Both the position numbers and the translations under genes were made by a program. Under the pieces are notes generated by a model. It made no database searches and had not been told where the DNA came from. It saw nothing but the letters and a program-made list of their open reading frames with translations. 50,927 nt of DNA from an uncultured Sphingopyxis sp. (GTDB lineage Bacteria > Pseudomonadota > Alphaproteobacteria > Sphingomonadales > Sphingomonadaceae), in the NCBI GenBank assembly GCA_937873425.1, contig CALMYE010000303.1, positions 1-50,927 of the forward strand, written 5' to 3'. Positions 1-50,927 of this stretch are shown here, in pieces. How positions within the stretch are numbered: the stretch's first letter is position 1; each line of letters begins with the position of its first letter.

Positions 1-293
1 AGCGCCCCGGTCGTCTGGCGCGCCAGCGCGAGCTGCGCCGGCGGCACCGGCGGCAGCTGATCGGTGCCGAACAGCTTTTCGACCATCGCAATCGCCTGGT
101 CGATCTCCGCGCGCATCTTGGCTTTGGCTTCGGCCAGCGCCTCTTCGCTCATCGGGTCATAGGCTTCTTCGTCGGTAACCGCCTCGGCGAGCGGCGCCTC
201 GGTCGGCGCGGCGAGGACGGGCAGCGGCGCGATCGCGACCGCACCGGCGAGCAGCAGCATTTTGGTGGTCTTCATGGTCGGGATCTTTCTCAT
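1..293 (-). CDS. Small secreted protein, C-terminus outside the window
   Basis: The reading frame starts at 293 and runs off the left edge. A good ribosome binding site (GAGGA, 8 bases before the ATG) supports this start; an in-frame ATG at 275 is the alternative. Residues about 1-29 form a signal peptide (basic start, then LLLAGAVAVAPLPVLAAP with an Ala-X-Ala cleavage site). The mature part is acidic and helical, with DPMSEEALAEAKAK and an EIDQAIAMVEKLFG segment. I do not recognise the family. It lies just behind a lipoprotein gene on the same strand (11-base gap), so the two may be co-transcribed. Confidence 0.7.
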   Translation of the reverse strand, partial: MRKIPTMKTTKMLLLAGAVAIAPLPVLAAPTEAPLAEAVTDEEAYDPMSEEALAEAKAKMRAEIDQAIAMVEKLFGTDQLPPVPPAQLALARQTTGA

Positions 294-304
294 CGAAGCG
301 GTCC

Positions 305-997
305 TCACTTGGCTGCCGCGTCGCCGGCACCGGCGAGACTGCGGAAGGTCGCGCAGTCATATTCCTTGCCGTTGCGGTTCATCTTGAGGTTCCCGACGGA
401 AAAGTCGGGATTGGCCTTCCTGGCCGCCGCGAGGAATTCGTCGGAGACGTCGCAGGCCGCGGTTCCGGCAGCACCAAGGGCGCCCGGCGCGTCGATCGCC
501 GTTTCGACCCCCCGGCGGAGCGCGGCGTAGCGATCGTAGAAATCCTCGGGCTTGCCCATGGCGGCGGGATCGCAGGCCTCGAAGGCGAGGACGAAGCCGT
601 CGGGCTTGTATGCGCATTTGAGGATTTTGAGCTTCGCCGGATCGCGCACATCGGCGACCAGTGCCTTGGTCGTCTCGGCGTCGAGTTCCTTCGCGAGCGC
701 GGCATAGAAGGCGTCGGCCGCGGCCTTGCGGTGGGGCTCGAACGCGTCGGCGACCTTTTTCGCGACGACGTCTTCGCTCCACTGATCGGCGAGTTCCTTG
801 CCCGCAAAGCCCGCGGTCATGCTGACGGTGAATCCGACGGTCTCGATCGCCATGCGTTCGGACATGGCGTCGGGACCGGCACCCGTCATCGCGGGAATGA
901 ACTCGCGCAGCGCGGTTTCGCCCGTCGGCAGCGCGTCGCCGCAGCCGGCGATCAACAGCACCGGCATGGCGGCGGAAAATCTGGAAAAGCGGGTCAT
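305..997 (-). CDS. Putative lipoprotein of unknown function
   Basis: The 230-residue product begins MTRFSRFSAAMPVLLIAGC, a lipoprotein signal with lipobox IAGC, so it is probably anchored to a membrane. The ATG at 997 is preferred over longer in-frame starts because GAGGAG lies 9 bases upstream and the lipobox then sits at the normal distance. The mature protein is mainly helical with three further cysteines (ILKCAY, FEACD, TAACD) and a final YDCATF. No family recognised. Its reading frame ends shortly before the partial secreted-protein gene. Confidence 0.75.
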   Translation of the reverse strand: MTRFSRFSAAMPVLLIAGCGDALPTGETALREFIPAMTGAGPDAMSERMAIETVGFTVSMTAGFAGKELADQWSEDVVAKKVADAFEPHRKAAADAFYAALAKELDAETTKALVADVRDPAKLKILKCAYKPDGFVLAFEACDPAAMGKPEDFYDRYAALRRGVETAIDAPGALGAAGTAACDVSDEFLAAARKANPDFSVGNLKMNRNGKEYDCATFRSLAGAGDAAAK

Positions 998-1151
998 GGC
1001 ATCACACTCCTCGGCGCGGCGCAAATCTGCACCATATTCGGAGCGACCCAAGGAAAAACCGGTAAGCCGGCTTGGCGTAAAAGCAAGCGAATGCAGGTCG
1101 ATACGGACGGCATGATCAATGCCGTCGCGACCCATGCCGACCGGACGAGGC

Positions 1152-2594
1152 TCACGCCGCCTTCCTCTCGCCGACCGCCTTGGCCTTCAGCCATTTCGCC
1201 ATCTGCTCGCTGACGTCGCGGCCGTCGCGGATGCCCCAGACGACCAGGCTGGCGCCGCGCACGATGTCGCCCGCGGCGAAGACGCCGGGCAGGCTGGTCA
1301 TCATCGTCTGGTGATCGACGCGCAGCGTGCCCCAGCGGGTGACGCTGAGGTCGGGGGCGCCGAACAGGTGCGGCAGCTCCTCGGGATCGAAACCGAGCGC
1401 CTTGATCACCATGTCGGCGGGCAGGTCGAACTTGCGGCCCGGATCGGGCTCGGGGCTGCGGCGGCCGCTCGCGTCGGGCGCGCCGAGGCGCATGCCGGCG
1501 ACGGCGACCTCCTTCACGCTCCTGTCGGCGGTGAAGGCTTCGGGGGCGGAGAGCCAGACGAATTCGACGCCTTCCTCCTCCGCATTGGCGACCTCACGCT
1601 GCGAGCCCGGCATATTGTCGCGGTCGCGGCGGTAGAGGCACTTCACCGACTTGGCGCCCTGGCGGACTGCGGTGCGGACGCAGTCCATCGCGGTATCGCC
1701 GCCGCCGACGACGACGACATGCTTGCCCTTCGCGTCGAGGCTGCCATCCTCGAATTCGGGGACTGCATCGCCGAAGCTCTTGCGGTTCGACGCGATCAGA
1801 TAGTCGAGCGCGGCGATCACGCCCGCAGCCTCGTTCCCCGGCACGGCGATCTCGCGCGCCTTGTAGACGCCGGTGGCGATCAGGATCGCGTCGTGCTTCT
1901 GGCGCAGCTGGTCGAGCGTCGCGTCGCTGCCGACCTCAAAGCCGAGGTGGAAATGGATGCCACCCTCCGCCAGCCGGTCGATGCGGCGCATCACCACATC
2001 CTTCTCCAGCTTGAAGCCGGGGATGCCGTAGGTGAGCAGGCCGCCCGCGCGGTCGTGGCGGTCATAGACATGCACCTCATGCCCCTCGACGCGCAGATAT
2101 TCGGCCGCGGTCAGCCCGGCGGGGCCGGCGCCGATGATGCCGACCGACCGGCCGGTTGCGGGGCCGGGATGCACCGGCTCGACCCAGCCCTCGGCCCAGG
2201 CGGTGTCGGTGATATATTTCTCGACGCTGCCGATCGTCACCGCGCCATGGCCGGAAAATTCGATCACGCAATTGCCTTCGCACAGCCGGTCCTGCGGGCA
2301 GATGCGGCCGCAGATCTCGGGCATGGTCGAGGTCGCGTTCGACAGCTCATAGGCCTCGCGCAGCCGGCCCTCGGCGGTCAGGCGCAGCCAGTCGGGGATA
2401 TGATTGTGCAGCGGGCAATGCACCGAGCAATAGGGGACGCCGCACTGCGAGCAGCGCGCCGCCTGCGCGTCGGCATCGGGCGCCGCGTAGCGCTCCGCGA
2501 TTTCGCGGAAGTCCTGCGCGCGCGCTTCGGCGCTGCGCTTGTCCGGATAATGTTGGTCGCGCTCGACGAATTTGAGCATGCGATCGCTGGCCAT
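1152..2594 (-). CDS. gltD: Glutamate synthase (NADPH) small subunit
   Basis: The 480-residue protein matches the small subunit of NADPH-dependent glutamate synthase, which passes electrons from NADPH through FAD to the large subunit for the conversion of glutamine plus 2-oxoglutarate to two glutamates. Visible features in order: N-terminal iron-sulfur cysteines (CSQCGVPYC...HCP, then CGRICPQDRLCEGNC), the FAD Rossmann motif IGAGPAGL near residue 155, a second nucleotide-binding motif VVGGGDTAMD near residue 300, and the C-terminal GVFAAGD(I) motif of this oxidoreductase family. Length is normal. The large subunit gene gltB is not next to it in this window. Related homologues act in other reductases (for example PreT), but the full cysteine set favours GltD. 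Confidence 0.93.
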   Translation of the reverse strand: MASDRMLKFVERDQHYPDKRSAEARAQDFREIAERYAAPDADAQAARCSQCGVPYCSVHCPLHNHIPDWLRLTAEGRLREAYELSNATSTMPEICGRICPQDRLCEGNCVIEFSGHGAVTIGSVEKYITDTAWAEGWVEPVHPGPATGRSVGIIGAGPAGLTAAEYLRVEGHEVHVYDRHDRAGGLLTYGIPGFKLEKDVVMRRIDRLAEGGIHFHLGFEVGSDATLDQLRQKHDAILIATGVYKAREIAVPGNEAAGVIAALDYLIASNRKSFGDAVPEFEDGSLDAKGKHVVVVGGGDTAMDCVRTAVRQGAKSVKCLYRRDRDNMPGSQREVANAEEEGVEFVWLSAPEAFTADRSVKEVAVAGMRLGAPDASGRRSPEPDPGRKFDLPADMVIKALGFDPEELPHLFGAPDLSVTRWGTLRVDHQTMMTSLPGVFAAGDIVRGASLVVWGIRDGRDVSEQMAKWLKAKAVGERKAA

Positions 2595-2755
2595 GTGCAG
2601 TTTCCCCTTCGCGAAGGGGCGCCTTGCCGGGCCGAACCGGCCATGTCACGGGCGAAATGCTATTTAGGGCAGTAAGATTGTCCTAAAATCGAAGCGCCTT
2701 GGTCGCATGAAAGTCTCTCACGCAACTATCTTTCGCAATTAGTAATAAATCGGCC

Positions 2756-3556
2756 CTATCTCAGCGCGAGCCACACCAGCGCGGCGCCGCCGACGACGAT
2801 TCGATACCAGGCGAAGGGCGCGAAGCCATAGCGGGTGACCACCGCCAGAAACGCCTTGATCACCGCCCAGGCGACGATGAAGGAGACGAAGGCGCCGACC
2901 GCGATCAGCCCCAGATCGTTCGCCGATACCGCGTCGCGATGCTTGACCAGCTGGAGCACGGTCGCGCCGGTCAGCGTCGGCAGCGCGAGGAAGAAGCTGA
3001 ACTCGGCCGCCGTCTTGCGGTCGACCCCCATCGCCATCGCCCCCATGATCGTTGCGCCCGACCGGCTGACGCCGGGGATCATCGCGAGGCACTGGACGAA
3101 GCCGACCATCAGCGACTGCCGCGCCGTCAGATTGGCGACGCCGCCGCTTTCCTTCGGCTTGGCGAAGCGCTCGACGAGCAGGATCGCGAAGCCGCCGATC
3201 ACCAGGGCCCAGGCAACGACGACGGCATTTTCCAGCAGGATCTCGATATAGTCGCCCAGCGCGAGGCCGAGCGCGACCGCGGGAATGAAGGCGAGCAGCA
3301 GGTTGCGGACAAAGGCGAGCGCCACCGGGTCGCGCCGGAAGAAGCCGGTGAACATCTCCCAGAACAGCTTGCGATAGAGGACGACGATCGCGAGGATCGC
3401 GCCGGGCTGGATCGCGATGTTGAAGATCGCCCAATAGGCCGCGTCATAGCCCAACAGCTCGGTCGCGAGGATCAGATGGCCGGTCGAGGATACCGGCAGG
3501 AATTCGGTCAGCCCCTCGACGATGCCGAGGATGATGGCGGTAATCAGCTCGTTCAT
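2756..3556 (-). CDS. uppP: Undecaprenyl-diphosphatase (bacitracin resistance protein BacA/UppP)
   Basis: This 266-residue polytopic membrane protein removes a phosphate from undecaprenyl diphosphate to recycle the lipid carrier of peptidoglycan synthesis. The two family signatures are clear: EGLTEFLPVSSTGHL near residue 14 and PGVSRSGATI near residue 170, with the conserved Glu, Ser and Arg residues. About eight hydrophobic segments follow the usual UppP pattern. Length is typical. The gene stands alone between a minus-strand hairpin (3596-3622) and the region upstream of gltD. Confidence 0.95.
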   Translation of the reverse strand: MNELITAIILGIVEGLTEFLPVSSTGHLILATELLGYDAAYWAIFNIAIQPGAILAIVVLYRKLFWEMFTGFFRRDPVALAFVRNLLLAFIPAVALGLALGDYIEILLENAVVVAWALVIGGFAILLVERFAKPKESGGVANLTARQSLMVGFVQCLAMIPGVSRSGATIMGAMAMGVDRKTAAEFSFFLALPTLTGATVLQLVKHRDAVSANDLGLIAVGAFVSFIVAWAVIKAFLAVVTRYGFAPFAWYRIVVGGAALVWLALR

Positions 3557-3595
3557 GGGGGTCCTGCGGTGTCGGGGCCAAGCTCATAAGCGAAA

Positions 3596-3622
3596 GGGGC
3601 GCCCGGCCGAGCCGGACGCCCC
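3596..3622 (-). terminator. Likely terminator of the 3661-4548 lipoprotein gene
   Basis: A GC-rich hairpin with arms GGGGCG/CGCCCC and CCGGC/GCCGG around a 3-base loop lies just past the stop of the minus-strand lipoprotein gene. On the minus strand it is followed only by CCTTTCGC, so the T-run is weak. Confidence 0.5.
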
Positions 3623-3660
3623 GTTTGCCCCTAAGGATTGCGGCCGCGATTGGCCAGCGG

Positions 3661-4548
3661 CTATTTGAACCGCGCCTCGCAGGCCGTCAGCACATTGGCC
3701 GGCGGGCCGAGGTCGAGCGCCTGTTCGAGCAGCTTCTTCGGGCTGTTCGCCAGCGCGAGGTCGGGCAGGATTCCCGATCCCTGCACCTTGGCGAGCATCG
3801 CCTTGGCCTTCGCGCCGTCCTCGCCTGCCAGTTCGCCGAGCAGCCCGGCGTTGAAGCCGCAGGCGGCGACCGCCTGGCCGTCGTCGGCGGGCAGGGTGAC
3901 CGCGGTATCGGCGGCGGCCTTCGGATACTGTTTGACGCAGGCGTCGGTCAGCGGCCCGACCGCGCCCGATGCGAGCGCCCATGGGAGATGTTTCAGCATA
4001 TTGGACTCTGCCTGCGCGATGCCGCCGTCCTGGTTCGCCGCCGCGATCAGGAAATAGGAAGAGCGCGGGTCGGCGAACGCCGCCTTCAGCATCGCCGCCG
4101 GATCATCGCCTTCGCCGAAGGCGGACATGACGGCGATGGCGGCGCAGGCGGCGGGCCTTTCCTTCGTGTCGGCCGGCAGTTCGGGCAGCGGCTCCGCGTC
4201 GCCCAGCGCATAGGCGGCCTTGCACTGGTTGAGCGTGCCGAGCCAGTTACCGCCCTTCAGCGTGGCCTCGATGTCGCCGAGCAGCGCCTTGCCCTTCTCG
4301 TCGTCGAGGCCGGTGGCGGCGAAGAAGCCGGTCTTGTTGACGACCTGTTGCAGCAGTTCCTGTCGGCGGGTTTCCTCGGCGGCATCGCCCTCCGGGCTCA
4401 TCCCCCGGAAAGCGAGCGCCGCGCGGCCGCACAGCGTCGCGCGCTCGGCGGCATCGGTTGGCAGTCCGTGCAGATCGGCCGGCGTGTTGTCGCAGCCCGC
4501 CAGCACCAGCGCCACCGTCAGCAGCGCGGTCGTTCCCCCCAATTTCAT
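3661..4548 (-). CDS. Putative lipoprotein of unknown function
   Basis: The product of 295 residues starts MKLGGTTALLTVALVLAGCD, a type II signal with lipobox LAGC. The reading frame is open far upstream, but only the start at 4548 gives a lipobox in the normal place. The mature part is rich in Ala and Leu helices and has several cysteines (LCGRA, NQCKAA, PAACAA, TDACVKQ, AACGF, TACEARFK). Domain not recognised. In composition it resembles the other lipoprotein (305-997), which also has scattered cysteines and a Cys near its C-terminus, but no clear homology is visible. Confidence 0.75.
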   Translation of the reverse strand: MKLGGTTALLTVALVLAGCDNTPADLHGLPTDAAERATLCGRAALAFRGMSPEGDAAEETRRQELLQQVVNKTGFFAATGLDDEKGKALLGDIEATLKGGNWLGTLNQCKAAYALGDAEPLPELPADTKERPAACAAIAVMSAFGEGDDPAAMLKAAFADPRSSYFLIAAANQDGGIAQAESNMLKHLPWALASGAVGPLTDACVKQYPKAAADTAVTLPADDGQAVAACGFNAGLLGELAGEDGAKAKAMLAKVQGSGILPDLALANSPKKLLEQALDLGPPANVLTACEARFK

Positions 4549-4631
4549 CGCATGTCTCCGCAATCGAAAGCAATGCGACCCGAAGGGCATGGTAGCAGTT
4601 TTCGCGCGCCGCGCCAGAGGCGGCGGCGGGA

Positions 4632-5570
4632 TCAGCGCGGCGCGAGTTCGGCGAAGCGGCCGTGGCGGCGATATTGCACCAGCCAGCCGTCGGCGACCGC
4701 GGCCAGCGCGGTCGGCACGATGCCGAGGTCGTCGAGGCCCGCGGCGCCCGCCGCGACGACATTGTCGCGCTGCAGCATCAGCCACTGGTCCTTGGTGATC
4801 GGCGCGCCCGGCGCCCAGCCGAAACCGGTCGCCAGCACCGCGGCGACGGCGTCGGGCACGTCGACGAACAGCGGCTTGCGCCCGGTGGCGTCGGCGATCC
4901 AGCGCAGCAGCTCGCCCATGCTCGGCGCCTGCGGCCCGCCGAGCTCGAAGGTCCGGCTCGCGGCGCCCGCGCCGAGCGCGGCGATCACCGCATCGGCGAC
5001 GTCGCCGACATAGACCGGCTGCAGCTTCACCCGCGGCGCGATCACCGGCACCACCGGCAGCATGCGGATCAGCCCGGCGAAGCGGTTGATGAAGCGGTCC
5101 TCGCGGCCGAAGATGATCGACGGGCGCAGGATCGCGGCGGCGGGAAAGGCGGCGCGCACCGCCGCCTCGCCGTCGCCCTTGCTGCGCGCATAGGCCGATT
5201 CGCCCGCGCTGTCGGCGCCGATCGCCGACACATGCACCAGCGCCCCGACGCCCGCGGCGGCGGTCGCCGCGGCAAGGTGGCCCGCGCCGTCGGCCTGCAC
5301 CGCCGCCATGTCGGCGAAGCTGCCGGCGAGGTTGATCACCGCGTCGCTGCCCTGCACCGCGCGCGCCACGCTGGTGGCGTCGCGCACGTCGGCGGCGACG
5401 AACTGCGTCTGGCCGAGCCCGCCGAGCGGCTTCAGGAAGGTCGCCGCGCGCGGTTCGCGCTGCGCGACGCGCACCCGCGCGCCGCGCGCCAGCAGCCGCT
5501 GCACGACATAGCGGCCGACGAAGCCGCCGCCGCCCACCACCGTGATCAATCGTCCGTCGAAGTCCTGCAT
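4632..5570 (-). CDS. NAD(P)-binding epimerase-like protein (complex I NDUFA9 family)
   Basis: This 312-residue protein has an N-terminal Rossmann motif VVGGGGFVGRYVVQRLLARG, a DVRD segment, an INLAG segment typical of the atypical SDR group, HVSAIGAD, and YARSKGDGE with the Tyr-X-X-X-Lys pair. Bacterial members of the complex I NDUFA9-type group share this layout; they bind NAD(P)H and may help respiratory complex assembly or quinone handling. The start at 5570 puts the glycine motif near residue 10, as usual. The next gene is the divergent tRNA-Leu. Substrate unknown. Confidence 0.85.
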   Translation of the reverse strand: MQDFDGRLITVVGGGGFVGRYVVQRLLARGARVRVAQREPRAATFLKPLGGLGQTQFVAADVRDATSVARAVQGSDAVINLAGSFADMAAVQADGAGHLAAATAAAGVGALVHVSAIGADSAGESAYARSKGDGEAAVRAAFPAAAILRPSIIFGREDRFINRFAGLIRMLPVVPVIAPRVKLQPVYVGDVADAVIAALGAGAASRTFELGGPQAPSMGELLRWIADATGRKPLFVDVPDAVAAVLATGFGWAPGAPITKDQWLMLQRDNVVAAGAAGLDDLGIVPTALAAVADGWLVQYRRHGRFAELAPR

Positions 5571-5724
5571 GGCGCCCGTCTTTTTCCGAATTGCATCGCG
5601 GCGCGCACGCCGCATGGCGCTCCCATGCCGCGAAGCCGCGCCGTCGGCAAGGGGGTGCGGCCGCTTTGCCCGGCGCAAAAGCGCGGGCACGCAAGAAAAG
5701 TTGCCGGGGGAAGGGCGCGCGCGG

Positions 5725-5753
5725 TTGACAAGCCGCCCGCCCCGCCGCTAAGC
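5725..5753 (+). promoter_or_regulatory. Promoter of tRNA-Leu
   Basis: A perfect -35 TTGACA (5725-5730) and a -10 candidate CTAAGC (5748-5753) are separated by 17 bases. Transcription would begin about 10 bases before the tRNA 5' end at 5771. Confidence 0.65.
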
Positions 5754-5770
5754 GCCCGCTCCTACCCCGT

Positions 5771-5857
5771 GCCCAGATGGCGGAATTGGTAGACGCACCA
5801 GCTTCAGGTGCTGGCGATCGCAAGGTCGTGGAGGTTCGAGTCCTCTTCTGGGCACCA
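5771..5857 (+). tRNA. tRNA-Leu (anticodon CAG)
   Basis: The 87-base sequence folds into a class II tRNA. The acceptor stem pairs GCCCAGA with TCTGGGC. The anticodon stem CCAGC/GCTGG encloses TTCAGGT, giving anticodon CAG, which reads the leucine codon CUG. A variable arm and a T-arm containing GGTTCGAGTCC follow, and CCA is encoded at 5855-5857. The gene is intact although an integrase lies directly behind it, as expected when an element restores the tRNA 3' end on insertion. Confidence 0.95.
5841..5857 (+). other. Probable left attachment site (attL) in the tRNA-Leu 3' end
   Basis: The 3' part of the tRNA, ending CTGGGCACCA, is the standard crossover region for P4-type integrases. The integrase gene starts 173 bases downstream in the same direction. 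No second copy of this segment was noticed in the window, so attR should lie beyond 50927. The exact core is not determined. Confidence 0.55.
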
Positions 5858-5959
5858 TCTGTTCTCCTCGGAATGTCCGAGGACGTCCAGTAAGCGGCTG
5901 GTTTCTCACCGCTTTTTCGATGAGACTCGCTGAGTGGAATCCAGGCTGATCCAGCCGGA

Positions 5960-6031
5960 ACCATCAGCGTACCATCAGCTTTGATGGTGTTTTTGATGGT
6001 TTCGGTCAGCCTATCGAAGGTGAAACCATCA
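5960..6031 (+). repeat. Five copies of ACCATCA/TGATGGT before the integrase gene
   Basis: The heptamer ACCATCA occurs at 5960-5966, 5971-5977 and 6025-6031, and its complement TGATGGT at 5982-5988 and 5994-6000. The last copy overlaps the integrase ATG. Such clusters next to att sites are usually arm-type binding sites for the integrase or for the excisionase, and binding here would also repress integrase transcription. The role is inferred. Confidence 0.5.
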
Positions 6032-7266
6032 TGTCGCTTACCCACATCCAGATTTCGAACGCTAAACCCAAGGAAAAAGCCTATAAACTGGCCGACGCCG
6101 ACGCCCTGTACCTCGTGGTCAGGCCGAGCGGCGCCAAAGTCTGGCGAATGAACTATCGCTATCTCGACCGGCAAAAGACGCTCTATTTCGGGTCGTGGCC
6201 CGATGTCGGCATCGCGTCCGCTCGCGAATTGCGCGACGAAGCGCGCAAGAAGCTTGTCGCCGGACTTGATCCCGCAGCGGAGAAGAAGGTCGCGCGGATC
6301 ACCCAGAAGATTGCGCAGGACAACACGTTCAAAGCAATCGCCGAGGAATGGCTGGTTAAGATCGAACGAGAAGAGCGCGCGCCAGTTACGCTCCGCAAGG
6401 TGCGATGGCTCCTCGACATCGCCGAACCGATGATCGGTGGTCGCCCGATATCAAAACTCACCGCGCAGGAAATCCTGGCCGTTCTCCGCAAGGTCGAGGC
6501 AAACGGCAGATATGAAAGCGCGCGGCGCATGCGGAGCGTGATCAGCAGAGTGTTCCGCTACGCCATTGCGACGGCCAGGGCTGATCGCGATCTCGCGGCC
6601 GATCTCCGCGGGGCGCTGATCACTCCGAAGGTGAAGCACCACGCCGCCATCACGGCCCCGAAGGAAGTCGGCGCGCTACTCCGCGCTATCGATGGCTACA
6701 CTGGCCACGAACTCACCGCGGTGGCGCTTCGATTGACACCGCATCTTTTCGTCAGACCGGGAGAACTGCGTCAGGCAGAATGGGCGGAGATTGATCCCGA
6801 TGATGCCGTCTGGTCGATCCCGGCAGAGAAAATGAAAATGCGCCGCTCGCTTTGCGTCCCCCTGTCACGGCAAGTTCTTGCGATGCTCGAAGAGCTTCAC
6901 GCCCTTACCGGCCATGGGAAATACCTCTTCCCTTCCTTTCGGACGCCCCACCGTTGCATGTCGGAGAATACTGTCAGCGCTGCGCTTCGGCGGCTGGGCT
7001 ACAGCCGTGAAGAGATGACGGCCCATGGATTCCGCGCGACGGCCGCCACTCTCCTCAACCAGATGGGAATGTGGCACCCGGATGCGATCGAAAGGCAACT
7101 GGCACATCTCGATACCAATGCGACCCGCCGGGTCTACACCCGCGGCGAATATTGGGATGAACGTGTTCGCATGATGCAGCATTGGTCCGATTATCTCGAC
7201 GAGCTGCAGGGCGGTGCGCAAATTCTCCGCCCTGCCTTCGGGATGAGTGCAACATCGACCGCTTAG
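6031..7266 (+). CDS. P4-type tyrosine integrase
   Basis: This 411-residue protein integrates and excises the element at the tRNA-Leu gene. The N-terminus (about 1-90) is the DUF4102 arm-binding domain, with LADADALYLVVRPSGAKVWRMNY and FGSWPDVGIASARELRDEA segments. A SAM-like core-binding domain follows. The catalytic domain carries RPGELR (first Arg, about residue 250), HGFRATA (His-X-X-Arg), a HLD segment and RRVYTR with the nucleophilic Tyr near residue 370. All needed residues are present. The start ATG lies inside a heptamer repeat. Its stop overlaps the end of the convergent HTH gene by 4 bases, so the level of one transcript may affect the other. Confidence 0.93.
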   Translation: MSLTHIQISNAKPKEKAYKLADADALYLVVRPSGAKVWRMNYRYLDRQKTLYFGSWPDVGIASARELRDEARKKLVAGLDPAAEKKVARITQKIAQDNTFKAIAEEWLVKIEREERAPVTLRKVRWLLDIAEPMIGGRPISKLTAQEILAVLRKVEANGRYESARRMRSVISRVFRYAIATARADRDLAADLRGALITPKVKHHAAITAPKEVGALLRAIDGYTGHELTAVALRLTPHLFVRPGELRQAEWAEIDPDDAVWSIPAEKMKMRRSLCVPLSRQVLAMLEELHALTGHGKYLFPSFRTPHRCMSENTVSAALRRLGYSREEMTAHGFRATAATLLNQMGMWHPDAIERQLAHLDTNATRRVYTRGEYWDERVRMMQHWSDYLDELQGGAQILRPAFGMSATSTA

Positions 7267-7463
7267 CGGCCGACCAGGGCCTTGAGGCTCGTATAGAGGA
7301 CCAGCGTGGACCGGCCGACTTTGACGACCTCAAGGTCGCCGGACACGATCAACTCGTAGATTCTTGATCGGCTGAGCCCGGTCAGCTCGACTGCGGTCGG
7401 AATCCGCACGGTTAATGGCTCGATGAAGACGATTTCGGACCGTGACAAATCGAGATCCTGCAT
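7263..7463 (-). CDS. AlpA/excisionase-type helix-turn-helix protein
   Basis: A 66-residue protein with a MerR-like winged helix: AVELTGLSRSRIYELIVSGDLEVVKVGRSTLV. Proteins of this size and place act as excisionase or AlpA-like activators for P4-type integrases, so it probably steers excision. The start at 7463 is chosen because GAGGA lies 8 bases upstream; a longer frame to 7529 adds an Arg-rich, unlikely N-terminus. It converges on the integrase and overlaps its stop codon. Confidence 0.75.
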   Translation of the reverse strand: MQDLDLSRSEIVFIEPLTVRIPTAVELTGLSRSRIYELIVSGDLEVVKVGRSTLVLYTSLKALVGR

Positions 7464-7635
7464 TTTCCTTGTCCTCGGGAGGAGATCAATGGCGCGAGCG
7501 CGGTTCCAACGCAGCATTCGCCATCGCAAGCGTGCCGGTTGCTACGCCACCTCACAATAATCAGGGCAGGATCGTGCCGTTGAGCGGTATCGCCGCGCCG
7601 CGTGACTTCGTCACCAGGTGGCCGCGAAAAGCACG

Positions 7636-7660
7636 ACAGGAGAGAGGGGGAGCTTGAGCG
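7636..7660 (+). repeat. G/A-rich leader tract, copy 1
   Basis: Reads CAGGAGAGAGGGGGAGC and lies about 50 bases before the Toprim gene start. It is the most divergent of the eight similar tracts. Confidence 0.45.
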
Positions 7661-7687
7661 AAGTCTGATCTGATCGAGAGAATTCCA

Positions 7688-8605
7688 ATGTCTGTTGCCC
7701 CTTCGACTCTCCGTGATTCCGAATTGGAGGCTGCCGGGGCTGCACTGGTCAGGGGTCTTGGCGGTTTCTGGCAGGGATCGACTGGAATGTGTCGCTGCCC
7801 AGCTCACGATGACCGAACGCCGAGCCTATCGGTTCGCGTTGGCGACACCCGACTCTTGTTCAAATGCTTTGCCGGCTGCGACACGCGTGGCGTGCTGCGC
7901 GCCATTCGGCGGCTCGATCCGAATGCCTTGGGCGCAAAGGGCGATGGAATCGCCAAGCAGTTCAAGCTCGATCGATGGCTGCAAAAGCGCGCCTTCGATC
8001 TTTGGAGGGTCGGACGGCCGATATATTGGACTATCGCCGAGACCTACCTACGCAATCGGTCGATTCACATCGCGCTCGACTCTTTGCGCTTCTGCGACCG
8101 AACTCCGCTGGGCAAGGGCAAGGCGGCACGGTTTCGCCCGGCGATGCTCGCCGCCGTCACCGACGATTCCGGTCTGCTCGCCGTCCAGAGGACCTTTCTC
8201 GATGCCCGCGGGCGGCGTGCACGCGACCTTCGCCATCCTCGCCGCCTGCTAGGCCACCCCTGCGGCGGTGCCGTACGGCTCGCACCAGCAACCGAAACTC
8301 TCGGGATCGCCGAAGGCGTCGAGACGGCGGTCTCGGCGATGATCCTGCTCGGCATTCCGGTCTGGGCGACGCTCGGCAATGAACGCCTCCCCCATGTTGC
8401 CATCCCGAAATCCGTGAACCGCCTCGTCCTGCTCCCAGACAATGACAACGCGGGACGCCGAGCCGTGCCGCTTGCAATACAGGCCCACACGGCGCCTGGA
8501 CGACAGATCCGCACGATCTGGCCGTGGCACGGGCGGAACGACTGGAACGATGTCCTACGGGAAGGAGGAAAGGGGGTGGGGGACTGGCGGCGCCGAGTGG
8601 CCTGA
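7688..8605 (+). CDS. Toprim-domain primase-like protein
   Basis: This 305-residue protein looks like the small DnaG-like primases carried by plasmids and integrative elements. An N-terminal zinc-binding region contains CRCPAHDDRTPSLSV and FKCFAGCD (CHC2-like, residues about 36-65). A C-terminal Toprim domain contains LGIAEGVETAVSA (the Glu motif), ATLGNERL and VLLPDNDNAGRRA (the DxD motif, residue about 255). It may start DNA synthesis during transfer or replication of the element. The last residues (REGGKGVGDWRRR) are encoded by the G/A-rich leader tract of the next gene. The ParB-like gene follows 31 bases later. Confidence 0.85.
   Translation: MSVAPSTLRDSELEAAGAALVRGLGGFWQGSTGMCRCPAHDDRTPSLSVRVGDTRLLFKCFAGCDTRGVLRAIRRLDPNALGAKGDGIAKQFKLDRWLQKRAFDLWRVGRPIYWTIAETYLRNRSIHIALDSLRFCDRTPLGKGKAARFRPAMLAAVTDDSGLLAVQRTFLDARGRRARDLRHPRRLLGHPCGGAVRLAPATETLGIAEGVETAVSAMILLGIPVWATLGNERLPHVAIPKSVNRLVLLPDNDNAGRRAVPLAIQAHTAPGRQIRTIWPWHGRNDWNDVLREGGKGVGDWRRRVA
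8559..8600 (+). repeat. G/A-rich leader tract, copy 2
   Basis: Contains GGAGGAAAGGGGGTGGGGG followed by CTGGCGGCG. It overlaps the 3' end of the Toprim gene and lies 78 bases before the ParB-like start. Confidence 0.6.
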
Positions 8606-8636
8606 TGGTCGGGTCTCCGCCGCCAGGAGACGGACT

Positions 8637-10658
8637 ATGACATATCCGATCGTATACGCGCTTGCGCGCAATTGCGTCGCTTCCCCGCTGAATGTCCGAA
8701 CGGAAAGCGACCCCGACGCCGACGCCGAACTGGAAGCGATGATCGGCCAAGCCGGCTTCGTGCTCCAGAACCTGATTGGCACCGCGATCAAGCGCAAGAA
8801 GGACAGCTACAGCATTTTCGGTGGCGGCCGGCGACTCGCGCGGGTTCATTCCCTGATCGAAAAGGGCCAGCTGCCGGATGATTTTTGCGTCCCGATCATG
8901 GTCTTGCCGAACGCAAAGGATGCCATCGAACTCAGTCTCGCTGAAAACCAGAAGCTGCCGATGACCGCCGCCGATGAATGCACTGCCTTCAAGAACATGA
9001 TCGAGAAGGAAGGCAAAACCCCGGCGCAGGTTGCCGCGCGGTTCGGCAAGACCGAGCGTTTCGTGCTCGGGCGCGTTCGTCTCGCCGATCTTCACGAGAC
9101 GATCTTCGAGGCGCTCCGCAAGGGCGACATCACGCTTGAGGTCGCCAAGGCCTATGGCAGCACGTCCGACACCGTTCGTCAGGCCCGTGTGTTCGAGCAA
9201 TATCAGGACAGCTATTACGGGGACGACGTCTACACCATCCGGCGCGAGCTCGCCTCAGGCAGCTATCGCGGCGGCGATCCCAAGGCGCTGCTCGTCGGCC
9301 GCGAAGCCTATGTCGAGGCCGGCGGACGGATCGACTCCGATCTTTTCTCCGACAGCGCGTCGGAAAACTGGATCGATGGCGACATTCTCGATCGCCTTGT
9401 CGATAAAAGGCTCTCGGCTGAGGCCGAGGCGATTCGCGAACGCGAGGGTTTCGCGGAAATCCGTGCGCTGCCGACGACGCGCGTCTCCTACACCGAACTC
9501 GACGGTCTGAGCCCGGTTCGCGGTGAGGTTCCGCCACCCACGGCAGAGGATGAAGCGCGCTGCGCCGAGATCGAGGCCGAAATGACCATCATCGCCGAAG
9601 CCGCGAACGAAAGCGACGACGGCATCACCGATGATGACGAACAGCGTTATCGCGATCTGGAATCCGAACTCCGCGACATCCAGAATCGTCCGCCGGTGTT
9701 GTCCGATGACCAGAAGGCCTCTGCGCTCGCCTTCGTCGTCCTCGGTGAAGATGGCCAGCCCCGGGTTCATCATCAGGTCTACCGAACCCCCGAAGCGATG
9801 AGCGAAACCGATGACTCGGACGATGACCGCGACGATGCGGCTCCTGGCGGAGCATCAGGCAAACCCGCGATCAGCCAGCGGCTCGCTGACGAACTCGCAA
9901 CGATGAAGGCGGAACTGCTCCGCGTCCATGTCGCCAGCGACCCGCGGTTCGCGCTCGATCTCGGGACGTTCGTGATGGTCGATGCCGCGCAGCGGCGTTA
10001 CGGGGCGAGCGATCTCGCAAGCGAGCTCCGGGCCGATGCGGCGCCGTCGCGCGTCATCGGGTTCGAGAGCGGCACGACGGCGGCTGAGGAATGGGCTAAG
10101 CTCGAAGCCGGACTCGATCGGAGCTGGATCGACCCCAATGCCGGTGTCACCGTCCGCTACGATGCCTTCTGCGCGCTTGGCGAGGAAGCACGCGCGGCAT
10201 GGCTGGGTTGGGCAATCGCCCGCACGATCCACGCCGTGCCCGCCAAGGCGACCGGCAGCGAGTTCGTCGATCACCTCGGCTGCAAGCTCGGGATCGACGT
10301 CGCCGCCTGGTGGCGACCGACCGCGAAGAATTATTTCAAGCGGCTCACCAAGACGACGATCCTCGATCTGTTCGCGGAAATCGGCGGCAGCGAACTCGGC
10401 CAACGCTATGGCGCGTCAAAGAAGGACCTCCTCGCTTCCTCGGCCGAACAGCTCTTCGCGGGCAACATCATCGTGGAAGCCGACGTCAAGGAAAAGGCGC
10501 TCGCCTGGCTTCCCGACGCGATGCGCTTCGACCGTCCCGTCGCAGAGCTGGCGAACGACGATGCCGACCTGGAGCCAGCCGATGCCGCCGAACTGACGGT
10601 CGACGACGATCCGGTCGGTGCTGGCGACGAGGACGAACCGGTGGCCGACGCGGCCTGA
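8637..10658 (+). CDS. ParB/RepB/Spo0J-type nuclease-like protein
   Basis: A 673-residue protein whose N-terminal 190 residues match the ParB family: SPLNVR near the start, IFGGGRRLARVHSL (the GxxRxxA box), IELSLAENQ, then a helix-turn-helix region (TPAQVAARFGKTERFVLGRVRLADL). The remaining 480 residues are acidic and of unknown fold, with a long Glu/Asp-rich middle part. Such large ParB-like proteins are common on conjugative elements; they may bind DNA for stability or regulation rather than true partition, and no ParA partner is seen. The start at 8637 has AGGAGA 6 bases upstream. A strong terminator follows. Confidence 0.88.
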   Translation: MTYPIVYALARNCVASPLNVRTESDPDADAELEAMIGQAGFVLQNLIGTAIKRKKDSYSIFGGGRRLARVHSLIEKGQLPDDFCVPIMVLPNAKDAIELSLAENQKLPMTAADECTAFKNMIEKEGKTPAQVAARFGKTERFVLGRVRLADLHETIFEALRKGDITLEVAKAYGSTSDTVRQARVFEQYQDSYYGDDVYTIRRELASGSYRGGDPKALLVGREAYVEAGGRIDSDLFSDSASENWIDGDILDRLVDKRLSAEAEAIREREGFAEIRALPTTRVSYTELDGLSPVRGEVPPPTAEDEARCAEIEAEMTIIAEAANESDDGITDDDEQRYRDLESELRDIQNRPPVLSDDQKASALAFVVLGEDGQPRVHHQVYRTPEAMSETDDSDDDRDDAAPGGASGKPAISQRLADELATMKAELLRVHVASDPRFALDLGTFVMVDAAQRRYGASDLASELRADAAPSRVIGFESGTTAAEEWAKLEAGLDRSWIDPNAGVTVRYDAFCALGEEARAAWLGWAIARTIHAVPAKATGSEFVDHLGCKLGIDVAAWWRPTAKNYFKRLTKTTILDLFAEIGGSELGQRYGASKKDLLASSAEQLFAGNIIVEADVKEKALAWLPDAMRFDRPVAELANDDADLEPADAAELTVDDDPVGAGDEDEPVADAA

Positions 10659-10681
10659 TCAGCCAGCGCCGACCTCGATTA

Positions 10682-10713
10682 GGGGCTGCGACGATGCGTC
10701 GCGGCCCCTTTTT
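10682..10713 (+). terminator. Rho-independent terminator after the ParB-like gene
   Basis: A 12-bp stem (GGGGCTGCGACG paired with CGTCGCGGCCCC, one G-T pair) closes a 3-base ATG loop and is followed directly by TTTTT. Confidence 0.9.
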
Positions 10714-10730
10714 CATGCCGCCTACCCGAC

Positions 10731-10775
10731 TGGAGGAAAGGGGGAGGGCGGTGTGCGGCAGGGGCAGGCGCCCCG
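10731..10775 (+). repeat. G/A-rich leader tract, copy 3
   Basis: Contains TGGAGGAAAGGGGGAGGGCG, then GGCAGGGGCAGGCG. It lies between the ParB terminator and the helicase start, 67 bases before that ATG. Confidence 0.6.
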
Positions 10776-10797
10776 GAGCCGTTTCAGGAGATCGTCC

Positions 10798-13700
10798 ATG
10801 ACTCTTCCGCTTTTCAAACTCGCCGACACTCCAGATTCCGGCGCCTGGGAAAAGGCCGAACGCCTTCACGGCGTCGCACGGGCTCTGCAAACCCGGCTCG
10901 CCGACCCGCAATCGGTAACGCGTTCGCTGCTCAAAGGTCTCATGTCGGAGGCATTCGGCGGATCGGATGCCGACGGACACTGGTCGATGCGCGATGCCTA
11001 TGACGCGCTCGAAGCGGCGCAGGCTTCGAACATGCTGTCGCTCGATGAAGGCCAAAACCCGGACTGCGCGCCGGAAGTTGCCTTCTCGGCCATTCTCGCC
11101 TTCGAGAAGGCGCTGCCAACCCAGACCTATCGCAGCGAACACCAGGTCGAGATGCAGCAGTTCAGCACGCCAGCCGCACTCGGCTGGCTCGCGACGCGTG
11201 CAGCGGCGATTACGGCCGAGGACCATGTGCTCGAACCGTCGGCGGGCACCGGCATGCTCGCAGCGCGCGCGATCGCCGCCGGAGCCTCCGTAACCCTCAA
11301 CGAACGCGATCCCTGCCGCGCCGCGCTGCTCGCTCTCGTGACGAACGCCGAAGTCACCACGCACGATGCCGAGTTCATCAACGACCGGCTGCCGCCGGAT
11401 GTTCGGCCCACGGTCGTCCTGATCAATCCGCCTTTCAGCCGCAGCGAAGGCCGCGGCGAGGATCGCCACGCCGGTGCCCGCCACCTTCGCTCCGCGTTGC
11501 TCCGCCTCGCCGACGGCGGACGCTGTGTCGCAATCATGTCGCCGGCCTTTGCGCATGACGGCAGCGGCGCCCGCGGCTATGTCTCGGTCGCCGAGATCGC
11601 TCGTCCGCGCGTCGAGATTACCATTCTCGGCCGCCCGTACGTCAAGCATGGGACCGGCATCGCCGTTCGGCTGATCGTCTTCGACAAGGGCTGGATCGGC
11701 GAGACCGAACGCCACACGGTCGATACGATCGAGGCGGCGTTGCCCATCGTGCTTGCGCTCCCGCCCCGGTTGCACCCATCCGACGAACCGCCCCCCGCCT
11801 CGCCGGCGGTGATCCCGTTCCGTCCGGCGCTCAAATCCGCGTCGGGATCGCTCTTTTCCGGGCTCGCGAGCCCCAAGGGCATGGCGCCGTCGCGGATCGC
11901 CGCCAAGGACGATCCGGCCGAACCGCTCGCTTACTCTGTTCGTGACGCGCCGCTACCGGTCGGTGATCCCGTCGGCATTTACGCGCCCTGGCGCCTCGCC
12001 CGGATAGATATTCCGGGCTCGACGCCTCATCCCGACAATCTTGTTGAATCGCTGGCCATGGCGTCGGTACTGCCGCCGATCCCTCAGTATCGCCCGCTCT
12101 TTCAGAAGCGGGCGAGCAGCGCACTGTCCGATGCTCAGCTCGAAGCGATCATCTATGCTGGCGATGCTTTCTCACGCGACCTGCCGGGACGGTTCGTGCC
12201 CAATGAAGCAGGCGACCAGCTGCGCGAGAATGCGGACGGACATGCTTATCGCATGGGCTTCTTCATTGGCGACGGCACTGGCGTCGGCAAGGGGCGCGAG
12301 GGCGCCGCGATCATTCGAGACCAGTGGAACTGCGGCAACTGTCGCGCCGTCTGGATTTCGAGGGGCGCGACACTGATCGAGGATGCGCGCCGCGACTGGA
12401 CCGCGCTTGGCGGCCTCCCGATCGACATCCAGCCGCTCGACGCTTTTCCGCTGGGGCAACCAATCGGCATGGCGAGCGGCATCCTCTTCCTCACCTATGC
12501 GACGCTCCGCTCGCAGCGCCACGACCAATGCTCGCGCCTCCAGCAGATACTCCAGTGGACGGAAGCCACTTTCGAGGGCGTGATCCTGTTCGACGAATCC
12601 CATTCGATGGGCAATGCGGCGGGCACCAAGGACGAATATCGCCAGGCCAAGGGGTCTGAACAGGGATTGGCCGGAGTGCGCCTGCAGAACGCACTGCCGC
12701 GCGCCCGGGTGGTCTATGAATCGGCCACCGGCGCCACCAAGCCCGAGAATCTGAGTTATGCCTCGCGGCTCGGGCTTTGGGGGCCCGGCACGGCCTTCGT
12801 GAACCGCGACGCTTTTCTCGCTGCGATGACCGACGGCGGTATCGCGGCGATGGAGATCGTCGCCCGCGACCTCAAGTCCATGGGTCTCTACACGGCGCGT
12901 GCACTGAGTTTCGCCGGCGTCGAATATGACCCGCTCGAGCATCGGCTGACGCCCGACCAGATAGAGATTTACGATGCCTATGCCGACGCCTGGGCGATTG
13001 TTCACCAGAACCTGGACGAGGTGCTGAAGGCGTCGAATATCGTCGACCGCATGTCGGGTCTGACGATGAACGCCATGGCCAAGGGCTCGGCGCTCAGCCG
13101 GTTCGAGAGCGCGAAGCAGCGCTTCTTCTCCCAAGTGCTGATCTCGATGAAAATGCCGACGGTCGTTCGCGCGATCGAGGAGGAACTCGCTGCCGGCCAT
13201 GTCGCCGTCGTGCAACTGACCAGCACAGCCGAGGCGATCCTCGAACGCCGGCTGGCGGACCTGTCGCCGGACGAACGCGCCAACCTCGCGATCGACGTCT
13301 CGCCGCTCGATACGCTGATCGATTATCTGAAGACCGCCTTCCCGACGCGTCAGATGCGCGCCTTTCGCTCATCCGACGGAGCAATGCGCTCCGAGCCGAT
13401 GCACGATGGCGACGGCAATGCTGTCCTCTGCCAGGAAGCGGTCGCGGCGCGCGACAATCTGGTCGAAAGCCTCTGCTCGATGCCGCCGGTCCCGGCGGCG
13501 CTCGACTTCCTGATCGCGCATTTCGGGACCGACACTGTCGCCGAGGTCACGGGCCGAACGCGCCGCGTTGTCCTCGAGGGGCAGGGGCGACAGAAGCTCG
13601 AGCGCCGCAGCGCAAGTTCCAATATCGCCGAGACCGACGCCTTCATGTCGGGACGGAAGCCGATCCTCGTCTTCTCGGAAGCGGGCGGCACCGGCCGTTC

Positions 13701-15093
13701 CTATCACGCCGACCTCGATTGTCCGACCGCGAACAAGCGGCGCATCCATTTCCTGCTCGAACCGGGCTGGCGCGCCGACATCGCGATCCAGGGTCTCGGC
13801 CGCACGCATCGGACGTACCAGTGGAAGCCGCCGGTGTTCCGCCCCGTCACAACCAACTGCAAGGGCGAGCGCCGCTTCATCAGCACCATCGCGCGCCGTC
13901 TCGATACCCTCGGCGCGCTCACACGCGGCCAGCGTCAGACCGGCGGCCAGAATCTATTCGACCCCGCGGATAATCTCGAAAGCAGCTATGCTCGCGAAGC
14001 GCTGACCCAATGGTATCATCTGCTCCATGCCGGCAAGCTCGCGAGCATCGGTCTCGAGAAGTTCCAGTTTATCACGGGACTGAAGCTCGTCGACGAGAAT
14101 GGAACCCTGTTCGACAAGCTGCCGCCGATCCAGCGATGGCTGAACCGCATCCTCGCGCTCCGCATCGCGACCCAAGATGCCATTTTCGAGGAATATATGG
14201 GGCTCATCCAGGCCCGCGTCGACGCCGCTCGCGAGGCCGGGACGCTTGACCTTGGCGTCGAGGCGATGCGCGCCGAGCGTATCGTCGAGCTCTCGCAGCA
14301 GGTGCTGAGGGAGGATCCTGTATCCGGCGCCGAGACCCGGCTGCTCCGCCTCGAGCTTCACCTCAAACCGCGCGTCACGGGGTGGGCGCGCCTTGACAAG
14401 ATCTGGGGCGGTTCCGCGGATGGCCGGTATCTGCGGAACAGCCGTTCGGGGCGCGTCGCCCTTTGCGTTCCGTCCTGGTCGATCACCGACGACGACGGGA
14501 GGCCCGTCAAGATGATGGAGCTTGTCCGCCCGACCGGTTCGAACCGCATCCAGCTTACAGGTCTCGAGCACACGCACTGGGAGGAGATCGACCGCAAGAG
14601 CTTCCGGAGCTTCTGGGAAGCCGAAGTGACCGAGGCGCTCGACAAGGTCGATATCGAGACGATCAGTGTCGCAACGGGTCTCCTGCTCCCCGTCTGGAAC
14701 AAGCTGCCGCAGGACGACGTTCGTGTCTGGCGGATCGACGAAGCGGCGGGGACGTCGATCCTCGGCCGCATCGTGATGCCCGGGGCGATCGAGAAGCTGG
14801 AATCGGCTTTCGGCCTCACCTCCTCGATCGTGCTGACGCCTGACGAACTGATCGAGGCTGCCCGGCATGGCGACGGCGCCTTGATCCCTGGGCTGCACGG
14901 CGCACGTCTCGTGTCGGCGATGGTGAACGACAGCCGCCGGATCGAGATCCGGGACTTCCGGCCTCAGGACCGCGAATGGCTGAAGGCGCGCGGCGCGTTC
15001 AGCGAGGTGATTGCATACAAGACCCGGCTGTTCCTCCCGGCGGGGAAGGCCGATGAAATCCTGAGCACCGTCATCGCCGAGCCGCCACAGTGA
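10798..15093 (+). CDS. Methyltransferase fused to a Strawberry-notch-like helicase
   Basis: A 1431-residue protein with two parts. Residues about 130-330 form an N6-adenine methyltransferase-like Rossmann domain: EPSAGTGMLAA (SAM-binding, about residue 144) and INPPF (catalytic NPPF, about residue 209). Residues about 430-1100 are a superfamily 2 helicase of the Strawberry-notch type: GDGTGVGKGREGA (Walker A, about 490), FDESHSM (DEAH box variant, about 598) and a C-terminal helicase half with GGTGRSYHAD and QGLGRTHR. These proteins occur on many conjugative elements and phages; a role in DNA processing or anti-restriction is inferred. The start at 10798 has CAGGAG 7 bases upstream. Confidence 0.88.
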   Translation: MTLPLFKLADTPDSGAWEKAERLHGVARALQTRLADPQSVTRSLLKGLMSEAFGGSDADGHWSMRDAYDALEAAQASNMLSLDEGQNPDCAPEVAFSAILAFEKALPTQTYRSEHQVEMQQFSTPAALGWLATRAAAITAEDHVLEPSAGTGMLAARAIAAGASVTLNERDPCRAALLALVTNAEVTTHDAEFINDRLPPDVRPTVVLINPPFSRSEGRGEDRHAGARHLRSALLRLADGGRCVAIMSPAFAHDGSGARGYVSVAEIARPRVEITILGRPYVKHGTGIAVRLIVFDKGWIGETERHTVDTIEAALPIVLALPPRLHPSDEPPPASPAVIPFRPALKSASGSLFSGLASPKGMAPSRIAAKDDPAEPLAYSVRDAPLPVGDPVGIYAPWRLARIDIPGSTPHPDNLVESLAMASVLPPIPQYRPLFQKRASSALSDAQLEAIIYAGDAFSRDLPGRFVPNEAGDQLRENADGHAYRMGFFIGDGTGVGKGREGAAIIRDQWNCGNCRAVWISRGATLIEDARRDWTALGGLPIDIQPLDAFPLGQPIGMASGILFLTYATLRSQRHDQCSRLQQILQWTEATFEGVILFDESHSMGNAAGTKDEYRQAKGSEQGLAGVRLQNALPRARVVYESATGATKPENLSYASRLGLWGPGTAFVNRDAFLAAMTDGGIAAMEIVARDLKSMGLYTARALSFAGVEYDPLEHRLTPDQIEIYDAYADAWAIVHQNLDEVLKASNIVDRMSGLTMNAMAKGSALSRFESAKQRFFSQVLISMKMPTVVRAIEEELAAGHVAVVQLTSTAEAILERRLADLSPDERANLAIDVSPLDTLIDYLKTAFPTRQMRAFRSSDGAMRSEPMHDGDGNAVLCQEAVAARDNLVESLCSMPPVPAALDFLIAHFGTDTVAEVTGRTRRVVLEGQGRQKLERRSASSNIAETDAFMSGRKPILVFSEAGGTGRSYHADLDCPTANKRRIHFLLEPGWRADIAIQGLGRTHRTYQWKPPVFRPVTTNCKGERRFISTIARRLDTLGALTRGQRQTGGQNLFDPADNLESSYAREALTQWYHLLHAGKLASIGLEKFQFITGLKLVDENGTLFDKLPPIQRWLNRILALRIATQDAIFEEYMGLIQARVDAAREAGTLDLGVEAMRAERIVELSQQVLREDPVSGAETRLLRLELHLKPRVTGWARLDKIWGGSADGRYLRNSRSGRVALCVPSWSITDDDGRPVKMMELVRPTGSNRIQLTGLEHTHWEEIDRKSFRSFWEAEVTEALDKVDIETISVATGLLLPVWNKLPQDDVRVWRIDEAAGTSILGRIVMPGAIEKLESAFGLTSSIVLTPDELIEAARHGDGALIPGLHGARLVSAMVNDSRRIEIRDFRPQDREWLKARGAFSEVIAYKTRLFLPAGKADEILSTVIAEPPQ

Positions 15094-15406
15094 AATCGAA
15101 CCTCTCATAGGGAGAGGGTCATGTCGCGGGCCTATGGGCAGGTCGACGGGCAGTTCGTCGACGGTTTCGACACCGCGATGCCCGTGCTGGACGCCCGGCG
15201 AGCATGCCGCCAGCGATCCTGCCGATCAATGGCCCCATATTCAAGCTTCTCGACGAGGGGGAACTTGCTGAACTTGGCTCGTCGAACGCGGAACCTACAC
15301 GCCACCATGCTCGCCCCGCGAAAGCAAATTGCCGGAGGAGGGAAGGAGGTGGAGCGGGGAGTGGCGGCGGAATTGACTGCCGACCACCAAGAGGATGGAG
15401 GCTCCC
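15094..15406 (+). other. Region without a clear gene; hairpin and possible degraded small gene
   Basis: A small hairpin CCTCTC/GAGAGG (15101-15117) lies before an ATG at 15121 that has a good ribosome binding site. The frame from there starts plausibly (MSRAYGQVDGQFVDGF) but soon becomes Arg/Ser-rich. A more protein-like segment (FKLLDEGELAELGSSNAEP) appears in another frame near 15235. This looks like a small gene broken by a frameshift. The rest holds the fourth G/A-rich tract. Confidence 0.35.
15332..15370 (+). repeat. G/A-rich leader tract, copy 4
   Basis: Contains CCGGAGGAGGGAAGGAGGTG and then GGGGAGTGGCGGCGG; 75 bases before the next start codon. Confidence 0.55.
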
Positions 15407-15889
15407 ATGGCAGACCGGGCATCCGCTATGATCCGGATCGGCGGCACGATTTCTCGCAATCTGATACCCGCGCTTCTCGAAGCCATCGAATGCGATGGCG
15501 GGAAAGCCGATTGGGAAGGGAATGCGATTGATTTTTCCCATATTGCCGACGGGCGTATCCTGGAGGTTTGTGCCTACGAATTGATCGGCGGTCAGTTCGA
15601 ATGTGTCGAAGCCTTCTGTCGCACTCGCGGCATTGCGTATGTTCGCCGTTCAGATGCCTGCTCAGGGGCGTTCGGACCCGAGCGCGCGGTCCACACGGGC
15701 GACGGGTCGCCCCGACACTACGAGTTAAATGACGCCGACCAGATCGTCCTCACCCAACGAGAGCTGAACGACCTTGGTTCGATCGTTGCGGCAAACGCCT
15801 GGTTTCAAGCGGGCGATTTCGCGCTGCCGCCCTTGTCCATCGGAACCCGCGAAAGCCCGTCCTTGTACCGGGAGAATGGCGATGGCTGA
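15407..15889 (+). CDS. Hypothetical protein of the element
   Basis: A 160-residue acidic protein that I do not recognise. The start at 15407 is preferred because a GGAGG box lies 5-6 bases upstream; an in-frame ATG at 15395 has its box too close. The sequence is soluble with four cysteines (IECDGG, EVCAYE, EAFCRTR, SDACSG). It overlaps the next gene by 8 bases, so the two are translationally coupled and probably act together. Confidence 0.7.
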   Translation: MADRASAMIRIGGTISRNLIPALLEAIECDGGKADWEGNAIDFSHIADGRILEVCAYELIGGQFECVEAFCRTRGIAYVRRSDACSGAFGPERAVHTGDGSPRHYELNDADQIVLTQRELNDLGSIVAANAWFQAGDFALPPLSIGTRESPSLYRENGDG

Positions 15890-16925
15890 ACATTATCTCG
15901 AGGCAAGCTTCAGCTTCGCCTGCACCGATGCCGAGATGGAGCTGCTCGAGGAGATATTCGGGGCGGCCAGCGACATGATGAGCGGTATCGTCGCACCGGC
16001 GCCAAGCCCGAAAATCCTCGAACTCTTCCCTCCTGAAGACGAAGATGATCCGTGGAGCGGCCTTTGCACGATATTCTGCGATGCGGATTTCCCCGATTTC
16101 GGTGCCCGTTTCGAAGCTGGCGCTATGACGAGCGACGGGGCCGGTCAGATCGCGCACATTTATGGCACGCCAACCTTCCAGCCCGACCCGGTCGCGACGG
16201 TCATCCATCGGTGCTGCGCCGAATCCCTCCTTCGCGGCGCAATCGGTTTCGAATGGTCGGAAAGCTGCTCCAAACCTCGCGAAGGCGAGTTCGGCGGCGG
16301 TTGGTGTGCCATCTTCGCGGATCGTATCGAGATACATTCGACGCGCGAAGCCTTGTCGGCGGCGCTCGAGCAGTCCGCGCCGAGCGACCCGCCTCACCTG
16401 GAACGTGATGCCTGGACCGAGTATCCAGCCAACCCGCTCGCGGACTGGAAATATGAGATCGCGAACGACGACACGCGCCTTGGCTATAGGGACTGGATCG
16501 CGGCGCGCGAGCGCACCGAGCCGCAAGACACCGCCGGGGACATGGAAGCGACCTTGCCTGCCCCGGAGGCGTCCGGGCTCTACCTGCATCTCTATCACGG
16601 CCGCAAGGATCCCGACGAGAATCTCGAAGACTGGGGCAGCGAAGGGCCGGTAATCGGTCCTCTCGCCTATGTGCACACAACCTATATGTGCGACGTCAAG
16701 TTCGCGGCGGCGCCCGATGTCATGGACCGATTCTTCCCGGCGGTCATGGCCGAATGGCGCGCACGCGGATTGTCCAACGTCGCAGGTCCGCTCTGCGATT
16801 GGCGCCTGACCGTCTTCAACGACTATATCGAATATGACGGTATCTACTATGGCGACTGGACCGTGTTCGGCGCCACGCCCAGCGAGGTCGAAGAGCGGTT
16901 CGTCAAGGTGGCGAAGGCGGCGTGA
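15882..16925 (+). CDS. Hypothetical protein of the element
   Basis: A 347-residue acidic protein, family not recognised. It seems to contain two related halves: FSFACTDAEMELLEEIFGAASDMMSG early, and YMCDVKFAAAPDVMDRFFPAVMAEWRA late, followed by aromatic-rich stretches (YIEYDGIYYGDWTVFGATPSEVEERF). The start at 15882 has GGGAGA 6 bases upstream, inside the preceding gene. The stop codon TGA overlaps the ATG of the small zinc-finger gene (TGATG), so the three genes 15407-17200 form one coupled unit. Confidence 0.72.
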   Translation: MAEHYLEASFSFACTDAEMELLEEIFGAASDMMSGIVAPAPSPKILELFPPEDEDDPWSGLCTIFCDADFPDFGARFEAGAMTSDGAGQIAHIYGTPTFQPDPVATVIHRCCAESLLRGAIGFEWSESCSKPREGEFGGGWCAIFADRIEIHSTREALSAALEQSAPSDPPHLERDAWTEYPANPLADWKYEIANDDTRLGYRDWIAARERTEPQDTAGDMEATLPAPEASGLYLHLYHGRKDPDENLEDWGSEGPVIGPLAYVHTTYMCDVKFAAAPDVMDRFFPAVMAEWRARGLSNVAGPLCDWRLTVFNDYIEYDGIYYGDWTVFGATPSEVEERFVKVAKAA

Positions 16926-17200
16926 TGGCGCACATCGTCAAAGGCGGGCCCCTCTGCCAGAAACCGGGCTGCACTATGTCCCGGCACCGCGATCCCGTTC
17001 TCGAGGTCGTCTGCCCCGACTGCCGCGCCCCGATAGGTGTCGGCTGCCGCCGGCTGAGTGGGCATAGCGGGCCATTCGTCGAGTTACACGCCTCGCGCGA
17101 CATCCTCGCTGACCGCGAGGACAAGTATGGACCGTGCCCCCTCGAACTCCGCGGTCTCGACTGCGTTTCACCTCAACCGGGCCTGCCGCTGTTCGATTGA
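16925..17200 (+). CDS. Small Cys-rich, zinc-ribbon-like protein
   Basis: A 91-residue protein with cysteine pairs typical of zinc ribbons: CQKPGC near residue 11, CPDC near residue 30, then CRRLSGH, GPC and DC. CPxCxxxIGxxCxxxxGxxH-type sequences occur in small zinc-binding proteins of phages and elements. The ATG overlaps the stop of the preceding gene; a GTG one codon earlier is possible. DNA binding or a structural role is only a guess. Confidence 0.65.
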   Translation: MAHIVKGGPLCQKPGCTMSRHRDPVLEVVCPDCRAPIGVGCRRLSGHSGPFVELHASRDILADREDKYGPCPLELRGLDCVSPQPGLPLFD

Positions 17201-17233
17201 ACCGCGGGGCCGCCAATCGGAGGGCTTTCCGCA

Positions 17234-17866
17234 ATGCCCGAAATCATCCCCATCACCGTCTATCAGTTCGACGAACTGGATGAGCGCGCCAAGGACAAGG
17301 CGCGCGACTGGTATCGTCAGGGCGCCTTCGACCATGACTGGTACGATTTCGTCTTCAGCGACTTCGAGGCGATCTGCGACATCCTCGGTATCACGCTTCG
17401 CACCAACCCGGTTTCCCATGTCGGAGGCACAAAGCGCGAAGAGCCGCAGATATTCTTCACGGGCTTTGCCAGCCAGGGAGACGGCGCCAGCTTTGCCGGC
17501 AGCTACGCCTATCGGCCCGGATCATCGAAAGCCATCCGGGTCTACGCGCCGCAGGATGCCGGGCTTCACCAGATTGCCGATGCGCTTCACTACATCCAGC
17601 GCCAGCATTTCTACCGGCTCAGCGCCGATATTCGCCACCGCGGTCGCTATTACCATGAATATTGCATGGACATCGCGGTCGATCGCGGCGGGATTGACCT
17701 TGGCTCCCCCGCGGAAGAAACCATCATCGAAGCACTGCGCGACCTTGCCCGCTGGCTCTATCGGCGCCTCGAAAGCGAATTCGAGTATCTGACGTCCGAG
17801 CCGGCCGTAGATGAGATCATCGCCAACGGATACACGTTCATGGAGAATGGCAAGCCGTTCGGCTGA
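17234..17866 (+). CDS. Hypothetical protein resembling annotated 'antitoxin of TA stability system' proteins
   Basis: The 210-residue protein starts MPEIIPITVYQFDELDERAK and continues with KARDWYRQGAFDHDWYDFV. This N-terminus resembles phage and element proteins that databases often label as antitoxins of a toxin-antitoxin stability system; that label rests on weak grounds, and no toxin partner lies next to it. The protein is acidic and rich in Tyr, Trp and His. The upstream sequence has GGAGG 9-10 bases before the ATG. Confidence 0.6.
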   Translation: MPEIIPITVYQFDELDERAKDKARDWYRQGAFDHDWYDFVFSDFEAICDILGITLRTNPVSHVGGTKREEPQIFFTGFASQGDGASFAGSYAYRPGSSKAIRVYAPQDAGLHQIADALHYIQRQHFYRLSADIRHRGRYYHEYCMDIAVDRGGIDLGSPAEETIIEALRDLARWLYRRLESEFEYLTSEPAVDEIIANGYTFMENGKPFG

Positions 17867-18000
17867 CCGCGTCTGGCCTTGCCTCGCTGATGGGCGTCGA
17901 TGCCAAGGCGGTCACGATCTGCACCGCCCGAGGGCTGCTCAAGACGAACCGGCGTAGTACCGACCAAACGAGCGCGCACCTCGCCATCTGACTGCCAGTC

Positions 18001-18033
18001 GGGAGGGAAGGGGGTGGGAACGGGGCGAGCCGG
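18001..18033 (+). repeat. G/A-rich leader tract, copy 5
   Basis: Contains GGGAGGGAAGGGGGTGGG followed by AACGGGGCGAGCCGG; 82 bases before the DUF932 gene. Confidence 0.6.
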
Positions 18034-18082
18034 TCAGTGATTTCGGTCCGGCTCGACGTTCCACTCTTGCCGGAGATTTCCC

Positions 18083-19276
18083 ATGACCAATCTTGTCCCC
18101 GCTGCCGACCGTCCGGTCGGCGGCGCCTATCGCGTCGATATCTCCCGCGGCCGCAACATCGGCCGCGTTTCGTCCGAATGGTTCTCGCGTCCCGACGACG
18201 AGCGCTTCCTCTCGCTGACCGATCTCCATGATGTCGTTCGCGCCCGCGCCGACCGGGCAACCACGCGCGTCGTCGACAGCAAGGCGATCCGTGTCGAGGC
18301 GCGGAGCGATAGCCCCGAGCGACTCTCGCTGATGGTCCCCGACGAAGAGCGGCCCGTTGCGCCGACGAACTGGGCGTTCGGACAGCTTTGCAGCCTCGTC
18401 GGCGCGCCCGCGTCCTATCTTCGCGAGCTTCCGGCTGCGCTTGCCGGCATCAATCTTCAGCACGGGCTCGTCGCGCACCGCGGCGAGCAAGTGAAACTGC
18501 TGCAGACCGACGACGGGCGGACGGAACTTCGTGCCGCGACCGGGCCCGAATATGGCCGTATTTGGGATTACGAGCTTGTGGAAGCGGTGATGAAGATCGC
18601 CGGCGACGGCGTCGGACAAACGCGGTGGAAGGTGCCGGGCGTGCTCGACTGGTCGAATATGCACTATAACCCTTATGTCGACGTTACGCGCGACACGACG
18701 ACGCTTTATGCCTCCGACCGCGACGTCTTCATCTTCCTGGTCGATGACACGCACCCGATCGAGGCGGGCAAGCTACCCAATGGCGACCCCGATCTCTATT
18801 TCCGCGGCTTCTACTGCTGGAACTCCGAGGTCGGCGCGAAGACGCTCGGCATGGCGACCTTCTATCTCCGCGCCGTGTGCATGAACCGCAACCTCTGGGG
18901 CGTCGAGAATTTCGAGGAGGTGAAGATCCGCCACTCGAAATTCGCCGCCAACCGCTTTGCCCATGAAGCAGCGCCCGCGCTCGAGCACTTCGCGGATTCC
19001 TCGCCGATGCCATTCCTAAACGGCATCAAGACCGCGCGCGAGCGCATCGTAGCCCGGAAGGACGAGGACCGCGAGACGTTCCTGCGCAAACGCGGCTTCT
19101 CGAAGGCCGAAACCGCAAAGATCGTCGCGACGGTGCTGAGCGAAGAGGGCCGCCCGCCGGAGACGATCTATGATTTTGTGCAGGGCATCACGGCCTTCGC
19201 GCGCACCAGGACCAACCAGGACAGCCGACTCGAGCTCGAGGGCAAGGCCCGCAAGCTTCTCGAAACCGCTCGCTGA
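18083..19276 (+). CDS. DUF932 domain protein
   Basis: A 397-residue protein matching the DUF932 family found on phages, plasmids and integrative elements. Supporting segments: FGQLCSLVGAPASYLRELPAAL near residue 100, LRAATGPEYGRIWDYELVEAV near 150, VFIFLVDDTHPIE, and FYCWNSEVGAKTLGMATFYLRAVCMNRNLWG near residue 255. The biochemical role is unknown; family members have been linked to anti-defence or replication functions without proof. The start has CGGAG 7 bases upstream. A G/A-rich tract precedes it and a hairpin terminator follows, so it is probably a single-gene unit. Confidence 0.88.
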   Translation: MTNLVPAADRPVGGAYRVDISRGRNIGRVSSEWFSRPDDERFLSLTDLHDVVRARADRATTRVVDSKAIRVEARSDSPERLSLMVPDEERPVAPTNWAFGQLCSLVGAPASYLRELPAALAGINLQHGLVAHRGEQVKLLQTDDGRTELRAATGPEYGRIWDYELVEAVMKIAGDGVGQTRWKVPGVLDWSNMHYNPYVDVTRDTTTLYASDRDVFIFLVDDTHPIEAGKLPNGDPDLYFRGFYCWNSEVGAKTLGMATFYLRAVCMNRNLWGVENFEEVKIRHSKFAANRFAHEAAPALEHFADSSPMPFLNGIKTARERIVARKDEDRETFLRKRGFSKAETAKIVATVLSEEGRPPETIYDFVQGITAFARTRTNQDSRLELEGKARKLLETAR

Positions 19277-19284
19277 CACGCGAC

Positions 19285-19316
19285 GCCGCCGGTTCGTGCG
19301 ATCCGGCGGCTTCCTT
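19285..19316 (+). terminator. Terminator-like hairpin after the DUF932 gene
   Basis: A perfect 8-bp stem GCCGCCGG/CCGGCGGC with a 10-base loop, followed by TTCCTTTCC. Confidence 0.6.
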
Positions 19317-19332
19317 TCCATGGAGACCCGCC

Positions 19333-19848
19333 ATGACCGATGCGCGTTACCGCCTGCTCGATGCGATGCAGGACCTCATGTCCAATTATCTTCTCGACGC
19401 ATGCCCCGACAATCTGACGTGGGAAGATTTCGACCCTGACATCGATGGGCTGCGTTCGAGCGTCGCGGACCTCATCGACAAGCATTGCCGAGGCGCGGTC
19501 TCAACCGCCGTCGTCGCCACCTACCTTGTCGATGTCGAGTTCTTCAGCGGCGACGATTGCTTTGCGAGCGCAGTCTATTCGATCGACGCTTCGACAACCC
19601 ACGGGGCGGAGCACCACGCGCTGTCGATGTCGCTTGACAGCATATACAACGACCCGCGCATTCCGGACCTGTCGCGCGCCGCGACCGCGCGGCCGATCGA
19701 CGAACCCGACGCGCCGATATCATTGTCGATCGGCCCCCACGATGGCGCGAACGGCGCTGCCGCTGGCTACCGAATGCGACGAATATCGGCCCGGGTTCCC
19801 ATTCCGTGGACGTCATCGACACGCGCCGACAGGCCTCATCCTTCGTGA
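19333..19848 (+). CDS. Hypothetical acidic protein
   Basis: A 171-residue frame starting MTDARYRLLDAMQDLMSNYL, with GGAGA upstream. The first 130 residues look like a real soluble acidic protein. The last 35 or so (from GPHDGANG on) are rich in Arg, Ser and Pro and unlike the rest, so a frameshift near 19740 may have replaced the natural end. Family not recognised. Confidence 0.6.
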   Translation: MTDARYRLLDAMQDLMSNYLLDACPDNLTWEDFDPDIDGLRSSVADLIDKHCRGAVSTAVVATYLVDVEFFSGDDCFASAVYSIDASTTHGAEHHALSMSLDSIYNDPRIPDLSRAATARPIDEPDAPISLSIGPHDGANGAAAGYRMRRISARVPIPWTSSTRADRPHPS

Positions 19849-19909
19849 AGGTCATCACTTCGCGAGATCAAAGCCGGACGCCCGGCATGTCCCTTCTTGC
19901 TTTGGCAGC

Positions 19910-20173
19910 ATGACCATTGCCGAAACGGTTCCGACGATGTTGAATCCATTCCAGCGAATTTGCGCCGTCGCATACGGTGAAGGCGACTTTGCCCACATCG
20001 AAAGCATTGAGGAGACCCACGATTTGGGCGATCCGCTCTTTGCCTTTCTCATGGCTGAGCTAGCATCGAGCGAGGGCTGAGATTGCCGGAAAGAAGCGCT
20101 GCGCCGCCTGGAAATGACGGCGGCGGATATGCGCCGCGTTATCGACGCGATCGATCAAATGAATGCTATTTGA
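19910..20173 (+). pseudogene. Small conserved-looking gene split by an in-frame TGA
   Basis: The frame from 19910 reads MTIAETVPTMLNPFQRICAV and ends ...FAFLMAELASSEG at a TGA (20078-20080). The same frame stays open for 30 further codons (DCRKEALRRLEMTAADMRRV...) to a TGA at 20171. That second part looks like a natural helical C-terminus, and from memory related proteins on other elements are one chain of this length. So the stop is probably a recent nonsense mutation. The start is uncertain because the ribosome binding site is poor and the frame is open to about 19741. Confidence 0.5.
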
Positions 20174-20250
20174 TCGATCCAGGCTGTCCAGGCATCGTAG
20201 GTCTCCGACTGCCGGCACTGGCCCACACTGTAGCCGAACAGGATAAAACT

Positions 20251-20952
20251 ATGTCCGACATTAGCATCCGTGCATTCGCGCAACTGCTCGCTCGTGCCCG
20301 TGCCGCCATCGAAACGCCGGCCGACCTCGATGACGCTGCCCGCGCCGCGGTGATCGAGGATATCGCTGCGTTCGAGGATTGCCTTGCGCGGGGATTGATT
20401 CCCTGGGGCTTCGACATCCACATCGGTTCAATCGATCATAAGCATGGCACCAACCATTATGCCGCGCTGACTCAGAAAGCCTTGATGGCGGAAGTCGCCG
20501 AATATTGCCGCGAGTGGTGGTCCGATATCGATGATGGGCGCGATCCGGCGACGCTCGACGATCAAAAGATCGCGGACATCTATTTCGATGATCATCCGAG
20601 CGAGAATCTCAAGACTGACCGCGTCCATATCGATCCGCCACTCGCCGACATGCAGACACTGAGCCCCGAAACCGGGCACTATTGCGTCATTACCACTGCG
20701 CATCTGTCGACTGCGACGGCGGCCATGCTTGATGAATGGTGCGCGGCGGCAACCTCCGACCGGCCGATCAATGTTGCGAGTACCATATACGGATGGTTCG
20801 TTCCGGCGCGCGAGGTGGATGAGCCGGCGCAGGCCAAGCTACCGGCCGATCTTCTTGCCGCGATGAGATTTGCTCGTGCACATGGCTTCGACCATATCCT
20901 GTTCGACTGCGACGCTGGCAGCGTCGAGGCATTGCCGAAGCATGACTGGTGA
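20251..20952 (+). CDS. DUF5983-like hypothetical protein
   Basis: A 233-residue protein; the start at 20251 has AGGA 7 bases upstream, whereas the longer open frame back to 20083 overlaps the broken small gene. The C-terminal half (about residues 145-233), with YCVITTAHLSTATAAMLDEW, TIYGWFVPA and FDHILFDCDAG...LPKHDW, resembles the DUF5983 family of plasmid proteins, whose role is unknown. The N-terminal half is helical, then has HKHGTNHYAAL and a WWSDIDDG segment. Confidence 0.65.
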   Translation: MSDISIRAFAQLLARARAAIETPADLDDAARAAVIEDIAAFEDCLARGLIPWGFDIHIGSIDHKHGTNHYAALTQKALMAEVAEYCREWWSDIDDGRDPATLDDQKIADIYFDDHPSENLKTDRVHIDPPLADMQTLSPETGHYCVITTAHLSTATAAMLDEWCAAATSDRPINVASTIYGWFVPAREVDEPAQAKLPADLLAAMRFARAHGFDHILFDCDAGSVEALPKHDW

Positions 20953-20985
20953 AGCCGGTCTTTGGTATGTTTGGCGTAATTTTCA

Positions 20986-21177
20986 TTAAGCCTGCGACCG
21001 CGCATCGAGCATTTCCAGCCGATCGGCGGCAAGCTCCGCGACATTGGCCTGGATCACATGGCCGCGATTGCGCAGGATTTCGCCGAGATCCCTGACCATC
21101 GTGATCAGATCGCCGGTCGCAAGCGGGCCATCGAGCGCGCGCAATAGATGGCGTTCTTCCTCGTCCAGTTCTCGCAT
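20986..21177 (-). CDS. Small hypothetical protein
   Basis: A 63-residue helical, acidic protein beginning MRELDEEERHLLRALDGPLA. The ATG at 21177 is preferred because GGAG lies 7 bases upstream; starts further upstream lack a binding site. It is the only minus-strand gene in this stretch and overlaps no other gene. No family recognised. Confidence 0.5.
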   Translation of the reverse strand: MRELDEEERHLLRALDGPLATGDLITMVRDLGEILRNRGHVIQANVAELAADRLEMLDARSQA

Positions 21178-21408
21178 CGTCATTCTCCGCGGGACGCAAT
21201 TTTGGGCAGGCACGTAATCTAGCACATTCGGACGATCGCCGGCTGCGCAAATTCTCCTCTCGGCGATGAATTGCAGCGCCACGACGTGCACTGCACGAAC
21301 CCCAGCCCGAGGGGCGCCCGCTCGCTTGCCTCCCGCTCGCCATCGATCGACAGATGTCGAACATCGCGGCTGCGGGCACTTGGGGTGCCTTCAATATCCC
21401 TGCGAAAT

Positions 21409-21440
21409 GGGAGGAGAGAGGGGAGGGCAGGGGCGGGCGC
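21409..21440 (+). repeat. G/A-rich leader tract, copy 6
   Basis: Contains GGGAGGAGAGAGGGGAGGGC then AGGGGCGGGCGC; 62 bases before the start at 21471. Confidence 0.6.
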
Positions 21441-21470
21441 AAGAGGCGTCCGGACGAAGGAGCCTGTCCC

Positions 21471-22115
21471 ATGTCCTACGACATCGCCTTCCGTTTTCAG
21501 CAGGCGCTCGATCCTTCGGCACTCTCGACGCTGCCGGCCTGTCTCCACGCGCTGATCGCGGCGATCAAGGATTGCCGAAATGCCGGCAATCCCGACGAAA
21601 CCGATCCGGCGGTATTATTGCTCGCGCGGCATCTCGGTGCCGTTGCGTGCGCGACGGGCGACGGCGACACTGCGCTCCGGCGTGCCTGCATGGACCGCAT
21701 CGCCGACATGCGCGGAAAATCCCCACTCGTGGTGCTTGCGCATAGGGGCGTCAGCTACGACGATCAGGCAAAGAAGCTCTTCCATAGCGATGGCCGAAAG
21801 GCCCTGAAGCGGCTTGCCGAGGCCCTTCGCATGGAGGACGGCACCTATGATCTTCGATCGATCAAGGGCGGTATTGCCGTCAGCGGCGAGATCATCCTTC
21901 ATGCCGAGGAAATCTATGTCCAGCTCGGGCTTGGCATCGGATCCGGCCGTGAAGTGATGTTCCGCCGCGTCGCCGGGCGGAAGGATTATTGCGGCGACCG
22001 CAACCACTGGGCCGCGGTCGGCGAACTGCTCGATCCTGACCGCCTCGCCGCGCGCATCCGGCGCGAACTGCACCTCGCCGAACCCGGAACGCCGCCGATG
22101 CGGCTGGTCGCCTGA
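21471..22115 (+). CDS. Hypothetical protein of the element
   Basis: A 214-residue protein starting MSYDIAFRFQQALDPSALST, with AAGGAG 8 bases before the ATG. The C-terminal half (about 120-200) contains FHSDGRKALKRLAEAL, YDLRSIKGGIAVSGEIILH and a MFRRVAGRKDYCGDRNHW segment. I do not recognise the family. The gene is followed 11 bases later by another unknown gene, so they are likely co-transcribed. Confidence 0.7.
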   Translation: MSYDIAFRFQQALDPSALSTLPACLHALIAAIKDCRNAGNPDETDPAVLLLARHLGAVACATGDGDTALRRACMDRIADMRGKSPLVVLAHRGVSYDDQAKKLFHSDGRKALKRLAEALRMEDGTYDLRSIKGGIAVSGEIILHAEEIYVQLGLGIGSGREVMFRRVAGRKDYCGDRNHWAAVGELLDPDRLAARIRRELHLAEPGTPPMRLVA

Positions 22116-22126
22116 GGAAAACTCTC

Positions 22127-22588
22127 ATGGAAATTATCGTTTCGCGTTCCCGCATCGCGGGGGTGCTGCCCCACTATATCTATCGCGCGTTGGTTCCGGC
22201 CGAGGGGATTGCGGCAGATCGCTGTGCGATCGCCGGCACCGTTACCGCGCCCCGGATAGCCGGTCGCGTCGCTTGCATTCGCATCGCGCCGCTCATTGCG
22301 CCCGAGCGCTACCTCGAGATGCACCCTGTGGAGCGGACGGCGCTCGCCTCGCGCGTCGGGGCAGTCGGCCGCCGGGTCGAGTGGCTGATCATTCGCACCT
22401 TCTTCCCGGAGATGACCGCGGACTCTTTACCGATTGTCTACCAACTCGATCCTGATCCGGGTGACGCCTGCTTCTGGGCCGATGTCGACAATCTAACCGG
22501 CATCTTTGATACCGTCGAACCTGGGTTCGCAAGCCTCTCAGCTATCGACCTCGGTCTGCGTCAGGGCGACAGCCTTCGGGCTGCCTGA
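22127..22588 (+). CDS. Hypothetical protein of the element
   Basis: A 153-residue protein beginning MEIIVSRSRIAGVLPHYIYR. It has alternating hydrophobic strands and an acidic C-terminal part (QLDPDPGDACFWADVDNLTG). No known domain is visible. GAGGA lies 8-9 bases before the ATG, directly behind the preceding gene. Confidence 0.6.
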   Translation: MEIIVSRSRIAGVLPHYIYRALVPAEGIAADRCAIAGTVTAPRIAGRVACIRIAPLIAPERYLEMHPVERTALASRVGAVGRRVEWLIIRTFFPEMTADSLPIVYQLDPDPGDACFWADVDNLTGIFDTVEPGFASLSAIDLGLRQGDSLRAA

Positions 22589-22662
22589 TTGCCGTCATCG
22601 ACGAGCCGCCCAAGACGCCTGCCCTGGGCATAGTTACTTCACCCCAGCAGAAAGGTCCTGCG

Positions 22663-23139
22663 ATGACGGTCATCGGACATAATTACATCCGGAAAGTCGA
22701 GAACTTCGACAGATTCGAGATTCTCGCGCATCCGCTTCCCCATCGTGACGACCGCATTTTCTATCCGGCGGAGCCCGATGGATTTGGCGCCGTGACTTAT
22801 GCCTCGCACGATGTGATGATCGCGAGGCCGACCGGCGTCGGTAGCAAGGGCCGGCTCGCCATACTGATGCACCATGGCGGCGGTCGCCACGCCCTCGAAT
22901 TCTACGAAAGCACCTTGCCCATCGCCTCGGCGCTACTCGCGCTTCCAGAACGCGAGCAATATGCGCTCGCCTATACGATCTTCGAGCAAGCGGACGAATG
23001 CTCCGCCGGGGCGCGTGCCGCCGAGGCGCAGCGTTGGGCTGAGGCCCATGTTGAGGGCCGCATCCGGAAGCGGCGTCGCGGGCGCGCGCGGCAGATTTAT
23101 GTCGAAACCGCGGCCGAGAAGGCACTTCGCGTCGCCTGA
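22663..23139 (+). CDS. Hypothetical protein of the element
   Basis: A 158-residue protein starting MTVIGHNYIRKVENFDRFEI. The middle has GRLAILMHHGGGRHALEFYE, and the C-terminus is very basic (EGRIRKRRRGRARQIYVE), which suggests nucleic acid contact. Family unknown. It stands in the series of plus-strand element genes between 21.4 and 25.2 kb. Confidence 0.6.
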   Translation: MTVIGHNYIRKVENFDRFEILAHPLPHRDDRIFYPAEPDGFGAVTYASHDVMIARPTGVGSKGRLAILMHHGGGRHALEFYESTLPIASALLALPEREQYALAYTIFEQADECSAGARAAEAQRWAEAHVEGRIRKRRRGRARQIYVETAAEKALRVA

Positions 23140-23186
23140 ATCCTGAGCTGCCCGCACCCAATCGCTCGCGACCGATCGTCATCGGC

Positions 23187-23218
23187 CGGGAGGAAAGGAG
23201 GCGGGGACGTGCGGCGGC
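23187..23218 (+). repeat. G/A-rich leader tract, copy 7
   Basis: Contains CGGGAGGAAAGGAGGCGGGG and then ACGTGCGGCGGC; about 62 bases before the GHKL ATPase gene. Confidence 0.6.
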
Positions 23219-23249
23219 AATGAGGCCGCCGCGCAACCGGAGTATTCCC

Positions 23250-24935
23250 ATGACGCTTCCCGCTCAAATCCGCCCGTCCGTCGGCGAGCAGCTTATCACC
23301 AAGGTGTCGCGCCTGTTCAACGGGACGATCACCGACGTTCTCAACGAGCTGCTCCAGAATGCCCGCCGTGCCGGTGCGCAGCGTATCGACGTCGATCTCG
23401 GCGAGCATGATGGCAAGCCGGCCCTCTTGATTGCCGACGATGGCACCGGCATCGATGATCCCGCCACGTTCGTGACGCTCGGCCGCTCTGGCTGGAGCGA
23501 CCGGATCGCACGGCGGGAAGACCCTGCCGGAATGGGTGTGTTCAGCCTCGCGGGCAAGCGCGTAACCGTGCGATCCTTTTCGAAAACCGCCGGCTCTGGA
23601 TGGATGGTCACGATCCCCGAAGATGGCTGGCAGGGAGAAGATTCGCTGACCGTCGAAGCCTCCGATATCCGAAAGGGCACGCAGCTCGTCATTGCCATGC
23701 CCGCCGAATGGTTGCCCAATCTCCAATCGCGGGTCGAAGCAGCGGCGAAGCATTTCCCGTTGCCCGTCGAATTTCAGGGCGCAGTCTTGCCGCGCGAGGA
23801 TTTCCTCAAGGGCGCCTGCCGGATCGAAGAGTGGCATGGCTGCCGGATCGGAATCTTCAGCGATTCCTATGACATCGCGAGCGATCCGCGCATCAATTTT
23901 CATGGCATCAAGGTTGCCTGCCGCATGCCCGCCATCGGGGAAATCGACGCACGGCGGAAATGGACGGTCCGGATCGACATCGTCGACGCGCCCTCGCTCC
24001 AGCTCGTTTTGCCCGCGCGCAAGGAGATGGTCGAGAATGCCGCACTCGCCGATCTGCGGGTTGAAGTGCAGGCGGCCGTTTTCCGGACCATCGCGCTCAA
24101 AGGCGAACATCGCCTGTCGTTCAAGGACTGGCAGCTCGCCACCGAGCTCGGCGTCGTCCTTCCCGAAGCCAGCCCGTGGCTTTGTGCATGGCGCCCGCGA
24201 ACCGCGGATGGCAATGCATATGTCGAGGACGAGCGCGTCGAAGCTGTCTCGATGATCCTGATCCCCAGGCACGAGGCCGATGTCGAACAATGCGCGGCGA
24301 AGGTGTTGACCGAGGAGAAGCTCGGCTTCCAACCTGTCTTCGCTGAAGACAAGTTCTCCGGCTATCGATGGTATGACGTGCTTCCGCGCGTCCCCCGCCT
24401 GTCCTTTGCGGTCGAACGGGAGGGCGAACTGTTCCACTATGCCGATGATGACCAGATGCTCGAGCATGTTGAATCGGGCCGGGCGACTGCGATCACCCTT
24501 GATGTTCCGATAGTTCGCTGCGGTGGGCTCGATGAACCCGCCGTGATGCTGAGCCTTCCCGTCGATATGCTCGTCTGCGCGAACGCGAGCAGCCATGTCG
24601 ACGAAGCACATGTTTTTGTCCGGGAGGACGCAATCGTCACGCCGCAGACGCTCGCGCAGCTGATCGAGGATGCGATCTTCGCTTACGACGAGGATTGCGA
24701 CAGCGATAGCTGGAGCAGGCAGCATGACGATTTCATCCGCGATGCGCGCCACTTCGCCAACAAGCTCCTCTTGGGAAAGGAAGAGGCTCTTCTCGAACAG
24801 ATCCGATCGGCTTTCCGCGACGATGTCCAGTGGCTGATCCCCGAGGGATTGACCCTCACCCTGGAGGCCGATGTCGGCAAGGTTCAAATCGCTCTGGCTG
24901 CCACGGATCCAGAAGCAGAACCCACCGCTGCATAG
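23250..24935 (+). CDS. GHKL-type (Hsp90/MORC-like) ATPase
   Basis: The 561-residue protein has an N-terminal ATP-binding domain of the GHKL fold: LNELLQNARRAGA (N-box, about residues 29-41), LIADDGTGIDD (G1 box, about residue 68), and GMGVFSLAGK (G2 box, about residue 97). The other 430 residues have no motif I recognise and end in an acidic tail. Proteins with an isolated GHKL ATPase domain on mobile elements include chaperone-like and MORC-like types, and some serve in phage defence; the role here is open. The start at 23250 has CGGAG 7 bases upstream. Confidence 0.82.
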   Translation: MTLPAQIRPSVGEQLITKVSRLFNGTITDVLNELLQNARRAGAQRIDVDLGEHDGKPALLIADDGTGIDDPATFVTLGRSGWSDRIARREDPAGMGVFSLAGKRVTVRSFSKTAGSGWMVTIPEDGWQGEDSLTVEASDIRKGTQLVIAMPAEWLPNLQSRVEAAAKHFPLPVEFQGAVLPREDFLKGACRIEEWHGCRIGIFSDSYDIASDPRINFHGIKVACRMPAIGEIDARRKWTVRIDIVDAPSLQLVLPARKEMVENAALADLRVEVQAAVFRTIALKGEHRLSFKDWQLATELGVVLPEASPWLCAWRPRTADGNAYVEDERVEAVSMILIPRHEADVEQCAAKVLTEEKLGFQPVFAEDKFSGYRWYDVLPRVPRLSFAVEREGELFHYADDDQMLEHVESGRATAITLDVPIVRCGGLDEPAVMLSLPVDMLVCANASSHVDEAHVFVREDAIVTPQTLAQLIEDAIFAYDEDCDSDSWSRQHDDFIRDARHFANKLLLGKEEALLEQIRSAFRDDVQWLIPEGLTLTLEADVGKVQIALAATDPEAEPTAA

Positions 24936-25005
24936 CCGGCAGACCATGCTAGGCTAGCGGTTTTGCGTCCGCCTCCGCCCTTACCCCTACCTGCCGGAGT
25001 GATCC

Positions 25006-25194
25006 ATGATCGCCCTGTCACCCCTGCGGGCGCGGCTCGCCTCGTTCGACCACGCTTATGCCGTTGCGATTCAACTCCGCGGCACGACCGGTCGTGGTCA
25101 GTTCATCCTGTGGACCGGCAATCCGATCCAGCCATTTCGTGTTTCTCCCACTTTGCCGACGCTCGGTGAGCAACTGCTGGTCCGGGTGTCCTGA
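25006..25194 (+). CDS. Small hypothetical protein
   Basis: A 62-residue frame (MIALSPLRARLASFDHAYAV...) with GGAG 6 bases before the ATG. It contains RGTTGRGQFILWTGNPIQPF. It ends just before the convergent partner-protein gene. Unknown function; it may be the last gene of the plus-strand series. Confidence 0.45.
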   Translation: MIALSPLRARLASFDHAYAVAIQLRGTTGRGQFILWTGNPIQPFRVSPTLPTLGEQLLVRVS

Positions 25195-25200
25195 ACCCGC

Positions 25201-25797
25201 TCAGCTCTCGTGTGGGGCCGGCCGGAAGTTCCGGAGCATCAGGGCATAGGGCTCCAGGACGTTTGCGACGAGCGAGATCCTGCGGTGACTGAACTCGTCG
25301 TGCGCGCCGGCTCCCGGCTCGACCACAAGGCAGGCCTTGTCGACATTGTCACGGACAAAGCGGCTGCCCGGCCGGCCCGACGACGGGCCTACCGGGATCC
25401 TCGTATCTTCGAGGGGAAGGGTGAAATCCGCTTTGCGCAGGCTGTCGATGCGCAGGGCATAGCGTGACCCCCGGACCTCGATGTCGGCCGGGATTTCCTT
25501 CCAGTTCCGGCCGTCCTCTGAGTATTCGGAAGCAGCCTGCGGCTCGCCAAAATAGCGCTCCGATACCATCTCCTCCATGCATAGGAAAAGCGGCTTGCCC
25601 GCCGACCTGCGTTCCTTCGCGAAAGGCTGTACAACGGTGATAGGGTGACAGATTTGGCCGCCATAGCCCCACAATGTGTAACCCCGCTTGTCGATTTCTG
25701 CTGTTTTGCGGGCGACGATCTCTTCAAGGCTTTCGCGCGCATGGGTGCCGACCCGCATGAAGAAGAGGCCGGTGCCGGGTGTGAGAAAATCGGTCAC
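25201..25797 (-). CDS. Partner protein 1 of the BpsA-like module (RK..LWGYGG family)
   Basis: A 198-residue soluble protein of no family I recognise. Key features: HARESLEEIVARKTAEI, then YTLWGYGGQICHP near residue 40, LCMEEM, EYSEDGRNWKEIP, RGSRYALRIDSLRK, and a RFVRDNVDKACLV segment. It shares all these with the product of 29517-30098. It overlaps the upstream enzyme gene by 4 bases (ATGA), so both are made together. It is the last gene of a minus-strand unit hipB-hipA-enzyme-partner. Confidence 0.75.
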   Translation of the reverse strand: MTDFLTPGTGLFFMRVGTHARESLEEIVARKTAEIDKRGYTLWGYGGQICHPITVVQPFAKERRSAGKPLFLCMEEMVSERYFGEPQAASEYSEDGRNWKEIPADIEVRGSRYALRIDSLRKADFTLPLEDTRIPVGPSSGRPGSRFVRDNVDKACLVVEPGAGAHDEFSHRRISLVANVLEPYALMLRNFRPAPHES

Positions 25798-26621
25798 GGC
25801 TTCGGCTCCAGATACTCAACGTCATATTCGGTGTCGGGCGCCTTGCCATAATCGGGGCGCGATCGCTCCCGGATATACCGGACCTTCGGCTCTTGATAGA
25901 GGCCGTAGAAGTTTTTGAGCCGATCCGGCTCGATCGGGCTGGAAGGCTGCTTGGGTGCCACATTTCCGGGAAGGGCGCGCAGGAACAGATTGCAGGACGG
26001 TATCTCGACATCGAGGTGGTAATGGTGCCGCTTCTGCTGCAGCTGCGACACCCGGTAGCCCCGGTCGGACGCAAAGCGCTGGGCATTGGCGAGCACGTGC
26101 TGAGCCCAGGGCAGCTCGTCGTCATCGGCGATCACCAGCAGGCCTTCGCCTCGGTAGCCGGTGGCCTCAAAGCCGCGCTGCGCGAACACATTGACGCTCT
26201 CGCCGCCATTATGTTCACCCCATGGCGGATTGGTATAAAAGAGATCGAAACGGCCGGGGTCCGGAAAGGGGTCGAGGACATTGTAGTGCTTGGCATCCAG
26301 AATATTGTCGAGCCGCTCTTTGTCGGCGAATCGCAGAACCGAATTGACGATGCGCTCATCGAAGTCGAACACGGTGACCTTTGACGGGCCGAAGCCGAGA
26401 ACCCCGCGTTTGTGGAGATAGGCGACGCAAATGCTCACCGCGTCGCCGTCACCGATAAAGGCCAGGCGCTTGTCGCTGGCCCATGCGGCGACGACCTCGG
26501 ACTGGCGCACCATATCGCCGGTCTTCATGTAAATCTGATCGAAGTCGCGCAACGGGCGCGGCCGGTTCTGGACGACGTCCGAGACCTTGTTGATCGCATC
26601 CCAATGGTCGAGTGACGCCAT
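25794..26621 (-). CDS. Bis-aminopropyl-spermidine-synthase-like enzyme, copy 1
   Basis: A 275-residue Rossmann-fold enzyme resembling the C-terminal domain of archaeal/thermophile branched-polyamine synthase BpsA (DUF43 group). Motifs: RLAFIGDGDAVSICVAYL near residue 52, VTVFDFDERIVNSV near residue 80, and LFYTNPPWGEHNGGESVNVF near residue 126. The NPPWG resembles NPPY/NPPF motifs that bind an amino group near the donor in methyl- and aminopropyl-transferases. What it modifies is unknown. Copy 2 at 28612-29520 is closely similar. The gene lies 41 bases behind hipA on the same strand and overlaps its partner gene. Confidence 0.78.
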   Translation of the reverse strand: MASLDHWDAINKVSDVVQNRPRPLRDFDQIYMKTGDMVRQSEVVAAWASDKRLAFIGDGDAVSICVAYLHKRGVLGFGPSKVTVFDFDERIVNSVLRFADKERLDNILDAKHYNVLDPFPDPGRFDLFYTNPPWGEHNGGESVNVFAQRGFEATGYRGEGLLVIADDDELPWAQHVLANAQRFASDRGYRVSQLQQKRHHYHLDVEIPSCNLFLRALPGNVAPKQPSSPIEPDRLKNFYGLYQEPKVRYIRERSRPDYGKAPDTEYDVEYLEPKP

Positions 26622-26662
26622 TGACGTTTCCCCCGTGCTTCTCTTGCCCGTTGCCCTCGGGT

Positions 26663-27940
26663 CTACCTAGCTGCCGCGCGCAGCAGATCAAGCAGGCGGT
26701 TGCTCTGCGCCCGAAGCGCCGCGTCGAATCTCGCTGCCCATTCGCCGTCTACGTCGCGGGCTTCTGCGAGCGGTGCGACGATCGGTTCCAGTCTTTGCTC
26801 GATGAAACGGCGGGCCGCCGGGCCCGTGAGGCCGAAGCGTGCAAGAAGCGCGGAAATATCCCCAGCGTTTACTTGGTCGGGGTGCACAGCATCGCCGATC
26901 GAAAAGGACAGGCTGTGATTATGCTCAGCACTCAGCGTAATGGGGACGAGATCGTAGAGCGGCGCAAGACGAGGTGACGTGCCGCGATCAAAGAGCAGAG
27001 CGTGGTTCTTGGCGTGATTGTCGGTATTGCCGATGGCAAGATTGAAGATAGTCGCTCGCAGGAAGGCGTCGCTGGAGAGCGCAGGGCTCGCGGTCTGACG
27101 AAGAACCCGCAAGATTGTCTCCACGTCGTAGCGATGATCCGGTCGGCCGTTTCGTTCGTATTTTAGCCGCGGTGGCAATCCAGCGGCCTGCGCGAAATCC
27201 TCCTGATGAATCCGGTAGACGGCACCGTCGCTGACTATGCGGTCGAACCGTTCGCTCAATATGACCTCATAGTCTCCGATCCAATAGGATCGCGAGCGCG
27301 CGGTATCGAGCCCGATGTGATGTGCAAGGCTGCCGCAAGTAGATTCGAAAAACGCTTCCCTTGGAAACGCGAGCTCGGGCACCTTCAGAATATGTGTCGT
27401 CGGCACGCCCGTTCCCGGCCGCGGTACGCCGAACGTGCCATCCGGAAGCTGTGTCAGCGCGATCTTGCGCTGAAAGCCCGAGACAGGGGAGGGGTCGCGT
27501 ATCTCGCCGGGAAGCGGCCGGTTGCTTCCCAAGCGTGCGGCAATTTCGTGGAGCTGGTGCTCGTCGAGCGGAATATAGTCCTCGGCCAGTTGTCCGGGGG
27601 CCTTAACCGGGGGCGAGCCGGCGGGAAGGCAAGACAATGCGCCGGAGAGGTCAGCGCCCAGGTGGTGAAGAATTGCGGCGACGTCGCCGCGTTCCAGCCT
27701 CTCTCTTGCGAGCAGCTGGTCGAGCTGGTTATTCTCCGGCAACAGATTCTGGAAAAAGGCGCTGGCGACGCCGTTGCGATAGGCCCGGTCGCCAAGCGGA
27801 AGTGAGAGCGATATGGGATGCGCGTCGGCAACCCCGAGATAGGTCTCGTTGTAGGTGAAGTTGAGGTCGTCGGCGTTGGCCGAGACAATTCGGCCGACCG
27901 GTTGGCCGAACGCCTCGAGCCAGACGTCGAGTTCGGTCAT
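26663..27940 (-). CDS. hipA: HipA-family serine/threonine kinase toxin
   Basis: A 425-residue protein of the HipA family, kinases that inhibit growth, classically by phosphorylating glutamyl-tRNA synthetase. It has the HipA N-terminal subdomain (FTYNETYLG, ISLSLPLGDRAY, FFQNLLPE), GFQRKIALT, the ATP-binding TTHILKVPE (Lys near residue 187), the catalytic loop AIGNTDNHAKNHALLF (about residue 303) and PLYDLVP in place of DFG. All catalytic residues appear present. Its ATG overlaps the hipB stop by 4 bases. It is followed by the BpsA-like module on the same strand. Confidence 0.92.
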   Translation of the reverse strand: MTELDVWLEAFGQPVGRIVSANADDLNFTYNETYLGVADAHPISLSLPLGDRAYRNGVASAFFQNLLPENNQLDQLLARERLERGDVAAILHHLGADLSGALSCLPAGSPPVKAPGQLAEDYIPLDEHQLHEIAARLGSNRPLPGEIRDPSPVSGFQRKIALTQLPDGTFGVPRPGTGVPTTHILKVPELAFPREAFFESTCGSLAHHIGLDTARSRSYWIGDYEVILSERFDRIVSDGAVYRIHQEDFAQAAGLPPRLKYERNGRPDHRYDVETILRVLRQTASPALSSDAFLRATIFNLAIGNTDNHAKNHALLFDRGTSPRLAPLYDLVPITLSAEHNHSLSFSIGDAVHPDQVNAGDISALLARFGLTGPAARRFIEQRLEPIVAPLAEARDVDGEWAARFDAALRAQSNRLLDLLRAAAR

Positions 27941-28350
27941 GACGCGCGCAGCTCCGCGAAAATGTCGATTCCGGCCGCGGCGCAGCAGCGCAAGACGCGG
28001 TCCGCTTCAAGCGTAGGCTTTCCGCTTTCGAGCTCGGACACGAAGCGGCGCCCGACGCCAGCTAGGTCCGCGAAGCTTTGTTGGGTAAACCCTAGTTGAA
28101 GGCGCGCCTTGCGGACGAGCGCACCCAAATCCGCGACGGTGTCGAGCTGAAACCGTGTCGCTTGGCGCGCAAGAGGCTGCGCGGGTGTCCTGTTTGGCGC
28201 TTCGCTGCCGGCGCCGGTCTTCAGAGTTGAGCGGTTCCCCGCGAGGATGTCCGAGATCGCGGATTGATCGGACACGCGGCCGCGGAGCAACGCATTCAAC
28301 GTTCCTTCGCCGGCTGCTGCCCTCTCGATATCGGACTTTGGTGGCTTCAT
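27937..28350 (-). CDS. hipB: HipB-like XRE antitoxin with long N-terminal extension
   Basis: A 137-residue protein with an XRE helix-turn-helix at the C-terminal half: LGALVRKARLQLGFTQQSFA, then GVGRRFVSELESGKPTLEADRV. HipB binds HipA and represses the operon. Here about 70 residues precede the HTH (rich in Ala, Arg, Ser, Asp), whereas classical HipB is only about 90 residues long in all. CAGGAG lies 5 bases before the ATG. A palindromic operator overlaps the promoter. Confidence 0.85.
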   Translation of the reverse strand: MKPPKSDIERAAAGEGTLNALLRGRVSDQSAISDILAGNRSTLKTGAGSEAPNRTPAQPLARQATRFQLDTVADLGALVRKARLQLGFTQQSFADLAGVGRRFVSELESGKPTLEADRVLRCCAAAGIDIFAELRAS

Positions 28351-28361
28351 GCATGCTCCTG

Positions 28362-28398
28362 TACGGGATCACATAACCCGTATTGGGGGAAGAATCAA
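28362..28398 (-). promoter_or_regulatory. hipBA promoter with palindromic operator
   Basis: On the minus strand, -35 TTGATT (28393-28398) and -10 TATGTG (28370-28375) are 17 bases apart. The palindrome TACGGG/CCCGTA (28362-28367 and 28377-28382) covers the -10 box, fitting repression by HipB. A second palindrome CCCGATCGGG lies at 28409-28418 and a related CGGGAGCG occurs twice (28414 and 28465). Confidence 0.6.
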
Positions 28399-28611
28399 GA
28401 TCAATGTTCCCGATCGGGAGCGTCATAGCGATTTGGCGGCAAGTATGGGTCATTTGCTACCGTTCGGGAGCGCACCGTGAGGAACTAAAATGGAACATTG
28501 CGCAGGCCGTCGCGCTTCGGTACATGTATCCGGATCAAACAGGAGGCTCCCGGCAACGATCGACACCAGCTCGCAGGTCCCAGCGCATCCGCGCCCCTGG
28601 ACGGACACCGC

Positions 28612-29520
28612 ATGAATCCGCTCTTCTCTTGGTTGAAGCGAAAGCGCCGCCCCCCTGCCACCCCCTCGCCGGTTATTCCGAGGCCGCCCCATCAGGTGGA
28701 TTTGCGGCGCGCTATCAACGCGATTTCTGATGTCGTCCAGAACCGCCCGCGCCCGCTGCGCGAGTTCGATCAGATCCACATGAAGTCGGGCGACATGGTT
28801 TTCCAGAGCGAGATCGTTGCCGACTGGGCGGACGGCAAACGGCTCGCATTTATCGGCGACGGCGATGCGATCAGTGTATGCGTCGCCTATCTCCAGGCGA
28901 GCGACGTCCTTCCCTTCGGCCCTGCCCATATAACGGTCTTCGATTTCGACGAGCGGACGGTCAACGCCGTCACGCGCTTTGCCGAGGCCGCCGGGATCAC
29001 CAATCTCGATGCCCGACTCTACAACGTGCTCGATGCGCTCCCCGACGTCGAGCCATATGATTGCTTTTATACCAATCCACCTTGGGGCGCCTCGAACAAC
29101 GGAGAGAGCGTCAACATATTCGTCGAGCGCGGAATCGAAGCGTGCCGCCATGGCGGCGAGGGCATGATCGTAATCGCTGACGATGATGAACTCGACTGGC
29201 CAAAGCAGGTTCTCGCGAGCGTGCAGCGTCGCGCGGCCGAGAAGGGATATTATGTCTCGAAGATGCAGCGTAAGCTCCACGAATATCATCTGGATGACGC
29301 ACCGGACCTGCGGTCCTGCAATCTCTACATTTCGGCTCTTCCGGGCAATCAAGCGCCGGGGATTCCGAGCAGTGGGATCACCGATCCCGTCCGCCTCGAG
29401 AATTTCTACGGCCGCTCCAAAGAAGCCCGAGTCCACTATGTCCTCGAGCGCCACCGGGTGAATTACGGCAAGGCGCATGACGATGAATATGAGCTCAAAC
29501 TGTTCGGAGACAGCCGATGA
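28612..29520 (+). CDS. Bis-aminopropyl-spermidine-synthase-like enzyme, copy 2
   Basis: A 302-residue relative of the 25794-26621 product, with the same VVQNRPRPLREFDQI start of the conserved region, RLAFIGDGDAISVCVAYL, ITVFDFDERTVNAV, YTNPPWGASNNGESVNIF and IADDDELDWP. By eye about 60% of residues agree. The extra N-terminal 30 residues (MNPLFSWLKRKRRPP...) are basic and Pro-rich and absent from copy 1. The start at 28612 is the first ATG that gives a sensible product; the binding site is modest. It is divergent from hipB, about 260 bases away, and overlaps its partner gene by 4 bases. Confidence 0.78.
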   Translation: MNPLFSWLKRKRRPPATPSPVIPRPPHQVDLRRAINAISDVVQNRPRPLREFDQIHMKSGDMVFQSEIVADWADGKRLAFIGDGDAISVCVAYLQASDVLPFGPAHITVFDFDERTVNAVTRFAEAAGITNLDARLYNVLDALPDVEPYDCFYTNPPWGASNNGESVNIFVERGIEACRHGGEGMIVIADDDELDWPKQVLASVQRRAAEKGYYVSKMQRKLHEYHLDDAPDLRSCNLYISALPGNQAPGIPSSGITDPVRLENFYGRSKEARVHYVLERHRVNYGKAHDDEYELKLFGDSR

Positions 29521-30098
29521 ACGCACCCTATAAGCCCGGCGACGGGATCCTGTTCATGAAGGTCGGCGTGCATGCGCGCGAAAGCCTCGAGGACATCATC
29601 GAGCGCAAAGACAAGGAAATACGGGAGGCAGGATATGCTCTGTGGGGCTATGGTGGAAGCACCTGCCATCCGAGCACGATGGTTCAGCCTTTCGGCGAGG
29701 CGATCGGCGCGCGAGGCAAGGTCATCGAACTATGCATGGAAGAAATCAATTCCAAGCATTTCGCAGACCCGATCAGCGCGGCGGAGTATTCGGTTAACGG
29801 CACCGACTGGCACGAGATCCCCGAAGCGATCAGCGTTCGCGGTTCGCGCTACGCTCTCTGGATCGACAATCTGCGCAAAGCGGAGTTCCAGCTGCCGTTG
29901 AACCAGACGCAGGTTCCTATCGGGAACAGCATGGGGCGAAATGGCGGGCGCTATATCAAGGGGCGCGTCGACAAGGCCTGCCTCGAGATGCTCGACGGTC
30001 CCCAGATCCCGAACGATGCCCCGCTTCGCGACATTCCGATTAGCCTCGTTGCGACGTTGCGCAAACCCTATGCGGTATTCCTACGCGGCCAGCGCTGA
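29517..30098 (+). CDS. Partner protein 2 of the BpsA-like module
   Basis: A 193-residue relative of the 25201-25797 product. Shared segments are HARESLEDIIERKDKEI, YALWGYGGSTCHP, VQPFGE, LCMEEI, RGSRYALWIDNLRKAEF and a YIKGRVDKACLEM segment near residue 150. Family unknown. Translational coupling with the enzyme gene (ATGA) matches the arrangement in copy 1, so the two proteins probably work as a pair. Its 3' end overlaps that of the convergent PIN-like gene by 18 bases. Confidence 0.75.
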   Translation: MNAPYKPGDGILFMKVGVHARESLEDIIERKDKEIREAGYALWGYGGSTCHPSTMVQPFGEAIGARGKVIELCMEEINSKHFADPISAAEYSVNGTDWHEIPEAISVRGSRYALWIDNLRKAEFQLPLNQTQVPIGNSMGRNGGRYIKGRVDKACLEMLDGPQIPNDAPLRDIPISLVATLRKPYAVFLRGQR

Positions 30099-30743
30099 GA
30101 GCGCGTCATCGCTGATCAGGATCGGTTCAGCGACCTTGGCGAGATCGCGAAGATAGCTCGCAAGGCAGGCTTCCACTTCTGCGGCCAGAATAGCCTCTTG
30201 GCGGTGGCAGGCGAAGCAGATCGCGGCAGATCGGTCCGCCGTTGGTTCGCTACAGACGTGCGTACGCAGCTGCTCCATGCCGATCCGCGCGGCTATTTGC
30301 CGTAGCAACGCCTCAAGTGGTGCGACGCGGCCTGCCAATTCATTGCGCGCAACCACCGCGAGCGCAGCAATGGCGCGCTTGTCGCCCGTGGCGAGCAGCG
30401 CGCCGCCGCGGTGCAAAAGGATGGCGGCGAGCTGGCTCTCGCCCGTGTCGAACTGGAGATCCGCTCGATTGGCAGCCTCTTCGAGCGCCGCAGCCGTATG
30501 AAGCTCTTCCTCGGTCGGCTCAACCAGCGAGAGGTCATCACACAGCTTGGCGAACGCGGCCTCGGCGGCCACGGGATTCTGAAGGCCAATCTTGCCGAGC
30601 TTGCGCCTGATAACGAAGGCGGCGACGCCCAGCATCGCAGGCGGCCCAGATGCGGTGGTCAGGCAGTCCGTCAGCGGGCCGCCGAGTTGCCACGCCGACA
30701 TCTTGATGAGGACATCATTGTCGAGTAGCACTCTCTCACGCAT
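30081..30743 (-). CDS. PIN-like nuclease-type protein
   Basis: The 220-residue protein starts MRERVLLDNDVLIKMSAWQL, a first strand with acidic residues as in PIN-domain nucleases, and has DTGESQLAAILLHRG and LLATGDKRAIAAL, which match the middle and last acidic motifs. About 60 residues follow with a CFACHRQE segment. PIN proteins cut RNA. The start overlaps the end of the ImmA/IrrE gene by 8 bases, so the two are coupled. Assignment rests on motifs only. Confidence 0.65.
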   Translation of the reverse strand: MRERVLLDNDVLIKMSAWQLGGPLTDCLTTASGPPAMLGVAAFVIRRKLGKIGLQNPVAAEAAFAKLCDDLSLVEPTEEELHTAAALEEAANRADLQFDTGESQLAAILLHRGGALLATGDKRAIAALAVVARNELAGRVAPLEALLRQIAARIGMEQLRTHVCSEPTADRSAAICFACHRQEAILAAEVEACLASYLRDLAKVAEPILISDDALSALAA

Positions 30744-31731
30744 CCGGCAGCCCCATGACGCTGCGGAGATAGTCAGCTGCGTCGTCGGTGAGGGCATCCC
30801 AGCCAATCTGCCGCGAAGCGACGCCGTTCACCTCTTGCCAAAGCGGGCCGGCGTCCGGGTAGAGCCGGTTTAGCGCGGCCATCGCGACTGGCCAGGTTTG
30901 CCGCCGGTACGCAAGGCACAGCGCGAGCGTGCCAGGCTCAATCCGGTAAACCGGCGCCGCGACGCGTACCGCCTGCGCTAGCGTCGGCGCATTGAAATCA
31001 TCGACGTTCGTCTCGATCGTGGGGTCGGGGCTGCCGGTCAGGACGGTCAGCGCGTATTCGTCGGCCTCGCGCTCCTGGCCGTCTCGTTCGGCAGCCATCG
31101 CCGGATCTTCAACGTCGACCAGCGCAGGGGCACCCGCGAGATGGCCGAGCATGATATGCGCAAGCTCATGCGCGAGGGTGAAGGCGAGCTGCGCGGGAAA
31201 GCGCGCATCATGGCCGAGGAGGATGGCGAAGCGTCCGTTCGAATGGACGACCATCGCATGCATTCGCTTTGCCTCGAGGGGAAATACCCGCAAGTGGATG
31301 ACCGGAATTCCGAGCGCCCAGCAGGTCGAGATCAGCCCACCGAGATCCGCATATGGTCTTCTGGCGAGTAAGGCGTCGCGCAGCCGCTCGGCGTCGATCG
31401 CGCCCATCGCGGGGCCCTCTGCAACCGATTGAAGCAACGACTTGCCGATTGCCATCCCAAAAGAGGTCATGGCGGCGCGGGCCGCCTCGTCCTCGGCGGC
31501 CAGGTGCTTGAACCGTGCCTCGTCGTTCCAGACGAATTCGACGCGTTCACCGAGCAGGGGCTGTGAACGCAGACCGAGCCGGCGCGCAAGCGCAAATCTG
31601 AGCTCGGCGCGGCCCGAGGGCGACTCCGCGAGCGTGTCATCCCACCAGCTTGGCCACGCTGCCTCGATCGCGGCCTTGCTGATGCCCGCGCGGCGAAGCT
31701 CGTCTGTCAGTTTTTTGCGTTCCGCGTTCAA
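30736..31731 (-). CDS. ImmA/IrrE-family metallopeptidase
   Basis: A 331-residue protein with the zinc peptidase motif FTLAHELAHIMLGH near residue 189 and a downstream acidic EREADEYALTVL that gives the third zinc ligand. Family members cleave repressors (ImmA, IrrE) and occur in phage, element and defence loci. The first codon is a TTG at 31731, with AGGG upstream; no ATG lies in frame further up. Residues 1-60 have an EFVWNDEARFKHL segment at their end. It forms an operon with the PIN-like gene, and may follow the 31798-32550 gene. Confidence 0.85.
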   Translation of the reverse strand: MNAERKKLTDELRRAGISKAAIEAAWPSWWDDTLAESPSGRAELRFALARRLGLRSQPLLGERVEFVWNDEARFKHLAAEDEAARAAMTSFGMAIGKSLLQSVAEGPAMGAIDAERLRDALLARRPYADLGGLISTCWALGIPVIHLRVFPLEAKRMHAMVVHSNGRFAILLGHDARFPAQLAFTLAHELAHIMLGHLAGAPALVDVEDPAMAAERDGQEREADEYALTVLTGSPDPTIETNVDDFNAPTLAQAVRVAAPVYRIEPGTLALCLAYRRQTWPVAMAALNRLYPDAGPLWQEVNGVASRQIGWDALTDDAADYLRSVMGLPDA

Positions 31732-31797
31732 TCGCCCTGCCGATCCGTTGATCTGACGGTGTTTAGCACCATGAGAACGAAAAGGGAACCTTTGAAG

Positions 31798-32550
31798 CTA
31801 AACCAGCAGGTCGTCATTGAGCGCGGGCCGATCCTTGAGCCGGGCTGCCAGCAACGCCCAGTCGGCTGACGAGGACGACGAAAGATTATCGAGCTGGGCC
31901 TTCTCCGCAGGCCCGATCAGCACCGGATCGCAGAGACGGACCCAATATCCTTCCACAAGTTCCGCTGTCATGCTGACTTCGTAGGAGGCATCATCCCGTT
32001 GAGTCGCGACCTGACGGAGGAGGGCAGTGACTTGCGATGCGCCGACTGGCGCCCCGCGCTCCCCGACGTTGCGAAATGCCAAAGGGTCAAAGCGGGCGCC
32101 GCCGCGGTTGATACGCAGGGAATCATCGCTCCGGCACATGAGCGCATAATGGGCGCGTTTGCGGCCTGCCGAGGTGCCCGCCCGGCTGGTGACGACCGAA
32201 GCCGTCGGCAACCGGCGTGGCGTCCCCGCCGCGTCATAATAGGCGCGCCAGAGAAGAAGATCCTTTGCCTCTGCATCGATTTGCTTCGGCTTGGATTTCA
32301 TGACCGAGAAGATGGCGCTGACAGGCTGCCGCATCATCGCAAAGACGTGGGCGAGCCGCGATGGCGCGTTGCCGACGCCCCACAGGAAAAGCCCTCCGTT
32401 CGCCTCACGTTCGAGCTCCTTGCGGCGGACGATTGCGTCAAGCGACTGGCCCGCCTCGGCCTGCATCCTCGACCAGCACACGAGAGTGTCGCCTGCATGG
32501 GCAGGGGCAGGGAAGGGCGCCGGCGCGATAGTGCGCGGATGGTAATTCAT
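31798..32550 (-). CDS. Distant third member of the partner family (lone)
   Basis: A 250-residue protein. Residues about 35-60 read GQSLDAIVRRKELE...FLWGVGN, matching the SLEEI..RK...LWGYGG signature of the two BpsA-like partner proteins. RAHYALMCRSDDSL also matches RGSRYALRIDSLRK, and GAPVGASQ matches IPVGPSSG, in the same order. So it is a divergent relative, but no BpsA-like enzyme gene is next to it. The start at 32550 has GGAGAG 4 bases upstream. It sits between a MerR-like gene and ImmA/IrrE on the same strand. Confidence 0.6.
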   Translation of the reverse strand: MNYHPRTIAPAPFPAPAHAGDTLVCWSRMQAEAGQSLDAIVRRKELEREANGGLFLWGVGNAPSRLAHVFAMMRQPVSAIFSVMKSKPKQIDAEAKDLLLWRAYYDAAGTPRRLPTASVVTSRAGTSAGRKRAHYALMCRSDDSLRINRGGARFDPLAFRNVGERGAPVGASQVTALLRQVATQRDDASYEVSMTAELVEGYWVRLCDPVLIGPAEKAQLDNLSSSSSADWALLAARLKDRPALNDDLLV

Positions 32551-32677
32551 GAGTCTCTCCAAAGGTGGGTCGCCGCTAGAGCGCCCGCTGCAACAAGGGA
32601 AGGGTGCCGGGGCAGGCTGACGCCCCTCAGCGTCAGGCTGTCGACATTCGTGAGGGGGCATCGGGGTGAGCACAGCA

Positions 32678-33199
32678 TCATGCGGCTTTCCCCTCGCCGA
32701 TTGATGCAAACTGCAGCTCTCCGACGGCCATCGAAAAGAGCGCCTGTTTCTCGCGAGGAATGTTGGAGCGGATTTCCCGAACCAGTTCGCCGACGTTCAG
32801 AACGAAGGCAAAAACCTTCTGTCCGTTGCCCAGTATCTCTTCATGAAGTTGGTCGTAATCGCGAAAACCAACGTCGCTCCCATCGCTGACCACCCAGTTC
32901 AGACCGTGCATTGGAGATTCTCCGTCGGGCCAGAAACTGTCTTGAGAAAGACGTTCTGCTGCGATCTTGAGACGGGAGAGCTGGACGCCGGTGTCGCGGA
33001 AGCGCTGGATCATCTTCGCGACGAGCAGGTCCCGATAGGAATAGTATCGGACACGGCCGCGAGGATTGTCAGCGCTGCTATAGGAAGGAAGCAGGAAGCC
33101 GTGACGTTTCAGATAATCGATCATCGGCATGGACAGCCCACTGATCGAGTGAACCTCGGCCACGCTGAAACCGTTGAGGGCGTCCTTTACCTTCGGCAT
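32678..33199 (-). CDS. MerR-like transcriptional regulator
   Basis: A 173-residue protein with an N-terminal winged helix of the MerR type: FSVAEVHSISGLSMPMIDYL, GFLLPSYSSADNPRGRVRYY, then DLLVAKMIQRFRDTGVQL. The C-terminal part lacks the cysteines of metal sensors and may bind a protein or small ligand. It is the first gene of the minus-strand cluster to 30081 and probably controls it. No clear ribosome binding site precedes the ATG at 33199. Confidence 0.75.
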   Translation of the reverse strand: MPKVKDALNGFSVAEVHSISGLSMPMIDYLKRHGFLLPSYSSADNPRGRVRYYSYRDLLVAKMIQRFRDTGVQLSRLKIAAERLSQDSFWPDGESPMHGLNWVVSDGSDVGFRDYDQLHEEILGNGQKVFAFVLNVGELVREIRSNIPREKQALFSMAVGELQFASIGEGKAA

Positions 33200-33663
33200 C
33201 GGGCATTTAAATCATAAATCAGAGCGAAATTCAATTTTAAAGGCGAAATCAGGCCTCGCTGGTTTGTAGACAGGAGCCCCACGCTCACGCGTTGTGCCAA
33301 CGCGGAGAGCGTGCGAACCGCGTGCCTCGCGCGAGGCAGGTGGCGGGGTGAGGGCGCTGCGCATCCGCACGGCCTGGTGCAGGCAGCGCTGACGTCGCCA
33401 CGACCATCTCACGACATTGCTGCCCGTCGGTTCGGGGGACCACCTCCCGGATATCGCTACTCTTCTTTCCGCTGATCCGAGCCAGCCCACTCACTGAGGC
33501 AACGATCCGGATCCAGGCTCTGCACGCCACGGCGCGGGCGGCGAGGGGAGCGAGTGCATGCAGGCGGCGGCGTGGGCCGAGAGCGCGGCGCCACAGAGGA
33601 GAGAAGGGTCGGGAAGAGTGTCGCCGGGAAATGGTTCGCGCGCGACATTCGAAAGTAAGTGTC
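33200..33663 (+). other. Non-coding stretch between divergent genes, with two palindromes
   Basis: No gene is supported. It holds a perfect hairpin CGCGTTG/CAACGCG with a 3-base loop (33288-33304), a perfect palindrome TGCCTCGCGCGAGGCA (33323-33338), an A/T-rich segment near the MerR start, and a weak G/A-rich tract near 33597-33620. It should contain the promoters of the MerR-like cluster and of the DUF736 gene. Confidence 0.5.
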
Positions 33664-34131
33664 ATGAATATCGGTGAAATCAGGAATGTGAATGATCGTC
33701 TGACCGGCTCGATCGCAACCCGCACAATTGACCTCCCGCGCATTGGTCTGCGCAAGGTCGAAAGCATGAACCCGCGGGCACCCGTCTATGAGGTGCTGGC
33801 GCTCAACGTCGCTCGACGATGGGTGCAGGTCGGGGCGCTCTGGGAAGCGGCGTCGAAGAAGACCGGCGAGGTTTTCCTCGCGGGCAACATCGACGATCCG
33901 AGCCTGCCCGAACCGCTGCCGGTGGCGCTGTTTCCGTCCGAGGACGGCGGCTACACCATCGCGTGGCGCCGCGAGACCGTCCGCGCCGAGTTCGGCGGCG
34001 GCTTCGGCGCGAGTACCCGCAGCTATGACGAGCAGCCGCAGGACCGCGGCTTCGGCGAGAGCACGGCGGGCGCGAATGGCGCGCTGATGGGCGCCGGCGC
34101 TGACCTCGACGACGAGGTGCCCTTCGGCTGA
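33664..34131 (+). CDS. DUF736 family protein
   Basis: A 155-residue protein of the DUF736 family, common in the transfer regions of alphaproteobacterial plasmids and integrative elements; function unknown. Typical segments are MNIGEIRNVNDRLTGSIATR at the start, YEVLALNVARRWVQVGALWE, and FLAGNIDDPSLPEPLPVALF near residue 75. The C-terminal 40 residues are Gly- and Asp-rich and end DDEVPFG. The ATG at 33664 begins the family match. A strong terminator follows. Confidence 0.88.
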   Translation: MNIGEIRNVNDRLTGSIATRTIDLPRIGLRKVESMNPRAPVYEVLALNVARRWVQVGALWEAASKKTGEVFLAGNIDDPSLPEPLPVALFPSEDGGYTIAWRRETVRAEFGGGFGASTRSYDEQPQDRGFGESTAGANGALMGAGADLDDEVPFG

Positions 34132-34147
34132 CGAAGGCGCCGCAACC

Positions 34148-34184
34148 GAGCCGGGAGGCGCTGCCGCGCTTCCCGGCTCTTTTC
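34148..34184 (+). terminator. Rho-independent terminator after the DUF736 gene
   Basis: A 14-bp stem (GAGCCGGGAGGCGC with GCGCTTCCCGGCTC, one G-T pair), 4-base loop TGCC, followed by TTTTCC. Confidence 0.88.
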
Positions 34185-34208
34185 CTGTCCGATCCAAGGA
34201 GACCGAAC

Positions 34209-35261
34209 ATGGTCGCTCATTCCTACGCGCAAAGCGTCGACAGTTTTGCAGACCTTCGTGCCCTCTATGCCGAGCAAATCGCCACGCCTGAATTCCAGGC
34301 GTCGTTCGGCGATCCCATCCCGCTATCGATCGTCGAACCCGGCGACGAGCCGGGCGAGCACGACATGCCCGAGCCCTTCGCGGCGCAAGCCGAATGCGGG
34401 GGGATTGTCGCGGCGATCTTCGACCTGTTCAACGACACGCGGCTCGAACCGCTCGCGGCCGAGATCGCTTGGGGGTTCGTGAACAGCTTCCATTTCGTCG
34501 CCGGGAAACTCGAGCGCCGCGAAGGTGCGCTCGCGGCCGAGGTTGGCGAGATGGTCCGGCGCCCGGACATGAGCGAGGTGTTCAACAGCGAGCTCGAGGA
34601 AAAGCAGCTCCTCTGCCAGTCGACCGCAGAACAGCGCGCGGCGATCGAATGCATGCGTGACTATGCCGCCGAAATGTATCGTGCCCAGTCGGGCTGGCCC
34701 TGGTCGCCCGCGCGCGGATCGCGAGCATCTTCCGCCTCGACCGCGAGCCAGATCGCGGCTCAGGACTTTCTGCGCGAACGCGCGCTTGAGGCGCGCGAGC
34801 GCTACCTGCCGCAGGGGCCGGTCGTCGTTTTCTCTGGACCCGCACAATGGCACGACTGGGAGATGCTTTGGCAAAAGCTCGACGAGATCCACGCCCGCGT
34901 GCCCCATATGACGCTGGTGACGACCGGGCAGCGCAAGGGCGCCGACGCGATTGCTGCGGCCTGGGCCGCGCGATCCGAAACCCGCGTCCCCGTCGTGGCC
35001 TTCGGCCTCTACGGGACGGGGCGCAAGACCGCCTTCACCCGCAACCGGAAGCTCGCCGAACTTCGCCCCGTCGAAGCGGTGGTCTGCGAGGGATCGGGAT
35101 TGCAAGCCAATCTCTACCAGACGCTGCGTCAGGCCAATGTCCCGATCCACGCCTTCCGCAAGACGGATCAGGCGCCCGCGAAGGAAAGCGCTGCTCGTCG
35201 CCCCACCGCGCATGGCGCGATGAAAGCGGTCCGTGCCGATCCGATGTTCGACGCCGCCTGA
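34209..35261 (+). CDS. DUF2493 (SLOG-like) protein, copy 1
   Basis: A 350-residue protein. The C-terminal 140 residues are a DUF2493 domain, a Rossmann-like fold related to nucleotide-binding SLOG proteins: VVFSGPAQWHDWEMLWQKLD near residue 207, then GQRKGADAIAAAWAA, FTRNRKLAEL and VVCEGSGLQANLY. The N-terminal 200 residues are helical and acidic. These genes are frequent beside DUF736 genes on conjugative elements. AAGGAG lies about 8 bases before the ATG. It is similar to the 35711-36697 product along its whole length. Confidence 0.85.
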   Translation: MVAHSYAQSVDSFADLRALYAEQIATPEFQASFGDPIPLSIVEPGDEPGEHDMPEPFAAQAECGGIVAAIFDLFNDTRLEPLAAEIAWGFVNSFHFVAGKLERREGALAAEVGEMVRRPDMSEVFNSELEEKQLLCQSTAEQRAAIECMRDYAAEMYRAQSGWPWSPARGSRASSASTASQIAAQDFLRERALEARERYLPQGPVVVFSGPAQWHDWEMLWQKLDEIHARVPHMTLVTTGQRKGADAIAAAWAARSETRVPVVAFGLYGTGRKTAFTRNRKLAELRPVEAVVCEGSGLQANLYQTLRQANVPIHAFRKTDQAPAKESAARRPTAHGAMKAVRADPMFDAA

Positions 35262-35303
35262 CATCGGCCGGGCCAAGGCCCGACCGTCAGCTTGTTTCCC
35301 TGA

Positions 35304-35334
35304 GCCGGTGCGCTGACGCGCGCCGGCTTTTCTT
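35304..35334 (+). terminator. Rho-independent terminator after DUF2493 copy 1
   Basis: A 10-bp stem (GCCGGTGCGC/GCGCGCCGGC with one G-T pair), loop TGAC, followed by TTTTCTTTT. Confidence 0.85.
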
Positions 35335-35710
35335 TTGCTGCGGGGGATTGCTGCACGCCCCAACCACATAGGCCGCACCGAATGAGACGCACCGCAGTGC
35401 TCGCATATCGCGCCGCGTAAGGCCGAGAACCTTTGCGGCTTGGGGGCATCGAGCCCCCAATCCGCAAGTCTCTTCCTCTCTCTCAAGTCTTCTTAGTGTG
35501 GCACGGGGCCGCATCGGGCCTCAAGGACGGCGGGGCCCCACCATTTTCCCTGGCGGGTCGGGCGCCGGGCCTTCTCCTTCGACGGGCGGCGGCCGCCAGA
35601 GAAAATCGTGACCCCCACCGCCGCTTCGCGGTCGGGCTTTGCCCGATCCTTGACCCCGATGCTCGGAGCCCGTGCAGGGGGAATGACCTCTCAATCTAGA
35701 GGAGGTCAAT
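35335..35710 (+). other. Non-coding stretch with a large inverted repeat
   Basis: No gene is supported. A 35-base inverted repeat (35433-35467) has arms TTGCGGCTTGGGGGC and GCCCCCAATCCGCAA, one mismatch, around the loop ATCGA. The 3' end carries AGGAGG before the next ATG. The repeat could be a protein site, a terminator without T-run, or a transfer-related structure. Confidence 0.55.
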
Positions 35711-36697
35711 ATGACGATGTTCAAACGCAGCATAAGGGACTTTTCGGAAATCGCCGCTCTCATCGCCGAGGAGACGGGGAATGCGAATGACAGCTTCAGC
35801 GCCGCCTTCGACACGGGTCTCGAACGCAGCAGGCTGGGGCGCAGCGAGGAGGAACTGACGTGCGATACGCCCGACGCGATGCAGGTGCAGCTTGCGGTCG
35901 AGCTTATGATCACGACGTTGTTCGACGTGCTGCGTGATACGCGCATCGAAAGCGCGGCCGAACGGATCGCATGGGGGATCGTCCACAGCTTCCACCGCGT
36001 CGCCGGACAGTTCGCCGGACAGTCCGACAGGGCGGCGCAGGAGGTGCGCGAGTTGCTGCGCTCGGCCGACGGCAGCGAGATCCACGGCGTCAAGCTTGAG
36101 GAACAGCAGCAACTCCTGGAATCGCTGGATGAAGCGAGCGACGCGATCGCCTGCATGCGCGACCATGCAGCCGACATCTTCCATGCCGAAACGGGGCGGC
36201 CGTGGTCGGCCCCGAAGGCGACGCTGGTATCGTCGAAGCGCACCGCGTCGGTTATCGCGGGAACCGATTATCTCGCCGCGCGCCGTCAGCGCCGCCTCAC
36301 GCAGCATTTTCCGGCGGGGCCGCTGGTGGTCTTTTCCGGAGGCGCCCGCTGGGCCGACCACCGCCCGATCTATAAGGCGCTTGAGGAGATGAAAGCCGCC
36401 CGACCGAACATGGTGTTACTGACGACCGCGCAGGACAGGGGCGCCGATGCCATCGCTGCAGCCTGGGCGGCACGGACAAGGACGCCGCTGGTCGCGCTGG
36501 GGATCGACAAGGCGCGGTGGGGGAACCGGGCCGGGTTCGTCCGCAACGACCAGATCGCGCGGTTGCAGCCGGTGGACGCCGTGGTCGCCGAAGGCACCGG
36601 GGTGCAGGCGCAACTCGTGCGGGTGCTGCGGGCGGCGGGGGTCGATCCGGTGCTGCTTCCGCATCAGGACGCGCCGCGCGAGCGGGCGCGGGCCTAG
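35711..36697 (+). CDS. DUF2493 (SLOG-like) protein, copy 2
   Basis: A 328-residue paralogue of the 34209-35261 product. The C-terminal DUF2493 domain shows LVVFSGGARWADHRPIYKAL near residue 206, AQDRGADAIAAAWAA, FVRNDQIARLQPVDAVVAEG and GVQAQLVRVL. The N-terminal helical part also matches (RDTRIESAAERIAWGIVHSF against RLEPLAAEIAWGFVNSF). An ideal AGGAGG lies 5 bases before the ATG, the strongest binding site in this region. A strong terminator follows. Confidence 0.85.
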   Translation: MTMFKRSIRDFSEIAALIAEETGNANDSFSAAFDTGLERSRLGRSEEELTCDTPDAMQVQLAVELMITTLFDVLRDTRIESAAERIAWGIVHSFHRVAGQFAGQSDRAAQEVRELLRSADGSEIHGVKLEEQQQLLESLDEASDAIACMRDHAADIFHAETGRPWSAPKATLVSSKRTASVIAGTDYLAARRQRRLTQHFPAGPLVVFSGGARWADHRPIYKALEEMKAARPNMVLLTTAQDRGADAIAAAWAARTRTPLVALGIDKARWGNRAGFVRNDQIARLQPVDAVVAEGTGVQAQLVRVLRAAGVDPVLLPHQDAPRERARA

Positions 36698-36707
36698 GAT
36701 GGCGAGG

Positions 36708-36749
36708 GGATCGGCCCGGGCGCAGGCTCGGACCGATCCTCCTTTTTTT
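36708..36749 (+). terminator. Rho-independent terminator after DUF2493 copy 2
   Basis: Stem GGATCGG/CCGATCC, one C-A mismatch, then CCGGGC/GCTCGG, with loop GCAG; followed by TCC and seven T residues. Confidence 0.88.
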
Positions 36750-36893
36750 GTGACGAGAGGTCTGTCGCCGCCCTCTGGGAACCGGACGCCAGGCGCCCGG
36801 TCCCGTCGCGCTCCGATGCGGTGCGGCGCGCACCGGCCTCCTGCGCGCGGCTCAGCCGTGCTCGTCGCAGGGACCATCCCTTCGGGATGGGCG

Positions 36894-37139
36894 TCATTTG
36901 TTCGGGGCTATCCCCGAAAGGGCCTTGAGCGCCGCCACGGTAGAGGTTCCACCGGCGCGGATCGCAAGATCAAGGATCTCCCGAAACTCCCGTTCGGTGA
37001 GCGTCTCGACGGGAAGCTCGGGCACAATCGCGGCATATTTGCCACGCAGGGCGCGGCGGGCATTGTCGACGTCTTCGGCGACCTTGCGCTGACGCGCTTC
37101 GAGGTCGGCGAGGCGTTCGCGTTCACTCTTCTTGGGCAT
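36894..37139 (-). CDS. Small TraC-like relaxosome/mobilisation protein
   Basis: An 81-residue protein: a basic start (MPKKSERERLADLEARQRKV), a coiled-coil-like helix, then LPVETLTEREFREILDLAIR. Proteins of this size and pattern next to transfer genes are called TraC or conjugal transfer accessory proteins in alphaproteobacterial elements. The start at 37139 has AGGA about 8-9 bases upstream; a second ATG two codons earlier has too short a gap. It reads away from the hairpin-rich stretch 37223-37364, as an oriT-binding protein gene often does. Confidence 0.6.
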   Translation of the reverse strand: MPKKSERERLADLEARQRKVAEDVDNARRALRGKYAAIVPELPVETLTEREFREILDLAIRAGGTSTVAALKALSGIAPNK

Positions 37140-37222
37140 GTCCATCTTCCTTTTGATGGTCTGCCCGCCAGCCACCCTCCTATCGAATGGATACGCCATG
37201 ATGCAAGTCTCCCGGACTTATG

Positions 37223-37364
37223 CCCGGCGTGCCGCCGGGAAGGAAGACATCCCCCTGTCGGGGGAGCCCGCGCGCCTTCCGGCACGAGGCTGCGCAGCGA
37301 CATGGTCGCTGCGGTGGGCGGACGCACGCCGTTGGCGTTTGTAATGCACCCTACGCACGGGTGC
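37223..37364 (+). other. Hairpin cluster, candidate origin of transfer
   Basis: Five hairpins stand in 142 bases: CCCGGCG/CGCCGGG (37223-37239), CCCCC/GGGGG (37251-37264), CGCAGCGAC/GTCGCTGCG (37293-37313, 9 bp, 3-base loop), ACGCC/GGCGT (37326-37338) and GCACCC/GGGTGC (37346-37364). No gene fits here. The stretch lies next to the TraC-like gene and near the relaxase operon. A TATCCTG, as in some nick sites, lies at 37406-37412. oriT function is inferred. Confidence 0.45.
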
Positions 37365-37392
37365 TGCGGATCTGTTCCTCATTCTAATTCAG

Positions 37393-38489
37393 CTAGTTAT
37401 GTGGATATCCTGGCTCGACCAAGATGGCGTCATCTGGCAGCCGCGGCTGCCGGTTGCGGCCGCGTTTGGCAGCCATTGGGTGCAAGCTTCTGATTTCATT
37501 TGGCATCTTTTGGCTGCCGCAGCTGCCACATGGAAAAACGCCGGTACCGACTCTATTTGGCCGGTACCGGCCTGCAAAGCCGCTCCAGCGCCCCGACGGC
37601 TTCCGGAAATGTGGGAATTTCTGTTCAGTGGCAAAGGCCATTCCGCCTACGAAGCGGGCATATTCATCCGCATAGAGCGTGTCTGATTGCAGGTGCTCCA
37701 CCAGGGCCGCCATGCGTTGCGCAGGGAGCATGCCTTCCAGTGCGCCGCCACCGCGATGCGAATCGGCCATAATCGTCTCTTCAGCCAGGGCAGGGAACTG
37801 CGCGTTTGCGGAAGCGGTCGCTTCGAGCGCCGCGAGATCGTGAAGATGACGCACGATCGTCGGGTCATCACCGACCCTCTCGCGGTCGCGGGTGAGCACC
37901 CGCCAGCAGAAGGCGCTCAGCTTGTCGGCGGCTGTCTCGACCGGATCGACGCACGCAATCGCGGTGATCTCGGGTTCCAATCCACGATACTGATGGACGA
38001 AAGATGCCAGCGGCCGTTCGCCGGTCGCAAGCGGCGTGGGCTTGGCGGATATCTCGGCCTGGATATGGGGGCGGAGCGCGTCATGCCCATCGAGGATCGT
38101 TGGATAGTCCATGTCGATCTGGATGAACCCGTTGCCACTTCCGGCTTCGACCCCGGTTATGACGAATCCCGCTGCCGCCCAGGCATCGGCGAGTCCGTTC
38201 TTGAAGGCGCTCAACGCACTACGTTTTTGCCCCGGAGACTTTTCCAAGAATGCGTCCGAGAGGATGAGCTTGAAATCTAACTCCTCTGAAAATCTCTGAA
38301 TCAGCCCGTGCGCTTTTAGGAGCGACGTTCCCCCTGAAAACACTGGCGTAAGGTCGGGCGTGGCCAGTTGAGAAGGACCTGAATGGCCTGGACGACATAC
38401 CAGTCTTTCTCGACGAACGCTTCGTCGACGCGCAGCGCACCTGCGACGCGCCCGAGCGTTCTTGCGTCAGGCGCGTTCGAGAATGACAT
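37393..38489 (-). pseudogene. AbiEii/AbiGii-type nucleotidyltransferase toxin, frameshifted
   Basis: Two frames together encode an AbiEii-type toxin. The first runs from the ATG at 38489 (MSFSNAPDARTLGRVAGALR, then VEKDWYVVQAIQVLLN). The second continues from about 38366 with LATPDLTPVFSGGTSLLKAH, GLIQRFSEELDFK and the later CVDPVETAADKLSAFCWRV. A lost base near 38366-38371 explains the switch (38316 is the stop of the first frame). The nucleotidyltransferase motif GGTSL...D is in the second frame. After GGMAFATEQKF the last 80 residues are of odd composition and come from the palindrome-rich stretch, so the 3' end seems replaced too. The toxin is probably inactive unless the shift is a sequencing error. 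Confidence 0.7.
37436..37572 (+). repeat. Palindromes and short repeats in the toxin gene tail
   Basis: A perfect palindrome GGCAGCCGCGGCTGCC (37436-37451), further GGCAGCC/GGCTGCC copies near 37470 and 37512, a GCAGCTGC core, and a perfect palindrome GGCCGGTACCGGCC (37559-37572), whose half GCCGGTACCG also occurs at 37540. This composition is unlike the toxin gene itself and may mark the end of an inserted or recombined piece. Confidence 0.5.
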
Positions 38490-39057
38490 AGGCGCCATCA
38501 TAGCCGATCCGGCGGCGGACACGGTTCTTGACGGCAATCGTTCGCCCGGTGGGGACTTGGTTCGTTCGGCCGCTGTTATAATCTCTTGTCTGGCCGGAAT
38601 CGGAGACCGTTTTCCCCAGCCGCTTGAGGGCCTCGGTCGCGAGCCGCTTGATCCCGACGACGGGGGCGGGCTTGCCGGTCACCGGCGAGCGTTCGGCGCG
38701 CGCATAGAGCCCGTAGCCGATCTGGACGAGGCGGCCCTCCTCGGTGACCCTCCGCAGGGCGCGCCCAACGGCATCATAGCTGCCAAACGTCTCGAAATCC
38801 CGGCGCAGGAAGACATTGCGCTTTGAACGAGCCACGCGTCGCGCAACACGATCGGCGATCGAGTTCGAGGACATAGTCGAGCCGCGTGCCCGCCTGCGGT
38901 AACGGCCGCGACCGACACGCACGAGTTTACCATCGTCGACCAGCTTGCGCAGCACGCGGCCAATGGAATCATAATCGGCGTCGAGCGCAATCTGCGCGCG
39001 ATCGACGACTTTCCCCTCGGGGACATAATCCAGAATCTGTTTCGACAGGCTCGGCAT
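38467..39057 (-). CDS. AbiEi-like antitoxin (DUF6088) with two winged helices
   Basis: A 196-residue protein of the AbiEi/DUF6088 antitoxin type of type IV toxin-antitoxin systems. The family segment starts near residue 62: SIADRVARRVARSKRNVFLR, YDAVGRALRRVTEEGRLVQI and GYGLYARAERSPVTGKPAP. Before it stands a further winged helix with the same pattern (KQILDYVPEGKVVDRAQIAL, then SIGRVLRKLVDDGKLVRVGR and GRYRRR), so the DNA-binding unit appears duplicated. Its end overlaps the toxin start by 23 bases. The antitoxin frame is intact although the toxin is broken. Confidence 0.8.
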   Translation of the reverse strand: MPSLSKQILDYVPEGKVVDRAQIALDADYDSIGRVLRKLVDDGKLVRVGRGRYRRRARGSTMSSNSIADRVARRVARSKRNVFLRRDFETFGSYDAVGRALRRVTEEGRLVQIGYGLYARAERSPVTGKPAPVVGIKRLATEALKRLGKTVSDSGQTRDYNSGRTNQVPTGRTIAVKNRVRRRIGYDGAYVILERA

Positions 39058-39088
39058 GGCTTCACCAAAATACGACGCTTACGGCATT

Positions 39089-39117
39089 CAGATAGTTTTG
39101 TTTGAACCGTTTTTCAA
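39089..39117 (-). promoter_or_regulatory. Promoter and operator of the AbiE-like locus
   Basis: On the minus strand, -35 TTGAAA (39112-39117) and -10 TATCTG (39089-39094) are 17 bases apart. The inverted repeat TTGAA-6 bases-TTCAA (39102-39117) overlaps the -35, a plausible binding site for the autoregulating antitoxin. Confidence 0.5.
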
Positions 39118-39180
39118 GCCGACCGTAGCTGGATCGAGATGATTGCGACAGGCCAGAACCTCGAAATATCCTTCATCGAT

Positions 39181-39209
39181 TTGCCTGTCAGAGCCGGTTT
39201 CGCTATATA
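39181..39209 (+). promoter_or_regulatory. Promoter of the RHH-TraD-relaxase operon
   Basis: A -35 TTGCCT (39181-39186) and -10 TATATA (39204-39209) with a 17-base gap precede the first gene of the transfer operon by about 50 bases. Confidence 0.6.
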
Positions 39210-39259
39210 AGAGGGGCTACGCGTCCTCACTTGCCGAAGCTCCAGACCAGGAGCTTGCC

Positions 39260-39583
39260 ATGGCAAGACTGACTATTCGTCTTCCCGACGATCTATACGA
39301 CCGGCTCGCGGCCGATGCGGATGCGGCAGGCGCCTCTACCGCGGCCTTCGTTCGTGACGCCCTCGAACAGCTGAACGGCGCCGACCCCTTTGGCTTCCAT
39401 GCCCGCTTCGACGAACTTCATTCGACCGTCATCCAAGTGCTCGCGATCCTCGCGTCCGACGTCGGCGCGCGCGCGCCCAAATCGCTCGCAAAGGGGATGG
39501 AAGATACAAAGCGGCTACTCCTCGACCGGGGACTGATCACCGCTGGCGACCTTCCCGCTCTGGGGGGAGGCGCGTCGTCATGA
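39260..39583 (+). CDS. Ribbon-helix-helix DNA-binding protein of the transfer operon
   Basis: A 107-residue protein starting MARLTIRLPDDLYDRLAADA, followed by a helix with STAAFVRDALEQL: a clear ribbon-helix-helix domain (residues 1-45). The rest is helical. Such proteins bind oriT and help the relaxase and coupling protein, and may repress the operon. AGGAG lies 6 bases before the ATG. Its stop overlaps the coupling protein gene by 4 bases. Confidence 0.8.
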   Translation: MARLTIRLPDDLYDRLAADADAAGASTAAFVRDALEQLNGADPFGFHARFDELHSTVIQVLAILASDVGARAPKSLAKGMEDTKRLLLDRGLITAGDLPALGGGASS

Positions 39584-41643
39584 GCATCTTCCGCAACGAC
39601 ACGCTCGGCAGCTGGACGCGCGGCGGCCAGGCCATCGTCCACAATGTCCGGATGACCACCCAGGTCTTCTTCCAGACCACCCTCGCCGGGCTCAGCATCT
39701 GGGTCATCGGCGCCATCTGGTACGCCTTCGAAAAATCGGATGCCTATCAGCGCTTCGTCCTTACCAAGCTCATTGAGGCAAACTTCAAGGCCGACGCCGC
39801 GCCGGGGACGAACGACCCGGTCCTGTTCCGCACCCCGGATGGCCGCGAATATTGGACGTCGGCCGACTGGCTGGTCGATTCTGTGATCGCGAAGCAGGCG
39901 CTCGAAAAGCTCGAGAGCGATCTCATCGGCGGGGCGATCCTGTCCGGGGTGTTCGCGCTCGCAGCACTTGTCTTCGCCTGGTTCTATTTTACCCGGACAG
40001 GGAAGGGGCTCGGTTCCAATGAATATCTGCGCGGGGCCCACTTCGGGACAGTCCGTCAGGTACGACGCGCGCTTCGCGGCGAAGCGAAGGGCAGCTTCGC
40101 GATCGGGGGCATCAACGTCCCGAACGCTTTTGAAACCGAGCATGTTCTGATCTGCGGCGCTCCCGGCACGGGCAAGACCAACATGATCGTCAAGATGCTC
40201 GAGGGCATCCGCGCCAAGGGCAAGCGGGCGATCGTTTACGACACCGCCGGCACCTTCGTCGAGAAATTCTACCGCGAGGGGAAGGACATCCTGCTCAACC
40301 CCCTCGACGAACGGTCGGCCATCTGGTCGCCCTGGGTCGATGTTCCGCACGATTATCATTATGACCAGATCGCGGAATCGACGATCCCCGACAAGCATGG
40401 CGATCCTTTCTGGCCTAAGGCCGCGCGCGGTACTCTGGTCGCCGTGCTGCGCAAGCTCGCAGCGCAGGGACGCACCTATATATCGATCCTCCTTCACACC
40501 ATCGTCCGCTCCTCGCTGAAGGATTTGTCCGCCTTCGCCGCAGGGACCGATGCGGCGGCGTTTATCTCGATGGAGGGCGAACGCACGTCGGCGGGCGTCC
40601 AGGCTGAGCTCGCGTCGGTGATGCGCAGCTTCGCCTATCTCGATGATACCGACGACGGGCTTTCGATCCGCGACTGGGTGGCGACCGAGGGGGACGACAG
40701 CTGGCTGTTCGTCACCGTGAAGGCCGACCAGCTTCCCTCGCTCCGCCCCCTCATCACGGTCTGGCTCGATATCGCGATCAGCGCGATCATGAGCCTGAAA
40801 CCCGATCAGCAGCGCCGCCTCTATTGCGTGATCGACGAGCTACCCTCGCTCCAGAAACTGCCATCGCTTTCGGACTTTCTCGCACGCGCCCGCAAATATG
40901 GCGGCTGCGGCATCCTCGGGTTCCAGTCTTATCCGCAGCTCGAGGCGACATACGGCATCCAGGATGCCGCGGCGATCACCGGCTATTGCTCGACCTGGGT
41001 CGCGCTCCGGGCGAACGATACCCCCACCGCCAAGCACGTCAGCGAGAATTTGGGACAGGTCGAGCAGGTCGAGGCGAACGAGGGGATGAGCTACGGCGTC
41101 AACGACATGCGCGACGGGGTCAATCTCTCGCGCATCCAGGTGACGCGACCTCTTGTGATGCACACCGAGGTCACGAACCTCCCGAACCTGTCGGGCTATC
41201 TGCGGTTCGGTCGCGACCTGCCCGTCGTTCGCTTTGCGGATCGATACAACGACCTGCCATCCATTGGAGAGGCATTTACCGAACGCCGTCGACTTCCGCA
41301 TCGCATCGCGCCTCTGCCCGCGCCGCCGTCACCATCAGGTTCGGTAGAGGCTGCCCCGTCATCGGCGAAACCGGCGAAGAACGGTGCGCCAGCGCGCAAA
41401 CGGTCCGGGAAGCGCGAAGCGAATGCGAATGCGCCCGAGCTGAAGCTCGATCTCCCGATGGGCGCGTCCGATCCCGCGCCTGAAGACACGAATGGGGAGG
41501 CGCCAACCGACCGGGACGCGCCCGCCGATGGTTCGCCCGATAATCCGGCCACGCCCCTCGAAATCATCGCCCCGCACTGGGATCGCACCCTACGGCAGCA
41601 CGGTCGTCCGGGCGGTCGCCGCCGGCCCGCGAAGCCTGCATGA
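39580..41643 (+). CDS. TraD/TrwB (VirD4-type) coupling protein
   Basis: A 687-residue inner-membrane ATPase that links the relaxase-DNA complex to the secretion channel. Two membrane helices lie near residues 31-48 and 115-133. The cytoplasmic domain has Walker A GAPGTGKTNMIVKML (about residue 191), the Walker B segment YCVIDELPSL (about residue 415), and the later LPNLSGYLRFG. The C-terminal 100 residues are Pro-, Ala- and Arg-rich. TraD/TrwB-type proteins pair with MobF relaxases, as here. It overlaps its neighbours on both sides by 4 bases, so translation of the operon is coupled. Confidence 0.93.
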   Translation: MSIFRNDTLGSWTRGGQAIVHNVRMTTQVFFQTTLAGLSIWVIGAIWYAFEKSDAYQRFVLTKLIEANFKADAAPGTNDPVLFRTPDGREYWTSADWLVDSVIAKQALEKLESDLIGGAILSGVFALAALVFAWFYFTRTGKGLGSNEYLRGAHFGTVRQVRRALRGEAKGSFAIGGINVPNAFETEHVLICGAPGTGKTNMIVKMLEGIRAKGKRAIVYDTAGTFVEKFYREGKDILLNPLDERSAIWSPWVDVPHDYHYDQIAESTIPDKHGDPFWPKAARGTLVAVLRKLAAQGRTYISILLHTIVRSSLKDLSAFAAGTDAAAFISMEGERTSAGVQAELASVMRSFAYLDDTDDGLSIRDWVATEGDDSWLFVTVKADQLPSLRPLITVWLDIAISAIMSLKPDQQRRLYCVIDELPSLQKLPSLSDFLARARKYGGCGILGFQSYPQLEATYGIQDAAAITGYCSTWVALRANDTPTAKHVSENLGQVEQVEANEGMSYGVNDMRDGVNLSRIQVTRPLVMHTEVTNLPNLSGYLRFGRDLPVVRFADRYNDLPSIGEAFTERRRLPHRIAPLPAPPSPSGSVEAAPSSAKPAKNGAPARKRSGKREANANAPELKLDLPMGASDPAPEDTNGEAPTDRDAPADGSPDNPATPLEIIAPHWDRTLRQHGRPGGRRRPAKPA

Positions 41644-44585
41644 TCCATCCGCGCCGCCTTGGAGGCAAACCCGGCAATATCGCCCGCTATTATACGATCG
41701 GCGATTATTACACCAAGGGTGGGGATGAGCCCTCGGAGTGGGGCGGGAAGCTTGCGGCCGACCTCGGTCTTTCGGGGCCGGTCGACCGCAAGGCGTTCGA
41801 GGCGCTGCTCGCCGGCAAGGTCGATGGGCAGCAACTCGGGCGTATCCGGAATGGCGAAGTTCAGCATCATCCGGGGTGGGACTTTGCCGTCAAAGCCCCG
41901 AAGTCGGTGTCGATCATGGCACTGGTGACGGGCGATGAAAGGATCATCGCCGCGCATGAGCGCGCGGTCGGGACGGCCATCGCCTGGATCGAGGAGCATG
42001 CCGAACTCCGTCGGCGCATGGACGGCAAGATTACCCACGAGACGACGGGCCAGCTTCTCTATGCGCGTTTTACCGAACATGCCTCGCGCGAGCTCGATCC
42101 GCACCTCCATACCCATGTCGTCATCCTCAACATGACCCGCCATGCCGGTGACGAGCAGATGGTGAGCCTCGAATCCCGCGCCATGTTCGCCGAGCAGATG
42201 GTCGCCGGCCAGATCTATCGCAACGACCTCGCCCATGACCTCAGGGGGATTGGTTACGAGATCGAGTTCGACCCGCGCCGGGGGTTGTTCGAGATTCGGG
42301 GTGTCCCCAAGGAGCTGATCGATGCGACGTCGCGCCGGGCCGAGCAGATCAATGCGCACGCGAAGGAACATGGTTTCCAGGGCCAGGCCGAGCGATCGAT
42401 TTCTTTCTTCGCGACCCGGCCCCCCAAGCAGAAAGTCGATCTCGACACGCTCCATGCCCAATGGGCAGAGCGATCGAAGGCTCACATTCCCGCGCTCGAA
42501 GCTGTCCGCGACGCCGCCGATGCGCGAGAGGAGAAGCATCTGGACGCCGATACTGCAACCGTGCGCCGCGCTGCGCTGTTCGGGCTTCGCCAGTCGGAGA
42601 CACGCGAAGCGGTCAATAACCTTGGTCGGCTCATCCGCACCGGGCTCGCGTCGCATGTGGGCGATGTTCGGTTCCGAGACATTCGCCCCCTCTTCGAGGA
42701 GCATGAAGCACGGCTCAAGCTGCTAAAGACGAGAGAGCCCACCGGTGACCAAGTCCTTACGCGCGGCAGAACCTCGCGCCGCGCCGCGCGGCTCGAGATC
42801 GCGCTATCGACGCATATCTCGCTAAGCCTTGGCGATGGGGTTCCGCTTGCGTCGCGGGAACGGATCGACACGTCGCTGCGCGGGAGCATTCTCAATGATG
42901 ACCAGCGACAGGTGCTCGCCGAAATCGCGATATCCAGTGACCGCGTCATGGGTGTTCACGGCGTCGCCGGCTCGGGCAAATCGACTCTCATCAAGCAGTT
43001 GAAGGCCGCGGCCGATCCGGGCTGGACCTTCATCGGATTGGCGCCGACCTCATCGGCGACCGCGAAACTCGGCCAGGACGCGGGTATCGACTCTCGTACC
43101 GTCGCCGCGCTCCTAGGCGGCGGCGGGCATGATATTACCGACCGTCATGTCCTGGTCGTCGACGAGGCTGGCCAACTCGGTAGCCGACAAGCGCAGCGGA
43201 TATTGCAGATCAGCCACGACACCGGTGCGCGCGTTCTTCTTCTCGGCGACAACAAGCAGACCGGGGCGATCGAGCAGGGCAAACCATTCTGGCTGATGCA
43301 GAAGCTGGGCCTGCCGACGGCTGAACTGACGGAGGCGGTCCGACAGCAAACCCAGTCGATGAAGGCCGCGGTGGCGAGCGCGCGCAGCGGGGATTATGCC
43401 GCGTCACTCCAATCGCTCGACAAGATCGTCAGCGGCGAGGGCGCGGACAAACTTGCGGCTAACCTCGTCGCGGAATGGACGCGGCTCAAACCCGAGAACC
43501 GCGACAAGACCAATATCTTGGTTCTCGACAACGCGACCAGGCTGATCGTCAACACGCAGATCCGCGAAGTTCTGAAGCGGGAAGGGGCCGTTGCCGCCGA
43601 AGACGCGCGCATCGATATTCTTTCGCCCTCCGGTATGACCGACCAGGAGAAGCATTTTGCCCGGTTTTATTCGGGTGGCCAGGTCGTGACCTTCGCCCGC
43701 GACAATGCCGGGCTCGGTATCGCCGCCGGCGCCGAATATCGTGTCGACGGTATCGCACGCGATGCTCGCGGACGCCAGCTCGTGCGGCTTGTCGACGAGA
43801 AGGGTGGGACGATCCTCTGGAATCCCCGTCTCGGCCGCGCGTCGCAAGTCAATGTGTTCGTCGAGGACAAACGCGACATCGCCGCGGGCGATCGCATTCA
43901 GTGGCGGCTTGCGACCAGGGAGCTCGGCCTCAAAAATGCGGAGCGCGGGACGATCGAGCGTCTAGACGGGACGATCGCGACTATTCGCTGGGACCGGAGC
44001 GTCGAGCCGCAGAAGATCGACCTCTCCGTTCATCGCACCTGGGATTATGGCTACGCCGAAACTGTCTATTCGGCGCAGTCGAAGACCTATGACCGCGTCT
44101 ATGTCCTTGCCCCGGTCGGATCGGGCCTCGTCAATGGCCAGAATTACTACACCGCCATCACTCGTGCTCGTTACGGCGTGAAACTCTGGACCGAGGACCG
44201 TGATCGCCTCGTGCAGAAGCTCGAGAAGCATTCTGGCGAAAAGACGTCCTCGCTCGAAGGCTTGGGACGTCTCTGGCGCGACAGCCACCACATCCGCGGC
44301 GCCCGGCTCGCTGAAAGTCTCGACCGGGCGCGCGAGCTGATGCTGAGCACGCGTGCGGATCGCGCCGAGCGAAGGGCCGAGCGCGAGCGCGAATGGAACG
44401 AGGTTCTGCGTCCGCCATCGCTTGCGGAAATGCTCGCGGGCCGCGCGAGAGACGGCATGTCGAAGCTCGATGCCTATCTGAACGGCATTCTCGCTGGCTC
44501 GACGAAGAGCCAGCGCGCGCAAGCACCGACTGATCCCGAGCCCGCAGAGCAACCGCATTCCCGACAGCAAGGACATGATCGATGA
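41640..44585 (+). CDS. MobF (TrwC/TraI-type) conjugative relaxase-helicase
   Basis: A 981-residue protein that nicks oriT and unwinds the transferred strand. The N-terminal relaxase domain has the tyrosine pairs ARYYTIGDYYTKGG near residues 17-24 and the metal-binding histidines LDPHLHTHVVILN near residue 155. The helicase domain (RecD-like, superfamily 1) has GVAGSGKSTLIKQL near residue 440, VLVVDEAGQLGS near 500, LGDNKQTGAIEQGKPF near 530 and YTAITRARYGV near 840. The C-terminal part is Arg-rich and helical. All key motifs are intact. The ATG overlaps the TraD stop and the TGA overlaps the next ATG. Confidence 0.94.
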   Translation: MIHPRRLGGKPGNIARYYTIGDYYTKGGDEPSEWGGKLAADLGLSGPVDRKAFEALLAGKVDGQQLGRIRNGEVQHHPGWDFAVKAPKSVSIMALVTGDERIIAAHERAVGTAIAWIEEHAELRRRMDGKITHETTGQLLYARFTEHASRELDPHLHTHVVILNMTRHAGDEQMVSLESRAMFAEQMVAGQIYRNDLAHDLRGIGYEIEFDPRRGLFEIRGVPKELIDATSRRAEQINAHAKEHGFQGQAERSISFFATRPPKQKVDLDTLHAQWAERSKAHIPALEAVRDAADAREEKHLDADTATVRRAALFGLRQSETREAVNNLGRLIRTGLASHVGDVRFRDIRPLFEEHEARLKLLKTREPTGDQVLTRGRTSRRAARLEIALSTHISLSLGDGVPLASRERIDTSLRGSILNDDQRQVLAEIAISSDRVMGVHGVAGSGKSTLIKQLKAAADPGWTFIGLAPTSSATAKLGQDAGIDSRTVAALLGGGGHDITDRHVLVVDEAGQLGSRQAQRILQISHDTGARVLLLGDNKQTGAIEQGKPFWLMQKLGLPTAELTEAVRQQTQSMKAAVASARSGDYAASLQSLDKIVSGEGADKLAANLVAEWTRLKPENRDKTNILVLDNATRLIVNTQIREVLKREGAVAAEDARIDILSPSGMTDQEKHFARFYSGGQVVTFARDNAGLGIAAGAEYRVDGIARDARGRQLVRLVDEKGGTILWNPRLGRASQVNVFVEDKRDIAAGDRIQWRLATRELGLKNAERGTIERLDGTIATIRWDRSVEPQKIDLSVHRTWDYGYAETVYSAQSKTYDRVYVLAPVGSGLVNGQNYYTAITRARYGVKLWTEDRDRLVQKLEKHSGEKTSSLEGLGRLWRDSHHIRGARLAESLDRARELMLSTRADRAERRAEREREWNEVLRPPSLAEMLAGRARDGMSKLDAYLNGILAGSTKSQRAQAPTDPEPAEQPHSRQQGHDR

Positions 44586-45145
44586 ACATATTCCCGTTTC
44601 CACGGACAGCCGAACTCGCCAGCGCGCCTATCGGGGTCCGCGCTTCGCAAGGTTTGCGGTTTGGGGTGACGGCGGCCATCTTCACCTTGGCATTCGGCAT
44701 CTCACTGCCGGCAATGGCTCGCGCGCCAGTCGCGACGGGCGATGCTGAGATCGCTCGCTGCATCCGCAGCGCCGCCCATGGCAAGCCGTGGCTCGAACGC
44801 ACGCTTTGGGGTCTGCGCGATCAGGAAGGCGGCTGGATCGGCGCCGCTGTCGTCAACAGCAATGGCACTCATGATCTGGGGCCGTTGCAAATCAACAGCT
44901 GGTGGGTGCCCAAAATTGCGACGCTCGTGGGGCGGCCCGAAACCCATGTTCGGCATTGGCTCCAGAACGATGCCTGTTTCAATGCGGAGGCGGCGCGCTG
45001 GATATTCCTGTCGGGGCTCGCGGCGGCCGGCGATTATTGGAAGGCGATCGGCGTCTATCATAGCCCGACGGGTTGGAGGCAACTGCGCTACGCGGCGAGC
45101 GTCTCGCAGCATCTACGCAGAAGATTCGGCAGCCAAATATGGTGA
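44582..45145 (+). CDS. VirB1-like lytic transglycosylase
   Basis: A 187-residue exported protein. Residues about 25-47 are hydrophobic and end in AMARA, a signal peptide or anchor. The SLT-type domain has a Glu-containing DQEGGWIGAAVVNSNGTHDL segment and GPLQINSWW, the usual ESxxNxxAxNxNGxxDxGxxQIN layout. It would open the cell wall for the transfer channel. Last gene of the transfer operon; overlap of 4 bases with the relaxase gene. Confidence 0.87.
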   Translation: MNIFPFPRTAELASAPIGVRASQGLRFGVTAAIFTLAFGISLPAMARAPVATGDAEIARCIRSAAHGKPWLERTLWGLRDQEGGWIGAAVVNSNGTHDLGPLQINSWWVPKIATLVGRPETHVRHWLQNDACFNAEAARWIFLSGLAAAGDYWKAIGVYHSPTGWRQLRYAASVSQHLRRRFGSQIW

Positions 45146-45214
45146 GCGCGCAAGATAGCGATGACATGTGTGCAGCCCGCAAATTGCCCCCAGGCACCGG
45201 CTATTTGCGACAAA

Positions 45215-46045
45215 TTATTCGAACCATGGCCCTCCCAGCGGATCGGAAAGACGACTTCGGGCTGTCCGAACCAGCCGTTGCACCCTCAGGCGATGAGACG
45301 AATTTTCTCGGCGCCAGCGCTTGGGCGCGATTGCATCTGGGAACAATTCCCTCGCGATCTCTTGTTCGCTGGCGCCGGCAAGTATTGCATCGCCGATACG
45401 AAGTTCCATTATCCACCTTGCAGCCCGCTGTTCGCGGGGAATCATTGACCTTGGTAAGCGGCCATTTTCAAACAGGGCGAGCAACTGTCGTAGTGCTTCC
45501 AGTTTTGGTTTTGCCGATCGTACGCCACTCAATTGATATTCAAGTCTTGCCGGGCCGCCGAGTAGCGAACCGCCATGCACGTCCAGCCTGACGATCCAGT
45601 GCCCGTCACTGAATAGCCAATGTTCCGTCTGGCTCGCATCAATTTCAACCGAGACGAATGACGCGAAGTCCCGAATATCGAACAGGTCACTCGAAGCCGC
45701 TCGCCGGCCGGTCAAGTGACTCCTCACAACCTTCGGGTCCAGTTTTGTGCTCCAGATCGGTCGCGCCACGGGAGATGCGAGAGCCGGATCGACCCATGCG
45801 ACGAGGCCAACACATTTGGGCGCGTCTGACGGCAGTGTATCACGCGCGCTCCAAAGGCTGCGATAGAATCCGTTCCGCCGTAGCCATTCCCACGCGAACG
45901 CGCGGCGATCGCACCGCAACAACGCATCATATTCGCGAGGATCGCACCAGTCAGATGCTGGGGGATCGTGACGGCGCGGGCATAAGGTGCTGGGTCGGCT
46001 GGCGAAAATGGCATCGCGGCGCTGGGTTTTTCCTCCCGACGCCAT
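45215..46045 (-). CDS. DUF6499/DUF2285 regulator (QseM/FseA-like group)
   Basis: A 276-residue protein with an N-terminal DUF6499-like segment SDWCDPREYDALLRCDRRAF and AWEWLRRNGFYRSLW (residues about 31-66), and a C-terminal DUF2285 helix-turn-helix region: GASEQEIARELFPDAIAPKR, then RLRVQRLVRTARSRLSDPLG. DUF2285 proteins include QseM and FseA, which control excision and transfer of Mesorhizobium symbiosis elements. So it is a likely transfer regulator. The start at 46045 has only a weak binding site, and the real start may differ. A perfect 26-bp palindrome lies 52 bases upstream. Confidence 0.75.
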   Translation of the reverse strand: MASGGKTQRRDAIFASRPSTLCPRRHDPPASDWCDPREYDALLRCDRRAFAWEWLRRNGFYRSLWSARDTLPSDAPKCVGLVAWVDPALASPVARPIWSTKLDPKVVRSHLTGRRAASSDLFDIRDFASFVSVEIDASQTEHWLFSDGHWIVRLDVHGGSLLGGPARLEYQLSGVRSAKPKLEALRQLLALFENGRLPRSMIPREQRAARWIMELRIGDAILAGASEQEIARELFPDAIAPKRWRRENSSHRLRVQRLVRTARSRLSDPLGGPWFE

Positions 46046-46096
46046 CTCAGCTCATTCACCGCGGACAAACTGATCGCGAGAGAAGTGCGACGGCAA

Positions 46097-46122
46097 ATGC
46101 GCGGCAGCTAGCTGCCGCGCAT
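46097..46122. promoter_or_regulatory. Perfect 26-bp palindrome upstream of the DUF2285 gene
   Basis: Each half is ATGCGCGGCAGCT read towards the centre; the match is exact over all 26 bases with no spacer. Position and symmetry fit an operator for a dimeric regulator such as a QseC-like repressor or the DUF2285 protein itself. Confidence 0.65.
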
Positions 46123-46401
46123 AGATCGATGGCTGGCGCACGCATGCAGCGTCGAACCGAAGATTTGGATTGTGTGAATTCAAGATCGACCCCGATAGGC
46201 GGCGCGCTCGGCGCGTCTGCGCAGTTCATCGGTCATCGTGATTGCTGATCACTACCCCCGGACTTTCCAGTGAGAATTTCCGGGGGGCGAACTTACTTTG
46301 CCCGACACTATCGCAAGGTTCGATGGTGCGCGGCATCCTGCCCGCTCGTCGGCACTCAATGGCTGATCGATGCATCCCACGACTGCGCGATCGGTGTCGG
46401 A

Positions 46402-46440
46402 CAGGAAGGGGAGTGGGAAGGATGGAAGCGAGGACAGCGG
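46402..46440 (+). repeat. G/A-rich leader tract, copy 8
   Basis: Contains CAGGAAGGGGAGTGGGAAGG then ATGGAAGCGAGG; 85 bases before the start at 46487, far from the other copies at 7.6-23.2 kb. Confidence 0.5.
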
Positions 46441-46486
46441 GTTGCGTACCCGCTGGAGTCCTCGGCTGCCATCAAGGATATATTCC

Positions 46487-47011
46487 ATGGACACCGTTCA
46501 TCTTTGCGCGCTCCTCCGGGAACTGCGCGACCAACTCGCCGACGAAAGCAGGTTCTTGGGCGTCGTCAGCCGTCGCAGACGTCGACGTGAACTTCTCGCA
46601 CGCGTGCAGGCCGTGCTTGCGGTCGATGCCGACGACACCGCTCCGTCAGGTCTCATTGAGGCGACCAGGCAGGCCTGGGCGGCCGAAGACCGCGTGCTCA
46701 TCGCCGATCGGGCACCTTGTCGCGTCGATCGCGCGGGCGTGTGGATCGGCGCCTGGATCCGCGCCGCAACCGGCCCCGGCAGCCGTGAAAGCATCGATCC
46801 CGAGCGCTTGGCGGCCGCCATCGCCGCGCTGCCGCCTCTTGCCCGAGACGTGTTCACATTGTCCTCCCGCGGCAGCCTCGACTATCCGGCGATCGCCGCG
46901 GCCCTTGGCATTTCGGAGGATTTGGTTCGTCGCGAACTTGCCGCGGCGCTTGTCGCGATCGATCAGACTCTGACGATCCAGCAGCGCGATAACCCGTCGC
47001 CCATTGCCTGA
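46487..47011 (+). CDS. Sigma-70 region 4-like protein
   Basis: A 174-residue protein whose C-terminal part (about 110-165), with LPPLARDVFTLSSRGSLDYP, AIAAALGISEDLVRRELAAAL, looks like region 4 of ECF sigma factors. No region 2 is seen; the N-terminus is helical and Arg-rich (LGVVSRRRRRRELLARVQAV). It may be an element-specific regulator. AAGGA lies 8 bases before the ATG. The nucleotidyltransferase-HEPN gene follows 29 bases later and may share its transcript. Confidence 0.65.
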   Translation: MDTVHLCALLRELRDQLADESRFLGVVSRRRRRRELLARVQAVLAVDADDTAPSGLIEATRQAWAAEDRVLIADRAPCRVDRAGVWIGAWIRAATGPGSRESIDPERLAAAIAALPPLARDVFTLSSRGSLDYPAIAAALGISEDLVRRELAAALVAIDQTLTIQQRDNPSPIA

Positions 47012-47040
47012 TGGCCCCCAGTCATGCAGGAAGAATTGTC

Positions 47041-47973
47041 ATGCGCACGGACATTACGCACCTTCCCGCCCGCGGCCAGCGCGAACTCGAGGCCATCGTG
47101 CAGGCGATTTTCGAAGAATTCGAAGATGCCCACAAGCTCGCGAACGGCGAACGCAAGGCTGGCCGGATCCTGAAAGTCATTCTCTATGGCTCGATGGCGC
47201 GCGGCGAGGGGATATACGAGCCGCACACCGAGAAGGGCTATGTCTCGGACTATGACATCCTCGTCATCGTCAATCAGGTCGAACTTACCGATCACGAATA
47301 TTGGTATCATCTCGAGAACCGGCTGGCGCGCGATTATATGGTTCTTCACCGGCTGCGTCATCCGGTGAGCCTGATCGTCCACACGCTCCAAGAGGTGAAT
47401 AATAATCTCGCCGATGGACGCTTCTTTTTCTTGGACGTCGTCAAGGATGCGGTTGCGCTGTATCAATCGGACGACAGCGAGCTCGCGACGCCACGACCCA
47501 GGCGCCCTGCGGATGCGCTCGCGCTGGCACGCGAATATTTTGACGAATGGTACCCGAGCGCCGGCGAGTTCTTTGCCATGTTCGAAGCTGCTCAAAATCA
47601 AGGGTTTCGAAAGAATGCCGCGTTTCAGCTGCATCAGGCTACTGAGCGTCTCTATCACACGTTGCTGCTGACCTGCACGCTGTACACGCCGCACAGCCAT
47701 AATCTGGAAAATCTCCGCAACCAGGCGAGGAAGGTCGACCGGCGCCTCGTCCATGTCTGGCCCGACGACGACAGGCAGTCGCGCCGCCGCTTCAGCCTCT
47801 TGAAGGACGCCTATGTCAAAGCCCGCTATTCGAAACATTATCGGATCAGCGCGGAAGATCTCGCATGGCTGGGCGAGCGCGTGCAGGAGCTGAGCGCGAT
47901 CGTCCGGGAAATCTGCACCGAGAAACTGGCTGAGCTCGAACGCGCTGCCGCGTCAGAGTCGGGCAATATCTGA
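47041..47973 (+). CDS. Nucleotidyltransferase-HEPN fusion protein
   Basis: A 310-residue protein. The N-terminal half is a minimal nucleotidyltransferase: VILYGSMARGEG near residue 48, then VSDYDILVIV with the two catalytic Asp. The C-terminal half is a HEPN domain of helices: DALALAREYFDEWYPSAGEF, AAFQLHQATERLYHTLLLTC and DAYVKARYSKHYRI, where the Arg-His pair resembles the HEPN RNase motif with a short gap. In MNT-HEPN toxin-antitoxin pairs these are separate proteins, with the transferase silencing the HEPN toxin by AMPylation. Here both are on one chain, an arrangement also known in chromosomal proteins. AGGAAG lies 7 bases before the ATG. Confidence 0.85.
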   Translation: MRTDITHLPARGQRELEAIVQAIFEEFEDAHKLANGERKAGRILKVILYGSMARGEGIYEPHTEKGYVSDYDILVIVNQVELTDHEYWYHLENRLARDYMVLHRLRHPVSLIVHTLQEVNNNLADGRFFFLDVVKDAVALYQSDDSELATPRPRRPADALALAREYFDEWYPSAGEFFAMFEAAQNQGFRKNAAFQLHQATERLYHTLLLTCTLYTPHSHNLENLRNQARKVDRRLVHVWPDDDRQSRRRFSLLKDAYVKARYSKHYRISAEDLAWLGERVQELSAIVREICTEKLAELERAAASESGNI

Positions 47974-48262
47974 TCCTGTGCCGGACGGTTGCCACGCTCA
48001 GGACCGGTGCTGAGCGGGCGCGGCGTAAATTCTGCTGTTGCAACGACAAGCTACCCTCGTCATGATGCGCGAAGGGGATGGGTGAACCCGTCTCCTGATC
48101 TACAAACGCCCGACTATGCGGGTCGGCCGTCACATCGTTACGCAATTGGCCTGCACACGGGCAATGCTGCGTCATGCTTTGCTGATCGGCTTTCAATTCC
48201 ATGCCACCAAATCTTCAGACCTCGTCTCGGCGCACGCGGCGTTCTGCAGCGGGTATTGCGGC

Positions 48263-48811
48263 ATGAACCGATCCGATAATGATCGCGCCCCTGTGCCGGA
48301 AACCGGCGAAAATGATCGGTTGATCGACCGGTTGTTCCGGTCGGAGGCGCCGCGCCTCGCACGCCTCTTCCGCCGATCGATCCGGAACCAAGATGAGGTG
48401 CACGACCTTGTTCAGGACACATTTGTCAATTTCGTCGAGGCGCGCCCTAGGTCTAAGGTGCGCACCCCCGCTGCCTATCTCCGCACGATTGCCCGAAGTC
48501 TGTTGTGGGAGCGCACGCGGCGTCCCCGCGCCCATGATCGAGCAAACCATGTCCCGGTGGACGAGGCCCACGAGTTGTGGGTCGATCCGGAACAGGAATG
48601 GATGATGGAGGCGTCGGATTTCATGCGCCGCTACGAGGAGGCGCTTTCAGAACTTCCATCGCGAACGCGGGAAGTATTCCGGCTCCATCGGCAGGAAGAA
48701 CTGACCTATCAGGAGATCGCCGAGAAGCTCGGTATCACCGTTGACGGTGTCAAATACCATATGAAGAAGGCACTGCTCTATCTCGATCACAGGGTGAACG
48801 CCAATGGCTGA
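48263..48811 (+). CDS. ECF sigma factor (FecI-like)
   Basis: A 182-residue sigma factor. Region 2 is LIDRLFRSEAPRLARLFRRS, DEVHDLVQDTFVNFVEA; region 4 is LPSRTREVFRLHRQEELTYQ, EIAEKLGITVDGVKYHMKKA. It should direct transcription of the TonB-receptor gene when released by the FecR protein. The start at 48263 begins just before the conserved part; no strong binding site decides it, and 289 bases without a clear gene lie upstream. The stop overlaps the fecR-like gene by 8 bases. Confidence 0.9.
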   Translation: MNRSDNDRAPVPETGENDRLIDRLFRSEAPRLARLFRRSIRNQDEVHDLVQDTFVNFVEARPRSKVRTPAAYLRTIARSLLWERTRRPRAHDRANHVPVDEAHELWVDPEQEWMMEASDFMRRYEEALSELPSRTREVFRLHRQEELTYQEIAEKLGITVDGVKYHMKKALLYLDHRVNANG

Positions 48812-49814
48812 AACACATCGCTATGAGCAAGATCAGCTCCGCCGCGAGGCCGGCGAATGGTTCGTTATCATGAACGATGAGAATGTGAGTGAGGAAGACG
48901 AGCGGGAATTTAAGCGATGGCTCGCGCGTGGTGCGCTGCATCGCGCGACCTATAATCGCATCGCTGGCCTTCATTCCGCCGGCAAGCGCGTCGATTGGGA
49001 AAACCTGCCGCCGCCCAAGCCGGTGCGCGGGACGGCCAAACGCGTCTGGATCACCGTAATCGGATGCATGGCGCTCATAGGCTTCGTCGCATGGCGCGCG
49101 AGCGGAGCACCAGCCTTCTGGCCGGAAGCGGATACGACACAAATGGCGCAGGGCCACGCGGACGCATCGCTCCAATATTCGACCGAAGCTGGCGAGGTGC
49201 GCGAGTTTTCACTTCCGGATGGGTCTCGCCTGACCTTGGACGGTGACACCACGATCCGAGCATGGTTTCGATCTGGCGAGCGCCGTCTACGACTAGGCCG
49301 CGGCCGAGCGCGCTTCGATGTCGCGCACGAAGAACGTCCGTTTGTCGTTGACGCGGGCGACAGCGAGATCGTTGCCGTGGGAACTGTCTTTGACGTAGCT
49401 TTTCGCGACAAGCGCACGGTGGAGATTCATCTCCTGCGGGGCGCCATTGACGTTCGCCGAGCGCAGTCGGCAGGGAAGGCTGAACCGATCCGGCTCGAGC
49501 CAGGTGACGAGCTCCGCTATGCGATCGAAGGTTCGGGCAACTCGGCAAGTGTTCAAAAACGAGGAACGGAAGCCGACTGGACGGAGGGCGTGTCCGAAGC
49601 GCAGGAAGCGCGCGTTGCAGATCTCATAGCCAGAGTGAACAATCGATCAGCGACTAAAATCTACCTTGAAGACCCCGCCATCGCGCCGCGCATCGTGTCT
49701 GGGCTAAACGGGATCGATGACCCGGAATTGCTCGCTGAGAATCTGTCGAATCTTTACGATCTGCAGATAACGCGGAGCGGGAACCGCATTATTTTAGGCG
49801 ATCCGCAGAAATAA
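48804..49814 (+). CDS. FecR-family anti-sigma factor
   Basis: A 336-residue inner-membrane protein. The cytoplasmic N-terminus (DUF4880-like) has REAGEWFVIMNDENVSEEDE and FKRWLARGALHRATYNRI and holds the sigma factor. One membrane helix lies near residues 74-92. The periplasmic FecR domain has REFSLPDGSRLTLDGDTTIR, RLRLGRGRARFDVAH, PFVVDAGDSEIVAVGTVFDV and a LLRGAIDV segment. The C-terminal part would contact the STN domain of the receptor. All parts are intact. Confidence 0.9.
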   Translation: MAETHRYEQDQLRREAGEWFVIMNDENVSEEDEREFKRWLARGALHRATYNRIAGLHSAGKRVDWENLPPPKPVRGTAKRVWITVIGCMALIGFVAWRASGAPAFWPEADTTQMAQGHADASLQYSTEAGEVREFSLPDGSRLTLDGDTTIRAWFRSGERRLRLGRGRARFDVAHEERPFVVDAGDSEIVAVGTVFDVAFRDKRTVEIHLLRGAIDVRRAQSAGKAEPIRLEPGDELRYAIEGSGNSASVQKRGTEADWTEGVSEAQEARVADLIARVNNRSATKIYLEDPAIAPRIVSGLNGIDDPELLAENLSNLYDLQITRSGNRIILGDPQK

Positions 49815-49906
49815 CGCTTCCTTCGACTACCCTGCGCAGCGTGCGCAACGCTCATACCCTGTAGGCACGGGCAAGAACTCGCCTGGCTGTACTGAGGGGA
49901 GAGTCC

Positions 49907-50927
49907 ATGCAATTTCGTTACAGCGTGGCGGGCTTCGTGCTCGCCGCGACCACCAGCTTTGTGCCGGTTGCTTCAGCGATCGCTGCTGAGTCCGCCATCA
50001 CCGCCAGCTATGATCTTCCTGCCCAGGATCTGTCTTCCGCGCTGAATACAGTGCGCCGAATTTCCGGCACAAACATCGTCTTCGACAATGAAGACGTCCG
50101 ACAGCGAAAGGCGCCGCGGTTGGCGGGAAACTTCACTCCTGAGGAAGCCGTCAGGCGTCTGATCGAGGGATCCGGTCTGGTCGTCCGAAATACGAAAAGT
50201 GCGATTATAATCGGCCGGGCCGGTACACCGCGTTCTCCGGACCAAGTCGAGACAGCCGAGCAGGAGATCACCGTTACGGGATCGCGCATCAAAGGCGCGC
50301 GACTTGCATCGCCCGAGATCAGAATTGATCGCGGCGATATTCAGCGAGCCGGGTTTGGTGATCTTGGCGAAGCCGTGAGATCGATCCCGCAAAATTTCGG
50401 CGGGGGCCAAAACCCGGGGGTCGGGAAGGGCGCTCGCTCTGGTGCAAATACTAACGATAATGTGACCGGAGGTTCCGCCGTCAACTTGCGCGGCCTCGGA
50501 GCCGATGCAACGCTCACCCTTCTGAACGGTCACAGATTGTCTTTTGGGGGTTCGGCGCAGGGCATCGATATTTCCGGTATCCCGACTGAAGCCATCGAGC
50601 GCGTCGAAATCATTCCTGACGGCTCATCGGCGCTTTATGGTTCCGATGCGGTGGCTGGCGTCGTGAACGTCATTTTGCGGCGTTCCTTTGACGGCGTTAC
50701 CGCTAACGCGCGCGTCGGCACGGCAACCGATGGAGGCGGCACTTCGCAGCTTTATCAGATCGTGGCTGGCAAGCAGTGGCAGAGCGGTAACCTGCTCGTC
50801 GCATATGGTTTTCGCCGAAATGAGGAGGTGGATGCAGAGGATCGGGACTATACCAACTATCTCCCGGAACCTTATCCGCTGATCAAAGGGCAGCGCGTGC
50901 ACTCCGCGCTCGTAAGCGGGTCACAAA
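49907..50927 (+). CDS. TonB-dependent receptor with STN signalling domain, partial
   Basis: The frame is open to the window end (340 codons seen). A signal peptide (about 1-27, ending VASAIAAES) is followed by an STN domain: ASYDLPAQDLSSALNTVRRI, then RLIEGSGLVVR. The plug domain begins after EITVTGSRIKGARL with NLRGLGADATLTLLNGHRLS, IPTEAIERVEIIPDGSSALY and GSDAVAGVVNVIL. The STN domain tells the FecR protein that ligand is bound, so the three genes form a surface signalling set. The ligand is unknown. GGGGAGAG lies just before the ATG. Confidence 0.92.
   Translation, partial: MQFRYSVAGFVLAATTSFVPVASAIAAESAITASYDLPAQDLSSALNTVRRISGTNIVFDNEDVRQRKAPRLAGNFTPEEAVRRLIEGSGLVVRNTKSAIIIGRAGTPRSPDQVETAEQEITVTGSRIKGARLASPEIRIDRGDIQRAGFGDLGEAVRSIPQNFGGGQNPGVGKGARSGANTNDNVTGGSAVNLRGLGADATLTLLNGHRLSFGGSAQGIDISGIPTEAIERVEIIPDGSSALYGSDAVAGVVNVILRRSFDGVTANARVGTATDGGGTSQLYQIVAGKQWQSGNLLVAYGFRRNEEVDAEDRDYTNYLPEPYPLIKGQRVHSALVSGSQ

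Follow-up and report, generated by a model that had tools for sequence, protein, structure and literature searches.

Here we describe a fixed set of five genes that moves among plasmids, an integrative element and phage-like contigs, and encodes an enzyme with a BpsA-like catalytic domain, its partner protein, a PIN-domain protein, an ImmA/IrrE-like metalloprotease and p3, a paralogue of the partner. Each of the 34 loci with enough DNA has all five, and one of these loci is the window, that is, the whole stretch of 50,927 nucleotides analysed (Table 1). Tentatively, we regard the set as a mobile cassette that centres on a nucleic-acid mark and works in the manner of restriction or addiction systems, and it may represent a kind of bacterial immunity or addiction not described so far.

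Composition and linkage of the cassette

A preliminary description of this DNA had reported two diverged enzyme-partner modules flanking hipBA. Both pairs were recovered as open reading frames, the enzymes being 60% and the partners 52% identical between the copies, and the motifs said to be common to them are present (GDGDA, VFDFDER and NPPWG in the enzymes; RK...LWGYGG and VDKACL in the partners). The 4-base gene overlap holds for both pairs; its reported sequence, ATGA, is right for copy 2 and wrong for copy 1, which has GTGA because its partner gene starts with GTG. It was overlooked, moreover, that copy 2 converges on three conserved genes (30081-32709) without counterparts at copy 1, the partner and PIN genes of copy 2 overlapping by 18 bases. 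The regulator-like gene beside p3 is retained in three sphingomonad relatives (L007, L008 and L009).

Table 1. Genes of the two enzyme-partner copies and their neighbours in the window
Feature	Position	Strand	Remarks
Enzyme, copy 2	28612..29520	+	302 aa; BpsA_C-fold, putative SAM-dependent; PF01861 E 1.1e-17
Partner, copy 2	29517..30098	+	193 aa; outside named families
PIN-domain protein (putative RNase)	30081..30743	-	start 30743 inferred from relatives; ORF extends to 30806
ImmA/IrrE-like metalloprotease	30736..31731	-	331 aa; HExxH; immediately upstream of PIN
p3, partner paralogue	31798..32550	-	start 32550 inferred from relatives; ORF extends to 32709
Regulator-like gene	32678..33199	-	downstream of p3; MerR-like by eye, without a profile run
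Enzyme, copy 1	25794..26621	-	275 aa; putative orphan pair; PF01861 E 4.8e-17
Partner, copy 1	25201..25797	-	198 aa; GTG start
hipA	26663..27940	-	PF07804 and PF13657; upstream of copy 1
hipB	27937..28350	-	PF01381

Family profiles were run over the collected loci and the genes then recounted. The result does not bear out the earlier view of the pair as a complete system, given the constancy of the five-gene set. Enzyme loci with at least one gene missing (L014, L032, L037, L038, L039, L041, L044 and L052), and L042, with a partner and without an enzyme, were left out of the 34 because they are short stretches or contig ends. Near-identical loci occur among the 34 (L020 and L022; L045 and L046; L010, L011 and L034), which therefore do not represent 34 independent events. 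Twenty of the complete loci also have a gene for an AAA_17 kinase, one of them as a fragment (L015); L008 and L035 begin within the enzyme gene, and the absence of the kinase there is uninformative.

The search for the pair across genomes confirmed that enzyme and partner belong together: the two genes overlap in all 41 rows where both lie on one strand, copy 2 included, and by exactly 4 bases in 24, although these counts come from longest-start ORFs, so that some overlaps are overstated, and some rows are near-identical. This overlap far exceeds chance. In 36 rows the partner and PIN genes are convergent (27 overlapping, four less than 30 bases apart, and five separated by 0.7-3 kb). In L010, L011, L017, L023 and L034, 0.7-3 kb of extra DNA lies between the convergent partner and PIN operons.

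These arrangements bear on the possibility that an IrrE-PIN toxin-antitoxin pair merely travels with an enzyme-partner pair to which it is unrelated, as two independent modules. This reading, which would fit the convergence of the enzyme-partner and PIN-side operons in 33 of 34 complete loci, the lack of PIN and IrrE genes at copy 1, and the viral locus L078, where p3 and an IrrE fragment occur without enzyme or partner, is nevertheless improbable: all five genes are kept in all 34 loci, even with 0.7-3 kb between the operons or with a changed gene order, as in Pseudomonas koreensis, which retains all six genes, and p3, located beside IrrE, is paralogous to the partner, located beside the enzyme.

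Linkage is strict on the enzyme side and not for p3, since p3 also occurs without enzyme or partner. It was found in 12 plasmid records, five of which are the cassette plasmids, and no other cassette gene was found in the four examined of the remaining seven. Of four p3-bearing genomes among the 398 of the phylum draw, three also have the partner and the fourth (G608) does not, and on three viral contigs p3 is the only cassette gene in the stretch examined. A lone p3 lies at 6983-7558 of L084, a viral contig of 411,618 bases. In L048, a Rhizobium phaseoli plasmid, a p3-like gene (8968-9657) overlaps an unnamed gene, near Shedu, AbiGi-like, TcmP/DUF5131 and methylase genes. Lone p3 could serve counter-defence or some other use.

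A putative methylase on a BpsA scaffold

The resemblance of the enzyme to BpsA, noted earlier, was upheld: BpsA_C was its sole Pfam match above cut-off (PF01861, E 1e-17), and BpsA was the best match of the enzyme profile among solved structures (E 2e-11). Homology is to the catalytic domain of this N4-bis(aminopropyl)spermidine synthase. The enzyme profile starts where that domain starts, its position 11 aligning to BpsA residue 128-131, and the N-terminal part of BpsA is missing. In addition, the GDDD motif is replaced by GDGD (GDGD in 41 and GDDD in 0 of 41 rows) and DPP by NPPWG (41 of 41), the rows being partly redundant. In BpsA, GDDD is reported as indispensable, Asp159 and Asp160 positioning decarboxylated SAM (PMC12979288). 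With neither GDDD nor the N-terminal part present, polyamine synthesis was no longer considered the likely activity, though the C-terminus, which is acidic as in BpsA and here has four to nine D/E within the last 15 residues, speaks the opposite way. Thus, of the substrates suggested in the preliminary description (a base, a polyamine or a protein), polyamine chemistry has become the less likely one.

The NPPWG motif conforms to the m6A-type (D/N)PP(Y/F/W) catalytic loop. The rRNA m6A methyltransferase METTL5 matched the enzyme profile with E 0.0012 over 71 residues at the catalytic loop (NPPWG against NPPFG), in agreement with the earlier reading of NPPW as a sign of amino-group methyltransferases; the match is short, and BpsA is closer overall. 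The methylase profile of MADS, mad2 (PADLOC), was also matched in part (E 2e-13 and 7e-9); it is the only one of mad1-mad8 to which any of nine genes scanned in the window had a match. The enzyme is predicted to be a SAM-dependent methylase of an amino group, with adenine N6 as the best guess for its target; identification as a methylase is moderately supported.

It is highly improbable, in our view, that the enzyme instead performs small-molecule chemistry, aminopropylating a polyamine, a protein or a nucleic acid. This would account for PF01861 as the only Pfam family, for the BpsA structures as best sequence matches and for the retained acidic C-terminus, and it conflicts with the altered GDDD motif, the NPPWG loop in place of DPP, the missing N-terminal part and the constant proximity of the enzyme to PIN and IrrE genes. 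If the writer-reader-RNase reading given below is true, the database name "bis-aminopropyl spermidine synthase family protein" would be misleading.

Candidate readers, the putative RNase and the proposed mechanism

Profile comparison of p3 with the partner (hhalign probability 93.5, E 2.3e-7) indicates that the two are homologous, as paralogues. Two tryptophans, W43 and W98, are invariant in 27 of 27 rows of partner and p3 and may correspond to the aromatic-cage positions of YTH domains. A resemblance of the partner to YTH had been remarked before the structure search, in which the 50 best entries for the partner model were all YTH domains, but weak matches. These observations weakly suggest that partner and p3 are YTH-like readers of a mark. 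Neither protein had a Pfam match at E 1, and thus none to YTH, EVE or ASCH profiles; hhalign with nine sequences gave no match to the EVE family. In searches against solved structures, the partner profile hit nothing better than E 0.27 (mostly antibodies), p3 nothing at E 1 by sequence and the joint partner-p3 profile nothing at E 10, and a viral fold library returned nothing at E 0.001 for the partner.

The assignment of the PIN protein is well supported. Its AlphaFold model (pLDDT 95.8) has the PIN fold and matches VapC, and the acidic residues D8, D10, E80, D99, E102 and D121 are invariant in 25 rows; by sequence, no solved structure was matched at E 1. It differs from VapC toxins in an extra C-terminal helical part and in having an IrrE-like gene as neighbour partner, and no VapB-like match was found among the scanned neighbours.

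In the mechanism that we propose, the enzyme, helped by its partner, would methylate an amino group, most likely adenine N6, in RNA or DNA, and the presumably YTH-like partner and p3 would bind this mark. The PIN protein would be the toxin, cutting RNA as VapC does under the control of the IrrE-like protease together with p3. In an undisturbed cell the mark would keep the toxin harmless; were the mark disturbed by a phage or a competing element, or the element lost, the RNase would act and growth would stop. The cassette would then be a small system whose RNase toxin acts or stays silent according to a nucleic-acid mark. Its enzyme would represent a further line of methylases, one that arose from a polyamine-synthase scaffold, and its presumed readers a family missed by sequence profiles.

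A more specific form of this proposal is a self-contained bacterial m6A writer-reader-RNase system on mobile elements, composed of a BpsA-scaffold adenine-N6 methylase, two YTH-like readers and a mark-dependent PIN RNase, with lone viral p3 as counter-defence. We consider it doubtful as a whole; if true, prokaryotes would have a counterpart of the eukaryotic m6A machinery, put to use in immunity or addiction, with readers unlike the known YTH and EVE families in sequence.

Another scheme gives the mark a different role: partner and p3 would detect it on nucleic acid that enters the cell as an invader, and would then bring in or release the PIN RNase, the enzyme editing or completing the mark rather than protecting the host. 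Prokaryotic YTH and EVE domains are described in modification-dependent restriction (PMC7641849, PMC11090510), defence genes lie alongside the cassette, and lone p3 on viral contigs could be counter-defence; still, such targeting needs no methylase in the cassette, and copy 1 retains enzyme and partner without the RNase, and we judge it rather unlikely.

Copy 1 is relevant also to the protective role that our own proposal gives to the mark, since an orphan enzyme-partner pair would be expected if the mark protects against the toxin. Both of its ORFs, the enzyme motifs and the start/stop overlap are intact, and it is not accompanied by its own PIN, IrrE-like or p3 gene. Copy 2 clusters with Novosphingobium (99/93) in the enzyme tree, and copy 1 falls, on a long branch of unsure placement, into a group of seven rows (97/97) that also contains Methylobacterium, Lichenibacterium, Sphingomonas guangdongensis, two Acetobacteraceae and a plasmid enzyme; the partner tree, where its branch is long as well, leaves its position unresolved. 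Local duplication is not supported, the copies grouping apart in the enzyme tree, though the long branch keeps this from being firm. The best reading of copy 1 is an orphan pair that was acquired separately, and behind hipBA it would serve as a toxin-less marking or immunity pair, by analogy with a solitary methylase beside a restriction system. That it is instead a decaying remnant of a full cassette is possible, if on the unlikely side: the missing PIN, IrrE and p3 genes and the long branch in both trees would suit decay, which the open frames and the preserved motifs and overlap do not.

The location of hipB-hipA between the copies, reading into copy 1, stands; both genes were confirmed by Pfam, and 41 bases separate hipA from copy 1. 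The idea of hipBA as a regular part of the cassette is not supported: among the loci searched, HipA relatives (28-33% identical) occur outside the window near only two, L018 and L024, at 2-3 kb.

Mobility, distribution and neighbouring genes

The mobile setting proposed earlier is supported. The window holds an integrative transferable element, and its integrase lies beside a tRNA-Leu, followed by a TrwB-like coupling protein and a TrwC relaxase (5771-7263 and 39580-44582). Elsewhere, the cassette is carried by two plasmids typed as conjugative and two typed as non-mobilizable, and in two near-identical viral contigs (L045, L046) it is flanked by RuvC-like and primase/helicase genes, which have matches in phage families. 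A third viral contig (L079) has PIN, IrrE-like and p3 genes at the contig end. The enzymes and partners of L020 and L022, from Gluconobacter and Ameyamaea, are almost identical, which looks like a sign of recent transfer.

The cassette is rare. Species genomes (a collection of 84,980 species) contributed 29 loci, and both enzyme and partner were found in the same five of 72,556 plasmid records. The partner occurs in 4 of 298 family genomes and 3 of 398 phylum-draw genomes, and the enzyme in 2 of 385 class-draw genomes, the window's own genome being counted in each. Among viral contigs, L045 and L046 were reached via the partner; pattern scans for enzyme and PIN gave zero matches there and are not exhaustive, because both contigs hold both genes. 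At the settings used, none of 50,697 deposited phage records matched the cassette. Pseudomonadota and Actinomycetota both have contigs with a complete cassette, and a 10-kb contig of a Chloroflexota MAG (L032) has the enzyme at its end; the cassette thus spans two phyla and perhaps a third.

A role in defence or addiction, as suggested in the preliminary description, is retained as the best guess, considering the VapC-matching PIN and the Gabija and Lamassu genes alongside. In a scan of ten neighbouring proteins on three cassette plasmids, a Gabija-like gene pair was directly upstream of the cassette on one, LmuABC (Lamassu) was about 1 kb away on another, and the third encodes an ATPase with Lamassu- and Septu-like matches. 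Flanks of other loci, for which 106 of 171 picked ORFs were scanned and 25 of 76 PADLOC and 25 of 107 Pfam families listed, contain restriction-type enzymes, a DrmB and integrases as well as ordinary genes; this survey had no control set, and no enrichment of defence genes is claimed from it.

The closest described arrangement is that of the (PIN)-GNAT-EVE/ASCH/AAA_17 operons, where the combination of PIN, AAA_17 and a PUA-like reader is predicted to be a toxin-antitoxin system (Bell et al. 2020, PMC7641849). They share with the cassette PIN, an AAA_17 P-loop protein and proteins resembling modified-base readers, as well as mobility and association with defence; in contrast to them, the scanned cassette proteins have no GNAT, EVE or ASCH Pfam match, and the cassette has a BpsA_C-fold enzyme, an IrrE-like protease and two paralogous partner proteins. 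NCBIfam gave no match and PHROGs only chance-level ones, and PADLOC matched known defence systems only partially or generically in the nine window genes. Title and abstract searches of open PMC papers (annotation name, BpsA with defence, IrrE with PIN, YTH with PIN and toxin-antitoxin) found none describing this gene set.

Finally, other genes were noted in the window. An AbiEi/AbiEii-type toxin-antitoxin pair is located on the same element (37396-39057), a single protein with HEPN and nucleotidyltransferase (Polbeta) matches, resembling a fused HEPN-MNT toxin-antitoxin, is encoded at 47011-47970, and a Strawberry-notch-type helicase protein of 1491 aa (AAA_34, Helicase_C_4) at 10618-15090.
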